Source: Lunularia cruciata
Lineage: Eukaryota > Streptophyta > Marchantiopsida > Lunulariales > Lunulariaceae
NCBI GenBank assembly: GCA_948567375.1
Contig: OX419755.1
Span: forward strand, 8,499,001 to 8,563,000
Direction: 5' to 3'
DNA: 64,000 bases
Shown here: in pieces, positions 1 through 64,000 of the stretch
How the letters are laid out: each line of letters begins with the position of its first letter
Numbering within the stretch: position 1 is the stretch's first letter
The notes under the pieces: generated by a model
What the model saw: only the letters and a program-made list of their open reading frames with translations
What the model was told of the DNA's origin: nothing
The model's database searches: none
Position numbers and translations under genes: made by a program

Positions 1-904
1 TTTTAGACAAGTTTAGAAGAAGAAGTGCTTTGCTAAAATGAAATTGAAACCAAATGGAGAAGAAATGAGGGGAAACCTGTGTTTTGATCAAGCTCAAGGA
101 AGTCAACTTTGTGTTAGAGGAAGAAGAATTCAAATTGGATCAAACTAGAAGAAGCTTACTTTGTGTCAGAGGAGGAAAAAACTCTGATCAGATGCCAAAG
201 GAGGGCAGACCCGAAGGAGGAAGGGAAGTTGTAGGTCAGGATTCTTGCGGGGGCTATATCTCAATGACAACATGTTCAAATCATGCGTGCTATATTTGGT
301 TAGAAGCGTCTTGTTTAGGGCTTTCCATTTCCACCAAAATCGCAAATGTTGGAGGTCTGTACAAGAAGTTACAAGCATTTAAAGTTTTGGAAGTAGATAT
401 TAAAGAGTAGTTTAATGTCTTCGGGTTGGTGTCTTTGGGTCAATGTGACTTCAGACTTGAGACTTCAGACTTTGGACTTCAGGTTTACACAACTTTGGGT
501 TAGAAGCTTCTTTGCCTCAAGACAAAGATGACTAGATCTGAGATAGTTGAACCTCGGAGTGTAGTGAAAGTGACTTCGGGAATCTTGCGATAGTTGAACC
601 TCGGAGTGTAGTGAGAGTGACTTTGGGAATCTTGCCAGAGGCATTAGAGAGAGTTAGGATAGAGAAAAAATAGATAGTTAGGATAGCAATGACTTCAATT
701 TCAGTTTTGATTGAAGATAGGATAGAGTTAGAGGAGAAATAACATTAGTGAATAAACCCAAAGTGCAGGATCAAACAGTAAGTGTCTTCAGGTCAGTAAC
801 TATAACATGAGTGATTGGGGGAAAGTGGGTTACAAATTGAAGGCAAAGATAGTGTACCCATGCTTTCAATTACAACTCTTGATGAGGATATAGTAAAATT
901 AGCA
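1..904. other. Unassigned sequence at window start
   Basis: I recognise no protein domain here. One open frame at 84-410 (plus) would give 108 residues without a known motif, and I do not call it a gene. The text is purine-rich on the plus strand and repeats short words seen in the U3 of family-L LTRs (AAAGTGACTTCGGG-like strings), so it may be a diverged or rearranged part of the E0 5' LTR. Clear similarity to the other LTR copies starts only near 905. Confidence 0.4.
542..635. repeat. 47-bp direct tandem duplication
   Basis: Two adjacent 47-bp units (542-588 and 589-635) both begin GATAGTTGAACCTCGGAGTG and differ at only two positions, both transitions. It is a local, fairly recent duplication inside the unassigned left flank. 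Confidence 0.9.
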
Positions 905-1967
905 AAGGAATTGATAGTAGTTTAACCCAAAGTAGATAATATAGGAGTGCAGATGTCTTTAGAGTTACCATTGGTAATATTAGAGAAGAGTGGGTCAGGA
1001 GATAAGGAGTTAGATAGATTATCTACTAGTGGAATTTTAGATCAGGAAAGAGAGCTGTTAGAATTGATAGAGGAATTAAGAGTTATGAAACCCAAGGATA
1101 GAGTAGTACTAAGTGAAGTTACTTGGGGATCGGGTTTGAAAGCTGAGGAAGAGTAGAAATCAGATTGGATTAGTAACAATTTTGAGATTTGAAGAGGTAG
1201 ATATGAACATGTGCATTGTCATTTTGGATTTGCAGGTTAGAAGAGTTGTTGTAGAACTGTATAGTTGTCAGAATTGTTGATTGCTTCACTATTTAAGAGT
1301 GACATTTGTAGGAAATTGTTGTTCAGTCCTCATTATTTCTGAGAATAGATAAAGCAAAGTGCTATGAAGCAGTGCTCATCACTTGAGCTTAATTCTGAGT
1401 ATCAACATTGTGCTTGTGTTTGTGAGTGTGTGGAGAAATTTGAAGTGCAAGTCAGTGTGCTGGTTGGATGTTGGATTCCACAACCTTGATCTTTACTCTG
1501 TGTGTTTGATCTTGAGTGAAGTGCAATCAAAGCAATGCCTTGACAGATCTAAGAGGAATTGTAGTGTTGGTAGTATTCTGCATTAGTGAATGCAACGCGA
1601 AGTTGATGTGAAGCAATTTTGATCAAGGAAGTTGTGCCTTCAGTGGAGGGGTGGAACACAATTCTGAGGCAAAGTGTTTTTGCAGTGAAGTGCCGTTTTT
1701 GGGAGAGACTGAATCATCACAATCAAGATTGTTTGGAAAGATTTGATGGAGTTGTGATTAAGAAGTGTTAATTTGTGACAAGATTGCAAATCAGTCCTTG
1801 TTACTCTCTTTTGGGTGTGGTTTCTACCTGAGAGATTAAAGACGCAACCAAGAAGAACTGAAGTTGTTACTTTGACTTTGTATTTGGAAATTTCTAAATC
1901 GTATCTTTGTGGGAACAAACTTTACTTACTTGATTACCGCAAAAGTGATATTTTCTAGGTTGTCACA
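905..1967 (+). repeat. E0 5' LTR, 3' part only
   Basis: This matches the last third of the family-L LTR: the C-terminal end of the LTR-encoded ORF (open 947-1156), then the stretch shared by all copies, ending in a conserved tail GATTACCGCAAAAGTGATAT and the terminus TTGTCACA at 1967. Directly after the LTR the sequence jumps into the middle of gag, so the primer-binding site and the gag N-terminus were lost in one deletion. The left boundary near 905 is approximate. Confidence 0.75.
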
Positions 1968-1968
1968 C

Positions 1969-2621
1969 ACCCCCAACAAAGAGTGAACATAAGGCAGATG
2001 CCAAGCTAGATGCCCTTATAAAGGAGTTTTTGGATTTTAAGAGCCAAATGATTGGGACAAATGACCAAAAGAAGCCTCCATCATTTGGCAGATCCAATGT
2101 ATGGCGCATCGCGTGTGGCAAATGTGGCCATGCAAACACAGAATGCAATACTTGTAATGCATTTCCGGTGTAGCAAATTGATTGGGTTTTGAGATGGAGC
2201 CAGGAAGAGAGAGAGAGGAGGCGGTGTACCAAACCCGAGAAGTACCGCCTCAGGTGAACATATTGTACCAAGGTCCGAGGTATGGACCAAGGGAGTATAA
2301 CCCCAATGCTCCCCCATGAAGGCCATTGATGAGCAACCAAAACCAACCTAAGAATGTTGCACCCGAAGCATGTTACAATTGTGGCTCGATGGGACATTGG
2401 TCTCCAAACTATCCGGAGCCAAGACGGCAAATTGGGTATGTTTCCTTGTGTGGGAATTGTAAAGGATTGGGTCATACAGGCAACCAATGCCCTCATCCAC
2501 CAAACTTGAAGCTACTTGTAAATATGTACAAACCCTAGCTGAGCATGTTGCATTTCAAGCAAAGGGTGATACTAATGTAAATTGTATAACACTTGAGGAG
2601 GAGAGACCTCAAGAAGAGGGT
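1969..2621 (+). pseudogene. E0 gag C-terminal remnant with zinc knuckles
   Basis: This is the remnant of the capsid/nucleocapsid polyprotein. The stretch around 2101-2150 matches the first zinc knuckle of E1 gag, although its first cysteines are degraded. The frame open at 2326-2538 keeps CYNCGSMGHWSPNY (last cysteine lost to Tyr) and CGNCKGLGHTGNQC, the second and third knuckles. It starts in mid-gag because of the deletion after the LTR, and it is cut at about 2621 by the chromovirus remnant. Stops and frameshifts make it non-functional. Confidence 0.8.
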
Positions 2622-2635
2622 AGAGATCCAACAAG

Positions 2636-3150
2636 GTGTGGAGAGCGCCAAGCAATTAGAGATTGCTCAAAATTGATAGAAGTAATATGCTGATGTACAC
2701 CGTAGGCACATGGAGTTCAATGTTGGGGATCAAGTGTGGCTATCAACAACCAACCTCACATTAGTTGGACCTCGTAAGCTCAAACCTCGTTTATTGGGCC
2801 TTTCTTGATTCTTCGTCGCATTGGCACTATGGCCTATCACCTTGAGCTACCACCACACATGAAGATCCATCCAGTGTTCCATGTCTTCCTACTATGCAGA
2901 TATGCTCCCCAATCAGGCCAGGATCATTCCACACAAGACATTTGACCTTGTCCGACACTCATTGATGGCACAGAGGAATATGAAGTGCAGCAAATTCTCC
3001 AAAAATGCATGCATGGTACTCGCCATCTACGGGTGGACTATCTAGTACAATGGAAATGTTACCTCCTCTATGAAGCAACCTGGGAGCCCGCTGCCAATTT
3101 GGCACATGCAAGCATTTGAGCAACAATTGCACAACAAGGACGTTGCGTCT
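2636..3150 (+). pseudogene. Integrase C-terminus and chromodomain of chromovirus
   Basis: The plus-strand translation reads YADVHRRHMEFNVGDQVWLS, then a KLKPRFIGPF block and HLELPPHMKIHPVFHV. This is the GPY/F-type integrase tail of plant chromoviruses. It is followed near 2965-3115 by a chromodomain (EYEVQQIL ... YLVQWKCY ... EATWEPAANL) with its aromatic residues. In this group the chromodomain directs integration to chromatin marks. Several in-frame stops make it a pseudogene. It ends beside the polypurine tract. Confidence 0.85.
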
Positions 3151-3152
3151 TG

Positions 3153-3166
3153 AAAGGAGGGAGGTC
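3153..3166 (+). promoter_or_regulatory. Chromovirus polypurine tract
   Basis: AAAGGAGGGAGGTC lies immediately before the LTR start TGTAATACC. This is the expected primer site for plus-strand DNA synthesis. Confidence 0.75.
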
Positions 3167-3890
3167 TGTAATACCAAGAGCTAACCATATAATCTAGATA
3201 TGAAAATTGGTTTGGTAACATCTAGAATGATGTTATACATGATGGTCAAAATAGATAAGATAGAAGTATCACCAAAATCAACTATCATCTGCCCTATTAG
3301 TACTTCTACTAATAGGATTGAAACCGAAATAGACTTGAGAACCTTAGAACCAATAGCTAGACATATGGTTTAAAGGTGAGAATTGGTTTGGTAACATCTG
3401 GAAGGATGTTACACATGATGGAGTAAATAGATCAGAAAGAGGTATCACCAAACGGGGACTTCTACTAATAGATTAGGAACCAAAATATGCGTGAAAGGAT
3501 GAATTAGGCCTCAAAAATGTGCAGAATCCCCCCCACCAATGGAGGAAAGGCTAGCCTCCCCCCCTACTTTGTCTCGTCGAGAGCTTTCCAACGGTACCTT
3601 ATGTGATTCTAAGATTCCTATAGGAAGATTCCCTACAAGTTTCCTTCCAGTCAAAGCTTGTTTGACAAACCAGATAGGACCTAGACCAAACATGTCACCC
3701 ATCCAAGTAAGTTATCCAAGGGTGGAGCTTGCTGAAATGTCACCTATCTGTGTCCCTAATCCTATGGTGGAGCTTCCTTGGAGGAGATCCTCTTTGTCTA
3801 TATAATAAAGAGAAGGTCCTCCTTTGGGGCATCAAATGTTTGAGTGTGAAATCTGTGTTTTCTCTCTTCTCTTGTCCTCGGAGTATTACA
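3167..3890 (+). repeat. Chromovirus 3' LTR (724 bp)
   Basis: It begins TGTAATACC and ends GTATTACA, a near-perfect inverted terminal repeat, and it follows a polypurine tract. It contains an internal direct duplication: a roughly 80-bp block (ATTGGTTTGGTAACATCT to TATCACCAAA) near 3197-3276 recurs diverged near 3375-3454. A possible TATA box (CTATATAATAAAG) lies near 3798-3810. The E0 gag sequence resumes immediately after the terminus. Confidence 0.85.
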
Positions 3891-6509
3891 AGTTTGGAGG
3901 AAGAGACGAAGACAAAGCTTCTAGTTTGTCCGGCAGACATCCAATCCAAAGTAAAGGATCTGATCCAAGCCAAGGTGGGCCAACCCAAGGAACCTTGGGT
4001 CAAGACCACTAGTACCTCCATCACCATCATGAAGCGTCCCGAAGTCAAATTTGAACATAGAGAGACTTTGAACCCAAAGCCAAAGGTGAAGACGATGAAA
4101 TTAGGGGAGGGAGTGATACCTCAATATGATAATGTAGTGGATTTGGCAGCCACAACTACAAACATCACATTCAAGCAATTGTGGGAAGATAATAAGCTGT
4201 ACAAGAGGCAACTAAATTTTTCCCTCAAGAAAATAAGGGCAATGTCTAAGAAAGACCTACCTGCCATTTATCGTATTGAACAAGAGGATTTGGGATCTCC
4301 CAAGGTTGATGCGGAGATTGTAGGATGCATGATCACATCAATACCCATTGTGTTGCGACCAATACCACAATTGGTTACCCACTATTGATTGAAAGACCCT
4401 GGTTGTACAGTGCCTAAGTTGTGGTGGATTGGCACCGATAGATTTTGCGGTTCAAGGACATTTCGTCCAAAGATCAGAAGCTGGTGACTATGAGTTGGAC
4501 AAAGGTTCCCCATATTGGGGAAACAAGTTTGTCAAAAGATAAGGAAAAATCCAAAGACACATTGTCTTTGTCCTTAGAAGATTCCGAAGACGAAGTCCAA
4601 GTCAATTACTTCGAATGTTACGAGGTGGATGTTGAAGACGAAGACCCATATGACCTCACCTCGAGTGAACATGACTTGTAGGAAGGGGGTTTGATGGCAG
4701 CTTGACTCGGATTAAGCCGAGTGAGTCATGTTGAAGGAGTCATCAACCCCAACGACTGTCAAGATGTGGTCTTGATCAAAGGAAAAATTTTGAAATTTTT
4801 GAAGACAATCGCTTTGGAGGAGTTGGCAGGATACACTGCCCTGTTTATAGAATTCCAGGATGTATTCGCTTGGTCTATTGATCAAATGTTGGGTATTCCA
4901 CAAGTATTTGGAGAACACCGGATTGATCTGGTTAAAAGAGCAGTTTTGGTTTGGCAGAGACAATACCACTTGAACCCAAAGTACTTGCTTTTGGTGAAAG
5001 ATGAAATCAACAAGTACTTGGGGGCCAAAATAATCTTTCCTATCTTAAGCAATGAATGGGTTTCACCCATTGTCATTGTCCCAAAGAAGAAAATGGGGAA
5101 GATTTGAGTATGCCAAGATTTCCGCAAGTTAAATGCAGTAACAAGGAAGGATCATCATCCCTTGCCTTTTATCGATACAATTTTGGACCAAGTAGCTGGT
5201 CACCCTTGTTACAATTTTCTTGATGGATTTTCAGGGTACAATCAATTATCCATCCAAGAAGAGTACAAGGACAACACTACATTCATGACCAAAAAGTGCC
5301 CCAATCAAATGCCCTTTGGGTTGTGTAATGCTCCCGCTACTTTCCAGCGGATGATGAATTCAATCTTCAAGGATTTTCTGTGCAAATTTGTGGAAGTCTT
5401 CATTGATGATTTTTATGTGTTTGGGCAAAGAGGTGTACATTTGGATTACCTTTGCCAAATTTCTGAAAGGTGTTGTTTTGCCAGTCTGTCATTACACCTG
5501 GAGAAATGCTTCTTTGCAATGAAGGAGGGAATTCTTCTCGGGCATCAGGTGTCAAGCCAAGGTATTTAAGTCAATGTCAAGAAGGTTAAAGTAATCTCAG
5601 CTTTGGATTCTCCAAAGAACATTTGGGAGCTGAGAGCCTTCTTGGGACATGTTGGATACTACAAACGCTTTGTTTCAAACTATATGGTGCTTGCTGCACC
5701 CCTTACAAAGCTTCTGAAGAAATCCAAAGACTACTTGTGGGAAGCAAGTCAAGAAGAAGCTTTCTAGGTATTGAAGAAGAAATTGGTTGAAGCACCAGCT
5801 ATGAGGGCCCTCATAGCTGGGACGTCCCTTTTCATGTATATGTAAATACTCCACCCATGGCAATTGGAGTAGTCTTGAGTCAAAAGGACAACAAGTAGAA
5901 GGATTACCCCATCTATTACGCTAGCCGACAACTTTCAATTTCAGAAAATAACTATTTGATGATTAAAAGAGAAGCACTTGGAATGATGTATGCATGCAAG
6001 AAATTTCACCACTACCTATAGGATACGAGTTTGTCTTCTATGTTGATCATTATGCATGCAACATTTGGTCAAGAAGGCGGATCTGTTCGGGCAAATTGCA
6101 AGATGGATCTTGTTGTTACAAGAATTCACATATACTATACAAGTATGGAAGGAGCTTCGTATTCCAATGTGGACTTCTTGTCTAGGTTAGAAACTCAAGA
6201 CTAGGAATGGGAGATCAACAATCAGTTCCCTGATGAAGAGCTATATCAATTGAAAGCGATGTGAAGTACGAGGTATGTAGCCAAATATGACTATTTGCAT
6301 ACTCTCTAGTGTCTTGAAGGGCTGGACCCGGAGAAGAGGGCAGTCTTTCTCAAAAAAATAGGGGGTTGTATCAGCTGATACACATCATTTTATTTAAAAT
6401 GGGCAAAGACAAAGTACTTTGGCGATGCTTGGAGTCATATAAAGTCGGAGAAGTAATCGAGTCCTTACACTCCGAAGCATCTTGGGGACACTTTGCCTTG
6501 AAGAATATG
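3891..6509 (+). pseudogene. E0 gag end, protease, reverse transcriptase and RNase H remnants
   Basis: Homology to E1 pol runs in order: a gag/PR linker (open to 4388); a protease that has lost its active-site block through a deletion at about 4350, where the text jumps from IPI to the later TGYPLLI stretch; RT (5162-5569) with MPFGLCNAPATFQRMMNS and the catalytic motif VFIDDFYVFG; then RNase H up to about 6250; then the start of the integrase zinc-binding domain (EASWGHFALKN). Many stops and frameshifts. The last five bases, ATATG (6505-6509), are the left copy of the E1 target duplication. Confidence 0.85.
6505..6509. repeat. Target-site duplication ATATG, left copy (E1)
   Basis: ATATG flanks the E1 5' LTR and recurs at 20035-20039 directly after the 3' LTR. 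Removing E1 and one copy joins the E0 integrase sequence, as the homologous stretch in E1 (AAGAATATTGTAAAGAA near 15455) shows. Confidence 0.95.
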
Positions 6510-6895
6510 TGTGGTGCCCACATTTTTTGTTTTTTTCAAAATAAAGAAGAAGAAGTGTATATAGAAGTCGCATTGCGCATGTATGGCCAAAGAAGGCAAA
6601 GAAAAGAGTCTTTGGGATGAAACCCAAAGTAAAGTGACTTCGGGTCATAAGGCAAAGTACTCGGAAATGCCCTGTCAGCACACAACCCAAAGTAAGGAGT
6701 CTTTGTATCGGGGGGAGCTCAACCCAAGGCGAAGTCAGTCTAACAACCTTTCGTCGGGGCAAGAAATTCAAGAAGGGACCGTTCAAAAACTGGCAGCCTA
6801 TACGCGCGAAGGTTGATTGATAATGACAGGTGCATGCAGGAGGTGTGATTTCTCGGTAGAAAATCAAAGTGAAGAAAGACAAAGAAAGCGCAACT

Positions 6896-6904
6896 CTATA
6901 AAAA
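6896..6904 (+). promoter_or_regulatory. TATA box upstream of the LTR ORF
   Basis: CTATAAAAA lies about 28 bp before the conserved ATG at 6924. It recurs in the other LTR copies (16922, 48281, and 44105 on minus). The spacing is so tight that transcription would start at or just past this ATG. Either the leader is very short or the next in-frame ATG (MGGGKK) is used. Confidence 0.6.
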
Positions 6905-6923
6905 TTGAGCTTGTGACAAAGTA

Positions 6924-9494
6924 ATGTCAAGCAATTTTCCTTCCCCGTTGAGAAGTCGTCTTGCAGGTGATCGTGGGAAGGGAAATAGAGTTGGAAACGC
7001 ATTAGTGTGTAAGGGAGAAGTCGCAAGAGTGAAATCAAGGGACAGTGAGAAAGCAGGAGAGATGGGAGGAGGAAAGAAGAACTCCAAATTCACAATGAGA
7101 AATCATGCAATTCGGAGGTTAGATGTAATCGCTAGGATCAAAGTCTTGAGCCAACTTTGGATCACTTTCTTGGCGTGGAACTAGAACGTGAGTTTTCCAG
7201 GTTCCATGACTGAAATCATCAAGAGCAAGTGTCTCGATGGACCCGAGGAAGAAGGGAAGAGAGGAAATCCGGCTCGCAGGACAGAGTCGGATTGGAGACT
7301 AGTACTTGGGAAGGAAGTAGGCTTGGAGCAGGGGGCCACGTTCTTGGGGAAGGGAGAGATAGCTCAAGAAACCCAAGAGGTGAGAGATGCATTCTTGTCA
7401 AAGCGGACGAAGAATGGGTACAAGCTAGAGAGCTACAAAGACCTTGTCAAGAGAGGAATTGTGAGTGCTCTGATGGCAATCTTGAAGCCGGAGAGAACAA
7501 CATATGTGATGAAACACCAAGCGGTGTTCTTTCACAAGTTGTTTGCAGGAGAACCAATCAATTGGCCGAGGTGTTTCCATGGGAGAACACGACAAATGGT
7601 GTAGGATCTGCGGGATAAATTGCCTCCACACTACATCGTGCCATTTGCAGCACATTTCTACCTCAGGTTGAATTTGCTGAACTCGGCAGAGCAAACTCGG
7701 ATGGTGTCGCATTTCCATCCCGATTTGAGAAAGGAGGTCAATGTAGAGGAGCAGCAGTACATTTTGCAAATCAGAAGCACCGATGAGTACTACAAGAAGA
7801 CAGGGAAGAATGTGGAGATCAAAGTGAGTACTCCAAACTCAAAGAAGAGAAGTTGGCAGGGCAAAGCTGAGGACACGAAGAAACCTTGGAAGACCAGGAG
7901 AGGAAACCCGAGGTGAGGTATGGTGGTGATCGAGTCGGAAGATGAAGACTCAAAAGTTGACGCCGAGCTCAAGACCAAAGACTCGAAGCACAAGGAGGAG
8001 GCCGAGCTAACATTACAGAGTGGAGATACGAGTAGTGAGAGCGATGAAGGTGGAGAAATGACATCAGCGCCGGCTGTTGCAGAAGAAGAAGAAGTTCAGG
8101 TAGAGATTGAGGCCGAGGACAACACGAAGTTAGAAGACGAAGTACCTGAGGCAGAAGAAAAGATTGCAGTTTAGAGAGGAGTCCGCTTGAGACGTAAGGT
8201 AACGTACGATGCAAGTCCAAGTAATGTGCAAGAAGAAGCAAATGCAAGCTCAAGAAGCGAGGCGTCCATTCCAATACAAAGAATGCAAAGAAGAAGGTGA
8301 GTATTGGATGAACAAGAAGTGCAAAGAGAAGTGGCCACAAAAGAAGAAGTAACCCCGAGCGATGGAGTCGAGTACCTGCGGGCTGTGGTATGTCCTCTAT
8401 TGGTGAAGTTTGAATACAAGAAGAAGGAGATGCAGTCGACTTGTCCAGAGGTAAAGACTGTCTTGCAAGTGTTGTCAAGACTAGAAGAAGAGAACTTAGA
8501 GTTGAAAAAGAGTATTACTCGAGGAGAGGAGGAAAGGGAAGTACTGCAAGCGAAGGCAGTAGTGAGAAGTCAGGTAATTTAAGATCTGAAGAGAGAAGTA
8601 AGATATCGAGAAGATCTTGTGAAGAAGAGTGACATAGCAAGGGAGAGACAAGTAGCAGAATACGAGATCTTGAAGCAGCAGTTTGCTGATTCAAGAGTAG
8701 AAGTTATCCATGCTATGGCAAGAGTCATAGCAAAGGAGCAAGAGCTCGATAGGGTGATGGTGAGTGTTGAGGAGAAGAAGCAACTCAGGCAAAGAGAGTT
8801 GGCAGCACGGTATAGGGAATAAGAGAGATTACCAGAGTTACTTCATAATCAGCAGGAGAAGGTTGTACAAAAGGAGAAGGAGAAGGAGACGGTGAAAGCC
8901 GAGTTCAAAGCGGAATTGGCAATGGATAGGGAGGACTGGCTTGCAGATTGAGAGTGAGAGAGGAAGATGAGATTGGAGCCATTGAAGGAGATAGTCCTCA
9001 AGATGAATGCAATGTTGAGTACAAAGGCCAGCGTTTGGATTGAAGAGACGAGGCTGCACGAGTTGAAGTTGTTGGTGCAGGAGACAAGGCGAAGATAGGT
9101 GAAAGATACAGACTTGAACGTGTTGTTGATAAGTCTCCGGACTCGTGTAGATAGGAAGATCTTAGAAGTAGAAGATAATATTGCAATTAGATTAGCCTTA
9201 GTGAAAATAAAGATAGAAAAACTTCAAAAAGACGTTAGAGCCAAACCCGAAGTAGATAACATAGGAGTGCAGATGTCTTCGGAGTTAGAGATAGAGACAT
9301 TGGAGAAGAGTGGGTTAAGAGATGAAGAGTAAGACAGATTACCCATTGGTGCAATTTCAGATCAAGAAAGAGAATTGATGGATCTAGTAGCAGAAGTAGA
9401 AGATATGAAACCCGAAGACAGAGTAGTAGGAAGTAAATTTACTTCGGGTTTGGGTTTGAAAGCCGAGGAAGAAGTAGACATCAGATCGGAGTAG
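6924..9494 (+). pseudogene. LTR-encoded ORF of family L, full-length copy with in-frame stops
   Basis: A single reading frame of 857 codons runs the whole way, broken by about eleven stop codons and no frameshift. I see: a basic N-terminus (MSSNFPSPLRSRLAGD); a conserved domain at about residues 55-290 (RNHAIRRLDVIARIKVLS, TESDWRLVLGKE, LKPERTTYVMKHQAVFFHKL, GEPINW, HYIVPFAAHFYLRLNLL); an acidic linker at about 330-425; a long charged coiled coil at about 480-720 (LEEENLELKKS ... ARERQVAEYEILKQQFADS); and an acidic tail. At least seven related copies occur in the window, always inside LTRs or as a captured piece. Function unknown. The N-terminal domain faintly recalls the Pfam plant transposon-protein family found in angiosperm Athila-like elements (weak inference). 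Most stops are TGG to TAG, CGA to TGA or CAG to TAG. Confidence 0.8.
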
Positions 9495-9610
9495 TAACAG
9501 TTTTGAGATTTGAAGAGGCAGATATGAAGATGTGCATTGTCATTTCAGATCTGCAGGTTTGAAAAGTCGTCATAGAACGGTATAGTTGTTAGAACTGTTG
9601 ATTGCTTCAC

Positions 9611-9618
9611 TATTTAAG
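9611..9618 (+). promoter_or_regulatory. Second TATA-like box in LTR, likely genomic-RNA promoter
   Basis: TATTTAAG occurs in the context TTCACTATTTAAGAGTGGCATTC and is conserved in the other LTR copies, downstream of the LTR ORF. Placed here it would leave a normal leader of about 650 bp (R-U5) before the primer site. That makes it a better candidate for the retroviral transcript start than the upstream TATA box. Inference from position and conservation only. Confidence 0.5.
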
Positions 9619-10294
9619 AGTGGCATTCGTAGAGAATTGTTGTTCAGTGCTCATTATTTCTGAGAATAGATAAAGCGAAGTGTTGTGAAGCAGTGCTCGT
9701 CGCTTGAGCTTGATTTTGAGTATCAACATTGTGATTGTGTTTGTGAGTGTTTAGAGAAATTCAAAGTGCAAGTCAGTGTGCTTGTTGGATGTTGGATTCC
9801 ACAGCTTTGATCTTCATTCTGTGTGTTTGATCCTGAGTGAAGTGCAATCGAAGCAATGCCTTGACAGATCTGAGAGGAATTGTAGTGTTGGTAGTATTCT
9901 GCATTTGTGAGTGCAGTGCGAGGTTGATGTGAAGCAATTTTGATCAAGGAAGTTGTGCCTTCAGTGGAGAGGTGGAACACAATTCTGAGGCAAAGTCATT
10001 TTGTAGTGAAGTCCCATTTTTGGGAGAGCATGAATCATCACAATCAAGATTGTTTGGAAAGAATTGAAGGAGTTGTGATTATGGAGTGTTAATTTGTGAC
10101 AATACTGCGAGTCAGTGCTTGTTACTCTCTTCTGGGTGTGGTTTCTACCTGAGAGATTAAAGATGCAACCAAGAAGAACTAAATTGTTACTTTGCTTTGT
10201 ATTTAGACATTTCTGACTTGTATCTCTGCGGGAACAAACTTTACTTACCTGATTACCACAAAAGTTATATTTGCTAGATTGTCACATGATTTTT

Positions 10295-10312
10295 GGCGCC
10301 GCTGCCGGGGAT
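10295..10312 (+). promoter_or_regulatory. Primer-binding site matching tRNA-Asp
   Basis: TGGCGCCGCTGCCGGGGA, seven bases after the LTR end, is complementary except at one position to the 3' end of plant tRNA-Asp(GTC). This primer class is usual in Athila/Tat-type plant gypsy elements. Confidence 0.85.
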
Positions 10313-10374
10313 ATAGATCTCGGAAGTGGAAGAATTCAAAGCCAAATTTGAAACTGGGTATCAACGCAATACGA

Positions 10375-12613
10375 ATGTCTGCATCAAGAGAACAACGGGA
10401 AGAGAGAGCTCGAAGACGAGCACTGTAGCGTGAAGAAGATGAATGTCTAAACGTCCCATCCATTGTGGACAAAACCAAACGAGAGGTGTTGGACTTTCAA
10501 CTCCTTCACAAAGTGCAAGAAGCCCTGTGAGAACTTGACCACAAAAAACGCAAAGGTGGTTGGCAAGGCTACTTTGCATCTCCCTCTTCGTCCAAGAAGA
10601 AGAAAGAATTGAGTGGCCAAACATATGCATTGCGGCCCAGTACACCGACTTCCCCTAGAGCTGTAAAGGAAGTTATGTCCTTGAAGAACTTTGTTCAAGA
10701 AAAGACAACACAAACACTTACGAAAGAAGAGTGTCAACATCTTCTACGAATGATTCCTCGGTTGTCCCGAAGGAATTTTGAAGAACCAATTGAGGGTGTT
10801 GATTTTAAATCTTCCACTCAAGTTGAAGTCGACACCCTCATAGCAGAAATTGTCAAAGAAGACCCCACCTTGAATTTGATGAATTGGAACCCCTGGGCTG
10901 ACAACACGGCATCAACCCCAGCCAATCCTCCAGTTCCGTCAAGCTCAACACTACCTCAGCCAATCCTAGTGCATCGAACGATGACTTTGTTGCCTATCAC
11001 CCGACACGCCTATCAGAAGTACAAGAGGATAGAACAAGACAAAGACCCCGATGAATTCATCAAAGAATTTGAAGTCATCTCCTTTGCTAACAAGGAGCAT
11101 GACTCGGCTGATTGACTGAGAATTTTCCCAAGTTTTCTCCGAAAGAAAGCTCAGAGCTGGTACACCCATGTGACCCAGAAGGGGTTCGTACCAGCGGACT
11201 TGAGAAACAACTTCCTGGAACCATTTTGGGAGTTGATTACGATACAAGTATCTTCGTGGCACTCAACGATTTGGACCAAGGCAAGAAGGAGAAGTTGAGA
11301 GACTACTCTGAGCGGTTCATGGCACTATTGAACCGAGTTCCCAAGCAATCGGGGGTGGTGGGTTACTCCGATGCCCAAGCCAATACCTGGTTCCTCGGGG
11401 GACTTTCACCAAAGATATAAGTCTTTGCAAGGGAGAGGAATGTAACTTCCCTTGACAATGTACTCAAACATGTTGCTCGTTACAAGGCGGCCCACTCTCA
11501 ATCTGCCAATAACCAGAGAAATTGGGAGAAGAGAGGCAAGAAGCCCAGAAGGAGAGCTTCGTGCAGCACATTCCATTCTTTGGACAACTCCTCCACGTCT
11601 TTGAGCTCTTCTTTGGAATCCAAAGAAGAATCAAAGCCAAGACAAGTTAAAAGACGTGGAGGTAAGAAACCAGTGACTCCTCCAGCAAAGAGTGTAAATA
11701 AGGCAGATACCAAGCTGGATGCTCTCATCAAGGAGCTTTTGGATTTCAAGATCTAGATGATTGGGGCTAAGGACAGAAGGAAGGCCCCAGCATTTGGGAG
11801 ATCAAATGTATGGTGCACTGCATGTGGCAAATTAAGCCATGCAAACATAGAATGCAATACTTGTAATGCATTCCTGGTGCAACAAATTGATTGGGTTCCG
11901 GATTGGAGCCAAGACGAGAACGAAGAGGCTATGTACCAAACATAAGAAGTACAGCCTCAAGCTAGCACATTGTACCAAGGTCCAAGGTTTGGACAAAGGG
12001 AGTATAACCCCAATGCTCCTCCACGAAGACCACTGATGAGCAACCAGAATTGCCCTCAGAATGTTGCACCTGGAGCCTGTTATAATTGTGGCTCGATGGG
12101 ACATTGGTCTCCAAATTGTCCAGAGCCAAGAAGGCAAATTGGGTATGTTCCCCTGTGTGGAAATTGTAAAGGATCGGGGCATATAGGCAACCAATGTCCT
12201 CACCCACCAAACCTGAAGCCGCATGTAAAGTATGTACAAACCCCCATTGAGCGTGTAGCAATTCAACCAAAGGGAGATACTAATGTAAATTGCATCACTC
12301 TTGAGGAAGAGAAACCTCAAGAGGGTAGTCCGGCCTTGGAAGGAGAATGGCCGGACCTTGAAATTTTGAAAGTTGAGACATGCTCCAGCAAGAAGAACCG
12401 TGATCCCGAAGAACTGAGTACAACCTCGTTGTCTTCCAGAAAGGCAAAGAGACTGCGCCTAAAGGCAATTCTTTCTACCAAGGAGGAAAAGATCCTCGCA
12501 AAAGCCAAAGCTAAGTATGACCTCATTGTCTTCCAGAAAGGCAAAGAGACTGCGCCCAAAAGCAATTCTTTCTGCCAAGGAGGAAAAGATCCTCGCAAAA
12601 GCCAAAGCTAAAG
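10375..12613 (+). pseudogene. E1 gag (capsid and nucleocapsid with three zinc knuckles)
   Basis: Start ATG (MSASREQREERARRR) is chosen because E5 has the same ATG at the same distance from its primer site. The frame continues to a TGA at about 11115, then a frameshift, then is open with a few stops to about 12613. Conserved capsid-like blocks are HAYQKYKRIEQDKDPDEFIK and EKLRDYSERFMALLNRVP. A Ser/Lys-rich linker precedes three knuckles: CTACGKLSHANIEC, CYNCGSMGHWSPNC and CGNCKGSGHIGNQC. The nucleocapsid would package the genomic RNA. A 97-bp duplication near the 3' end shifts the frame into pol. Confidence 0.88.
12417..12610. repeat. 97-bp direct tandem duplication in E1 gag
   Basis: Units 12417-12513 and 12514-12610 both contain GTCTTCCAGAAAGGCAAAGA and end GCCAAAGCTA. 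Since 97 is not a multiple of three, the copy shifts the frame. E5 has a single unit at the matching place, so the duplication is specific to E1. Confidence 0.9.
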
Positions 12614-13945
12614 CCTTGCAGAAAGAACTAAAGGAGGCACTACTTAGGACTCGGGAATTGAGTTTGGAAGAGGAGACAAAGATAAAGTCTCCAGTTTTTC
12701 CGGCAGACATCCGATCCAAAGTAAAGGGTCTGATCCAAGCCGAAGTAGGCCAACCCGAGGAACCTCGGGTTAAGGTCATTAGCAAGCCCGTTACCATTTT
12801 GAAGCGTCCCGAAGTCAAGAGGGAAAATGGAGAGACTTCAGACCCAAAGCCGAAGGCAAAGACGGTCAAATTGGGAAGAGTTCTCCAATATGATATTGTA
12901 GCAGATTTGGCAGCCACAAATGACAACGTTACATTCAAGCAATTGTGGGAAGGTAACAAGCTGTACAAGAGGCAGCTGAATTCGGCACTCAAGAAGGTGA
13001 GGTCGATGTCAAAGAAGGACCAGCTTGCTATTTATCGTATTGAACAGGAAGATTTGGGATCTCCCAAGGTAGACACGGAGATTGCAGGGTGCATGATCAC
13101 ATCGATACCCATTGATTTGGGGTCCGGTGTGAATGTCATGACCAAAGATACTGCAAATCGACTTGGGTATCACACGTTTGAACCAACATCCTGAGTGTTG
13201 AAGTTTGCAGACCAATCTAGGAGACGGCCTTTGGGCATGCTGTCAAATATAACCACGATCATTGGAGGGGTTCCCTTTAAGTTGAACTACATCGTGTTGT
13301 GACCAATGACAAAGACTGGTTACCCTCTATTGATCGGAAGACCTTGGTTGTATAGTGCCCAAGTTGTGGTGGATTGGCATCAGCAGAAGTTAAGATTCAA
13401 GGACATTTCGTCCAAAGATCAGAAGCTGGTGACTGTGAGTTGGACGAAGGTTCCCCGCCTTGGGGAAGCAAGTTTGTTGGAAGAGGAGGACAAATCCAAA
13501 GATTCACTGTCTTCATCCTTAGACGAATCCAAAGACAAAGTCCAAGTTAACTATCTGGAATGCTACGAGGTGGATGTTGAAGACGAAGATCCATATGACC
13601 TTGCCTTAGGTGAACCTGACTTGGAGGAAGGGGGTTTGATGGCAGCTCGCCTCGGGTTAAGCCGAGTAAGCCACGTGTTGACAGTCATCAACCCCGATGA
13701 CTGTCAAGATGTTTAATTGACTGAAGGAAAAATTTTGAAAATCTTGAAGACAGTCACTTTGGAGGAGTTGGCAGGATACACTGCCCTGTTCATAGAATTC
13801 CAAGATGTATTTGCCTGGTCTATTGATCAAATGTTGGGTATTCCATGAGAATTTGGAGAACACCGGATTGATCTGGTTGAAGGTGCAGTTCCGGTTCGGC
13901 AACGACAATACCGCCTGAACCCAAAGTACTCGCTTTTGGTGAAAG
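12614..13945 (+). pseudogene. E1 protease region of pol
   Basis: One frame is open from about 12517 to 13950 with few stops. After a Lys/Glu-rich linker the aspartic protease core reads IPIDLGSGVNVM. E5 has IDSGSGVNVM at the same place, so the catalytic D-S-G has become D-L-G here. The flap and C-terminal part end in YPLLIGRPWL, the usual end of plant gypsy proteases. An acidic spacer and the N-terminal RT segment (RQRQYRLNPKYSLLVKDEI) follow. A frameshift at about 13950 breaks the link to RT. Confidence 0.85.
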
Positions 13946-14600
13946 ATGAAATTTTCTAAGTACTTAAGGGCCGGAATCATCTTCCCTGTCTTAAGTAGTG
14001 AATGGGTTTCCCCCATTGTCATTGTCCCAAAGAAGAAAACAGGGAAGATCCGAGTATGCCAAGACTTCCGGAAGTTGAACGCAGTCACAAAGAAAGATCA
14101 CCATCCCTTGCCTTTTACTGATACAATTTTAGATCAGGTAGCGGGTCATCCTTGTTATAGCTTTCTCGATGGATTTTTAGGGTACAATCAAGTATCCATT
14201 CAAGAAGAGGACAAGGATAAAACCACCTTCACGACCGATTGGGGCACTTTTGCTTACAATCAAATGCCTTTTGGGTTGTGTAATGCTCCTGCTACTTTCC
14301 AGCGGATGATGAATTCAATCTTCAAAGATTTCCTGCGCAAATTTTTGGAAGTTTTCATTGATGACTTTTGTGTGTTTGGGCGAAGAGATGTACATTTAGA
14401 TTACCTTCGCCAAACTTTTGAAAGGTGTCGTTTTGCCGGCTTGTCATTACACCTGGAGAAATGCTTCTTTGCAATGAAGGAGGGAATTCTTCTAGGGCAT
14501 TGGGTGTCAAGCCGAGGTATTGAAGTTGATGTTGAGAAGGTTAAGATAATCCAGCTTTGGAATCACCGAAGAACCTTCAGGAGCTGAGAGCCTTCTTGGG
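13946..14600 (+). pseudogene. E1 reverse transcriptase core
   Basis: RT domains appear in order: SEWVSPIVIVPKK, a KIRVCQDFRKLNAVTKKDHHPLPF block, the first catalytic aspartate in FLDGFLGYNQVSIQ, MPFGLCNAPATFQRMMN, and the catalytic VFIDDFCVFG. The thumb segment follows, up to DVEKVKII. All three catalytic aspartates are present. The domain itself is open; frameshifts lie just before it and just after. FIDDF is the form seen in Athila-like rather than chromovirus RTs. Confidence 0.92.
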
Positions 14601-15219
14601 ACATGTTGGATACTACAGATGCTTCGTGTCAAATTATGCAATGCTTGCTGCACCACTTACAAAGCTTCTGAAGAAATCCAAAGACTATCTGTGGGAAGCA
14701 AATCAAGAAGAAGCTTTCTAGGTGTTGAAAAAGAAACTGGTTGAAGCACCAGTTATGAGGACCTCGAATCAGGATGTCCCTTTTCATGTATATGTGGACA
14801 CTTCGTCCATGGCCATTGGAGTCATCTTAAGTCAGAAGGACAAAAAGAAGAAGGACTACTTGATGTATTGTGCCAGCCGACAACTTTCAGTTTTTGAAAA
14901 GAATTATTTGATGACTGAAAGAGAAGCACTCGGAATGGTGTATGCCTGCAAGAAATTTTGCCATTATCTGTTGGGGTACGAGTTTGTCTTTTATGTTGAC
15001 CATTACGCATTGCAACACTTGGTCAAAAAGGCAGATTTATCCGAGCAAATTGCAAGATGGATCTTGTTGTTACAAGAATTCACGTATACTGTACAAGTAA
15101 GGAAGGGAGCTTTGCATTTGAATGCAGACTTCCTGTCTAGGTTAGAAACTCAAGACCAGGAGTGGGAAATTGACGATCAGTTCCCTGACGAAGAGTTGTA
15201 TCAATTATCAGCAATGTGA
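14601..15219 (+). pseudogene. E1 RT connection and RNase H
   Basis: The frame open from 14722 carries the Ty3-type RNase H: VYVDTSSMAIGVILSQ, then REALGMVYACKKFCHYLLG, FYVDHYALQHLVKKADL, ARWILLLQEF and ADFLSRLE. The conserved D, E, D, D set is visible. It degrades the RNA of RNA-DNA hybrids during replication. A stop (TAG at 14719) and a frameshift near 14580 separate it from RT. Confidence 0.9.
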
Positions 15220-16533
15220 AGTATGAGGTATGCAGCTGAATATCACTATCTGCATACTCTCCATTGTCCTGAAGGGATGGACCTGGAGCAAAGGGCAGTC
15301 TTTCTCAAGAAAATGGGGCCGTACTAGCTTAAACACAGCATTTTATTTAAAATGGGCGAAGACAAAGCACTTTGGTGATGCTTGGAGTCATACAAAGTAG
15401 GAAGAGTGATTGAATCTTTACACTCCAAAGCATCGGGAGGACACTATGCTCTAAAGAATATTGTAAAGAAAATTCTTTCGGCAGGGTATTGGTGGCCTAC
15501 AATGTACAAAGACATGCACGCTCATATCCAAAGCTGTGATGCTTGTTAGAGAAGGGGGAAGCCGACGGGTACTTCTCAATGGCCTTTGAGACCAATTTTG
15601 CCTTTGGCCCCATTTGAGAAATGGGGGATTGATTTTGTGGGTCCTATTCAACCAGTGACCCAAGTCACAAGAAAGCGATACATTTTGGTTTGCATTGACT
15701 ATGCTACCAAGATGGTCAAAGCTGAAGCAACTCGTAGAGATGATGCTGAAACTGTGGCGGAATTTTTCTTTCAGAACATCATCTCCCGATATGGGTGTCC
15801 TCTGGAACTGGTCAGTGACCAAGGAACACATTTTTTGAATTCTGTAATGGAGGCGTTAACCAAGTACTTTCAGATTAAACATCGGAAGACGACTCCTTAT
15901 AACCCAAAAGCAAATGGCTTAACGGGAAAAGAAATTGGGTTACCTTGCAAAATTTTGAATAAGGTGACTGTCAATTATGCCTATGACTGGGATACAAAAT
16001 TACCAGCCGCGTTGTGGGCATATCAAATGACAAAAAAGATTACAACCAAACAAACTCTATACTTCTTGACATATGGCTTGCATCCCATACAACCAGTTGA
16101 ATTTGAAGTACCAACATATCGGGTTCTTTGCGAAGAACGAATGTCGGAAGAAGAAAGTCCGGATCTTTGTATCCATCAACTGATGTGGTTAGAAGAGAAA
16201 AGAGACGATGGAATGCAAACCACCAAAGAAGTACAAGCACAGAGAAAAGTCAGGCACAATAAGAGAATCAAGCTTGTAGCTGTACGTGAAGGGGATTTGC
16301 TTTTGTTGTATGACAATCGCCAAATATTTTTTCCAAGCAAGTTGCATTTGAGATGGATGGGTCCCTATCGAGTTCTTCATCTTTACAAAAATGGGTCCAT
16401 GCAGCTTGTAGACTTGGAAGGTAATCCTTTTGCCACTCGAGTAAATGGGTGGAGAATTCGGAGATATTGGACCATAGACTCGGAAGTTTCTAAGACACCC
16501 GAGGTCTATGTTCGCGGGGACGCTCACATTTGA
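15220..16533 (+). pseudogene. E1 integrase, no chromodomain
   Basis: The HHCC zinc-binding domain runs about 15421-15550 (SGGHYALKN ... HAHIQSCDAC). The core is open at 15586-16533 with the first Asp in WGIDFVGP and the second in LVSDQGTHF. The third acid should follow NGLT: E3 has NGLTEKANG, E1 has NGLTGKEIG, so the catalytic Glu appears replaced by Gly. The C-terminal domain (LHLRWMGPYRVLHL, GWRIRRYW) ends beside the 3' LTR with no chromodomain. A stop at 15547 interrupts the zinc domain. Confidence 0.9.
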
Positions 16534-16544
16534 GGGAAGGGGTA
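16531..16544 (+). promoter_or_regulatory. E1 polypurine tract
   Basis: TGAGGGAAGGGGTA lies directly before the 3' LTR start TGTGGTGCCCACA. It is the expected plus-strand primer. Confidence 0.8.
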
Positions 16545-19500
16545 TGTGGTGCCCACATTCTTTTTTGAAAATAAAGAAGAAGTGTATAGAGAAGTTGGAT
16601 TGCACCTGCATGGCCAAAGAAGGTGAAGAAAAGAGTCTTCGGGATGAAACCCAAAGTAAAGTGACTTCGGGTCATAAGGCAAAGTACTCGGAAATGCCCT
16701 GTCAGCACACAACCCAAAGTAAGGAGTCTTTGTATCGGGGGGAGCTCAACTTGAGGCAAAGTGAATCTAACAACCTTTTGTCAAGGCGAGAAATTCAAGA
16801 AGGGACCGTTCAAAAACCGGTGGCCCATACGCGCAAAGGTTGATTGACAGTGACAAGTGCATGCAAGAGGTGTGATTTCTCGATAGAAACTCAAAGTGAA
16901 GAAAGATGAAGAAAGTGCAACTCTATAAAAATTGAGCTCGTGACAAAGTAATGTCGAGCAATTTTCCTTCCCCGTTGAGAAGTCGTCTTGCAGGTGATTG
17001 TGTGAAGGGAAATAGAGTTGGAAACGCATTAGTGTGTAAGGGAGAAGTCGCAAGAGTGAAATCGAGAGACAGTGAGAAAGTAGGAGAGATGGGAGGAGGA
17101 AAGAAGAACTCCAAATTCATAGTGAGAAATCATGCAATTTGGAGGTTAGATGTGATCGCTAGGATTGAAGTCTTGAGCCGACTTCGGATCACTTTCTTGG
17201 CGTGGAACTGGAACGTGAGTTTTCTAGGTTTCATGACAAAAATCATCAAGAGCAAGTGTCTCGATGGACCCGAGGAAGAAGGGAAGAGAGGAAATCTGGC
17301 TTGCTGGACAGAGTCGGATTGGAGACTAGTACTTGGGAAGGAAGCAGGCTCAGAGCAAGGAGCCACGTTCTTGGGGAAGGGAGAGATAGCTCAAAAAACC
17401 CAATAGGTGAGAGATGCATTCTCGTCAAAGCGGACAAAGAATGGGTACAAGGTAGAGAGCTACAAAGACCTTTTCAAGAGAGGAATTGTGAATGCTCTAA
17501 AGGCAATCTTGAAGCCGGAGAGAACAACGTATGTGATGAAACACCAAGCGGTGTTCTTTCACAAGTTGTTTGGAGGAGAACCAATCAATTGGGCAAGGTG
17601 TTTCCATAGGAGAATGCAACAAATGGTGTGGAATGTGCGGGATAAATTGCCTCCACATTATTGTGCCATTTGCAGTGCATTTCTACCTTGGGTTGAATTT
17701 GCTGAACTCAGCGGAGCAAACTCGGACGGTGTCGCATTTCCATCCCGATTTGAGAAAGGAGGTCGATGTAGAGGAGCAGCATTACATTTTGCAAATCAGA
17801 AGCATCAACGAGTACTACAAGAAGACATGGAAGAATGTGGAGATCAAAGTGAGTACTCCAAACTCGAAGAAGAGAAGTCGGCAGGCCAAAGCCAAAGACA
17901 CAAAGAAACCTTGAAAGACCAGGAGAGGAAACCTGAGGCGAGGTATGGTGGTGATCGAGTCAGAAGATGAAGACTCGGAAGGTGACGCTAAGCTCAAGTC
18001 CAAAGACTCAGAGCACGAGGAGGAGGCCAAGCTAACGTTACAGAGTGGAGATACGAGTGGCAAGAGCAATGAAGGTGGAGAAATGACATTGGTGCTGGCT
18101 GCTGTAGAAGAAGAAGAAGTTCAGGCAGTGATCGAGGCCGAGGACAACACGAAGTTGGAAGATGAAGTACCTGAGGCAAAAGAAAAGATTGCAGTTCAGA
18201 GAGAAGTCCGCTTGAGATGTAAGGCGAAGTACAATGCAGGTCTGAGTAATGTGCAAGAAGAAGCAAATGTAAGCTCGAGAAGCAAGGCGTCCATTCCAAT
18301 ACAAAGAATGCAGAGAAGAAGGCGAGTATCGGATGAACAAGAAGTGCGAAGAGAAGTGGCCACAAAAGAAGAAGTAACCCCGAGCAATGGAGTCAACTAC
18401 ATGCGGGCTGTGGTATGTCCTCTACTGGTGAAGTTAGAATACAAGAAGAAGGAGATGCAGTTGACTTGTCCAGAGGTAAAGACTGTCTTGCAAGTGTTGT
18501 CAAGATTAGAAGAAGAGAACTCGGAGTTGAAGAAGAGTATAACCCGAGGAGAGGAGGAAAGGGAAGTACTGCAAGCGGAGGCAATAGTGAGAAGTCAGGT
18601 AATTGAAGATTTGAAGAGAGAAGTAAGATATCAAGAAGATCTTGTGAAGAAGAGTGACATAGCAAGGGAGAGACAAGTAGCAGAATACAAGATCTTGAAG
18701 CAGCAGTTTGCTGATTCAAGAGTAGAAGTTATCCATGCTATGGCAAGAGTCGCAGCGAAGGAGCAAGAGCTCGATAGGGTGATGGAGAGTGTAGAGGAGA
18801 AGAAGCACTCTGGCAAAGAGAGTTGGCAGCACGGTATAGGAAAAAGGAAGAGAGATTACAAGAGTTACTTTGTAATCAGGAGGAGAAGGTTGTACAAAAG
18901 GAGAAGGAGAAGGAGACGGTGAAAGCCAAGTTGAAAGCGGAATTGGCATTGTACATGGAGGAATGGCTCGTAGATCGAGAGTGAGAGAGGAAGATGAGAT
19001 TGGAGCCACTGAAGGAGATAGTCCTCATGATGAATGCAATGTTGAGTATAGAGGCCTGCGTTTGGATTGAAGAGATGAGGCTGCACGAGTTGAAGTTGTT
19101 GGTGTAGGAGACAAGGCAAAGACAGGCGAAGATACAGATTCGAACGCATTGTTGATAAGTCTCCGGACTTGTGTAGATAGGAAGATCTTAGAAGTAGAAG
19201 ATAATACTGCGATTAGATTAGCCTTAGTGAAAATAAAGATAGAAAAACTTTGGAAAGACGTTAGAGCCAAACCTGAAGTAAATAACATAGGAGTGCAGAT
19301 GTCTTTGGAGTTAGAGATGGAGACATTGGAGAAGAGTGGGTAGAGAGATGAAGAGTTAGACAGATTACCCACTAGTGCAATTTCAGATCAGGAAAGAGAA
19401 TTGTTGGATCTGGTAGCAGAAGTAGAAGATATGAAACCCAAAGACAGAGTAATAGGAAGTAAATTTACTTCAGGTTTGGGTTTGAAAGCTGAGGAAGAAG

Positions 19501-20034
19501 TAGACATCGGATTGGAGTAGTAACAGTTTTGAGATTTGAAGAGGCAGATATGAAGAGGTGCATTGTTATTTCGGATCTGTAGGTTTGAAGAGTTGTGGTA
19601 GAACGGTATAGTTGTTAGAATTGTCGATTGCTTCACTATTTAAGAGTGGCATTCATAGAGAATTGTTGTTCAATGCTCATTATTTTTGAGAATAGATAAA
19701 GCAAAGTGCTTTGAAGCAGTGCTCGTTGCTTGAGCTTGATTCCGAGTATCAACGTTGTGATTGTGTTTGTGAGTGTTTGGAGAAATTCAAAGTGCAAGTC
19801 AGTGTGCTTGTTGGATGTTGGATTCCATAGCCTTGATCTTCATTCTATGTGTTTGATCCTGAGTGAAGTGCAATTGAAGCAATGCCTTGACAGATCTGAG
19901 AGGAATTGTAGTGTTGGTAGTATTCTGCATTTGTGAGTGCAATGCAGGGTTGATATGAAGCAATTTCAATTGAGGAAGTTGTGCCTTTAGTGGAGGGGTA
20001 GAACCGCAAAAGTGATATTTGCCAGGTTGTCACA
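16545..20034 (+). repeat. E1 3' LTR (3.49 kb)
   Basis: Same termini as the 5' LTR (TGTGGTGCCCACA ... TTGTCACA), followed by ATATG. An internal deletion of about 280 bp near 20003 joins AGTGGAGGGGTAGAA directly to CCGCAAAAGTGAT. The two E1 LTRs differ at a modest number of positions by eye, so the insertion is not very recent. A pairwise alignment would date it. Confidence 0.92.
16951..19520 (+). pseudogene. LTR ORF copy in E1 3' LTR
   Basis: It has the same layout as the 6924-9494 copy and begins at the same ATG. The first segment is open from 16951 to a TAG at about 17404 and continues after it. A 2-nt loss near 17660 shifts the frame. The segment from 17945 is open for 325 codons and covers the acidic linker and most of the coiled coil, until a frameshift near 18808. 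Further pieces to the final stop match the C-terminal tail (RVDRKILEVED-like). Confidence 0.8.
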
Positions 20035-21120
20035 ATATGGTAAAGAAGATTCTTTCCTTGGGGAACTGGTGGCCTATGATGTATAAAGACACGCATGCCC
20101 ATATCCAAAGTTGTGACGCTTGTCAAAGAATGGGGAAGCTAACGACTACTTCCCAATGGCCTTTGAGACCAATTTTACCATTAGCCCTATTTGAGAAATG
20201 GGAAAAGCGTTTTTGTGGGACCGATACAACCGATAACCTGAGTCACAAGAAAATGATACATTTTGGTTTGCACTTACTATGCTACCAAGATGGTCAAAGC
20301 TGAAGCAACTTGTAAAGATGATGCAGAAATAGTGGCAGAATTTTTTTTCTCCATATCATCTCCTGATATGGATGTCGTCTGGAATTGGTCAGTGATAGAA
20401 GGACATATTTCTTGAACTCTATGATGGAGGTGTTAACCAAATACTTTTAGATAAATCATCGGAAGACGACTCCTTATAATCCAAAAGCAAATAGCTTAAC
20501 AGAAAAGGCAAATGGGTTACTTTACAAAATTTTGAATAAGGTGACTGTCAATTATGCTTATGATTAGGAGACAAAGTTACCAGCCGCATTGTGGGCATAT
20601 TGACCGACAAAAAAGGTCACAACCAAGCAAACTCCATACTTCTTGACATACGGCTTGCACTCTATACTACTAATTGAACTTGAAGTACCAATATATCGGA
20701 TTCTTTGTGAGGAACGATTGTTGAAAGAAGAAAGTCATGATCTTTGAATCCATCAACTGATATGGTTAGAAGAGAAAAGAGAGGATGCAATGCAAACCAC
20801 AAAAGAAGTACAAGAATAGAGGAAAGTCAGGCACAATAAGCACATCAAGCATGTGACTACTTGCAAAGGAGATTTGGTTTTGTTATACGACAATCGCCAA
20901 ATATTTTTTCTAGGCACATTGCATTTGAGATGGATGGGGCCGTATCAAGTCCTTCATCTTAACAACAACAGGTCCATCCGTATCAAGTCCTTCATCTTAA
21001 CAACAACAGGTCCATTCAACTTGCAGACTTAGAAGGGCAACCATTTGCCACTTGAGTAAACGGGTGGAGAGTTCAGACATATTGGACCATAGACTCGGAG
21101 GTCTCTAAGACACAGGGACA
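20035..21120 (+). pseudogene. E0 integrase, continuation after E1
   Basis: It starts with the right ATATG target copy (20035-20039). It continues the zinc-binding domain (HAHIQSCDACQRMGK), the core, and the C-terminal domain found in E1 and E3, up to the polypurine tract. Many stops and frameshifts. A 38-bp tandem duplication (20941-21016) lies in the C-terminal part. Confidence 0.85.
20941..21016. repeat. 38-bp direct tandem duplication
   Basis: Two adjacent units (20941-20978, 20979-21016) both read CGTATCAAGTCCTTCATCTT and onward, differing only at the last base. This is a recent duplication inside the dead E0 integrase. Confidence 0.93.
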
Positions 21121-21129
21121 CTCACATTT

Positions 21130-21151
21130 GAAGGGAGGGGGGGGGGGAGTA
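21130..21151 (+). promoter_or_regulatory. E0 polypurine tract with long G run
   Basis: GAAGGGA and a run of about 12 G, then AGTA, precede the LTR start TGTGGTACCCACA at 21152. The other family-L tracts have only short G runs, so this one has expanded. Confidence 0.75.
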
Positions 21152-24043
21152 TGTGGTACCCACATTTTTGTTTTGTTTGTAATTTTAAAGAAGAAGTGTC
21201 CAGAAGAAGTCATATTGCGCATGTATGACATCAAGAGGCAAAGAATGGTATCCTTGGGTTGTAACCCAAGGAAAAGTGACTTTGTATCAAAAGACAAAGT
21301 ACTTGGATTTGCCTTAGCAGCCTACAACCCAAAGTAAGAAGACTTTGGCTTGGGGTGCTCAACTCGAGGCAAGGACAATGTAACAACTTTCCTTTGAAGT
21401 TGGACATTCAAGAAGGTACCGTGCACAAAAACGGCTGGCCTATGAATAGGAAGAAATTGACAATGACAAGAGCATGAAGAAGGTGTGATTTCTTGGTAGA
21501 AATTTGAAGTGAAGAGAGATGAAGGAAGCATGCCACTATAAAATTTGGGTTAGAGACAAAGCAATGACAAGTAAATTTCCATCACGGTTAAGAAGTCTTT
21601 CTGCAGGAGATCATGGGAAGGGAAGTGTAGTCAAAGACACGCTGGTGTGTAGAGAGGAAGTTAGGAGAGTTAGTCCAGGAATCAGTAGGAAGCGTAGCCC
21701 CCAACCCAGAGTGGAAGAGAAAAAGATGGAAGGTGGGAAGAAGAACTCTGAATTTGCAATGAGAAATCATGCAATTCGGAGGTTAGATGTGATTGCAAGA
21801 ATCAAAGTCTTGAGCATGCTTCGGATCACATTCTTGGCATGGAACTGGAACATTAGCTTTCCAAGTTAGATGACTGAGATCATCAAGAGAAAGTGTCTTG
21901 ATGGCCCCAAGGAAGAAGGGAAGAGAGGAAATTTGGCTCGATAGACAGAGTCGGGTTGGAGGTTAGTACTCATAAGGGAGGCGGGTGATGAGCAAGGATC
22001 CACGTTCTTGGAGAAGGGAGAAGTAGCTGAAGAAACCCAAGAGGTGAGAGATGCCTTCTCTTCAAAACACAAAGAACGGCTACAAGGTCGAGACCTATAA
22101 GGACCCAATGAAGAGAGGCATCATAGCAACAATGATGACTATCTTGAAGCCGGAGCAAACCACTTATGTGATGAAAGATCAGGCGGTATTCTTCCACAAG
22201 ATGTTTGCAGTAGAGCCAATCAATTGGGCAAAGTGCTTTTATCAACACACAAAGCAGATGGTGTGGAACTTGTGAGACAAGTCGCCTCCATAGTACATTG
22301 TGCCATTTGCAACCTCTATTTGGGACTAAACTTACTGAATGCGGCAGAGAGACACAAGATGGTGTCGCACTTCCACCCTGATTTGAGAAGAGATGTTGAT
22401 GCGGAGGAGCAGCAGTACATCTTGCAGATAAGGAGCAGTGACGAGTACTATGCACAGACGGGGAAGAGTGTGCAGTTGAAGGTGAACACTCGGTACCCAA
22501 AGAGGATGAAGGAAAGATGGAAATAAAAGAAGAATGTAATCTGCACGTAGAAGAAGAAGTTCCAGAGCAAGAGGAGAAGAGGGTGACCATTCAACAAGGA
22601 GTTTGCTTCAAAAGGAAGGTGAAGTATAAAGTGGGACCAAGTAAGGTAAGAGAAGTGGAGAGTGGAAGTTTGGGGAGCAAAGAATCCATCCCAATAAGGT
22701 GATTGCGGTTGAGAAGGCGAGTGTCAAGTGAAGAAGAGGGAAAGAAGGAGAAAAGTCCGCAAGTTGAGGTAAACTCAAGTGGAGGAGTAGAGTATTTGTG
22801 GGATGTTGTGTGCCCGCTGTTGACAAAGTTAGAGCAGAAGAAGAAGGAGATGTAGTCAAAGTGTCCGGAGGTGAAGACTATGCTGCAGGTGTTAGCACGA
22901 TAAGAGGAAGAAAACTTGGAGTTGAAGAAGAGTGTAATCCAAGGTGAGGAAGAGAGGGAAGTACTATGAGTAGATGCAGTAGTATAGAATCAGGTAACTC
23001 AAAGAAGGAAGTGGGGAGTAGAGAGAGAATAATAGAGCAGAATGTCATAGCAAGGGAAAGGCAAATAGTGGAGTATGAAATCTTGAAACAACAATTTGCT
23101 GATTCTTGATTAGAAATTATGAAATTATTCATGCTATGGCAAGAGTAGCAAAGAAGGAGCAAGAGCTTGAAAGAATGATAGAGAGTTTAGAAGAAAAGCA
23201 AAGGGAGTTGATAGTGAGGTATAGAGAAGAAGAAAGACTGAGGAGATACTTCGTAATCTAGAGGAGAAGATTGTGCAAAAGGAGAAGGAGAAGGAGACAA
23301 TGAAAGCTGAGTTCAAGGCAAAACTGGCAATGTATAGGGAAGATTGGCTTGTAGATCAAGAACAGGAGAGAAGAATGAGACTTGAGCCATTGAAGGAGAT
23401 TGTAATGAAGATGAATGCGATGCTGAGTTTAGAAGCTAGCATCTAGATCAAAGAAACAAGATTGCACAAATTGAAGTTGTTGGTGCAAGAGATGAGGAGG
23501 AGAAATGAGAAGGATAAGGACTTGAATGCCTTGTTGATTAGTCTTAGAACTCGTGTAGATAGAAAGATATTAGAAGTGGAAGACAATCAAATTAGACTTG
23601 GTAAAATTGGAGATAGATAAACTTTGGAAGGATGTAAGAGTGAAACCTGAAGTAGATGAGGTAGGAGTCCAAATATCTTTGGAGTTACCATTGGAGATGT
23701 TAGAGAAGAGTGGGTTGGGAGATAAGGAGTTAGATAGATTACCTGCTAGTGTAATTGTAGATCAAAGTAAAGTATTAGTAGAATTGGTAGAGGAATTAGC
23801 AGTTGTGAAACCCAAGGATAGAGTTGTATGTGACATTACTTTGGGATTGGGATTGGAAGAGGTAGACATCGGATTGGAGTATTAATAGATTTGAAGTAAC
23901 AGATTTGAAGAGGTAGATATGAAGAGGTGGATTGTCATTTTGTCTCTACAAGTAGGAAGAGTTGTTAAGAAACATTATAGTTGTTAGTAACTGCTGAACT
24001 GCTTTGCCTATTTAAAGGTGGCATTCACAATCATATGTTGTTA
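21152..24043 (+). repeat. E0 3' LTR, truncated by E2
   Basis: It begins TGTGGTACCCACA after the polypurine tract and holds a TATA box (CTATAAAAT near 21535) and a diverged LTR ORF. It stops at 24043, about 35 bp past its second TATA-like box (CTATTTAAAGG near 24008), where E2 is inserted. The remaining LTR end is not in the window. Confidence 0.88.
21564..23885 (+). pseudogene. LTR ORF copy in E0 3' LTR (most diverged)
   Basis: It begins MTSKFPSRLRSLSAGDHGKG and keeps RNHAIRRLDVIARIKVLS, the EQTTYVMKDQAVFFHKMF block, the coiled-coil segment and the C-terminal tail, in several frames with many stops. It is the most divergent copy, in line with E0 being oldest. Conservation of domain order across such divergence supports a real gene in the ancestral LTR. 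Confidence 0.75.
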
Positions 24044-24740
24044 TGTAACACCCATTTGTGCATGTGTGTGGTATTGTGATATTTAGCTTGGTATTATAAG
24101 TACTTGAGAGATATTATTTATATAGAGATAAAAAGATGGTTCTACATTAGTCCTGATTAGCTAGAGTAAGTCATAGCTAAGATAGAGAGGACCTTACTTT
24201 AGAGGAGGTGGAAAAGATGAGCACCACTATTTTGGATTCTAGTGTGTTGACTTGGTATTATTCTAGTGTGTTGACTTGGCTTTGAGGAAAGAGTTGAGAA
24301 CTCTTGGGCTCTCAAGCCTTTTTGTTTGGATTCTTCTATAGTCAAAGGATAGCCCATGTAAAGGAATCCTTGACTTAGTGTTTGGGTCAAGATAAGATCA
24401 CATGCTAGTGGAAAATGCCCATGTGAATGGATATTCCTTTATATTTTTTGACTTGACTTGACTTGACTTTTAGTCTAGTAACTTGAGTTACTACGGTAAT
24501 TAGGAACTTTGGTGCATAACTATTCACAAGTATATAAACAAGGGGTGAGGAGGTACTCATCATCCTTTCATTTGCAACTATCTCTCTCATGGAGTTCTCT
24601 AGTGAGCAATGTCTTGAGTCTTGGAGTGTTAGCCTTGGAGGAGTATGATGGAGTTGGGGTTCCTTGCCTTCTTAGTCCATGGTGCGCTACCATAATAGCC
24701 ATCAGAGGTTCATTGTGAGTGAGAGACAGGCCGGCTCACA
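24044..24740 (+). repeat. E2 5' LTR (about 0.7 kb)
   Basis: It starts TGTAACACCCATTTGTGCAT, identical to the repeat at 62319. The end is set at CTCACA (24740), before TTTTTGGTTCC, by analogy with other plant elements; GGTTCA at 24712 is an alternative. It contains a short direct repeat TCTAGTGTGTTGACTTGG (about 24239 and 24262) and a TTGAC repeat near 24449. I could not assign the primer tRNA. Confidence 0.7.
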
Positions 24741-25594
24741 TTTTTGGTTCCATTGACCTCTCTAGAAGGTAAGATAATGTTCCGCGTTCAATTTTGCATT
24801 AGGCAAAAGGAGGCTATGAGAGCTCACTTGGAGAGAGCATTAGGAGAAGAGAGGGTTGAACTTATGTTAGAGAACCAAGATCCATTTGTATACCCGGTTG
24901 TTCATTATGATGTCTTTGAAGTGATTTTGTACATCTTGTACACATGAGAGGATTTGGACAGATTGTGTGAGGTGGATTGTAGACTTTGGGGATTAAGGTG
25001 ATTTTGGGCAAAATCTCAAGTTTGAGATCTGAACTTGAAATTTCTACACATGATAGCTTGGGTTGTCCTCCAGTTAGCACAGTTAGAATTATTGTGAGAG
25101 CTATTATGCGTATTGAACTAGAATCTTTGAAAGTTGATAGGGTAAACTGCTCCCGCAATTGCATGCTCTTTGGAAAATTGTACAGAGTCTGCCATTTCTT
25201 CAATTTTCATTGGATTGTTGTGAAACTATTCAAGAAAATTAATTACATTATATCCTACCTGCGGGCACAAAAATTAGAGAGAGATCATTCTTGAATAGGG
25301 AGTAATGAGTTTTTGAAGTGAGGGGGGTGGTTTTCAAACCAAATCTGAAATATGTGTGTTGAATAGAAAGGTGTCTAGGCCCAATGGCTCAATGGAAAGA
25401 TCTGAAATTTTTGCAGGGAGGGAAGTCCTAGAGTTGTGATCAAATGTAATTTTTTTAAAGGATTTTCACATACTAGTTGAGAGATTTGAGTGAAATTGTG
25501 AGGAAGGGTCAATTCTGCAGAGTTGAGATCTCATGCATGAGGAGTTTGAGAGCAACAAAAAGTATGTTTGAGTGTTTAGATTCATCTTGGGAAC
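24741..25594 (+). other. E2 untranslated leader
   Basis: The leader lies between the LTR end and the first conserved ORF. Its second half reappears at about 62551-63144 in the tandem copy. The open frame at 24744-24947 is not supported by that copy, and I leave it unassigned. Confidence 0.5.
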
Positions 25595-26068
25595 ATGGAG
25601 GGTCATCAAGAGTGGAAATTGAGACTATGCAAGGTTCCCAAAGGGTTTGAGGGGATCATAGAGATGGATTTGAGGAAAAGAGAGTTTACAACAGAATTTG
25701 AAGAGAATGTTGAGAGGATCCAAAAACCTACGCCACTTGGAAGAAAGAGTGAGTCTAAGTGCTTTCTATGTATAGAGAAGGGACATAAGGTAAGTTCATG
25801 TCCATTGACCTTTGAGAGCAAGAGATTGAGTGAAAGGAGAGGCTTACTTGAATTGGATTTGCATGTTGGACCTTCTTCACCAAGATTAGGAGGGAGAAGA
25901 TCTAAGACCAAGGAGTTGTGTGAGGTTTGTGGAGTGGAAGGACTTCCAAAAGGACACGAGTGTAGTGGAGTAAAATCACTTTTGGAGACTTTGGTGAAGG
26001 ATCTTGGAGAGAGTCTTAGTATAGCTACAAAAATATTACCACCTTCATCAGCTAGTTCTCAAGATTAG
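25595..26068 (+). CDS. Extra ORF before gag in E2: small zinc-knuckle protein
   Basis: An uninterrupted 157-codon frame. It has a basic/acidic N-terminal half, then one CCHC knuckle CFLCIEKGHKVSSC and a second Cys/His cluster CEVCGVEGLPKGHEC, and ends PPSSASSQD. It sits between leader and gag, where Ogre-type plant elements carry their extra ORF1, though I see no sequence link to those. The tandem copy at 63145 keeps both clusters and differs by an in-frame loss of about seven codons, which suggests past selection on the protein. Likely nucleic-acid binding; function unknown. Confidence 0.65.
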   Translation: MEGHQEWKLRLCKVPKGFEGIIEMDLRKREFTTEFEENVERIQKPTPLGRKSESKCFLCIEKGHKVSSCPLTFESKRLSERRGLLELDLHVGPSSPRLGGRRSKTKELCEVCGVEGLPKGHECSGVKSLLETLVKDLGESLSIATKILPPSSASSQD

Positions 26069-26299
26069 TGATGGGGATAATCTTTCAACTTATGGATAAA
26101 CTATCCATGAGGGTTTGATTAATATGCACACTAGGATTTGATGCTGCTATAGAAATCTGGGAGCAACCTGAGCCTTTTGTGTTCCCTAGGGTAGATTACT
26201 CTCAAATGGTGTGAGTTATGTACATACTCTATTAGTTATGGAGTGAGAGAAAAGAAAAGAAATAAAAATTGAGAGAAAGAAAGATAGTGAGAGGTTACG

Positions 26300-27790
26300 A
26301 TGGAGAAACTTCCGGTTTTCTTTGGCAAGGATGGAGAAGATGTGGAGGCCTTTGTGAGAGACTTCAAGAGAGCCTGTATAGGAATCAATGAGAGGAGGAA
26401 GAATGAGTGGGCCTCATTATTACCAGATTTATTGGAAGATGCAACACTTACATGGTATGAGTCAGAATACCAAAAGAGAGAGAGAGAGGAGAGATGGGGA
26501 AGAGGAGTCTTGGGAGACTTTGACTTCAGCACTCATTGAGAACTTTCTTCTTGATGAGAGTTATGAGAGATTGATGGGTGAGGGTACATTTCTCAAGCAA
26601 GGAGATGGAGAGAAAATGAGAGTCTATGTGGAAAGAGTGGAAAAGTTAGAGTCCAGATTTCACATAGTGTTGAGGAAGAGTGGAGATGATGTGGAGACTA
26701 CTATGATTGGCATAGGAGCCATGCTCACCAAGAATTTGTGGGAGGATTGAGACCACAAATTAGAAGCAAAGTGAGATATGAGAAACCTTCTTCCAAGGTT
26801 GAAGCTATCAAGATTGCAATTCGTATGGAGGAGAGTTTGGAAGGGGATGAGAGTGATTTGGTGGTGAAGGAGGTTGTGCATCCTCCTCAAGGCTCCAATT
26901 ATGGTGGAACTTCTGATACTTTGGTAGCAAGGGTTGCGCCACAAGTAGTAGTTGCTCCAGTTCTTGCACCTCCACCAAAAGATCCACTTCAAACCATTAT
27001 AGAACAACTTGCGGATCTCAAGATCAATGTGGTGGAACTATGGGAAAAGAGAGAGGTGGATCAGAATGTAGGGAGAGGTCCTAGGAATTATGGAAACTAT
27101 CCATATAGAGGAGGCCAACCAACCAACAATTTCAATGATAGAAGTTGTTTTGGTTGTGGAGGAAGAGGCCATATCCGAAGGAATTGCCCAAATTCCACTT
27201 ACCATGGAGGAAGGGGTTATGAGGGAGCCAATAGAGGGGAAGAGGGAGGTAGTGAAACCCAAGTGGCTCCTAATCCAAACAAAGGCAAGGAGATAGCATC
27301 CATAGATGTGGTTGAGAGCAAGTATGAGAAGGGAGAGTGCTCAAACTCCAAGGGTCTTAATTTGGAGCTTTTGGCACAAGAGAAGAAGAGAGCTCATTTT
27401 GCAGAGGATGTTCACTCTTCTCAAGGATTAACTCCAAGCAAGGATACTCCTATGTCTACTAGGAGCACTCACACCTCAACACCATCAACAAAAAAGACTC
27501 CAAAGAAGAAGTTGGGGATGGAGGACTTCTTGATCTCAAAGCAACAATGGGACTACAATGTGTTGGAGGATGTTGGTAGTAACAAGGCTAACATCACAGT
27601 GGGCCAATTGATTGCTTTGAACCCTACCTTGAGAAAGGAGCTTAAAGGTGGTTTGAGTTCTACAAGGAGCAAGAGGAAGAAGAAGGCAAAAGCTCCAATA
27701 TCAATGGGGGTGGTGGATGCCAAGCCAACACCATGGGCGGCTTTTGAATATGCCTCCATGATTGATGTGAGAGTGAATGGTCACAACATC
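26300..27790 (+). pseudogene. E2 gag
   Basis: MEKLPVFFGKDGEDVEAFVR starts the capsid-like part, which continues with WASLLPDLLEDATLTWYESE and VYVERVEKLESRF. Frameshifts near 26480 and 26745 split it into three frames; the last is open from 26738. One zinc knuckle, CFGCGGRGHIRRNC, lies near 27150 in a Gly/Arg-rich region. A Thr/Ser/Lys-rich stretch and a conserved linker (MEDFLISKQQWDYNVLED) lead into protease. The start is supported by the same ATG in the tandem copy at about 63806. Confidence 0.85.
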
Positions 27791-28070
27791 AAGGATGCAT
27801 TGGTTGATGGAGGATCAACAGTAAATGCCATGTCATTGGTTGATGAAGAAGTTGGGTATGATACCCTTTAGACCTTCAACATTTATGGTAAGCATGGCAA
27901 ACAAGCAACAAGTTCAACCAGTAGGGGTGATGGATAAAGTGGTAGTTTCAGTTATGGGAGTTCAAAATCTCATGACTTTCCAAGTCTTGAAGGATTCAAG
28001 CTATGACTTACTTCTTGGGAGGCCATGGTTGAGAGCAACACGCACAACTGATTGATGGCACAAAGGGTAC
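27791..28070 (+). pseudogene. E2 aspartic protease
   Basis: The active-site loop reads ALVDGGSTVNAM (D-G-G where D-S/T-G is usual). The domain ends YDLLLGRPWLRA. A frameshift near 27870 separates the two halves (frames 26738-27871 and 27825-28055). It would cut the gag-pol polyprotein. Confidence 0.8.
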
Positions 28071-29270
28071 TTGAGGATTGGGCCATCAAACCATAAAGTC
28101 ACCATTCTTGTGACTAACACTACCAACACTACACATTCAGATACACCATCTTTTGATTATTGGGAATCAGATTTTGAAGAAGGAGCTTCAGGTGTGGACA
28201 CAAGCATGGAAGAGGAGACTTCCATGGAGGAGGATGAATCTGAATCTGATTCAGATGTGTATCCTTTGTGTGCTATGGATTTTGCACCTAAGCCAAAGGT
28301 TTTGAAGGACCCAGATAAATCACCATTGACACTTGAGGAGGTAAGAAGAAGGTTAGCTACCCTCAAGTATGGCCCAAATGTTACCAAGGAGAAGAAGGTG
28401 AGATTTGAGGAGATTTTCAGCAAGTTCATCCATGTGTTTGCTTTCAGTTACAAGGATTTGAAGGAAGTCACCTTGGAGGAGCACAAGATAGAGGTGGAGT
28501 CACATGCAAGACCAATCCACCAGAAACAACGTTGCATTAGCCCACCAATATCTTTGGTTGTGAAGGAGGAAATTGATAAGCTCAAGGAGGCTGGATTTAT
28601 CTTTGAGGTAGAGAATTCAGAGTGGGTGTCTCTAATTGTCATTGTGAAGAAAAAGAATGGCAAGCTTTGGGTATGCGTAGATTACAAGAAGCTCAATGTT
28701 GTTACCAAGAAGGACTACTACCCATTGCCATTCATTGATGAGATCTTGGAGGAGGTTGCAGGTCATGAGAGGTACAGTTTTGGAGATGGTTATAATAGAT
28801 ATAACCAAATCAAGATTGCACCAAAGCATCAACAACTCACCACATTCACCACACCTTGGAGAACTTATGCTTTCAAGGTCATACCTTTTGGGCTTTGCAA
28901 TGCTCTAGCCACATTCCAACATTTCATGAACAAGGTATTTGAACCTTTCATTGGGAAATTTGTGAGAGACTTCATTGATGACTTTTGTGTCTATGAGAGC
29001 AAGGAGGAGCACTTTGAGCACCTAATCAAGGTCTTGCAACACTTGGATGAGGCAAATGCATCACTCAACCTAGAGAAGTGCATTTTTGGATGTGAAGAAG
29101 GTCTACTTTTAGGGCACATCATCTCCAAGGATGGAATAGCAGTTGATCTTGAGAAGGTGAGGAAAATCTTCCATTCCCTTCAAGCTTGACAAAGTTATGC
29201 CAATTCTTGGGGATGGTTGGATACTATAGGAGGTTCATCTTCTTATTTTCCAACAAGGCTTATGCATTGA
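28071..29270 (+). pseudogene. E2 reverse transcriptase (N-terminal part of pol before E3)
   Basis: The frame is open at 28071-29189 through an acidic spacer, the RT entry EEHKIEVESHARPIHQKQR, the fingers (KLWVCVDYKKLNVVTKKDYY), the first aspartate in FGDGYNRYNQIKI, PFGLCNALATFQHFMNK and the catalytic DFIDDFCVYES. The thumb ends DLEKVRKI. A frameshift near 29190 precedes the E3 insertion. The last five bases are the left ATTGA copy. Confidence 0.9.
29266..29270. repeat. Target-site duplication ATTGA, left copy (E3)
   Basis: ATTGA recurs at 60396-60400, right after the other end of E3. Deleting E3 and one copy joins the E2 pol sequence in one frame (AYA then LTIYMKK). Confidence 0.93.
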
Positions 29271-31812
29271 TGTGACAACCCGGCAAATATCACTTTTGCG
29301 GTAATTGGGTAAGTACAAATTGTTCCCGTAGAGATACGAGTCAAGATTGGTCAAATACAAAGTCAAAGTAACACTTGCAATTCTTCTTGGTTGCGTCTTT
29401 AATCTCTTAGGTAGAAACTACACCTAGAAGAGAGTAACAAGCACTGATTTGCAGTCTTGTCATGAATTCACACTCCTTAATCACAACTCCATCAAATCTT
29501 TCCAAACAATCTTGATTGTGATGATTCAAGCTCTCCCAAAAATGGCACTTCACTGCAAAACGACTTTACCTCAGAATTGTGTTCCACCCCTCCACCGAAG
29601 GCACAACTTCCTCTATCAAAATTGCTTCACATCAACTTTGCATTGCACTAACAAATGTAGAATACTACCAACACTACAATTCCTCTCAGATCTATCAAGG
29701 CATTGCCTTGATTGCACTTCACTCAAGATTAAACACACAATAAAGATCAAGGCTGCGGAATCCAACATCCAACAAGCACTATGACTTGCACTTCAAAATT
29801 CTCCACACACTCACAAACACAATTGCAAAGTTGATACTCCGAATTAAGCTCAAGCAATGAGCACTACTTCACAGCACTTTGCTCTATCTATTCTCAAAAA
29901 TAATGAGCACTGAACAACATGATGCTGCAAATGCCACCCTTAAATAGCGAAGCAAACAACAGTTATCTTCCTAATGTACCTGTTCATAATGCCTCTACAA
30001 ACCTGCAGATCCGAAATGACAATGCACCTCTTCATATTTGCCTATTCAAATCTCAAATCAGTTACAAATCCGATCCAATGTCTACTTCTTCCTCGGCTTT
30101 GAAACCCAATCCCAAAGTAATGTTACTTCCTACTACTCTATCCTCGGGTTTCATAATTCCTACATCTTCTACTAGATCTAACAATTCTCTTTCCTGATCT
30201 GACATTTCACTAGTGGGTAATCTATCTAACTCCTGATCTGCTGACCCACTCTTCTCTATTGTCTCCAATGGTAACTTCAAAGACATCTGCACTCCTACTT
30301 CATCTACTTTGGGTTTGGCTCTAATGTCTTTCCGAAGTTTATCTATCTCTAACTTCACTAGATCTAATCTAATCATGATATTGTCTTCGACTTCCAATAT
30401 CTTCCTATCTACCCAAGTTCTGAGACTAATTAACAGAGCATTCAAGTCTGTATCCTTTGCATGTCTCCTCCTCGTCTCCTACACCAACAACTTCAACTCA
30501 TGCAGCCTCGTCTCTTCAATACAAACACTGGCTTCTGTACTCAGCATCACATTCATCCTAATTATGATCTCCTTCAATGGCTCCAATCTCATCTTCCTTT
30601 CACGCTCCCGATTTGCAAGCCAATCTTCCCTATACATTGCCAACTCTGCCTCAAACTTGGCTTTCACAATTTCCTTTTCCTTCTCCTTCTGCACAATCTT
30701 CTCCTCCTGATTACGAAGTAACTTTCGTAATCGCTCTTCTTCCCTATATCTCACTGTCAACTCCCGTTGCCATAGTTGCTTCTTCTCTTCTACATTCTCC
30801 ATCACTCTATCAAGCTCTTGTTCCTTCTCTACTACCCTCACGATAGCATGGATAATTTCTAGTCTAGAATCAGCAAACGGCTACTTCAAGATTTTATACT
30901 CTACTACTTGTCTCTCCCTTGCTAGGTCATTCTTCTTCACAAGTTCCTCTCGATACCTCACTTCTCTCTTCAAGTCCTCAATAACTTACACTACACTATT
31001 GCATCCCCTTGCAGTACTTCCCTTTCCTCCACACCTTGGATTATACTCTTCTTCAACTCCGAGTTCTCTTCTTCTAGTCTTGCCAAAACCTACAACACAA
31101 TCTTCACCTCCAGACATGTCGACTGCATTTCCTTCTTCTTGTGCTCTAATTTCACCAACAATGGGCACACAATTTCTTGCAGGTACTCCACTCCATCACT
31201 TGCACCTACTTCCACCTACGGAGAGATCTCCTTCTTTACCTCTTCTCCTCCCGATACTTGCCTTCTTCTTTGCAGTCGTCGTATCAAAATAGACGCTTCA
31301 CTTCCCGAGCTAGCACTCGCTTCTTCCCTTGCCTTGCTTGGACCCGCTTCACACTTTGCCTTGCGTCTCGACCAAACTCCTCTTTGAATCGTAATCTTCT
31401 TCTCCTCCGGCTCGGGTACCTTGTCCTCCAACTTTGCATTATTTTCTTCCTCGAGCTCCACCCAAACTTCTTCTTCTTCGGCAGTAGGCACCAACATCAT
31501 CTCCCCACCTTCATCACTATTGCTACTCGTATCCCCACTTTGCAGCGTGAGCTCTAGTTCCTCCTCATGTTCCGAGTCTTTGGACTTGCACTCGGCTTTG
31601 CCTTCCGAGTCTTCCTCTGATGACGCAATCACCACTATGCCTTTCCTTGGGTTTCCTCTCCTGGTCTTCCGAGGTCTTGTCTTCTCTACGTCTTTGCCTT
31701 CTCCTTGTCAACTCCGCTTCTTTGACTTTGGAGTACTCACTTCTACCTCCATGCTCTTGCCCGTTTGTGTGTAGTACTCATCAGTGCTTCAGATTTGAAG
31801 AATGTATTGTTG

Positions 31813-31817
31813 CTCCT
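31813..31817. repeat. Target-site duplication CTCCT, left copy (E4)
   Basis: CTCCT here and at 43256-43260 flank E4. The uninterrupted site in related LTR copies reads GCTCCTC or similar. The final T may be shared with the E4 terminus, so 4 or 5 bp. Confidence 0.8.
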
Positions 31818-32365
31818 GTCGTGCGTATATACATCGCTACACAACATACATCGCTGTCAACATCATACACTATAAGTCATAAACACAACTCACACATAAG
31901 TCATACATAGACTCTAAAGTGCCACAATAATCAGACTGCTTAACACTCTCAACTCAACTCAACTCAGCTCAGTACTTGATCTGTCACTCTATAAACTGCC
32001 AACAACTGGGCACTGATTACAGTCAAGCCACACCCACTCAAGCATAGAGAATCCAGGTGACGCTCGCCGGCCTTTGTCCACCATAGCTAGGAACTCAAAG
32101 GCTCAACATCAGAGAAGTGAGCTCTCTGTAGCTCACTTCAAAACTATACCTCCCCGGACTCAAGCTAGCACTGGAACCCTAACGGTCCCGCTGACGGTGT
32201 GAACGGTGCAAAGTGACGGTGGGCCCCACCGTGAAGTCAGTACCCTGAACACCAAATCAGACTGTCGGAAAGTAGTCCCTGAGAAACTACTAGAATAACT
32301 CTAACTACTATCACTAGAACTCCTGTGTCCGAGCAGCTAGATGCGGAACTACAAATGGCGTGACA
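31817..32365 (-). repeat. E4 3' LTR with duplicated end segment
   Basis: 32365-31928 matches the right-hand LTR (TGTCACGCCATTTGTAG ... TCTGATTA on minus). A further 110-bp segment (31927-31817) ends GCACGACA and gives matching TGTC/GACA termini. The same 110-bp segment also occurs on the internal side at 32370-32481, giving an A-B-A arrangement. The right LTR lacks A. Exact LTR limits are therefore uncertain. Confidence 0.7.
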
Positions 32366-32369
32366 ACTG

Positions 32370-32481
32370 TCGTGCGTATATACATCGCTACACAACATAC
32401 ATCGCTGTCAACATCAACATCATACACTATAGAAACACAACTCACACATAAGTCATACATAGACTCTAAAGTGCCACAATT
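32370..32481 (-). repeat. 110-bp segment repeated on both sides of the E4 3' LTR core
   Basis: Near-identical to 31817-31927, apart from a small indel near CATCAACATC. On minus it starts TGTGGCACTTTAGAG, straight after a purine-rich GCTAGGGAGGCAA. That makes it an alternative LTR start with its own polypurine tract. Confidence 0.75.
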
Positions 32482-32647
32482 GCCTCCCTAGCTGGCGGTT
32501 AGGTCCCTCTAACTCCAGATAGCCATCTACTCTAAGTATATGGTATACCCTCTAATGGGCAAAGATCAAGAGGCCGGGTGCTATGGAGCCCCATCGTTAG
32601 TTGCCTGTCTGTAATCTATACCATATAAAGAATGAACTAGCTACTGG
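32482..32647. other. E4 spacer between PHD-finger end and 3' LTR
   Basis: This presumed 3' untranslated region of E4 has no further domain. It contains the purine-rich GCTAGGGAGGCAA (minus) that may serve as polypurine tract. Confidence 0.45.
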
Positions 32648-33034
32648 TCAAGTACATCTAGGACATAACCATTGTCCCTGAGGAACCACCATGAGGGGAG
32701 GAGTCATACATGCCATATGCCATCCTCTCAAACAGCTATCACACACTAACATAGTAGCAGCTCCATCAAAAGAGCCACATAACATACACCTCAAGCCTGC
32801 ACGTACAAGTGCCAAGCTTGGGTCCATAGTACCATCAATGTTTGGAAGGTGGCATGGCGCACAACTGCACACATGATCCTTCCAAACAACACCATCACGT
32901 CCTTCTAACACAAGGACTCCAGATGGCAAAACCTCACGCACTCTCAAGATAGTGCAGCCTGTAGAAACATCAAGTGTCGTTGGTGCTGTCTGCTGTAGAT
33001 ATACATAGTCGCCTGGATGAAATCGACGGATCAA
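32648..33034 (-). pseudogene. PHD finger at the C-terminus of the E4 integrase
   Basis: The 129-codon open segment begins with the integrase C-terminal barrel (IRRFHPGDYVYLQQTAPTTL, VLVLEGRDGVVW). It ends in a textbook Cys4-His-Cys3 PHD finger: CMLC, CDSC, WHMAC and CPRC, with the aromatic GWH and QWLCP positions. PHD fingers commonly read histone H3 N-terminal tails; here one stands where chromoviruses carry a chromodomain. The inferred role is to guide integration to a chromatin state. The segment is open, but a frameshift or stop near 33035 separates it from the integrase core. I see all eight zinc ligands. Confidence 0.88.
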
Positions 33035-33990
33035 GGGTCTATAACCCCCTCCTCAAATGGTAGCATAGCGTAAAGTATCTCTATGCTGAGCAATCGCCAA
33101 GTTCTCAAAGGCCATCGGCATCACTCTCCGAAAGATCTCTGCCCGTTGAGAACATGCGCTCATCCATACATTGGGGTCATCCAAGTCCAAAACTACAGTA
33201 GCATCTCGACGAATGGCTACAAGTAAATCTGGATCTCGTCCATAGAGTAGAAATTATGGAGAGAAGGATGCTAAGGAGGCTTGCCGGCTGAACCAATAGC
33301 CCATGGCCAACCAAGGTAACTAGAGATCCCAATCTCCCTAGTGGCCTCTCTGCAAACCATACTTTTGCAATCCTCTCTTCACCGTCTGAACCACTCTCTT
33401 TGCTAAGCCATCTGCCTCAGGGTGATCTCGGGATGTTGTACGATGATCAATCAAAGCCTTGTCACACAAGACCTGAAACTCCCCCAAGAACTTTGTACCC
33501 TGATTAGTAAAACCTCAGCTGGTGCACCAAAATGACTAAGAACTCAATCCAGGAACAAGTAAGTTGTCCCTTCACTAGACTTGTCAAGAAGTGCCACCAA
33601 CTCAATCCACTTGGAGAAGTGCTCCACCATCACCAAAACATACCGATGATGTGTCACAGTCAGCGGTAAAGGTCCGGCAAAGTCCAAACTCCAATGGTAA
33701 CCCAATCCCATGATAGGTAATGGGTGTAATTGTGGCGTAAGAGCATTGAATGATGCTCTAACTTGGTCACAAACCACACATCTGGCAACAAACTGTTGTA
33801 CCTCGGTCTGCATATCGTGCCACCAATAATGACTCTGGAGTAAGCTATATGTACGCTTTACTCCAAAATGTCCTAGCTCCTCATGAGCATGACGGACCAA
33901 CTGTGGTCTTTGTGATGGAAGTGGTACTACTCGCACTCTACCATCCTCCCATACACGCAAAAGGTGTCTACCCTCCAATCTGAACCATCT
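33035..33990 (-). pseudogene. E4 integrase core
   Basis: The frame open at 33978-33544 has the zinc domain (HAHEELGHFGVKRTYSLLQ ... CVVCDQ) and first Asp in WSLDFAGPL. Downstream, after a stop and a frameshift, LTNQGTKFLGE shows Asn at the second catalytic position, and HPEADGLAKRVVQ shows Lys where Glu is expected. Two of three catalytic acids are thus lost. The rest, down to about 33035, matches the integrase C-terminal region. Confidence 0.88.
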
Positions 33991-33993
33991 GGC

Positions 33994-34650
33994 TCACTGA
34001 AGAACACGGTTTCTCTCCTTGGCCCCAACTGTGCCACCCACAACACCAGTGCAAAGATAGTCTATCACTAAGACATCATCATGAATGTCTCGCTGAACTA
34101 TACCAATATCTTCACTCTCTGGATCTGTGACCTCAATAACTCCTCTTGTATGCGCTGAGAGAGATACCACCAAAGCCTCTGCAAATATACACAGAAAGGC
34201 CGATGCATGCCAACCTGGCACCATCTCCTCATCTGTCTCACCATGCCAACGTGCTCCGGTCTGATCCTGCTGGTTGGGACATGGGTTTCTACTCAACCCA
34301 TCTGCATCACGGTTCACCACTCCAGGTCTGTGAACAACCGTGAAATCATACTCCTGTAAAATCAGAGCCCATCCTGCAAGCTTCCCTGAAAGCTTATCGG
34401 ACTCCATCAACCACTTCAGTGGCTGATGATCAGTGATGAGAGTGAAGGGGTTATCAAATAGGTAACATCGGAAATTTGCTACTGCCCAAACTGCTGCCAA
34501 GCACTCTCCCTCATATGAACTATACTTTGCCTCTGCTGAATTGTTGGAGCGACTAGCATAGGCCACCACAAACTCCTTCTCCTCATCATCATGCTAGGTG
34601 AGCACCGCTCCAAGCCCCAACATACTCCAATCAGTGTGAACTTGAAATGG
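33994..34650 (-). pseudogene. E4 RNase H
   Basis: The frame open at 34569-33994 has VAYASRSNNSAEAKYSSYEG, CLAAVWAVANFRCYLF, TLITDHQPLKWLMES and NRDADGLSRNP. A stop near 34594 precedes it. Ty3-type RNase H. Confidence 0.9.
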
Positions 34651-35526
34651 TCATCCCCTGATCGGTCTCCTGAAAATAGGAGCAGATGTCAACCTCTCCT
34701 TGAGCTCTACAAAAGCTCTCTCCTGCTCATCTCCCCAACACCACTCCTGTGTAAGCTTGGTCAGCTTTGTCAAGGCCTTGGCAATGGCACTAAATCCTCT
34801 AACATAGCGGCGATAGAAGTTTGCCAACCCAAGGGATGCTCGCACTCTGCTCACATCCGTAGGCCGAGGAATATGTGCAATAGCCTCCACCTTGGTCTGT
34901 TGAACACCAAGTCCTCCGGGGTAGATAGTGTGACCCAAATACTCAACCTGCTCGTGGAAGAACCTACACTTCCCAGGATGTAGTTTGAGTCCATGAGATC
35001 TCAACCTCTCAAACACCTCCAACAATTGTCTCTCATGCTCCTCCATAGTAGTGCTATAAACCAAAATGCCATCATTATAGCACCAAGTAAAATCCAATCC
35101 AGCTAGGATCCTATCCATGACCCTCTGGAACTCAGCAAGAGCGTTCTTCAACCCAAATGGCAGGAACCTCCACTCATGTAACACATCCTTACCGTGAGGA
35201 TCAATAGCCCAAACTGCTGTCTTGGACTTATCCTCCTCCCTAATCGGTAACTGATAATATCCCGCTTGAAGATCCAAAGTACTGAAGACCTTTGCATGCC
35301 CAATCGCATCAAAAATCTCCTTCGGTGTAGGCATGGCATACCGATCAGCCCTGGTCTGTCGGTTGATAGGACGGTAATCTTCACACATCCGCCTATCTGT
35401 ATAGTTGCCATGCATATCCTTCTTGGCTGGCATCACTGTCGCTGATGCATACTCTCCATGTGAAATCTCCACCAAACCAGCCTCAAAAAGGTCACTACTC
35501 CGGCTCTGAATCAATGTCCTCTCCAT
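34651..35526 (-). pseudogene. E4 reverse transcriptase
   Basis: An open 291-codon frame with RRMCEDYRPINRQTRADRY, FSTLDLQAGYYQLPI (first Asp), LPFGLKNALAEFQRVMDRIL, and CYNDGILVYS where Y-I-D-D-I is expected. The second active-site Asp is Gly, so it should be inactive. Thumb and connection (VEYLGHTIYPGGL, RASLGLANFYRRYVRG) are well kept. It continues in the same frame as the upstream methyltransferase segment, apart from stops. Confidence 0.92.
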
Positions 35527-35760
35527 ATCACTATATCAATAAGGACGTCGGAAAACTGGTGTGTTGCTAGTCAGCTCAATCCGTATACCTGGTCCCTTCA
35601 GAGCAACCAAATCCTTCATATTGAAGGCAAACCAACTTGTGTGACTCCTTAAGAACCTCCAAACCCTCTGTCTTTCCTCTCCAGTAAGCTTGGGTCCAAG
35701 ATCTGGCTCCCAAGTATCCTCTGTAACTGTAGTAGGAGTGGAAGACGTACTGACTGGCTG

Positions 35761-37316
35761 CTACACTGGGCCCTTGGGAGCAATAGTGTCATGCTCCCAA
35801 CCACTAGAGGTCCCAACCTCTGTGTGAAAAACTCCCTCCACTTTGGCTGCAAGCTCCACACGTCCTCTAGCTGCATCCTTTGTGGACCAAGGGTGTAATC
35901 CAAGTAGCCCACTCTCACCTAGATGGACTCCAAGTAGACCACTCTCCCTAGTAGCTATTGGATGTGTCCCAAGAATACCCTGTCCACTCGGTCCATCGCC
36001 CCTAGCATGTGCCTGAATCGTCTTGATAGGCACAGGGCTCACAAGTGTCCGAGTGGTGATGCCTATCAAGCCCATCCTACGTTGCTCTGCCAAGCCAAGG
36101 CTCACAATCCAGGTCAAATAGTTCAGGTCCATAGCCTGACCTAACACCTAACGCCTAGATGCCTCTGACACTACTGGAACAGCAGTAATACCATTGCAAA
36201 AACCCATCACCCGCTCTCTCTCATCAACATTGGGCTCCACCAACTGCTGTAACTGTGAGTCCCAAACAAGTCCAGGTCCTCCCTCTCAAAAAGCATGAGA
36301 GCCAAGGACACTCATGAGTGTGGGAAATGCAGCTCTAGGCTGTCCAACTAAGTTTACCACTGCCATAGGTGACCTATCAGCCACTCCCACTGTCTGAGAC
36401 TGGCGTCCAACATCCAAGATATCATCAACAAGAATGTGGTCTAGTCGCTGAATCCCATCATAACTACGTTGTAGAACCTCTCTGGGTAAGAGGTTCGTCC
36501 ACCAAAGACAAAGACGATGAGCTTGTGATCCCACTCTGGTTGCATCTAACAATACAGCAGGTCCCATCCATAAATGGACCTGATGTGTACTCGCCACCAC
36601 TCTAGTGCAAGAATCACCCATCAATGGAATGTTCTCCAAAAGGTAAGCTAGAGAAACAGATTGATGAACTTGGAGATGTCGTAGTATCTGTAACATCTCC
36701 CAAAACACACCAGAACAAGGATCCTGAAGATCCAAACCGTGGCCCGCACGTGTATGTCCCTGACATGGCCATCCAGCACCAAGTGAATAGGCCCATGTCT
36801 CTCTAGGTCATGCGCCCCTGGGAGTAAGGAAATGTCTCCTGGTAAGGACTTTTGGTAACCTCTGACTGATGACATCGGTAATAACTCCGGATACCGATAG
36901 GCCAAGTGTGCCACATGATGTAGAGAGACTTGCCTAATAGTCTCATCTCTCTCTACATACAAGTACCTCTGTACTCAAATACCTGCCTATAACACCACAG
37001 CTAGTTTGGTGCTGATCCCACCAAACAACTCCAATAGGCATATCCCCTCTACTGGATACTGCCAAGCAATGAGTGTGGTATCCAGAGGTGTAAAAGCAAT
37101 TGCCTCTGGAGGCTCATCCTCACACTCATCTCCTGATGGTACAAAGGCTCCACTCCAAGCCAACTGCACCAACTGATTTGCATGATGCTGCAATGCCTCC
37201 TCTGAACTCCACAATGGAACATCCAAGGTGGATGGAACAATCCCACTTGTACTCCAAAGCCGAGTGATCTCCTTTGGTACTGGAGTATCCACTGCATGGG
37301 CATTTCCCTCCAACAA
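35761..37316 (-). pseudogene. C5-cytosine DNA methyltransferase domain fused upstream of E4 RT
   Basis: The minus-strand translation shows the C5-methyltransferase motifs in the usual order over about 305 residues: I, CLLELFGGISTKLAVVL (37037-36990); a YVERDE segment that would bind the cofactor; IV, AGWPCQGHTRAGHG with the catalytic Cys (Pro-Cys codons 36767-36762); VI, LLENIPLMGD (near 36636); VIII, VGSQAHRLCLWWTN (36537-36493); IX, RSPMAVVN; X, VLGQAMDLN (near 36125). About 95 residues of unknown type precede motif I, and a spacer leads into RT. Two stops near 36985, a frameshift near 36775 and stops near 36284, 36150 and 35761 disrupt it. The motifs are not permuted as in plant DRM enzymes. 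Likely role: methylating cytosines in DNA; target unknown. Confidence 0.85.
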
Positions 37317-37344
37317 GTCACCAGGCCAAGTGAAAGATTTAGCT

Positions 37345-39098
37345 CAAACTCGGCTTTCATTGTCTCCTTCTCCTTCTCCTTCTGTACAACCTTCTCCTCC
37401 TGATTACAAAGTAACACTCGTAATCGGTCTTCTTCTTGGTATTGTGCCGCCAACTCTCTTTGCCAGAGTTGCTTCTTCTCTTCCATACTCTCCATCACTC
37501 TATCGAGCTCCTGATCTTTTGCTGCTACTCTTGCCATAGCATGGATTACTTCTACTCTTGAATCAACAAATTGCTGCTTCAAGATTTTGTATTCTGCTAC
37601 TTGTCTCTCTCTTGCTATGTCACTCTTCCTCACAAGATCCTCTTGATAGCTCACTTCTCTCTTCAGGTCTTCAATTACCTGACTTCTCTCTATTGCCTCC
37701 GCTCGTAGTACTTCCCGTTCCTCCTCACCTCGGGTTACACTCTTCTTCAACTCCAAGTTCTCTGCTTCTAATCGCGCTAACACCTGCAACACAATCGTCA
37801 CCTCCGGACATATCGACTGCATCTCCTTCTTCTTGTGCTCCAACTTCACCAACAATGGACACACAATTTCTTGCAAGTACTCCACTCCATTTCTCGCAAC
37901 TACTTCTTCCTGCATAGAAATCTCCTTCCTTACCTCTTCTTCACCCGATACTCGCCTTCTCCTTTGCAGTCTTTGTATCGGAATTGACGCCTCACTTCCC
38001 AAGCTTTCTCTGACCTCTTCCTTCACTTTACTCGGCCCCGCTTTACACTTCACTTTACGTCTTGAGCGAACTCCTCGCTGTACTACGATCTTCCTTTCCT
38101 CGGGCACAGTTACTTTGTCCTCCAACTGTGTGTTGTCTTTGGCCTCCATCTCAGCTTGCACTTCTTCTTCTTTGTATCCGTCAGCTGCTGGCGCAGATGT
38201 CATCTCTCCCACTTCATCACTATCGCTGCTCGTATCTCCACTCTGCAATGTTAGCTCAGGCTCCTCCTCGTGTTCCGAGTCTTCTGTTTTGAGCTTGGCA
38301 TCTCCTTCTGAGTCCTCATCCTCCTACTCAATTACCACCATACCTTGCCTCGAGTTACTTCTGTGCATCTTCTGAGGTATCTTGATATCTTTGGCTTCAC
38401 CTTGCCGACCTCTCTTCTTTGATTTAGCAGTGCTTGCTTCTATCTCCATGCTCTTACCCGTCTTCATGTAGTATTCATCAGTGCTTCGGATTTGGAGAAT
38501 GTACTGCTGTTCCTCCATGTCGACTTCTCTTCTCAAGTCGGGATGGAAATGAGACACCATTTTGCTTTGCTCCACCGAATTGAGCAAATTCAACCCGAGG
38601 TAAAAATGTGCTGCAAATGGCACGATGTAGTGTGGTGGCCACTTATCCTGCAAATTCCATACCATCTGTCTCGTCCTCCCATGGAAGCATCTTGCCCAAT
38701 TAATAGGCCCTCTTGCAAACAACTAATGGAAGAACACCGCTTGGTGTTTCATCACATAAGTTGTTCTCTTTGGCTTCAAGATTGCCATGAGAGCACTCAC
38801 GATCCCTCTCTTCACTGGATCCTTGTAACTCTCAACCTTATACCCATTCTTTGTTCTCTTTGAAGAGAAAGCGTTCCTCACTTCATGAGTTTCCTGAGCT
38901 ATCTCTCCCTTCCCCAAGAACGTGGCTCCTTGCTCCAAGCCTACCTCCTTCCCGAGTACGAGTCTCCAATCCGACTCTGTCCAGCGAGCCGGATTTCCTC
39001 TCTTCTCCTCTTCTTTGGGTCCATCGAGACACTTACTCTCGATGATTTCTGTCATGAATCCTGGAAACTTACATTCCAATTCCATGCCAAAAAGGAGT
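37345..39098 (-). mobile_element. Captured fragment of a family-L LTR ORF inside E4
   Basis: On minus, a single frame runs from about 39085 to 37349 with only two stops (near 38722 and 38330). It covers residues from FMTEIIESKCLDGPKEE through KPKRTTYVMKHQAVFFH, the acidic linker (SGDTSSDSDEVGEMTSAP) and the coiled coil, to KEKETMKAEFE. Neither LTR end is present. It lies between E4 protease and methyltransferase and is in the protease frame. It resembles the E5/E1 subtype (EEEVQAEMEAKDN) more than the surrounding E3 LTR. A 37-bp duplication marks its right edge. Confidence 0.82.
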
Positions 39099-39160
39099 GA
39101 TGTACTGTGTCAAACCACCACATTCCAGTTCCATGTGATGTATTGTGTCGAACCACCACC
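39085..39160. repeat. Roughly 37-bp duplication at the edge of the captured fragment
   Basis: TGATGTACTGTGTCAAACCACCAC followed by ATTCCAGTTCCATG is repeated as TGATGTATTGTGTCGAACCACCAC. The ATTCCARTTCCATG word belongs to the LTR ORF, the rest to E4. So the junction itself was duplicated after capture. Confidence 0.7.
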
Positions 39161-39319
39161 AAGAGATGTCTGGATCTGAAATGGACACCTCTCCACATCA
39201 GTCTTCTGTAACTCCAGACCAACAACTGCAACCTTCCCCAACATAAGAGGCTGCGCACCAGAGTCTAACAAGACTCTCTGTGGTGTATAGACCTTCCCTG
39301 AAGGTCCCACCCTAAACAA
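39110..39319 (-). pseudogene. E4 aspartic protease N-terminal part
   Basis: The minus frame reads VLLDSGAQPLMLGKVAVVGL, the D-S-G-A active-site loop of a retroviral-type protease, after YTPQR. The protease is cut off after about 45 residues by the captured LTR-ORF fragment, so its C-terminal half is missing or displaced. Confidence 0.75.
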
Positions 39320-41350
39320 AAAATCCCCCTTTGGTTATCCAATAGGACAACACCAGGTGTAAACCGCGCTCTCTCAAAGGCCGGTCTAGCTGGCAACTTC
39401 TCCAGTCTAGCCGCTGCTGCCTGCCATAAACCACTGGTCGCTGAACGGATCCCATGCTCCTCAACCAAGTCAGCTCCACTACCAACCACCTTTGCTCTAG
39501 TAGTAGGAACTGCACCATTCCTACTCTCACACAACATGGCAGCCAACCGGAACATTGGGGCTGGGTCAACTCCCAATTTAAACATGTCATTGGCTGAAAA
39601 CAAAGGATGCTGCATAATCAACTAAGCCGCCCCCAACATCATGCTAGACTCAGTCTGTGTAGTAGTAGGAGGCTGACTAGTAGGTAGTCCATCATGTACT
39701 CCATCACCACCTACCACACCTGCACTGGGACGTCTAGAACCCATGGATGTCGTCTGCAATGCCTCAGATAGCATGAAAGACTGGGGAAGTTTGACCTGTC
39801 TCCCAACCTCTCCTCTCTGTAGGTCCAACTCCACTGATGCTCCTCTAGGCTTTGGAGCACGTACTGCACTCCTAGTCACTGCTGCACATGCATCCACCTG
39901 TGCTGCTCCGCACATGAAGTCCAAAGCATCTCTATCACCAGCATATGAGGTGGAAGCCTCAACACCCGAATCTGATCTCCTCTGAGCAATAGCTATACTA
40001 GCCAACCTCTGCTCCAACTGCTCAATCCGAGTAGCCATAGCTATGTCAGAAGTAAGTGCAAGTACTGCACCCCTACTAGGTGTAGATCCTCTACCACCAC
40101 CTCTACCACCTCGTCCTCCATGAACTGGAGCTCCTCTACTACCTACCATAGCAGCCCTACCACTCCGTAACTCCGGGTGTAGGTCAAAACACCGGTCACT
40201 AGTGTGACCAAATCTGTGGCAGTGCTCACACTGCCTCTGTGCTGGCTGTAATGCACCAGAGGTATCAGGTCTGCTGCCCTGAGTACACTCTCTCCTTTGG
40301 TGAGGTCCACCACAAGTCCAACAAGCAACACTACTTCTCACTGGCTGCTGCTGACCCGAAAATGAGGGTAAGGGTCTAACTCCACTAGGCCCTCCACTCG
40401 CTCCATAAGATCTGGGCTGTCCACCTTGTCCTCGAAAACCAACTAGGCGTGGTGCACTCTGCTACACTCTAGAAGAAGTCACAACCGTGGATGAGGTCTC
40501 CCTACCAAATCCAGACCACTCTCTCCTCCACCATGTTGAGCTCAATACGCTCAGCCAAACCAGAGACCACTGCCAACGTGGGCGAAGTAGCCTGCAACAA
40601 CGTAGCATCACGAACTCTACGTCGCAACTCCTTGTCCAGTATCTCATACCAAAATTGGACTGCCTGGGCCTCAGTAACTCCTTGAGTGAAACTGATCAGC
40701 CGCCTCATGCAAGTGTATGCCTCGCGTAGGCTCTCTCTAGCCTTCCACTGGAACTCCTGCAAGCTCCTCAGCTTGTCAGTCCGCACTCCCTGGTAGTTCT
40801 GCCTCAAACACAGGAAGAACTCCACCATGGGGTTAAACCCCGGTACCACCCCACCTCTTGCAGCGGTACATCCTCTCGTAGTAGCACTATCTCTAGCTAG
40901 TGCACCTCCACTAGCTCCACCAACACTACTTGAGCTAGAACTTGTGGGTACAGCCGATCTACTCCTGGCCACCGAGCCTGAAGTCATGGAGACATAGTGT
41001 GGAGACCAATACTATCTCCATAACTCAATCTCTTCCAAATGAGCTCTCCTGAACTCATGGTAGTCATCCATCGGCGGACCCTCCAGATGCTGGAACAACC
41101 CCTTCTATGCCATGAAGGGTGTGAACAAAGTTGGGTTCCGCATCTACTGCAGATCACACCAACTATCGAACTCCTGGATGAAGTCATCAAACTCAATGGT
41201 ACATACTGTACCAGAGTAATGCCAAGGGCCTTTGGAGGCCCCATAAATCTCGTCCATGTCCCACAACAACGGTGCGGACACACCAAGTGCACTCTCAACT
41301 GAATCAGCTCTTGTGTCGAACTCCAACTCAGAGTCAATCTCCTCCCTCAC
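39320..41350 (-). pseudogene. E4 gag with two zinc knuckles
   Basis: On minus: a poorly kept N-terminal part (41350-41144); an open capsid-like segment 40987-40502 (PMVEFFLCLRQNYQGVRTDK, SLREAYTCMRRLISF, ELRRRVRDATLL); a frameshift; then 40341-39622 with two knuckles, CWTCGGPHQRREC and CEHCHRFGHTSDRC, and a Gly/Arg-rich linker; then a further open stretch to 39265 that leads to protease. Typical plant gypsy gag layout. Stops and frameshifts throughout. Confidence 0.82.
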
Positions 41351-42803
41351 TGGGACCTAAGATACAGGCTGATACCAAGCACCACTCTGAGTAAACCCAC
41401 TGCGTACTGCAGGGCTAACTCCTCTAGAATCTCCAAAGAACTCCGTCGTGACAAAGTAACCACTCGACTCGAAAAACCAAACTTGAACCACCAACTGCAA
41501 CCGCAAGTCGCAAGTACCCCACCAAGTGCCAACACCACCACGTGCCAACACCAACTAAACACCACCCACTAATGTGACTCTAACCGAGATAACTACACTA
41601 GGGGAAGGGCAACCTGTAACCTACCATCATAACACGCACGCTCGCGGTCTGCAGGTCATCATTTCCTGCCTCACCGGAGAGAAACAAAGGTAGTCTGATT
41701 GGTCATCACTCTAGCCTCACCACCAAGAGCACACCAGAGCACCAACGCTCAAAAGTCATGGCACCTTACACAAACGTGGTGCACAAACAGGAAGTAGAGA
41801 ATGGAGGGGATCCAATCACAAGAAATCTAAACAAAAACCCTCCATCTCATAACACAACACGGGACTAACTCTGCCACCATTTGGCATTTGACATAAGAGC
41901 AGTTCGGATCTAAGTCCTAAGCTACCAGGATCACCAAGAATGGGATCAAACTGCCTCTCCTAGCCAAAGCTACATGTGTATAGATAATAGTGGCGCAGTC
42001 ACTAGGACAACAAGTGAGGGTGGACCAATTGGCTAGGGCACTAGTCTAGGAACAAGAGATCTAGGGGTCAAACCCTATTGCGCACAATCTAGCAAGAAAG
42101 GCAGATTTTGCCAACCAATGACCAAGATCTACTCTAAACTAGCTAACCTCACGCCAGCAAGCTGGCTTGCTGGCCCTTCTGGCCCTTCAAGGCCTTTGTA
42201 GCCTCTCATAGCCCACAACCCTATGCCTCGAAGCCTCTAAACGCCCAAATGAGGCCTTTCTTGTTGCCACTTCGAACCTCCTCCAAAATTGGCAAAACTT
42301 CTCCAAATCGGTGAAAGTCCTCCAAACTAGCAAAACTCCTCCAAATCTGGCCAAACAGTGAAAACTCCTCCAAATCTGGCCCAAAATCTGACGTAAATCT
42401 GACGTAAACCCTAAAGATGTTGTCCGCCAAATCCCCCGCTAACTTTCCACTTGAGCCAAATTGACAAAATGGGTTTTGCCAAATCACAATTTCATGAGAA
42501 GAGCTTCCCAACTCCACCTTCAATTTCACTTTTTGAGCACAACTCGCATCAAATTGGTCCTGCCTTCACCTCCTGAGCTCAAAATCACAACATTGCTCAA
42601 AAATTGCTCCTTCTTTGCTCAAAATTTGGCTAGCGCTTCAGCACACTGTCCGCCTAACTGCCAAATCTGCATCAACTGAACGAGCTTCTGCACACTAGGG
42701 AAACATAGAACTTGAATCGAGCTACCAAAATCCACCGAGCTTGGAGATACCACCAACACTCAACGTTCCTACACCCGATTTCCCCCTGACTTCACTTCTC
42801 TGA
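41351..42803 (-). other. E4 leader region
   Basis: I see no protein domain. On minus a TGGTGGCAGAG near 41868-41878 resembles the initiator-Met primer site TGGTATCAGAG of many plant elements (nine of eleven bases). If that is the primer site, the 5' LTR would reach there, and not stop at 42804. The repeated CTCCAAA words near 42290-42370 are local low-complexity. Confidence 0.4.
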
Positions 42804-43255
42804 TGTAATCAGATTGCTTAACAGTCTCAACTCAACTTAACTCAAATCAGTACTTGATTTGTCACTCTATAAATTGCCAACAACAGGGCACTGATTACAG
42901 TCAAGCCACACCCACTCAAGCATAGAGAATCCAGGTGACGCTCGCCGGCCTCTGTCCACCATAGCCAGGAACTCGAAGGCTCAACATCAGAGAAGTGAGC
43001 TCTCTAGTGCTCACTTCGAAACTATACCTCCCTAGACTCAAGCTAGCATTGGAACCCTAACGGTCCCACTGACGGCACACTCGATGGTGCGAACGGTGCA
43101 AAGTGACGGTGGGCCCCACCGTGAAGTCAGTACCCCGAACACCAAATTAGACTGTCAGAAAGTAGTCCTTGAGAAACTACTAGAATAACTCTAACTACTA
43201 TCACTAGAACTCCAGTGTCCGAGTAGCTAGATGCGGAACTACAAATGGCGTGACA
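42804..43255 (-). repeat. E4 5' LTR (core, 452 bp)
   Basis: On minus it starts TGTCACGCCATTTGTAG at 43255 and ends TCTGATTACA at 42804. It matches 32365-31928 closely. CTCCT follows on the plus strand. It carries an extra 10 bp (CACTCGATGG-type) near 43078, compared with the other copy. Confidence 0.82.
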
Positions 43256-44510
43256 CTCCTCCACGTCAACTTCTCTTCTCAAGGTGGGATGAAAGTGAGA
43301 CACCATTCTATTGCACTCTGCCAAATTGAGCAAATTCAACCTGAGGTAGAAATGTGCTGCAAATGGCACGATGTAGTGTAGAGGTGACTTATCCCACAAA
43401 TTCCACACCATTTGTCTCGTCCTCCCATGGAAGCACCTCGCCCAATTGATAGGTTCACTTGCAAACATCTTATAGAAGAACACCACTTGGTGTTTCATCA
43501 TATAAGTCGTTCTCTCCGGCTTCAAGATTGCCATGAAAGCACTCACAATCCCTCTCTCCAATGGATCTTTGTAACTCTCGACCTTATACCCATTCTTTGT
43601 TCTCTTTGAAGAGAAGGCATCCCTCACCTCTTGGGTTTCTTTGGCTACCTCTCCCTTCCCCAAGAACGTGGCACCCTGCTCCGTACCTACCTCTCTTCCG
43701 AGCACCAATCTCCAATCCGACTCTGTCCAGCGAGCCGGTTTTCCTCTCTTCCCCTCTTCCTTGAGGCCATTGAGACACTTACTCTTGATTATCTCGATCA
43801 TGAAACTTGGAAAACTTACGTTCCAATTCCACGCCAAGAAGGTGATCCCAAGTCGGCTCAAGACTTTGATTCTCGCGATCACATCTAACCTCCAAATTGC
43901 ATGATTTCTCACTACAAATTTGGATTTCTTCTTTCCTCCTCCCATCTTTCCTACTTCCTCATTGTCTCTTGGTTTAACTCTCTTGAATTCTCCTCTACAC
44001 ACTAGCGCGTCTTCAACTCTACTTCCCTTCCCATGATCTCAAGCAGGATGACTCCTCAACGGTGAAGGAAAAATTCCTCAACATTGCTTCATTGTTAGCC
44101 CGATTTTTATAAAGTCGTGCCTTCTTTGTCTCTCTTCAATTCAAGTTTCTACCAAGAAATCACACCTCTTGCATGCATTTGTCACTGTCAATTGTACTTC
44201 ACGCGTATGGCCACCGGTTTTGAACGGTCCTTTCTTGAATTTCTCACCCCAAAGAAAGGTTGTTACAATGTCTTTGCCTTGGGTTGAGCTCCCCCCTGAT
44301 ACAAAGCCTTCTTACTTTGGGTTGTATGCTGACAGGGCAAGTCCGAGTACTTTGCCTTATGACCCGAAGCCACTTTACCTCAAGTTTCATTTCAAAGACT
44401 CTTTTCTTCGCCTTCTTTAGTCATACAGGCGCAATCCAACTTCTCTATACACTTCTTCTTCTCCATTTTGAAAAAAACAAAAAATGTGGGTACCACATAC
44501 CCTCTCTCTC

Positions 44511-46600
44511 AAATGTGAGTGTCCTCGCGAACATAGACCTCGAGTGTCTTAGAGACTTCCGAGTCTATGGTCCAATATCTCCAAACTCTCCACCCGTTTA
44601 CTCGAGTGGCAAAAGGATTGCCCTTGAGGTCTACAAGCTGCATGGACCCATTTTCATAGAGATGAAGAACTTGATAGGGCCCCATCTATCTCAAATGCAA
44701 CTTGCCTGGAAAAAATATTTGGCAATTGTCATATAACAAAACCAAATCTCCTTTGCATACATCCATAGGCTTGATATGCTTATCGTGCCTGACTTTCCTC
44801 CGTGCTTGTACTTCCTTCGTGGTTTTCATTGCATCGTCTCTTTTCTCTTCTAACCACATTACTTGATGGATCCGAAGATCTTGGCTTTCTTCCTCCAACA
44901 GTCGTTCTTCGCAAAGAATCCGATATGTCGGTACTTCAAATTCAACTGGTAGTATGGGATGCAAGCCATATGTTAAGAAGTATAGAGTTTTTTTGGTTGT
45001 AATCTTTTCTATTGTTTGATATGCCCACAACACGGTTGGTAATTTTGTATCCTAGTCATAAGCATAATTGACAGTCACCTTATTCAAAATTTTGCAAAGT
45101 AACCCATTTGCCTTTTCCGTTAAGCCATTTGCTTTTGGGTTATAAGGAGTTGTCTTCTGATGTTTAATCTGAAAGTACTTGGTTAATGCCTCTATTACAG
45201 AGTTCAAAAAATGTGTCCCTCGGTCACTGACCAATTCTAGAGGACACCCATATCGGGAGATGATGATTTAAAAGAAAAATTCCGCCATAGTTTTGGCATC
45301 ATCTCTACGAGTTGCTTCAGCTTCAACCATCTTGGTAGTATAGTCAGTGCAAACCAAAATGTATTGCTTTCTTGTGACTCGGGTCATTCGTTGAATGGGA
45401 CTCACAAAATCAATCCCCCATTTCTCAAATGAGGCCAAAGGCAAAATTGGTCTCAAAGGCCATTGAAAAGTAGCCATTGGCTTCCCCATTCTTTGACAGG
45501 CATCATAGCTTTGGATATGAGCATGCGTGTCTTTGTACAGCATAGGCCACCAATACCCCGCCAAAAGAATCTTCTTTACGGTATTCTTCAGAGCATAGTG
45601 TCCTCCCGATGCTTTGGAGTGTAAAGATTCAATCACTCCTCCTACTTTGTATGACTCCAAGCATTGCCAAAGTACTTTGTCTTTGCACATCTTGAATACA
45701 ATGCTGAGTTTGAGCTGGTATGGCCCCATTTTCCTGAGAAAGAATGCCCTTTGCTCTGGGTCCATCCCTTCAAGACAATGGAGAGTATGCAGATAATGAT
45801 ATTTTGCTGCATACCTCGTACTTCACATTGCTGTTAATTGATATAACTCTTTGTCAGGGAACCAATTGTCAATTTCCCACTCCTGGTCTTGAGTTTCTAA
45901 CCTGGACAGGAAGTCCGCATTTGAATGCAAAGCTCCCTTCCTTACTTGTACAGTATATGTGAATTCTTGTAACAACAAGATCCATCTTGCAATTTGCCTG
46001 GACAAACCTGCCTTCTTGACCAAATGTTGCAATGCATAATGGTCAACATAGAAGACAAACTTGTATCCCAATGGGTAGTGGCAAAATTTCTTGCAGGCAT
46101 ACACCATCCCGAGTGCTTCTCTTTCAGTCATCAAATAGTTCTTTTCAGAAATTGAAAGTTGTCGGCTGGCATAATACATTGGGTAGTCCTTCTGACATAG
46201 AAGACAAACTTGTATCCCAATAGGTAGTGGCGAAATTTCTTGCAGGCATACACCATCCCGAGTGCTTCTCTTTCAGTCGTCGAATAGTTCTTTTCAGAAA
46301 TTGAAAGTTGTCGGCTGGCATAATACATTGGGTAGTCCTTCTCGTCCTTCTGACTTAAGAAAACACCAATGGCCATGGACGAAGTGTCCACATATACATG
46401 AAAAGAGACATCCTAATTTGGGGCTCTCATAACTGGTGCTTCAACCAGCTTCTTCTTCAACACCTGGAAAGCTTCTTCTTGATTTGCTTCCCACAGATAG
46501 TCTTCGGATTTGTTTAGAAGCTTTGTAAGGGGTGCAGCAAGCACTGCATAATTTGACACGAAGCGTCTATAGTATCCAACATGTCCCAAGAAGGCTCTCA
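44511..46600 (-). pseudogene. E3 integrase and RNase H remnants
   Basis: On minus, integrase occupies about 45765-44560: zinc domain GGHYALKNTVKKILLAGYWW and HAHIQSYDAC, first Asp WGIDFVSP, second LVSDRGTHF, and an intact NGLTEKANG with the Glu that E1 lost. The C-terminal domain ends at the polypurine tract. RNase H (46391-45823) contains a 149-bp tandem duplication. Further pieces of the RT connection (AFLGHVGYYRRF) lie at 46540-46600. Confidence 0.88.
46047..46344. repeat. 149-bp tandem duplication in E3 RNase H
   Basis: Two adjacent units begin CATAGAAGACAAACTTGTAT at 46047 and 46196 and end near TAGTCCTTCTGA. Only a handful of differences separate them. The length breaks the frame. Confidence 0.88.
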
Positions 46601-47894
46601 GCTCCCGAAGTACTTGTCAATTTCATCTTTCACCAAAAGCGAGTACTTTGGGTTCAGGCGGTATTGTCTCTGCCGAACCGGAACCGCACCTTCAACCAGA
46701 TCAATCCAATGTTCTCCAAATTCTTGTGGAATACCCGGCATTTGATCAATAGACCAGGTGAATACATCTTGGAATTCTATGAACAAGGTAGTGTATCCTG
46801 CCAACTCCTCCGAAGTGACTGTCTTTGAAATTTTTAAAATTTTACCTTCAGTCAAGACAACATCTTGAGAGTCATCGGGGTTGATGACTCCTTCAACATG
46901 GCTTACTCGGCTTAACCCAAGGCAAGCTGCCATCAAACCTCCTTCTTCCAAGTCAGGTTCACCCGAGGCGAGGTCATATGGATCTTTGTCTTCCACATCC
47001 ACCTCGTAGCATTCCAAATAGTTAACTTGGACTTCGTCTTTAGATTTGTCTAAGGATGAAGACGATGAGTCTTCAGATTTGTCCTCCTCTTTTGACGAAC
47101 TTGTTTCCCCAAGATAGGGAACTTTTGTCCAACTCACAGTCACCAGCTTCTGAACTTCGGACAAAATGTCCTTGAATCTTAACTTCTGCTGATGCCAATC
47201 CAACACAACTTGGGCATTGTACAACCAAGGTCTTCCGATCAACAGAGGGTAACCAGTCTTTGTCACTGGTCGCAACACATTGTAATTCAACTTGAAGGGC
47301 ACCCCTCCAATGATCGTGGTATGTTTGACAGCATGCCCAAAGGCTGTCTCTTGGTTTGGTTTGCAAATTTCAAAACTCGGGGTGTTGGCTCAAACGTATG
47401 ATACCCGAGTTGATTTGTAGTGTCCTCGGTCATGACATTCACACCGGACCCCAAATCAATGGGTATTGATGTGATCATGCACCTTGCAATCTCCGCATCA
47501 ACCTTGGGAGATCCCAGATCTTCTTGTTCAATATGATAGATAGCGAGCAGGTCCTTCTTTGACATCGACCTCACCTTCTTAAGGGCCAAATTCAGCTGCT
47601 TCTTGTACAACTTGTTGTCTTCCCACAATTCCTTGAATGTATCATTGGCATTTGTGGCTGCCAAATCCGCTACAATATCGTATTGGGGTACTCCTCCCAA
47701 TTTGACCATCTTTGCCTTTGGCTTTCGGTTTGAAGTCTCTCCATGTTCCATTTTGACTTAGAGACATTTCAAAATGGTGACGGGAATGCTAATGGCCTTA
47801 ACCCAATGTTCCTTAGGTTGGCCCACCTTGGCTTGGATTAGACCCTTTACTTCAGATCAGATGTCCGCCAAGATGGAGACTTTGTCTTCATCTC
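46598..47894 (-). pseudogene. E3 gag end, protease and RT N-terminus; RT core deleted
   Basis: On minus, 47751-47287 holds the gag/PR linker and protease loop IPIDLGSGVNVM. 47302-46598 holds YPLLIGRPWL, the acidic spacer and the RT entry (RQRQYRLNPKYSLLVKDEI). At about 46612 the text jumps from KDEIDKYF straight to the RT connection. About 620 bp carrying the FIDDF active site are gone. The upstream end (47894) is where E5 begins, so most of gag is missing. Confidence 0.87.
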
Positions 47895-50800
47895 TGTGGT
47901 GCCCACATTTTTTGTTTTTTTCACAATAAAGGAGAAGAAGTTGTATAGAGAAGTCGGATTGCGCCTATATGGCCGAAGAAAGTGAAGAAAAGAGTCTTTG
48001 GGATGAAACCCAAAGTAAAATGACTTTGGGTCATAAGGCAAAGTACTCAAAAATACCCTATCAGCATACAATACAAAGTAAATTGTCTTTGGATTGGGGG
48101 GAGCTCAACCCGAGGCAAAGACAGTCTAACAACCTTTCGTTGGGGCGAGAAATTCAAGAAGGGGCCGTTTCAAAACTGGCAGCTCATACGCGCGAAGGTT
48201 GATTGACAGTGATAGGTTCATGCCGGAGGTGTGATTTCTCGGTAGAAACTCGAAGTGACAGAAGACAAAGAAGCACAACTCTATAAAAATCAAAATTGCA
48301 ACGACAAAATGTCGAGCAATTTTCCTTCGCCGTTGAGGAGTCGTCTTGCAGGTGATCGGGGAAAGGGAAATAGAGTTGGACTCGTGTTAGTGCGCAAGGG
48401 AGAAGTCGCGAGAGTGAAATCAAGAGAAAGTGAGAAAGCAGAAGAGATGGGAGGAGGGAAGAAGAACTCCGAATTTGCAGTGAGAAATCATGCAATTTGG
48501 AGATTAGATGTGGTAGCAAGGATTGAAGTCTTGAGCCGACTTCGGATCACATTTCTGGCATGGAATAGGAACGTGAGTTTTCTAGGATTCATGACAGAAA
48601 TCATCGAGAGTAAGTGTCTCAATGGACCCAAGGAAGAAGGGAAGAGAGCAAATCCGGCTTGCTTGACAAAGTCGGATTGGAGACTGGTACTCGGGAAGGA
48701 GGCGGGCTCGGAGCAGGGAGCCATGTTCTTGGGGAAAGGAGAGATAGCCCAAGAAACTCAGGAGGTGAGAGATGCCTTCTCGTCGAAGTGAACAAAGATT
48801 GGGTACAAGGTGGAGAGTTACAAGGATTATTGAAGAGAGGGATCATGAGTGCTCTCATGGCAATTTTGAAGCCGGAGAGAACGACTTATGTGATGAAACA
48901 CCAAGCGGTGTTCTTCCATAAGTTGTTTGTAGGAGAGCCTATAAATTGGGCAAGGTGTTTTCATGGGAGAACGAGGCAGATGGTGTGGAATCTGCGGGAT
49001 AAGTTGCCTCCACATTACATTGTGCCATTTGTAGCACACTTCTACCTCAGGCTCAATTTGCTGAACTTGGCGGAGCGGAATTGGATGGTGTCGCACTTCC
49101 ATCTTGATGTTCGGAAGGAGGTCAATGTCGAGGAGCAGCAGTTCATTCTCCAAATCCAGAGCATGGACGACTACTGCTCGAAGACAGGGAAAAACGTGGA
49201 AGTCGTAGTGAGTACCCCAACAAAGAAGAAGACTCGGCAAGCAGAAGCCGAAGAAAGCAAGAAACCTCGGAAGATGTAGAGAAGTAACCCGAGGCGAGGA
49301 ATGGTGGTAATTGAGTCAGAAGATGAAGACTCAGAAGGCGAGGCCGAGCTCAAAACGGAGGACTCGGAACATGAGGAGGAACCTGAGCTGACACTGCAGA
49401 GCGGAGATACGAGCAGTGACAATGAAGACGATGGAGAGATGACCTCGGCGCCAGCGGCTAATGAAGAATACGAAGAAGAAGTGCAAGCTGAGGTAGAAGC
49501 CAAAGACAATACAGCGCTGGAAGACGAAGTACCAGTGCCAGAGGACAAGAGTATTAGACCCAGAGTACCCTAAACTCCTCGCAGTACAGCAAGGAGTTTG
49601 CTCGCGACGTAAGGCAAAGTGTGAGGCGGAGCCGAGTAGAATGAAGGAAGAGGCAGAAGAAAGTTTGGGCAGTGAGGCATCGATCCCGATACGAAGACTC
49701 CAGAGAAGAAGGCAAGTATCAAGAGAACACGAGGAGAAAAGAGAGACCACTCCGCGGGAGGAAGAAGTTGCCAATGATGGAGTGGAGTACCTGCGAGAGG
49801 TAGTGTGTCCGTTGTTGGTGAAGTTGGAGCACAAGAAGAAGGAGATGCAGTTGACTTGTCTAGAGGTAAAGACTATATTGCAGGTGGTAGTAAGATTAGA
49901 AGAAGAGAATTTGGAGTTGAAGAGGAGTGTAGCCCGAGGTGAGGAGGAGAGAGAAGTACTGCGAGCACAGGCAGTAGAGAGAAGTCAGGTAATTGAAGAC
50001 CTAAAGAGAGAAGTGAGCTATCAAGAAGATCTTACGAGGAAGAGTGACATAGCAAGAGAGAGACAGGTAGCTGAATATGAGATCTTGAAGCAGCAGTTTG
50101 CTGATTCAAGAGTAGAGCTTATCTATGCTATGGCAAAGGTAGCAGCGAAAGATCAAGAGCTTGATAGAGTGATGGAGAGTATGGAGGAGAAGAAGCAACT
50201 CTGGCAAAGAGAGTTGGCTGCGCGGGGTAGAGAAGAAGAAAGTTTACGAGAGTTACTTCATAATCAGGAAGAGAAGATTGAACAGAAGGAGAAAGAGAAG
50301 GAAGCGGTGAAAGCCGAGTTCGAGGCAGAGTTGGAGATGTACCAAGAGGAATGGCTTGCAGATCAAGAACAAGAAAGGAAGACAATATTGGAGCCATTGA
50401 AGGAGATAGTCCTCAGGGTGAATGCAATGTTAAGTACAGAAGCTAACGTTTGAATTGAAGAAGCGCGTCTGCACGAGTTGAAGTTGTTGGTGCAGGAGAC
50501 GAGGCAAAGACAAGCAAAGGACACTAAGATGAATGCCTTGATAATTAAATTAAGAACTCGGGTAGACAGAAAGGTTTTGGAGGTAGAGGATAACATTTCA
50601 ATTAGATTAGACTTAGTGAAAGTAGAGCTAGAAAAACTTCAAAACGATGTTAAAGCAAAACCTGAAGTAGATAACATAGGAGTCCAAATGTCTTCGGAGT
50701 TGCCCTCAGAGACATTAGAGAAGAGTGGGTTGGGAGATAAGGAATTAGATAGATTACCCACTAGTGAAATTTCAGATCAAGAAAGAGAATTGCTGGATCT

Positions 50801-51704
50801 GGTAGAAGATGTTGGAGTTGTGAAACCTGAGGAAAATGTATTAGGAAGTAAGATTACTTTGGGTTCGGGTTTGAAAGCCGAGGAAGAAGTAGACATTGGA
50901 TTGGATTAGTAACAGATTTGAGATTTGAAGAGACAGATATGAAAGGTTGCATTGTCATTTTGGATCTGTAGGTTAGAACAGTTGTTGTAGAACGGTATAG
51001 TTGTTAGAACTGTCAATTGCTTCACTATTTAAGAGTGGCATTCGCAATCAGATTTTGTTCAGTGCTCATAATTTCTGAGAATAGATAAAGCAAAGTGCTG
51101 TGAAGCAGTGCTTGTCGCTTGAGCTTGATTCCGAGTATCAACTTTGCAATTGTGTTTGTGAGTGTGTGGAGAAATTCAAAGTGCAAGTCAGTGTGCTTGT
51201 TGGATGTTGGATTCCACAGCCTTGATCTTCATTCTGTCTGTTTGATCCTGAGTGAAGTGCAATCAAAGCAATGCCTTGACTGATCTGAGAGGAATTGTAG
51301 TGTTGGTAGTATTCTGCATTTGTGAGTGCAGTGCAAAGTTGATGTGAAGCAATTTTTGATCGAGGAAGTTGTGCCTTCAGTGAGGGGTGGAACATAATTC
51401 TGAGGCAAAGTCGTTTTGCAATGAAGTGCCATTTTTGGGAGAGCCTAAATCATCACAATCAAGATTGTTTGGAAAGATTTGACGGAGTTGTGATTAAGGA
51501 GTGTTAATTTGTGACAAGACTGTGAGTCAGTGCTTGTTACTCTCTTCTGGGTGTGGTTTCTACTTGAGAGATTAAAGACGCAACCAAGAAGAACTACATT
51601 GTTATTGTTTGACTTTGTATTTGGACATTTCTGACTCGTATCTCTACAGGAACAAACTTTACTTACCCGATTACCGCAAAAGTGATATTTGCCGGGTTGT
51701 CACA
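47895..51704 (+). repeat. E5 5' LTR (3.81 kb)
   Basis: It starts TGTGGTGCCCACA and ends TTGTCACA before the primer site. TATA box CTATAAAAA at 48281; second TATA-like box CTATTTAAGAG near 51026. Same organisation as the E1 LTR. Confidence 0.92.
48309..50909 (+). pseudogene. LTR ORF copy in E5, few lesions
   Basis: It starts MSSNFPSPLRSRLAGDRGKG. Segments are open at 48309-48791, then a frameshift near 48830, 49301-49573 (acidic linker), and 49641-50453, where the coiled coil is open for 271 codons (EENLELKRSVARGEEEREVL ... ARERQVAEYEILKQQFADS). After one TGA, 50478-50909 runs to the natural stop. The lesions differ from those of E1, so a consensus of copies gives one long frame. Function unknown. 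Confidence 0.82.
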
Positions 51705-51711
51705 TGATTTT

Positions 51712-51729
51712 TGGCACCGCTACCGAGGA
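51712..51729 (+). promoter_or_regulatory. E5 primer-binding site, degenerate
   Basis: TGGCACCGCTACCGAGGA aligns with the E1 tRNA-Asp site but has three further changes, all G to A. That fits methylation-linked decay. Confidence 0.75.
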
Positions 51730-51792
51730 TACAAATCTCGGAAGTGGAAGAATACGAAGCCAAATTGGAAACTGGGTATCAATGCAATATGA

Positions 51793-53770
51793 ATGTCTGC
51801 ATTGAGAGAACAACGTGAAGAGAGAGCTTGAAGACGAGCACTTCAGCGTGAAGAAGACAAACGTCTGAACGTCCCATCCATTGTTGACAAAACTGAACAA
51901 AAGGCGTTGGAGTTTCAACTCCTTCACAAAGTGCAAGAAGCCCTGCGAGAACTTGACCACAAGAAACGCGAAGGCGGTTGGCAAGGCTACTTTGCATCTC
52001 CCTCTTCTTCCAAGAAGAAGAAAGAATCGAGTGGGCAAACATATGCATTGCGGCCCAATACACCAACTTCCCCTAGAGCTATAAAGGAAGTTGTTTCCTT
52101 GAAGACCTTTGTTCGAGAAAAGACAGCACAAACACGTACTGAAGACGAGTGTCAACATCTTCTACAAACTATTCCTCGGTTGTCCCAAAGGAATTTTGAA
52201 GAACCCATCAAAGGTGTTGATCCTGAATCTTCCACTCGGGTTGAAGTTGACACCCTCATAGCAGAAATTGTCAAAGAAGACCCTACCTTGAATTTGACAA
52301 ATTGGAATCCCTGGGCCGACAACACGACATCAATTCTAGCCAATCCTTCCGTTCCGTCAAGTTCCACATTACCTCAGCCAATCGCAATGCATCAAACGAT
52401 GACTTTGCTTCCTGTCACCCGACACGCCTATCAGAAGTACAAGGGGACAGAACAAGACGAAGACCCCGATGAATTCATCAAAGAATTCAAAGTCATCTCC
52501 TTTGCTAACAAGGAGCATGACTCGGCGGATCGACTGGGAATTTTCCCAAGTCTGCTCCGCAAGAAAACTCGGAGCTGGTACACCCATGTGACCTAGAAGG
52601 GGTTTGTACCAGCGGACTGGGCAGACTTGAGAAACAACTTCCTGGAACAATTCCAGGAAGTTGACTACGATACGAGTGTCTTTGCGGCACTCAACGATTT
52701 GGACAGTGGCAAGAAGGAGAAGTTGAGAGACTACTCTGAACGGTTCATGGCACTACTGAACCGAGTTCCCAAGCAATCGGGGGTGGTGGGTTACTCCGAT
52801 GCCCAAGCCATTACCTGGTTCCTTGAGGGTCTTTCACCAGAGATATGAATCTTTGCCAGGGAGAGGAACGTAACTTCCCTGGACAAAGTACTCAAACATG
52901 TCGCTCGTTATGAAGCGGCCCACTCTCACTCTGCCGGTAACCCGAGAAATTGGGAGAAGAAAGGCAAGAAGCCCAAAAGGAGAGCTTCGTGCAGCACCTC
53001 CCCGTCTTCGGATGAATCCTCTACGTCTTCAAGCTCTTCTTTGGAATCCAAAGAAGAATCAAAGCCAAGACGAGTCAGAAGACGTGAAGGCAAGAAACCA
53101 GTGACTCCTCCAGCCAAGAGTGTACATAAGGCGGATACGAAGCTGGATGCCCTCATCAAGGAGTTTTTGGATTTCAAGATCCAGATGATTGGGGCTAAGG
53201 ACCAAAGAAGGGCCCCAGCCTTTGGACGGTCTAATGTGTAGTGCACCACATGTGGCAAATCCGGCCACGCCAACACAGAATGCAATACTCGTAATGCATT
53301 CCCGGTGCAACAAATTGATTGGGTTTTGGGATGGAACCAAGACGGGATGAAGAGGCGGTGTACCAAACTCAGGAGGTACAGCCAAGGTCCGAGGTTTGGA
53401 CCCAGGGAGTATAACCCCAATGCTCCTCCATGAAGACCACCGATGAGCAACCAAAATTGGCCTTAGAATGTTGCACCCGGAGCCTGTTATAATTGTGGCT
53501 CGATGGGACATTGGTCCCCAAACTGTCCCGAGCCAAGAAGGCAAATTGGGTATGTTCCCCTGTGCGGAAACTATAAAGGATCGGGGCATACGAGCAACCA
53601 ATGCCCTCACCCACCAAACCCGAAGCCGCCTGTAAAGTATGTACAGACCCCCGCTGAGCATGCAGCACTTCAGCTAAAGGGGGAGACGAATGTAAATTGC
53701 ATTACTCTTGAGGAAGAAAGACCTCAAGAAGGGAGTCCGGCCTCAGAAGGAGAATTGGCCGGACCTTGAA
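51793..53770 (+). pseudogene. E5 gag
   Basis: The ATG at 51793 (MSALREQREER) is in the same frame through 53290, with only a few stops (51828, 52597, 52846, 53239), each one a C-to-T or G-to-A type change from the likely codon. It keeps the capsid-like blocks and the Ser-rich linker. The three knuckles are CTTCGKSGHANTEC (after a TAG that replaces Trp), CYNCGSMGHWSPNC, and a third with Cys to Tyr (CGNYKGSGHTSNQC). It is the best view of family-L gag in the window. Confidence 0.88.
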
Positions 53771-55018
53771 GAAGAAGCATGATCCCGAAGAACTGAGTAT
53801 GACCTTGTCATCTTCCCGAAAGGCGAAGAGACTGCACCCAAAAGCCATTCTTTCGGTCAAGGAGGAAAAGATCCTCGCAAAAGCCAAAGCCAAAGCCTTG
53901 TAGAAAGAATTAAAGGAGGCATTACTCAGGACTCTGGAACTGAGTTTGGAAGAGGAGACGAAGACGAAGTCTCCAATTTTTCCAGCGGACATCCGATCCA
54001 AAGTAAAGGGTCTGATCCAAGCCAAGGTGGGCCAACCCGAGGAACCTCGGGTTAAGGCCATCAGCAAGCCCGTCACCATTTTGAAGCGTCCCGAAGTCAA
54101 AAGGGAACATGGAGAGACTTCGGACCCAAAGCCAAAGGCAAAGATGGTCAAATTGGGAGGAGTTCCCCAATACAATATTGTAGCAGATTTGGCAGCCACA
54201 AATGCCAACGTTACATTCAAGCAGTTGTGGGAAGATAACAACCTGTACAAGAGACAGCTGAATTTGGCCCACAAGAAGGTGAGGTCGATGTCAAAGAAGG
54301 ACCTGCCGGCTATCTATCGTATTGAGCAGGAAGATTTGGGATCTCCCGAGGTAGACACGGAGATTGTAGGGTGCATGATCACATTGATACCCATTGACTC
54401 TGGGTCCGGTGTGAATGTCATGACCAAAGATACTGCAAATTGACTCGAGCATCATACGTTTGAACCAACACCCCGAGTTTTGAAGTTTGCAGACCAAACC
54501 AGGAGATGGCCACTGGGCATGCTCTCAAACATTACCACGATCATTGGAGGAGTACCCTTCAAGTTGAATTACATCATGTTGCAACCAGTGACAAAAACTG
54601 GTTACCCTCTGTTGATCGGCAGACCCTGGTTGTACAGTGCTTAAGTTGTAGTGGATTGGCACCAGCAGAAGTTAAGATTCAAGGACATTTCGTCTGAAGA
54701 TCAGAAGCTGGTGACTGTGAGTTGGACGAAGGTTCCCCATCTCGGGGAAACAAGTTCATCGGAAGAGGAGGACGAATCCAAAGACTCATTGTTTTTGTCC
54801 TCATACGAATTCGAAGACAAAGTCCAAGTTAATTACTTGGAATGCTACGAGGTAGATGTTGAAGACAAAGATCCATATGACCTCACCTTGGGTGAACCTG
54901 ACTTGGAGGAAGGGGGTTTGATGGCCGCTCACCTTGGATTAAACCGAGTAAGCCATGTTGAAGGAGTCATCAACCCCGATGACTGTCAAGATGTGTTACT
55001 AACTGAAGGAAAACTTTT
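53771..55018 (+). pseudogene. E5 protease region, truncated before RT
   Basis: The frame open at 53946-54443 carries the linker and the protease loop IPIDSGSGVNVM with an intact D-S-G. YPLLIGRPWL and the acidic spacer follow to 55034. The sequence breaks off at VLLTEGKLLN, just before the RT entry, at the deletion junction. Confidence 0.87.
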
Positions 55019-55147
55019 AAATTTGCTTCGTTAATTTGTTTAATTTGTTAATTTGCTTCGTATTTGACCAATTCTGACTCGTATCTCTGCGGAAATGAAC
55101 TTTACTTAGCCGATTACCGCAAAAGTGATATTTGCCAGGTTGTCACA
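55019..55147 (+). repeat. Filler and E5 3' LTR tail
   Basis: AATTTGCTTCGT occurs twice (about 55019 and 55053) around a TTAATTTGTTTAATTTG filler. Then the conserved LTR tail (GACTCGTATCTCTGCGG ... TTGTCACA) ends at 55147. Short repeats at a breakpoint suggest template-switching end-joining repair. Confidence 0.7.
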
Positions 55148-56032
55148 AAAACTACACCCAAAAGTGGTAACAAGCACTAATTCGCAGTCTTGTCACGAAT
55201 TCACACTCCTTAATCACAACTCCATCAAATCTTTCCAAACAATCTTGATTGTGATGATTCAGGCTCTCCCAAAAATGCCACTTCATTGCAAAATGACTTT
55301 GCCTTAGAATTTGCCACCCCTCCACTGAAGGCATAACTTCCTCAATCAAAATTGCTTCACATCAACTTCGCATTGCACTCACAAATGTAGAATACTACAA
55401 TTCCTCTCAGATCTGTCAAGGCATTGCTTCGATTGCACTTCACTCAGGATCAAACACACAGAATAAAGATCAAGGCTGCGGAATCCAACATCCAACAAGC
55501 ACTTTGACTTGCACTTTGAAATTTTTCACACACTCACAAACACAATTGCAAAGCTGATACACCAAATTAAGCTCAAGCAATGAGCACTACTTCATAGCAC
55601 TTTGCTTTATCTCTTCTCAGAAATAATGAGCACTAAACAACATGATGTTGCAAATGCCACTCATAAATAGTGAAGCAAACAACTGTTATCTTCCTAATGC
55701 ACCTCTTCCTAATGCCTCTACAAACCTGTAGATCCGAAATGACAATGCACCTCTTCATATCTGCCTATTCAAATCTCAAATTGGTTACTAATCCGATCCA
55801 ATGTCTACTTCTTCCTTGGCTTTCAAACTCGATCCCGAAGGAACTTTACTTCCTACTACTCTGTCCTTGGGTTTCATAATTCCTACATCTTCCACCAGAT
55901 CTAACAATTCTCTTTCCTGATCTAACATTTCACTAGTGGGTAATCTATCTAACTCTTGATCTGCTAACCCACTCTTCTCTATTGTCTCCAATGGTAACTC
56001 CAAAGACATTTGCACTCCTACTTCATCTACTT

Positions 56033-58512
56033 TGGGTTTTGAGAGGATTTCAAGAGAAGATAGTAGGGAAGTATTGAGAATTATCAAAAGGTGAGAAGGG
56101 CTACCAGTTTTTGGGAAAATCAAGAGAGGAGTTTCAAAAGAGAAAGTAGCAGAAGATTTCAAGAAAGGACAGTAGGGTTTTTGAGAAAGTGTAGAGGATT
56201 TCGAGAGAAGACAGTAGGGAAGTGATGGAGAATTATCAAAAGTGAGAAGAGCTGCCAGTTTTGGGAAATGAGGAGAAGAGTTTCAAGAGAGAAAGTTGGA
56301 GAAGATTTCAAGAGAAGATAGTAGAGTTTTGGGAAATTGCAAAGGATTTCGAGAGAAGACAGTAGGGAAGTATTGAGAATTATTGACAGGTGAGAAGGGC
56401 TGCTAGATTTTTGGGAAAATCAAGAGAGGAGTTTCAAAAGAGAAAGTTGCAAAAGATTTTGAGAAAGGACAGTAGGGTTTTTGGGAAAGTGCAGAGGATT
56501 TCAAGAGAAGACAGTAGGGAAGTGGTGGAGAATTATTGAAAGTGAGAAGAGCTGCCAATTTTGGGAAATGAGGAGAAGAGTTTCAAGAGAGAAAGTTGCA
56601 AAAGATTTCAAGAGAAGACACTAGAGTTTCGGGAAATTGTAGAGGATTTCAAGAGAAGACAGTAGGGAAGTATTGAGAATTATCGAAAGGTGAGAAGGGC
56701 TGCCAATTTTAGGGAAAATCAAGAGAGGAGTTTCAAAAGAGAAAGTTGCAAAAGATTTTGAGAAAGGACAATAGGGTTTTCGAGAGAAAGTGCAGAGGAT
56801 TTCAAGAGAAGACAGTAGGGAAGTATTGAGAATTATTGAAAGGTAAGAAGGGCTGCCAATTTTTGGGAAATCAAGAGAGGAGTTTCAAGAGAGAAAGTTA
56901 CATGAAAAAGTTGCAGAAATTTTGAGAAAAGGAGACAGAGGGTTTCGAGTTTTGACAGAGGACAAAAGGTGGGCAGGAAGGAAGTGAATCGAAAGGACTT
57001 GGAATGGTCGTGAAGGAGTAGTCAGGAAGGCTCTTTAGGGGCAGAGCGAAGGAAGAATGAGAAGAGAATAGATTTTGAGTTCTCAAAGAAGCAGTAAGTT
57101 TGAATTTCAAAGGGAGAAGTAGGATTCACGTGAAGATAAGTTGGCTAACGATTGATAGAACAGTGTGGGATTTTAGAGATTGGTGTTGATTTTCCTCAGA
57201 GAAACAAGAACACAAAATGGTTTGAATTTGGCAAAAGGCAGTAAGGGTCAATGACAAAGGAAGGATCAGGGGAAGGGGAAGGGAATCTGGCTGACAAACT
57301 GACAGAGCACCGTTGAGTGAGAAGCTCAAGAGAAGAACTTCCTATTGACAAGACAAAGGACTGTGAAGCATGGAGAGATTTTAGCCAGGATCAAAAATAG
57401 AAACCAAGAGAAGGATCTTCTAAGAGGACAATTAGTCTCAAAAGGAGAAGAAGAGAAGAAATCGCAGGGGAGAAACATGGAAGGTATTCGGAAGAACAAA
57501 AATCAGCAGAAAGGTTAGCAGGACAGAGGTGTCCTTAAGGGCTTGGCAGGAACAGAAAAATCTCGAGGGGTTTTGGAGGACAAAAAATCTCAAAAGGTTG
57601 GTTGGACAGAGAATCTGTTACTAGTTGAAGGTTCATCCAAAACTTACTCAAAGAGCAGAGAGGAAAGGCCAAACTAGCTTACAAAGGAAAGGTGGAAAGG
57701 AACAAAAGAAGAGAGAAGTCATGTTTAGCTCAGGATAATACGAGGACTGGATATAGAAACTCGATATGGGAATTGTCAGGAGCTTCTACCAGGCGTAGAA
57801 TCCTATGGCAAGAGCAATGCAGAGCGTTCGGGAAGATCTAACATACCAGAATATCAAAGAGAAAGGAGAATCCCGAGGAAGGACCTACTGGACAGTGGAG
57901 ACTTGGAAAGAACAACAAATTGGAGATGCTGCAGAACAAGGAGATGACGAGTTGTAAGGAATAGGAAATAGGACCTGCTCAATTTGTTTTCTTTCTTCAT
58001 GTGCTTGGCTAGTCAGTGTGCTTCGGTTTGGTCATTGTTTGGTTAGGAGCCGTGTGTCATGGCTCAAAGGATTATAAACTGCAAAACTTGGAATTGAAAT
58101 GGAAATGAGATTTTTAGTGATTGAGTGTGTGTACTTGATATGCAAACAGCGGTAGATAATAATAATGTAATTTTTTTTCTCTTTTTTTACTTTTTTTACA
58201 CTCAGTCCAGCTTATGTAGATGGGTCAGCACATTTAACTAATTGCCCGAGATTGAGTTTGGTTGCATAACTTGAGGATAACTCCACAAAACCCCACCAGA
58301 TCATTCTCTCTGGAATATCAGTCTAGACCAGAACTGCAAAACCCACCAAACCCAAAACATACTAAAGCCAAGGATAATAGACCTAACAAGAGGCCAAGAA
58401 TAATGAGCCGGGACTAATAATAGATGGTACGAGAAGGAAAAAACACTCCAAAAGCCTAAGCACAGGCATCCAGGTGCCCAGCGCAATCTCAAGACCATAG
58501 GATCCCTGCGAC
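56033..58512. other. Foreign 2.5-kb block in E3 5' LTR
   Basis: Non-LTR sequence with a 150-bp satellite (56040-56935), then a strongly purine-rich plus strand to about 57960. After that comes a mixed stretch with pyrimidine runs near 58168-58200 and no ORF I trust. Its ends show no target duplication or terminal repeats that I can see. It replaced LTR sequence, so it may have arrived by break repair. I recognise no known element. Confidence 0.6.
56040..56935. repeat. Satellite: about six 150-bp monomers in a dimeric pattern
   Basis: The word GAGGATTTC (or AAGGATTTC), followed by RAGAGAAGAYAGTAGGGAAG, recurs at about 56043, 56193, 56343, 56493, 56642 and 56796. Monomers alternate between type A (TATTGAGAATTAT, GGTGAGAAGGGCTGC) and type B (TGGAGAATTAT, AGTGAGAAGAGCTGCC), a 300-bp higher-order unit. 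The sixth monomer is type A again. Confidence 0.88.
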
Positions 58513-60395
58513 AACGGGCACACAATTTTTCATAGGTACTCCACTCCATCACTTGCACCTACTTCCACCTGCGGAGAGATCTCCTTCTTTACCTCTTCTC
58601 CTCCCAATACTCGCCTTCTTCTATGCAGTCGTCATATTGGAATAGACGCTTCACTTCCCGAGCTAGCATTTGCTTCTTCCCTTGCCTTGCTTGGACCCGC
58701 TTCACACTTCACCTTGCTCTCGACCAAACTCCTCTCTGAATCATAATCTTCTTCTCCTCTGGTTTGGGTACCTCATCCTCCAACTTTGCATTATTTTCTT
58801 CCTCGAGCTCCACCCAAACTTCTTCTTCTTCCGCAGCAGGCACCGACGTCATCTCCCCACCTTCATCACTATTGCTACTCGCATCCCCACTTTGCAGCGT
58901 GAGCTTCGGTTCCTCCTCGTGTTCCGAGTCTTTGGACTTGCACTCAGCTTTGCCTTCCGAGTCTTCCTCTGATGACGCAATCACCACTATGCCTTTCCTT
59001 GGGTTTCCTCTCCTGGTCTCCCAAGGTCTTGTCTTCTATATCTCTTTGCCTTCTCCTTGTTGACTCTGCTTCTTCAACTTTGGAGTACTCACTTCTACCT
59101 CCACGCTCTTGCCCGTCTGCGCATAGTACTCATCAATGCTTCAGAGTTGAAGAATGTATTGTTGCCGCGTTGACTTCTCTTCTCAAGTCGGGATGAAAGT
59201 GAGACGCCATTCTACTGCGCTCTGCCAAATTGAGCAAATTCAAACCAAGGTAGAAATGTGCTACAAACGGCATGATGTAGTGTGGAGGCGACTTATCCCG
59301 CAAATTCCACACCATTTGTCTCATCCTCCAATGGAAGCACCTTGCCTAGTTGATAGGTTCCCCTGCAAACATCTTATGGAAGAACACCACTTGGTGTTTC
59401 ATCACATAAGTTGTTCCCTCCGGCTTTAGGATTGCCATGAGAGCACTCACGATCCCTCTCTTCACTAGATCTTTGTAACTCTCAACCTTATACTCATTCT
59501 TTGTTCTCTTTGAAGAGAAGGCATCCCTCACCTCTTGGGTTTCTTTGGCTACTTCTCCCTTCTCCAAGAACGTGACACCCTACTCCGCGCCTGCCTCTCT
59601 TCCATGCACCAATCTCCAATCTGACTCTGTCCAACAAGCCGGATTTCCTCTCTTCCCCTCTTCTTTGGGGCCATCAAGACACTTACTCTCAATTATCTCG
59701 GTCATGAAACATGGAAAACTTACCTTCCTATTCCACGCCAAGAAGATGATCCAAAGTCGCCTCAAGACTTTGATTCTCACGATCACATCTAACCTCCAAA
59801 TTGCATGATTTCTCATTGCAAATTTGGAGTTCTTCTTTCCTCCTCCCATCTCTCTTGCTTCCTCACTGTCTCTTGGTTTAACTCTCTTGAATTCTCTTCT
59901 ACACACTAGTCCATCTTCAACTCTACTTCCCTTCCCATGATCTCTTGTAGGATGACTCCTCAACGGCAAAGGAAAATTGCTCGACATTGCTCATCGTTAG
60001 CCCAATTTTTATAGAGTAGTTCCTTCTTTATCTCTCTTCAATTTGAGTTTCTACCGAGAAATCACACCTCTTGCATGCGCCTGTCACTATCAATTGTACT
60101 TCAGCATATGGCCGCCAGTTTTGAATGGTCCCTTTTTGAATTTCTTCCCCCGAAGAAAGGTTGTTACACTGTCTTCATCTTGGGTTGAGCTCCTCCACGA
60201 TACAAAGACTTCTTACTTCAAGTTGTATGCTGATAGGGCAAGTCCGAGTACTTTGCCTTATGACCCAAAGCCACTTTACCTTGGGTTTCATCCCGAAGAC
60301 TCTTTCCTTCACCTTCTTTGGCTATATAGGCACAATCCGACTTCTCTATATACTTCTTCTCCATTTCCAAAAAAACAAAAAATGTGGGTACCACA

Positions 60396-60400
60396 ATTGA
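60396..60400. repeat. Target-site duplication ATTGA, right copy (E3)
   Basis: Partner of 29266-29270. E2 pol resumes here. Confidence 0.93.
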
Positions 60401-61990
60401 CCATCTACATGAAGAAGGGTGTAGATTACATGGTGATTTTGGAGGACAAGAAGGCTCTCAAAGCTTTTGAGGAGCTCAAGAAATCCCTTGTTGTAGCTCC
60501 AATTCTTGCTAAACCTGATTGGAGTAAGCCTTTACATTGATGTAGAGCCTTTCCTCTACATTGATGCTTCTAATGTAGCTATAGGATGCACTCTTAGTCA
60601 ATTAGACCAAGATGGGCATGATCATCCAATAGCTTATGCTAGTAGGCAGATGGTTTCAGCAGAGAAGAACTACTTTGTCACGGAGAGAGAAGGGTTGGCA
60701 GTGATCTTTGGTCTCAAAAAGTTTAGACACTACTTGATTGGAGGGAAAGTCACCATTGTCACGGATCACAAGGCTTTGAAGTACATCTTCAACAAGCCTA
60801 ATGTTGAAGGGAGACTAGCAAGGTGGATGATACTCTTGTCTGAGTATGACTACACCATTGAGGATAGGCCAAGAAAGAAACATGCAAATGCTGATTTGTT
60901 ATTTAGACCCTATGATCATGATGGAGATGAGCTAGTGGATGATTCCTTCCCAGATGAAGAGCTTATGACAATCTCAATCACTCAAGAGGTTCCAATGGAG
61001 TACAAGGAGATTGTGGATTTTCTGACAAGAGGTAACTATCCAAAAGGGATGCATGCTAGGGAGAGGAAGGCCCTTGCAGCAAGATCTAGACCTTACACAA
61101 TGGTGGAGGATATTATTTCTCACCAAGGAGCAGATGGTCTACTTTGCAGAGCAATGGGTGAAGAAGAGTCTATCCTACTCATAAAGGAGTTTCATGAAGG
61201 TTTAGTATGTGGAGGACACTTTGCAAGAAAGGTGACTGCTTTCAAGATTCTAGATGCAAGTTACCATTGGAGAGGGATTTTCAAGGATTGTCTTGATTAT
61301 TGCAAAACTTGTCATGTTTGTCAAGCTTTTGCTAGAAAGTCTACATCCACTCCACCACTTAGATCAATTCCATTGCTATGACCTTTTGAGAAGTGGGGAA
61401 TTGATTTTGTAGGTCCTCTTAGTAGAACCCAAGGAACAATTGGTACATTGTGGTAGTTATTGATTACCTTACCAAGTGGGTTGAGGCTAGACCATTGAGG
61501 GACAATAATGAAGATGAAGTGGGTAGATTTCTTTATGAATGCATTGTCACTAGGTTTCGATGCCCTTTGGAGTTGGTTTTTGATAGAGGAAGAGAGTTTA
61601 CAAGAAGCATTACTATAGCCATGCTACGACATTTCTCTATCACACATAGAGTAACTACATCCTATAAGCCAAATTCCAATGGCTTGGTAGAGAAAACCAA
61701 TCAGACCTTGTGCATGATGTTGGCCAAAGATGCAGAAATGGAGGAGGCTAAACATCATTGGGACAAGAGGATTCATGTAGGTTTGTGGGAGTATAAGACA
61801 ACCATGAAGACTTCCACCGGATATTCTCCATTTTAATTGGTATATGGTACTGACTCTACCTTACCTATTTACTTTGATCTTCCTACCTTCTAAAGCATTC
61901 ATAGGAGATTGAAGAAAGCACAAGGAGGTGATGCAGAGAAGTCAAGGAAGGATCGACTCATGGAGTTGGAAGAGGTAAGAGCAATTGCTA
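60401..61990 (+). pseudogene. E2 RNase H and integrase (after E3)
   Basis: The frame open at 60506-61381 has RNase H (FLYIDASNVAIGCTLSQ, REGLAVIFGLKKFRHYL, TIVTDHKALKYIF, HANADLLFRPY) and the integrase zinc domain (CGGHFARKVTAFKIL ... CKTCHVC). A TGA near 61379 follows, then first Asp WGIDFVGPL, a 1-nt shift, and 61450-61836 with LVFDRGREF and NGLVEKTNQ, so the D-D-E set is visible. It is degraded after 61836. No chromodomain or PHD finger follows. Confidence 0.9.
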
Positions 61991-62304
61991 TGGTTTGAGT
62001 GGAGCAAGCCCAAAGGAAAAAAAAAAGAAGGAGAGCTATGACAAGAGACAAGGCAAGAAGAAGGTGGAGCCTTTCAAAGACAATGATTGGGTAATGTTGT
62101 TTGATTCCATTTGATTCAAGAGAGTGCAAAAGAAGTTTTTGCCTAAGTACTTTGGACCTTTCATAGTGGAGAAGGTGTAGAGTAATAACACCTATGATCG
62201 CAAGGAGTTGGGTGGAAGACACTTTGATAGGATTAACCATGATAAGTTAAAGATGTACCATAGAAGGTAGAGAGACCTTCACTTTGAGGACAAAGTGAAA
62301 ACTT
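61991..62304 (+). other. E2 integrase tail and 3' untranslated region
   Basis: Broken frames resemble an integrase C-terminus (KFLPKYFGPFIVEKV-like at about 62130-62180). Then comes non-coding sequence up to the polypurine tract. No additional domain. Confidence 0.55.
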
Positions 62305-62318
62305 AGTCCGGGGGTAAA
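62305..62318 (+). promoter_or_regulatory. E2 polypurine tract
   Basis: AGTCCGGGGGTAAA lies directly before the LTR start TGTAACACCC; the preceding TTTGAGGACAAAGTG is typical of plant gypsy 3' ends. Confidence 0.75.
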
Positions 62319-62550
62319 TGTAACACCCATTTGTGCATGTGTGTGGTATTGTGATATTTAGCTTGGTATTACAAGTACTTAACAGATATTATTTATATAG
62401 AGATAAAGGATGGTTCTATATTAGTCATGGTTAGCTAAATTTAGTCATAGCTAAGATAGAGTGGACCTTACTTTAGAGGAAGTAGAAAAGATGAGCACCA
62501 CTATTTTAGATTTTAGTGTGTTGACTTGGTATTTTAGTGTGTTGACTTGA
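62319..62550 (+). repeat. E2 LTR shared by two tandem units, truncated
   Basis: The first 230 bp match the E2 5' LTR from TGTAACACCC to GTGTTGACTTG. It then jumps directly to the leader (compare about 24998), so the rest of the LTR and the primer site are deleted. Confidence 0.85.
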
Positions 62551-63144
62551 GATTTTGCCCAAAATCTCAAGTTTGAGATTTGGACTTGAAATATCTACAC
62601 ATTATAGCTTAGGTTATCATTTAGTTATCACACTTTATTTATTGTGAGAACTACTATGCACACTAGGCTAGAATTTTTGAAAGTTGATAGGGTAAACTAC
62701 TCTCGCAACTGCATGCTCTCTAGAAAATGGTACAGAGTCTGCCATTTCCTCAATTTTCAATACATTGTTCTGAAAATTTCCAAGAACATTTAGTGCATTA
62801 TATATTACCTGCTGACACAAAACTTAGAGAGAGATCATTCTTGTGCATAGAGTTATGAGTTTCTAAAGTGAGGGAGTGGTTTTCAAACCAAATTTGAAAT
62901 ATGTGTGCTGAATAGAGAGATGTTTATAGCCAAATGGCTCAATGAAAAGATCTGAAATTTTTCCCTAAGGGATGCCCTAGAGTTATGATCAAGGGTGCAA
63001 AAGTTCAGAGGATTGTGATATACTAGTTGAGAGATCTTAGTGACATTGTGAGGAAGGGTCAATTCTGTAGAGTTGAGATCTCATGCATGAGGAGTTTAAG
63101 AAAAACCAAAAACATGTTTCAGTGTTAAGATTCATCTTGGGAAT

Positions 63145-63597
63145 ATGGAGTGTCATCAAAAGTGGAAATTGAGACTACACAAGGTTCCCCAATGGATTGA
63201 GGTGATTTTAGGGGTGGATTTGAGGAAAAGGGAGTTTAAACTAGAATTTGAAAAGAGTGTTGAGAGGATCCAAAAACATACACCACTTGGAGGAAAGAGT
63301 GAGTCTAAATGCTTTCTATGTAGAGAGAAGGGACATAAGGCAAGTTCATGTCCATTGAGGGAAAGGAGAGGATTACTTGACTCAGGTTTGCATGTTGGAC
63401 CTTCTTCACCAAGATTGGGAGGGAGAGGATCTAAGACCAAGGAGTTGTGTGAGGTTTGTTGAGTTGAAGGACTTCCAAAAGGACATGAGTGTAACGGAGT
63501 AAAAGCACTTTTGGAGACTTTGGTGAAGGATCTTGGAGAGAATCTTAGTAAAGCTACAGAAATACCACCACCTTCATCAACAAGTTCTCAAGATTAG
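63145..63597 (+). pseudogene. E2b copy of the extra zinc-knuckle ORF
   Basis: Open to a TGA at about 63460, inside the second Cys/His cluster (CEVC, stop, VEGLPKGHEC), then the same frame to PPSSTSSQD. The knuckle CFLCREKGHKASSC is intact. Compared with 25595-26068 it lacks about seven codons in frame after SSCPL. The single stop is a GGA-to-TGA change. Confidence 0.8.
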
Positions 63598-63805
63598 TGG
63601 TGGAGATAATCTTTCAACTTATGGATAAACTATCCATGAGAGTTTGATTAATATGCACTCTAGGATTTGATGTTGCTATAGAAATTTTGGAGAACTTGAA
63701 CCTTTTGTGTTCTCTAGGGCAGATTTCTCTCAAATGGTGTTGTTAGTCATGCACATACTCTATTAGTTATAGAGTGAGAGAAAAGAAAGATAGTGAGGAG
63801 CTAAG

Positions 63806-64000
63806 ATGGGGAAACTTTTGGTTTTCTTTGGCAAGGATGGAGAAGATGTGGAGGCCTTTGTGAGAGACTTCAATAGAGTTTGCATAGGAAAAAATGAGAG
63901 GAGGAAGAATGAGTGAGCCTCACTATTACCAGATTTCTTTGAGGATGTAGCACTTACATGGTATAAGTCAGAATACCAAAAGAGAGAGAGGAGAGATGAG
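63806..64000 (+). pseudogene. E2b gag start (partial)
   Basis: MGKLLVFFGKDGEDVEAFVR aligns with E2 gag from 26300. A TGA replaces Trp in the NEWAS stretch near 63916. Cut by the window end. Confidence 0.8.

Follow-up and report, generated by a model that had tools for sequence, protein, structure and literature searches.

The window (the whole stretch of 64,000 nucleotides from Lunularia cruciata analysed here) contains on its minus strand a retroelement, E4, whose coding remnants include a cytosine methyltransferase of the DNMT3 type, the type with which animals establish new methylation (Table 1). With its frame breaks, stops and nested insertion, this copy is a pseudogene that cannot make the enzyme; the methyltransferase part has 2+2 in-frame stops and one frame change.

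Table 1. Features of E4 and their positions in the window.
Feature	Positions	Strand	Basis or remarks
E4, whole element	43255-31817	minus	Decayed Ty3/Gypsy-type element with DNMT3-type cytosine methyltransferase
Repeat A1, left terminus	42806..43255	minus	Starts TG; self-blastn and A1/A2 alignment
Gag remnant	39316..41257	minus	One frame change and 5 stops; Marchantia P0105 matches at 65% and 45% identity (tblastn)
Protease remnant	39149..39310	minus	LLDSGAQPLMLG at 39271-39236; 65% identity to P0105 over 54 residues
Nested insertion, other repeat family	37341..39106		1.8 kb, limits approximate; cuts protease-DNMT linker
DNMT3-type methyltransferase, N-terminal linker and motifs I to III	36778..37331	minus	Frame A, 2 in-frame stops
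Motif I	37037-37011	minus	LLELFGGIS
DNMT3-type methyltransferase, motifs IV to X and tail	35764..36777	minus	Frame B (= RT frame), 2 in-frame stops
Motif IV	36774-36736	minus	GWPCQG
Motif VI	36642-36622	minus	LLENIPL
Motif VIII	36537-36493	minus	AHRLCLWWTN
Motif IX region	36339-36310	minus
Motif X	36147-36109	minus	LGQAMDLNYLTW
ORF1 stop	35755..35763	minus	TAG CAG CCA, TMV-type leaky consensus UAG CAR YYA; homologous L001 site TAG CAA TCA
ORF2 first part: RT, RNase H, integrase zinc domain, core start	33509..35760	minus	5 in-frame stops; Pfam
ORF2 second part: rest of integrase, C-terminal PHD finger	32651..33508	minus	Different frame, 4 stops
Repeat B1	32368..32480	minus	blastn and B1/B2 alignment
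Repeat A2	31928..32365	minus	blastn and A1/A2 alignment
Repeat B2, right terminus	31817..31927	minus	Ends CGACA; blastn and alignment

The repeats follow the order A1 - coding region - B1 - A2 - B2. A1 and A2 are identical at 412 of 438 aligned bases (K2P 0.062; 92% with gaps counted in the blastn self-comparison), and B1 and B2 at 107 of 109 with gaps left out (93% with gaps, blastn); the A2/B2 border is placed to within about one base. The outer ends read TG...CA, and GGAG is present at both 43259-43256 and 31816-31813, a 4-bp target duplication. Thus, the integrated unit has the DIRS-like arrangement A-coding-B-A-B, as established by blastn and alignment, yet a short target duplication such as a DDE integrase produces. 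There is no B at the left end, and E4 does not have the two full identical LTRs of Ty3/Gypsy elements. ATCAGAG, seen by eye within 42806-42795, just inside A1, presumably belongs to the primer-binding sequence that plant elements commonly have for the initiator tRNA.

The domain set is that of Gypsy elements, with protease, RT, RNase H and DDE integrase found by Pfam in window pieces and in the open relative L001 (the protease by its motif and a sub-threshold Pfam match). DIRS elements are not known to leave a target-site duplication. Membership of that group was rejected: Integrase_H2C2 and rve were found, PF00589 is absent from the matches of the scanned pieces, and the GGAG duplication is present. 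E4 is best explained as a dead copy of a Ty3/Gypsy-type element of streptophytes whose direct repeats are split.

The Gag remnant has a start-like MDEIYGASKGP at 41257 and two CCHC knuckles, located by motif search at 40323-40279 and 40230-40189. In the first part of ORF2, Pfam recognises RVT_1 (7.6e-27), RT_RNaseH (8.6e-26) and Integrase_H2C2 (2.7e-18). The second part is 81% identical to Marchantia P0081 over 274 residues and closes with the PHD finger (32788-32651, minus strand; Pfam PHD 2.9e-10), for which the best PDB matches are the PHDs of CHD4, KDM5, PHF12, PHF21A and ATXR5. Some of these PHDs read unmodified H3.

The flanks of E4 match another copy of the repeat family that it entered (86% and 76%). 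This family lies at 31500-31821 and 43257-43699, and another copy, at 38203-38952, was inserted into E4 in turn. The region of the nested insertion matches other copies in the window as well as E4's own flanks, and E4 relatives give no tblastn match between 39149 and 37331. Elsewhere in the window, distant Gypsy-type RT/integrase remnants are found at 4949-6243, 14051-16095, 20067-20669, 28362-29287, 46601-44947 and 60457-61869, which by tblastn are 23 to 46% identical to E4 relatives, save for a piece of 25 residues at 60%. Two adjacent 148-nt copies, 97% alike, occupy 46046-46193 and 46195-46342 inside the RNase H region of another element.

The methyltransferase and its relatives

The initial annotation had described C5-methyltransferase motifs I, IV, VI, VIII, IX and X in canonical order on the minus strand, in the RT frame from motif IV onward, with the enzyme placed after the protease and before RT, and a PHD finger at the integrase end. 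Each point is upheld. The motifs, named after what we take to be their consensus, run in order from 37037 to 36109; 36777-35764 is in the RT frame and 37331-36778 in another; the enzyme lies between protease and RT in E4 and in its relatives, which also share an integrase ORF ending in a PHD finger.

A search with PF00145, the check that the same annotation had named, gave a divided result: E4 itself matches weakly (E=0.0036, 17.2 bits, against a cut-off of 22) and the stretch 36777-35764 has no match at E 0.01, while 12 of the 14 homologues scanned exceed the cut-off, at 27 to 49 bits (P0081 and P0118 are without a match). As E4's own score is below the cut-off, the methyltransferase claim rests on the homologues. 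With a 348-residue piece of E4 (X at stops) as query, phmmer finds 59 of them (best E=1.4e-109), and in tblastn L001 is 48% identical to the window methyltransferase over 234 residues and 43% over 117, so that the match is not due to chance. At E 1e-4, E4 is the one place in the window with a DNMT match.

Ranking of PDB profiles places the E4 domain nearest to DNMT3, as against DNMT1, CMT, DRM and bacterial C5-methyltransferases, and the relative P0002 has the fold of DNMT3. A DRM type is ruled out by this ranking together with the unrearranged motif order. The absence of DNMT1 and CMT from the 50 rows of VIA-align carries no weight. After motif X, the E4 domain has a tail of 115 residues, compared with the usual 82 to 88; a short repeated stretch in this tail, ESGLLGVHL / ESGLLGLHP at 35950-35885, may help to explain the extra length.

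A Sphagnum protein as query gives 60 homologues and an alignment 165 (the best 120 of these listed), amounting to at least 175 distinct related proteins, some of them Gag-protease only. The organisms named among the matches listed are Marchantia polymorpha, M. paleacea, Riccia sorocarpa, Calypogeia fissa and several Sphagnum species; Klebsormidium is not named among those listed from the phmmer search, the Sphagnum query and the best 120 of 165 from the alignment query. M. polymorpha has an annotated Gag-protease-DNMT protein of 1278 residues, P0105, in a cluster of 18 sequences. A scan of genome contigs yielded one relative, L001, among 153 stretches. Viral contigs gave 11 pattern-matching stretches with the A3 query, 6 with L001 ORF2 and none with P0115, with no relative among them.

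L001 (CADCWO010000201.1, 9285 bp) is a complete-looking retroelement of eukaryotic type that was binned with a cyanobacterial genome and has no internal stops. The 127 bases repeated identically at the two contig ends resemble an assembly cycle and are no ground for concluding that the molecule is circular. Its ORF1 runs off the contig start, the beginning likely lying at the other end (8582-9283), and ends in the order Gag - protease - DNMT (PF00145 6.8e-12; aspartyl protease below cut-off). ORF2 encodes RT, RNase H, integrase and PHD, and is in frame with ORF1.

That a host DNMT3 gene simply dropped into this single copy might be thought from the broken state of E4 and its sub-threshold PF00145 match, and is refuted by the protease-DNMT order in proteins of Marchantia, Sphagnum and Calypogeia and by the full order in L001; its probability is virtually nil. 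The upstream protease motif is missing from 7 of 33 homologues. Since liverwort and Sphagnum relatives and L001 share the layout, the domain is not a one-off insertion, the outcome that the initial annotation had named as refuting. Judged from these sequences, the retroelement family carries the methyltransferase as a regular component.

The stop codon between the methyltransferase and the RT

In both the window and L001, a UAG separates the methyltransferase from the RT, so that the enzyme is encoded together with Gag, ahead of a probable recoding stop. The UAG CAR YYA context has been called essential for readthrough in TMV (PMC2754532), and is found between in-frame ORFs in the two elements, E4 and L001, for which the DNA around the UAG was compared. 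It occurs at one of 1637 TAG triplets on both strands of the window (3.4 expected by base composition) and at one of 101 on the plus strand of L001. The chance of finding it at one given TAG is 0.0021 in the window and 0.0012 in L001, two values that are not independent, the sites being homologous. Protein ends can be compared more widely: among the 50 homologues in which motif X was located, 11 have their last residue exactly 88 positions beyond it and 16 have it within 82 to 88, the remainder ending elsewhere, many of them apparently shortened or spliced. Five models that look spliced (P0069, P0107, P0110, P0111 and P0118) were left out of the stop-codon argument.

The enzyme had been described as fused to pol. 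It does share the RT frame, but in L001 it closes the Gag-protease ORF before the leaky-type UAG that the window shares. A direct fusion would make the UAG at 35763-35761 a mere decay mutation, in keeping with the many other stops in E4 and with the Marchantia models P0107, P0110 and P0111 and the Sphagnum model P0118, in which the methyltransferase runs into the RT and which represent four of the five proteins that extend 130 residues or more beyond motif X. However, these plant models appear from their sequences to be spliced across the stop, several metagenome proteins stop there, and L001, otherwise open, carries a UAG at the corresponding position, in the rare context also seen in the window. 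A straight fusion is therefore very unlikely, and programmed readthrough at the ORF1 UAG appears probable. For the open relatives as a whole, a layout of Gag-protease-DNMT3, leaky-type UAG and RT-RNaseH-integrase-PHD can be proposed with high confidence.

Divergence and capture

L001 and Marchantia are 48.8% identical in the methyltransferase, 27.8% in Gag-protease, 66.5% in RT-RNase H and 63.3% in integrase-PHD; L001 and P0115 share 88% in the methyltransferase and 77% over the whole ORF1. Between the window and L001, the methyltransferase differs by 0.42, 0.33 and 0.65 at the three codon positions (335 codons). Together, these identities and codon differences indicate that the domain is kept more strictly than Gag and less so than RT and integrase. 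With pS 0.74 and pN 0.37 for the same pair, synonymous sites are saturated, and the window row is dead; dN/dS was dropped as a selection test for these reasons, and selection on the methyltransferase is judged from protein conservation.

In the methyltransferase (63% vs 45%) and from the integrase end to the PHD finger (83% vs 63%), Marchantia is closer to the window than L001 is. The same holds for the RT with P0069 (73% identity to the window, against 61.3% for L001), while the incomplete Marchantia model P0110, at 62.6%, scarcely exceeds L001. This speaks for capture before those lineages parted, and a single DNMT3 capture preceding the separation of the L001 and bryophyte lineages is likely on these comparisons. 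A quick tree of the domain, built from the 72 of 177 rows that each cover at least 170 of 260 DNMT positions, places the window with Riccia and M. paleacea (SH-aLRT 86) at an open fork that is not starred.

Separate captures in the elements of Klebsormidium and of bryophytes would have a parallel in the two separate captures within Symbiodinium DIRS elements (PMC5890265), and would agree with the absence of Klebsormidium names among the matches listed (the best 120 of 165 in the largest search). Against this, both kinds of element are described with Gypsy domains, DIRS-like repeats and a DNMT3 that is not rearranged, and DNMT, RT and integrase have diverged in parallel between the bryophyte elements and L001, although L001 is not known to be from Klebsormidium. 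Independent origins thus seem rather unlikely.

Possible function and known systems

The best overall explanation, to which we assign a probability of roughly 0.7, is that E4 is a dead member of a family with a leaky-UAG layout, in which DNMT3 would act on the element's own cDNA and a PHD finger would steer insertion. Domain order, frames, homology and conservation can be read from the sequences; the mode of expression and the function are inferred. Most ribosomes would stop at the UAG, giving much Gag-protease-DNMT and, by readthrough, a rarer Pol fusion. Made at Gag level, DNMT3 would be packed into virus-like particles, and there would methylate the double-stranded cDNA de novo, before or at integration. 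New copies would arrive marked like silent host DNA, which would damp their expression and the harm done, while the integrase PHD would read the H3 tail and direct insertion. Methylation of cDNA has been proposed for the DIRS elements of Symbiodinium by de Mendoza et al. (PMC5890265), where self-recognition, protection from deamination and slowed transposition are listed as possible benefits.

That the element's own cDNA is the main substrate is put at slightly less than even odds. Copies born methylated should be depleted in CpG. Depletion in L001 is slight (0.82 overall), and E4 has 0.40 in Gag and in RT-integrase against 0.42 for the window, with a lower value (0.26) for the methyltransferase part alone; the L001 value and the likeness of E4's Gag and RT-integrase to the window count against such methylation. 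CpG depletion was rejected as a sign of it.

The enzyme might instead be brought in with the integrase complex and act on host chromatin, methylating the target or competing transposons. DNMT3 enzymes have nuclear DNA as their substrate, and the element possesses a PHD finger resembling those of chromatin proteins such as CHD4 and KDM5. But protease processing would put DNMT and PHD on separate proteins, and a leaky stop would leave most DNMT without integrase, so this reading is rather unlikely. More doubtful still is a domain that is no longer a DNA methyltransferase and whose role is now to modify RNA or to bind nucleic acid as a part of Gag. Its place on the Gag side of the stop and the Marchantia model P0107, which is without the P-C-Q motif, would suit this, as would the Klebsormidium element enzyme, which gave no methylation in yeast, a result that its authors called inconclusive since human DNMT3B failed too (PMC5890265). 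The DNMT3 fold and profile argue otherwise, as do the catalytic motifs in pattern searches of the 175 listed proteins (first match, no alignment check): C is present in 75 of 75 matches to motif IV P-x-[QN], motif VI is ENV in 87 of 99, and motif VIII has its second R in 91 of 117. Returning to cDNA methylation, the fullest version of the account, with a single ancient DNMT3 capture pre-dating the bryophyte/L001 split and kept for Gag-level packing and own-cDNA methylation, and a histone-reading integrase that chooses the landing site, is offered only tentatively.

Why a transposon carries an enzyme of the transposon-silencing kind was left open in 2018 (PMC5890265, Discussion). If true, the own-cDNA reading would mean a retroelement that writes its own silencing mark. 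Placement of the enzyme with Gag, ahead of a recoding stop, alters the dose and the site of action to be expected. The question is testable in Marchantia polymorpha, a genetic model plant that has the family, with P0105. A methylome paper on Marchantia counts five DNA methyltransferases in the plant and assigns them to MET, CMT and DRM (PMC5784723); element-borne enzymes lie outside this count and may need adding.

Among the systems described so far, KnitGypsy-Dnmt3 of Klebsormidium nitens (de Mendoza et al. 2018) resembles E4 by description, as a Gypsy element with a DNMT3 free of the DRM-type rearrangement and, per figure legend, DIRS-like repeats (PMC5890265). Its DNMT is described as lying in the Pol polyprotein ORF, whereas in E4 and L001 a UAG parts DNMT from RT within the same frame; the words PHD, Gag and readthrough are absent from the main text of that paper. 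SymbioDIRS-Dnmt3 of Symbiodinium shares with E4 a DNMT3, there in a polyprotein with the RT, and A-coding-B-A-B repeats, but uses a tyrosine recombinase, in contrast to the DDE integrase and 4-bp target duplication of E4. SymbioLINE-Dnmt is likewise a retrotransposon with a C5-methyltransferase in an upstream ORF; it is, however, a LINE with an orphan DNMT lineage, unlike E4 with its LTR-type domains and DNMT3 (both PMC5890265). By description, the DNMT3 of Physcomitrium also has a DNMT3-type catalytic domain, but is a host gene, whereas that of E4 sits in a Gag-Pol element (PMC6453930). The AlkB-carrying Gypsy elements of Phalaenopsis are, like E4, a plant Gypsy lineage with an acquired nucleic-acid-modifying domain, there an m6A RNA demethylase in an extra ORF rather than a DNA methyltransferase (PMC9289625). 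A 2025 paper mentions DNMT3s in LTR Copia and DIRS elements, as reported for streptophytes and dinoflagellates (PMC12344493).

The initial annotation had known of no description of the architecture in land plants. This stands in part: an element of this kind, fitting E4, has been published from Klebsormidium (PMC5890265), and no description of the bryophyte spread, the leaky-stop layout or the PHD was found in the full texts covered, the main texts of mostly non-subscription journal papers. Within that literature, the element kind itself is known, and its spread in bryophytes, the Gag-side DNMT with a leaky-type stop and the PHD finger on the integrase appear new.
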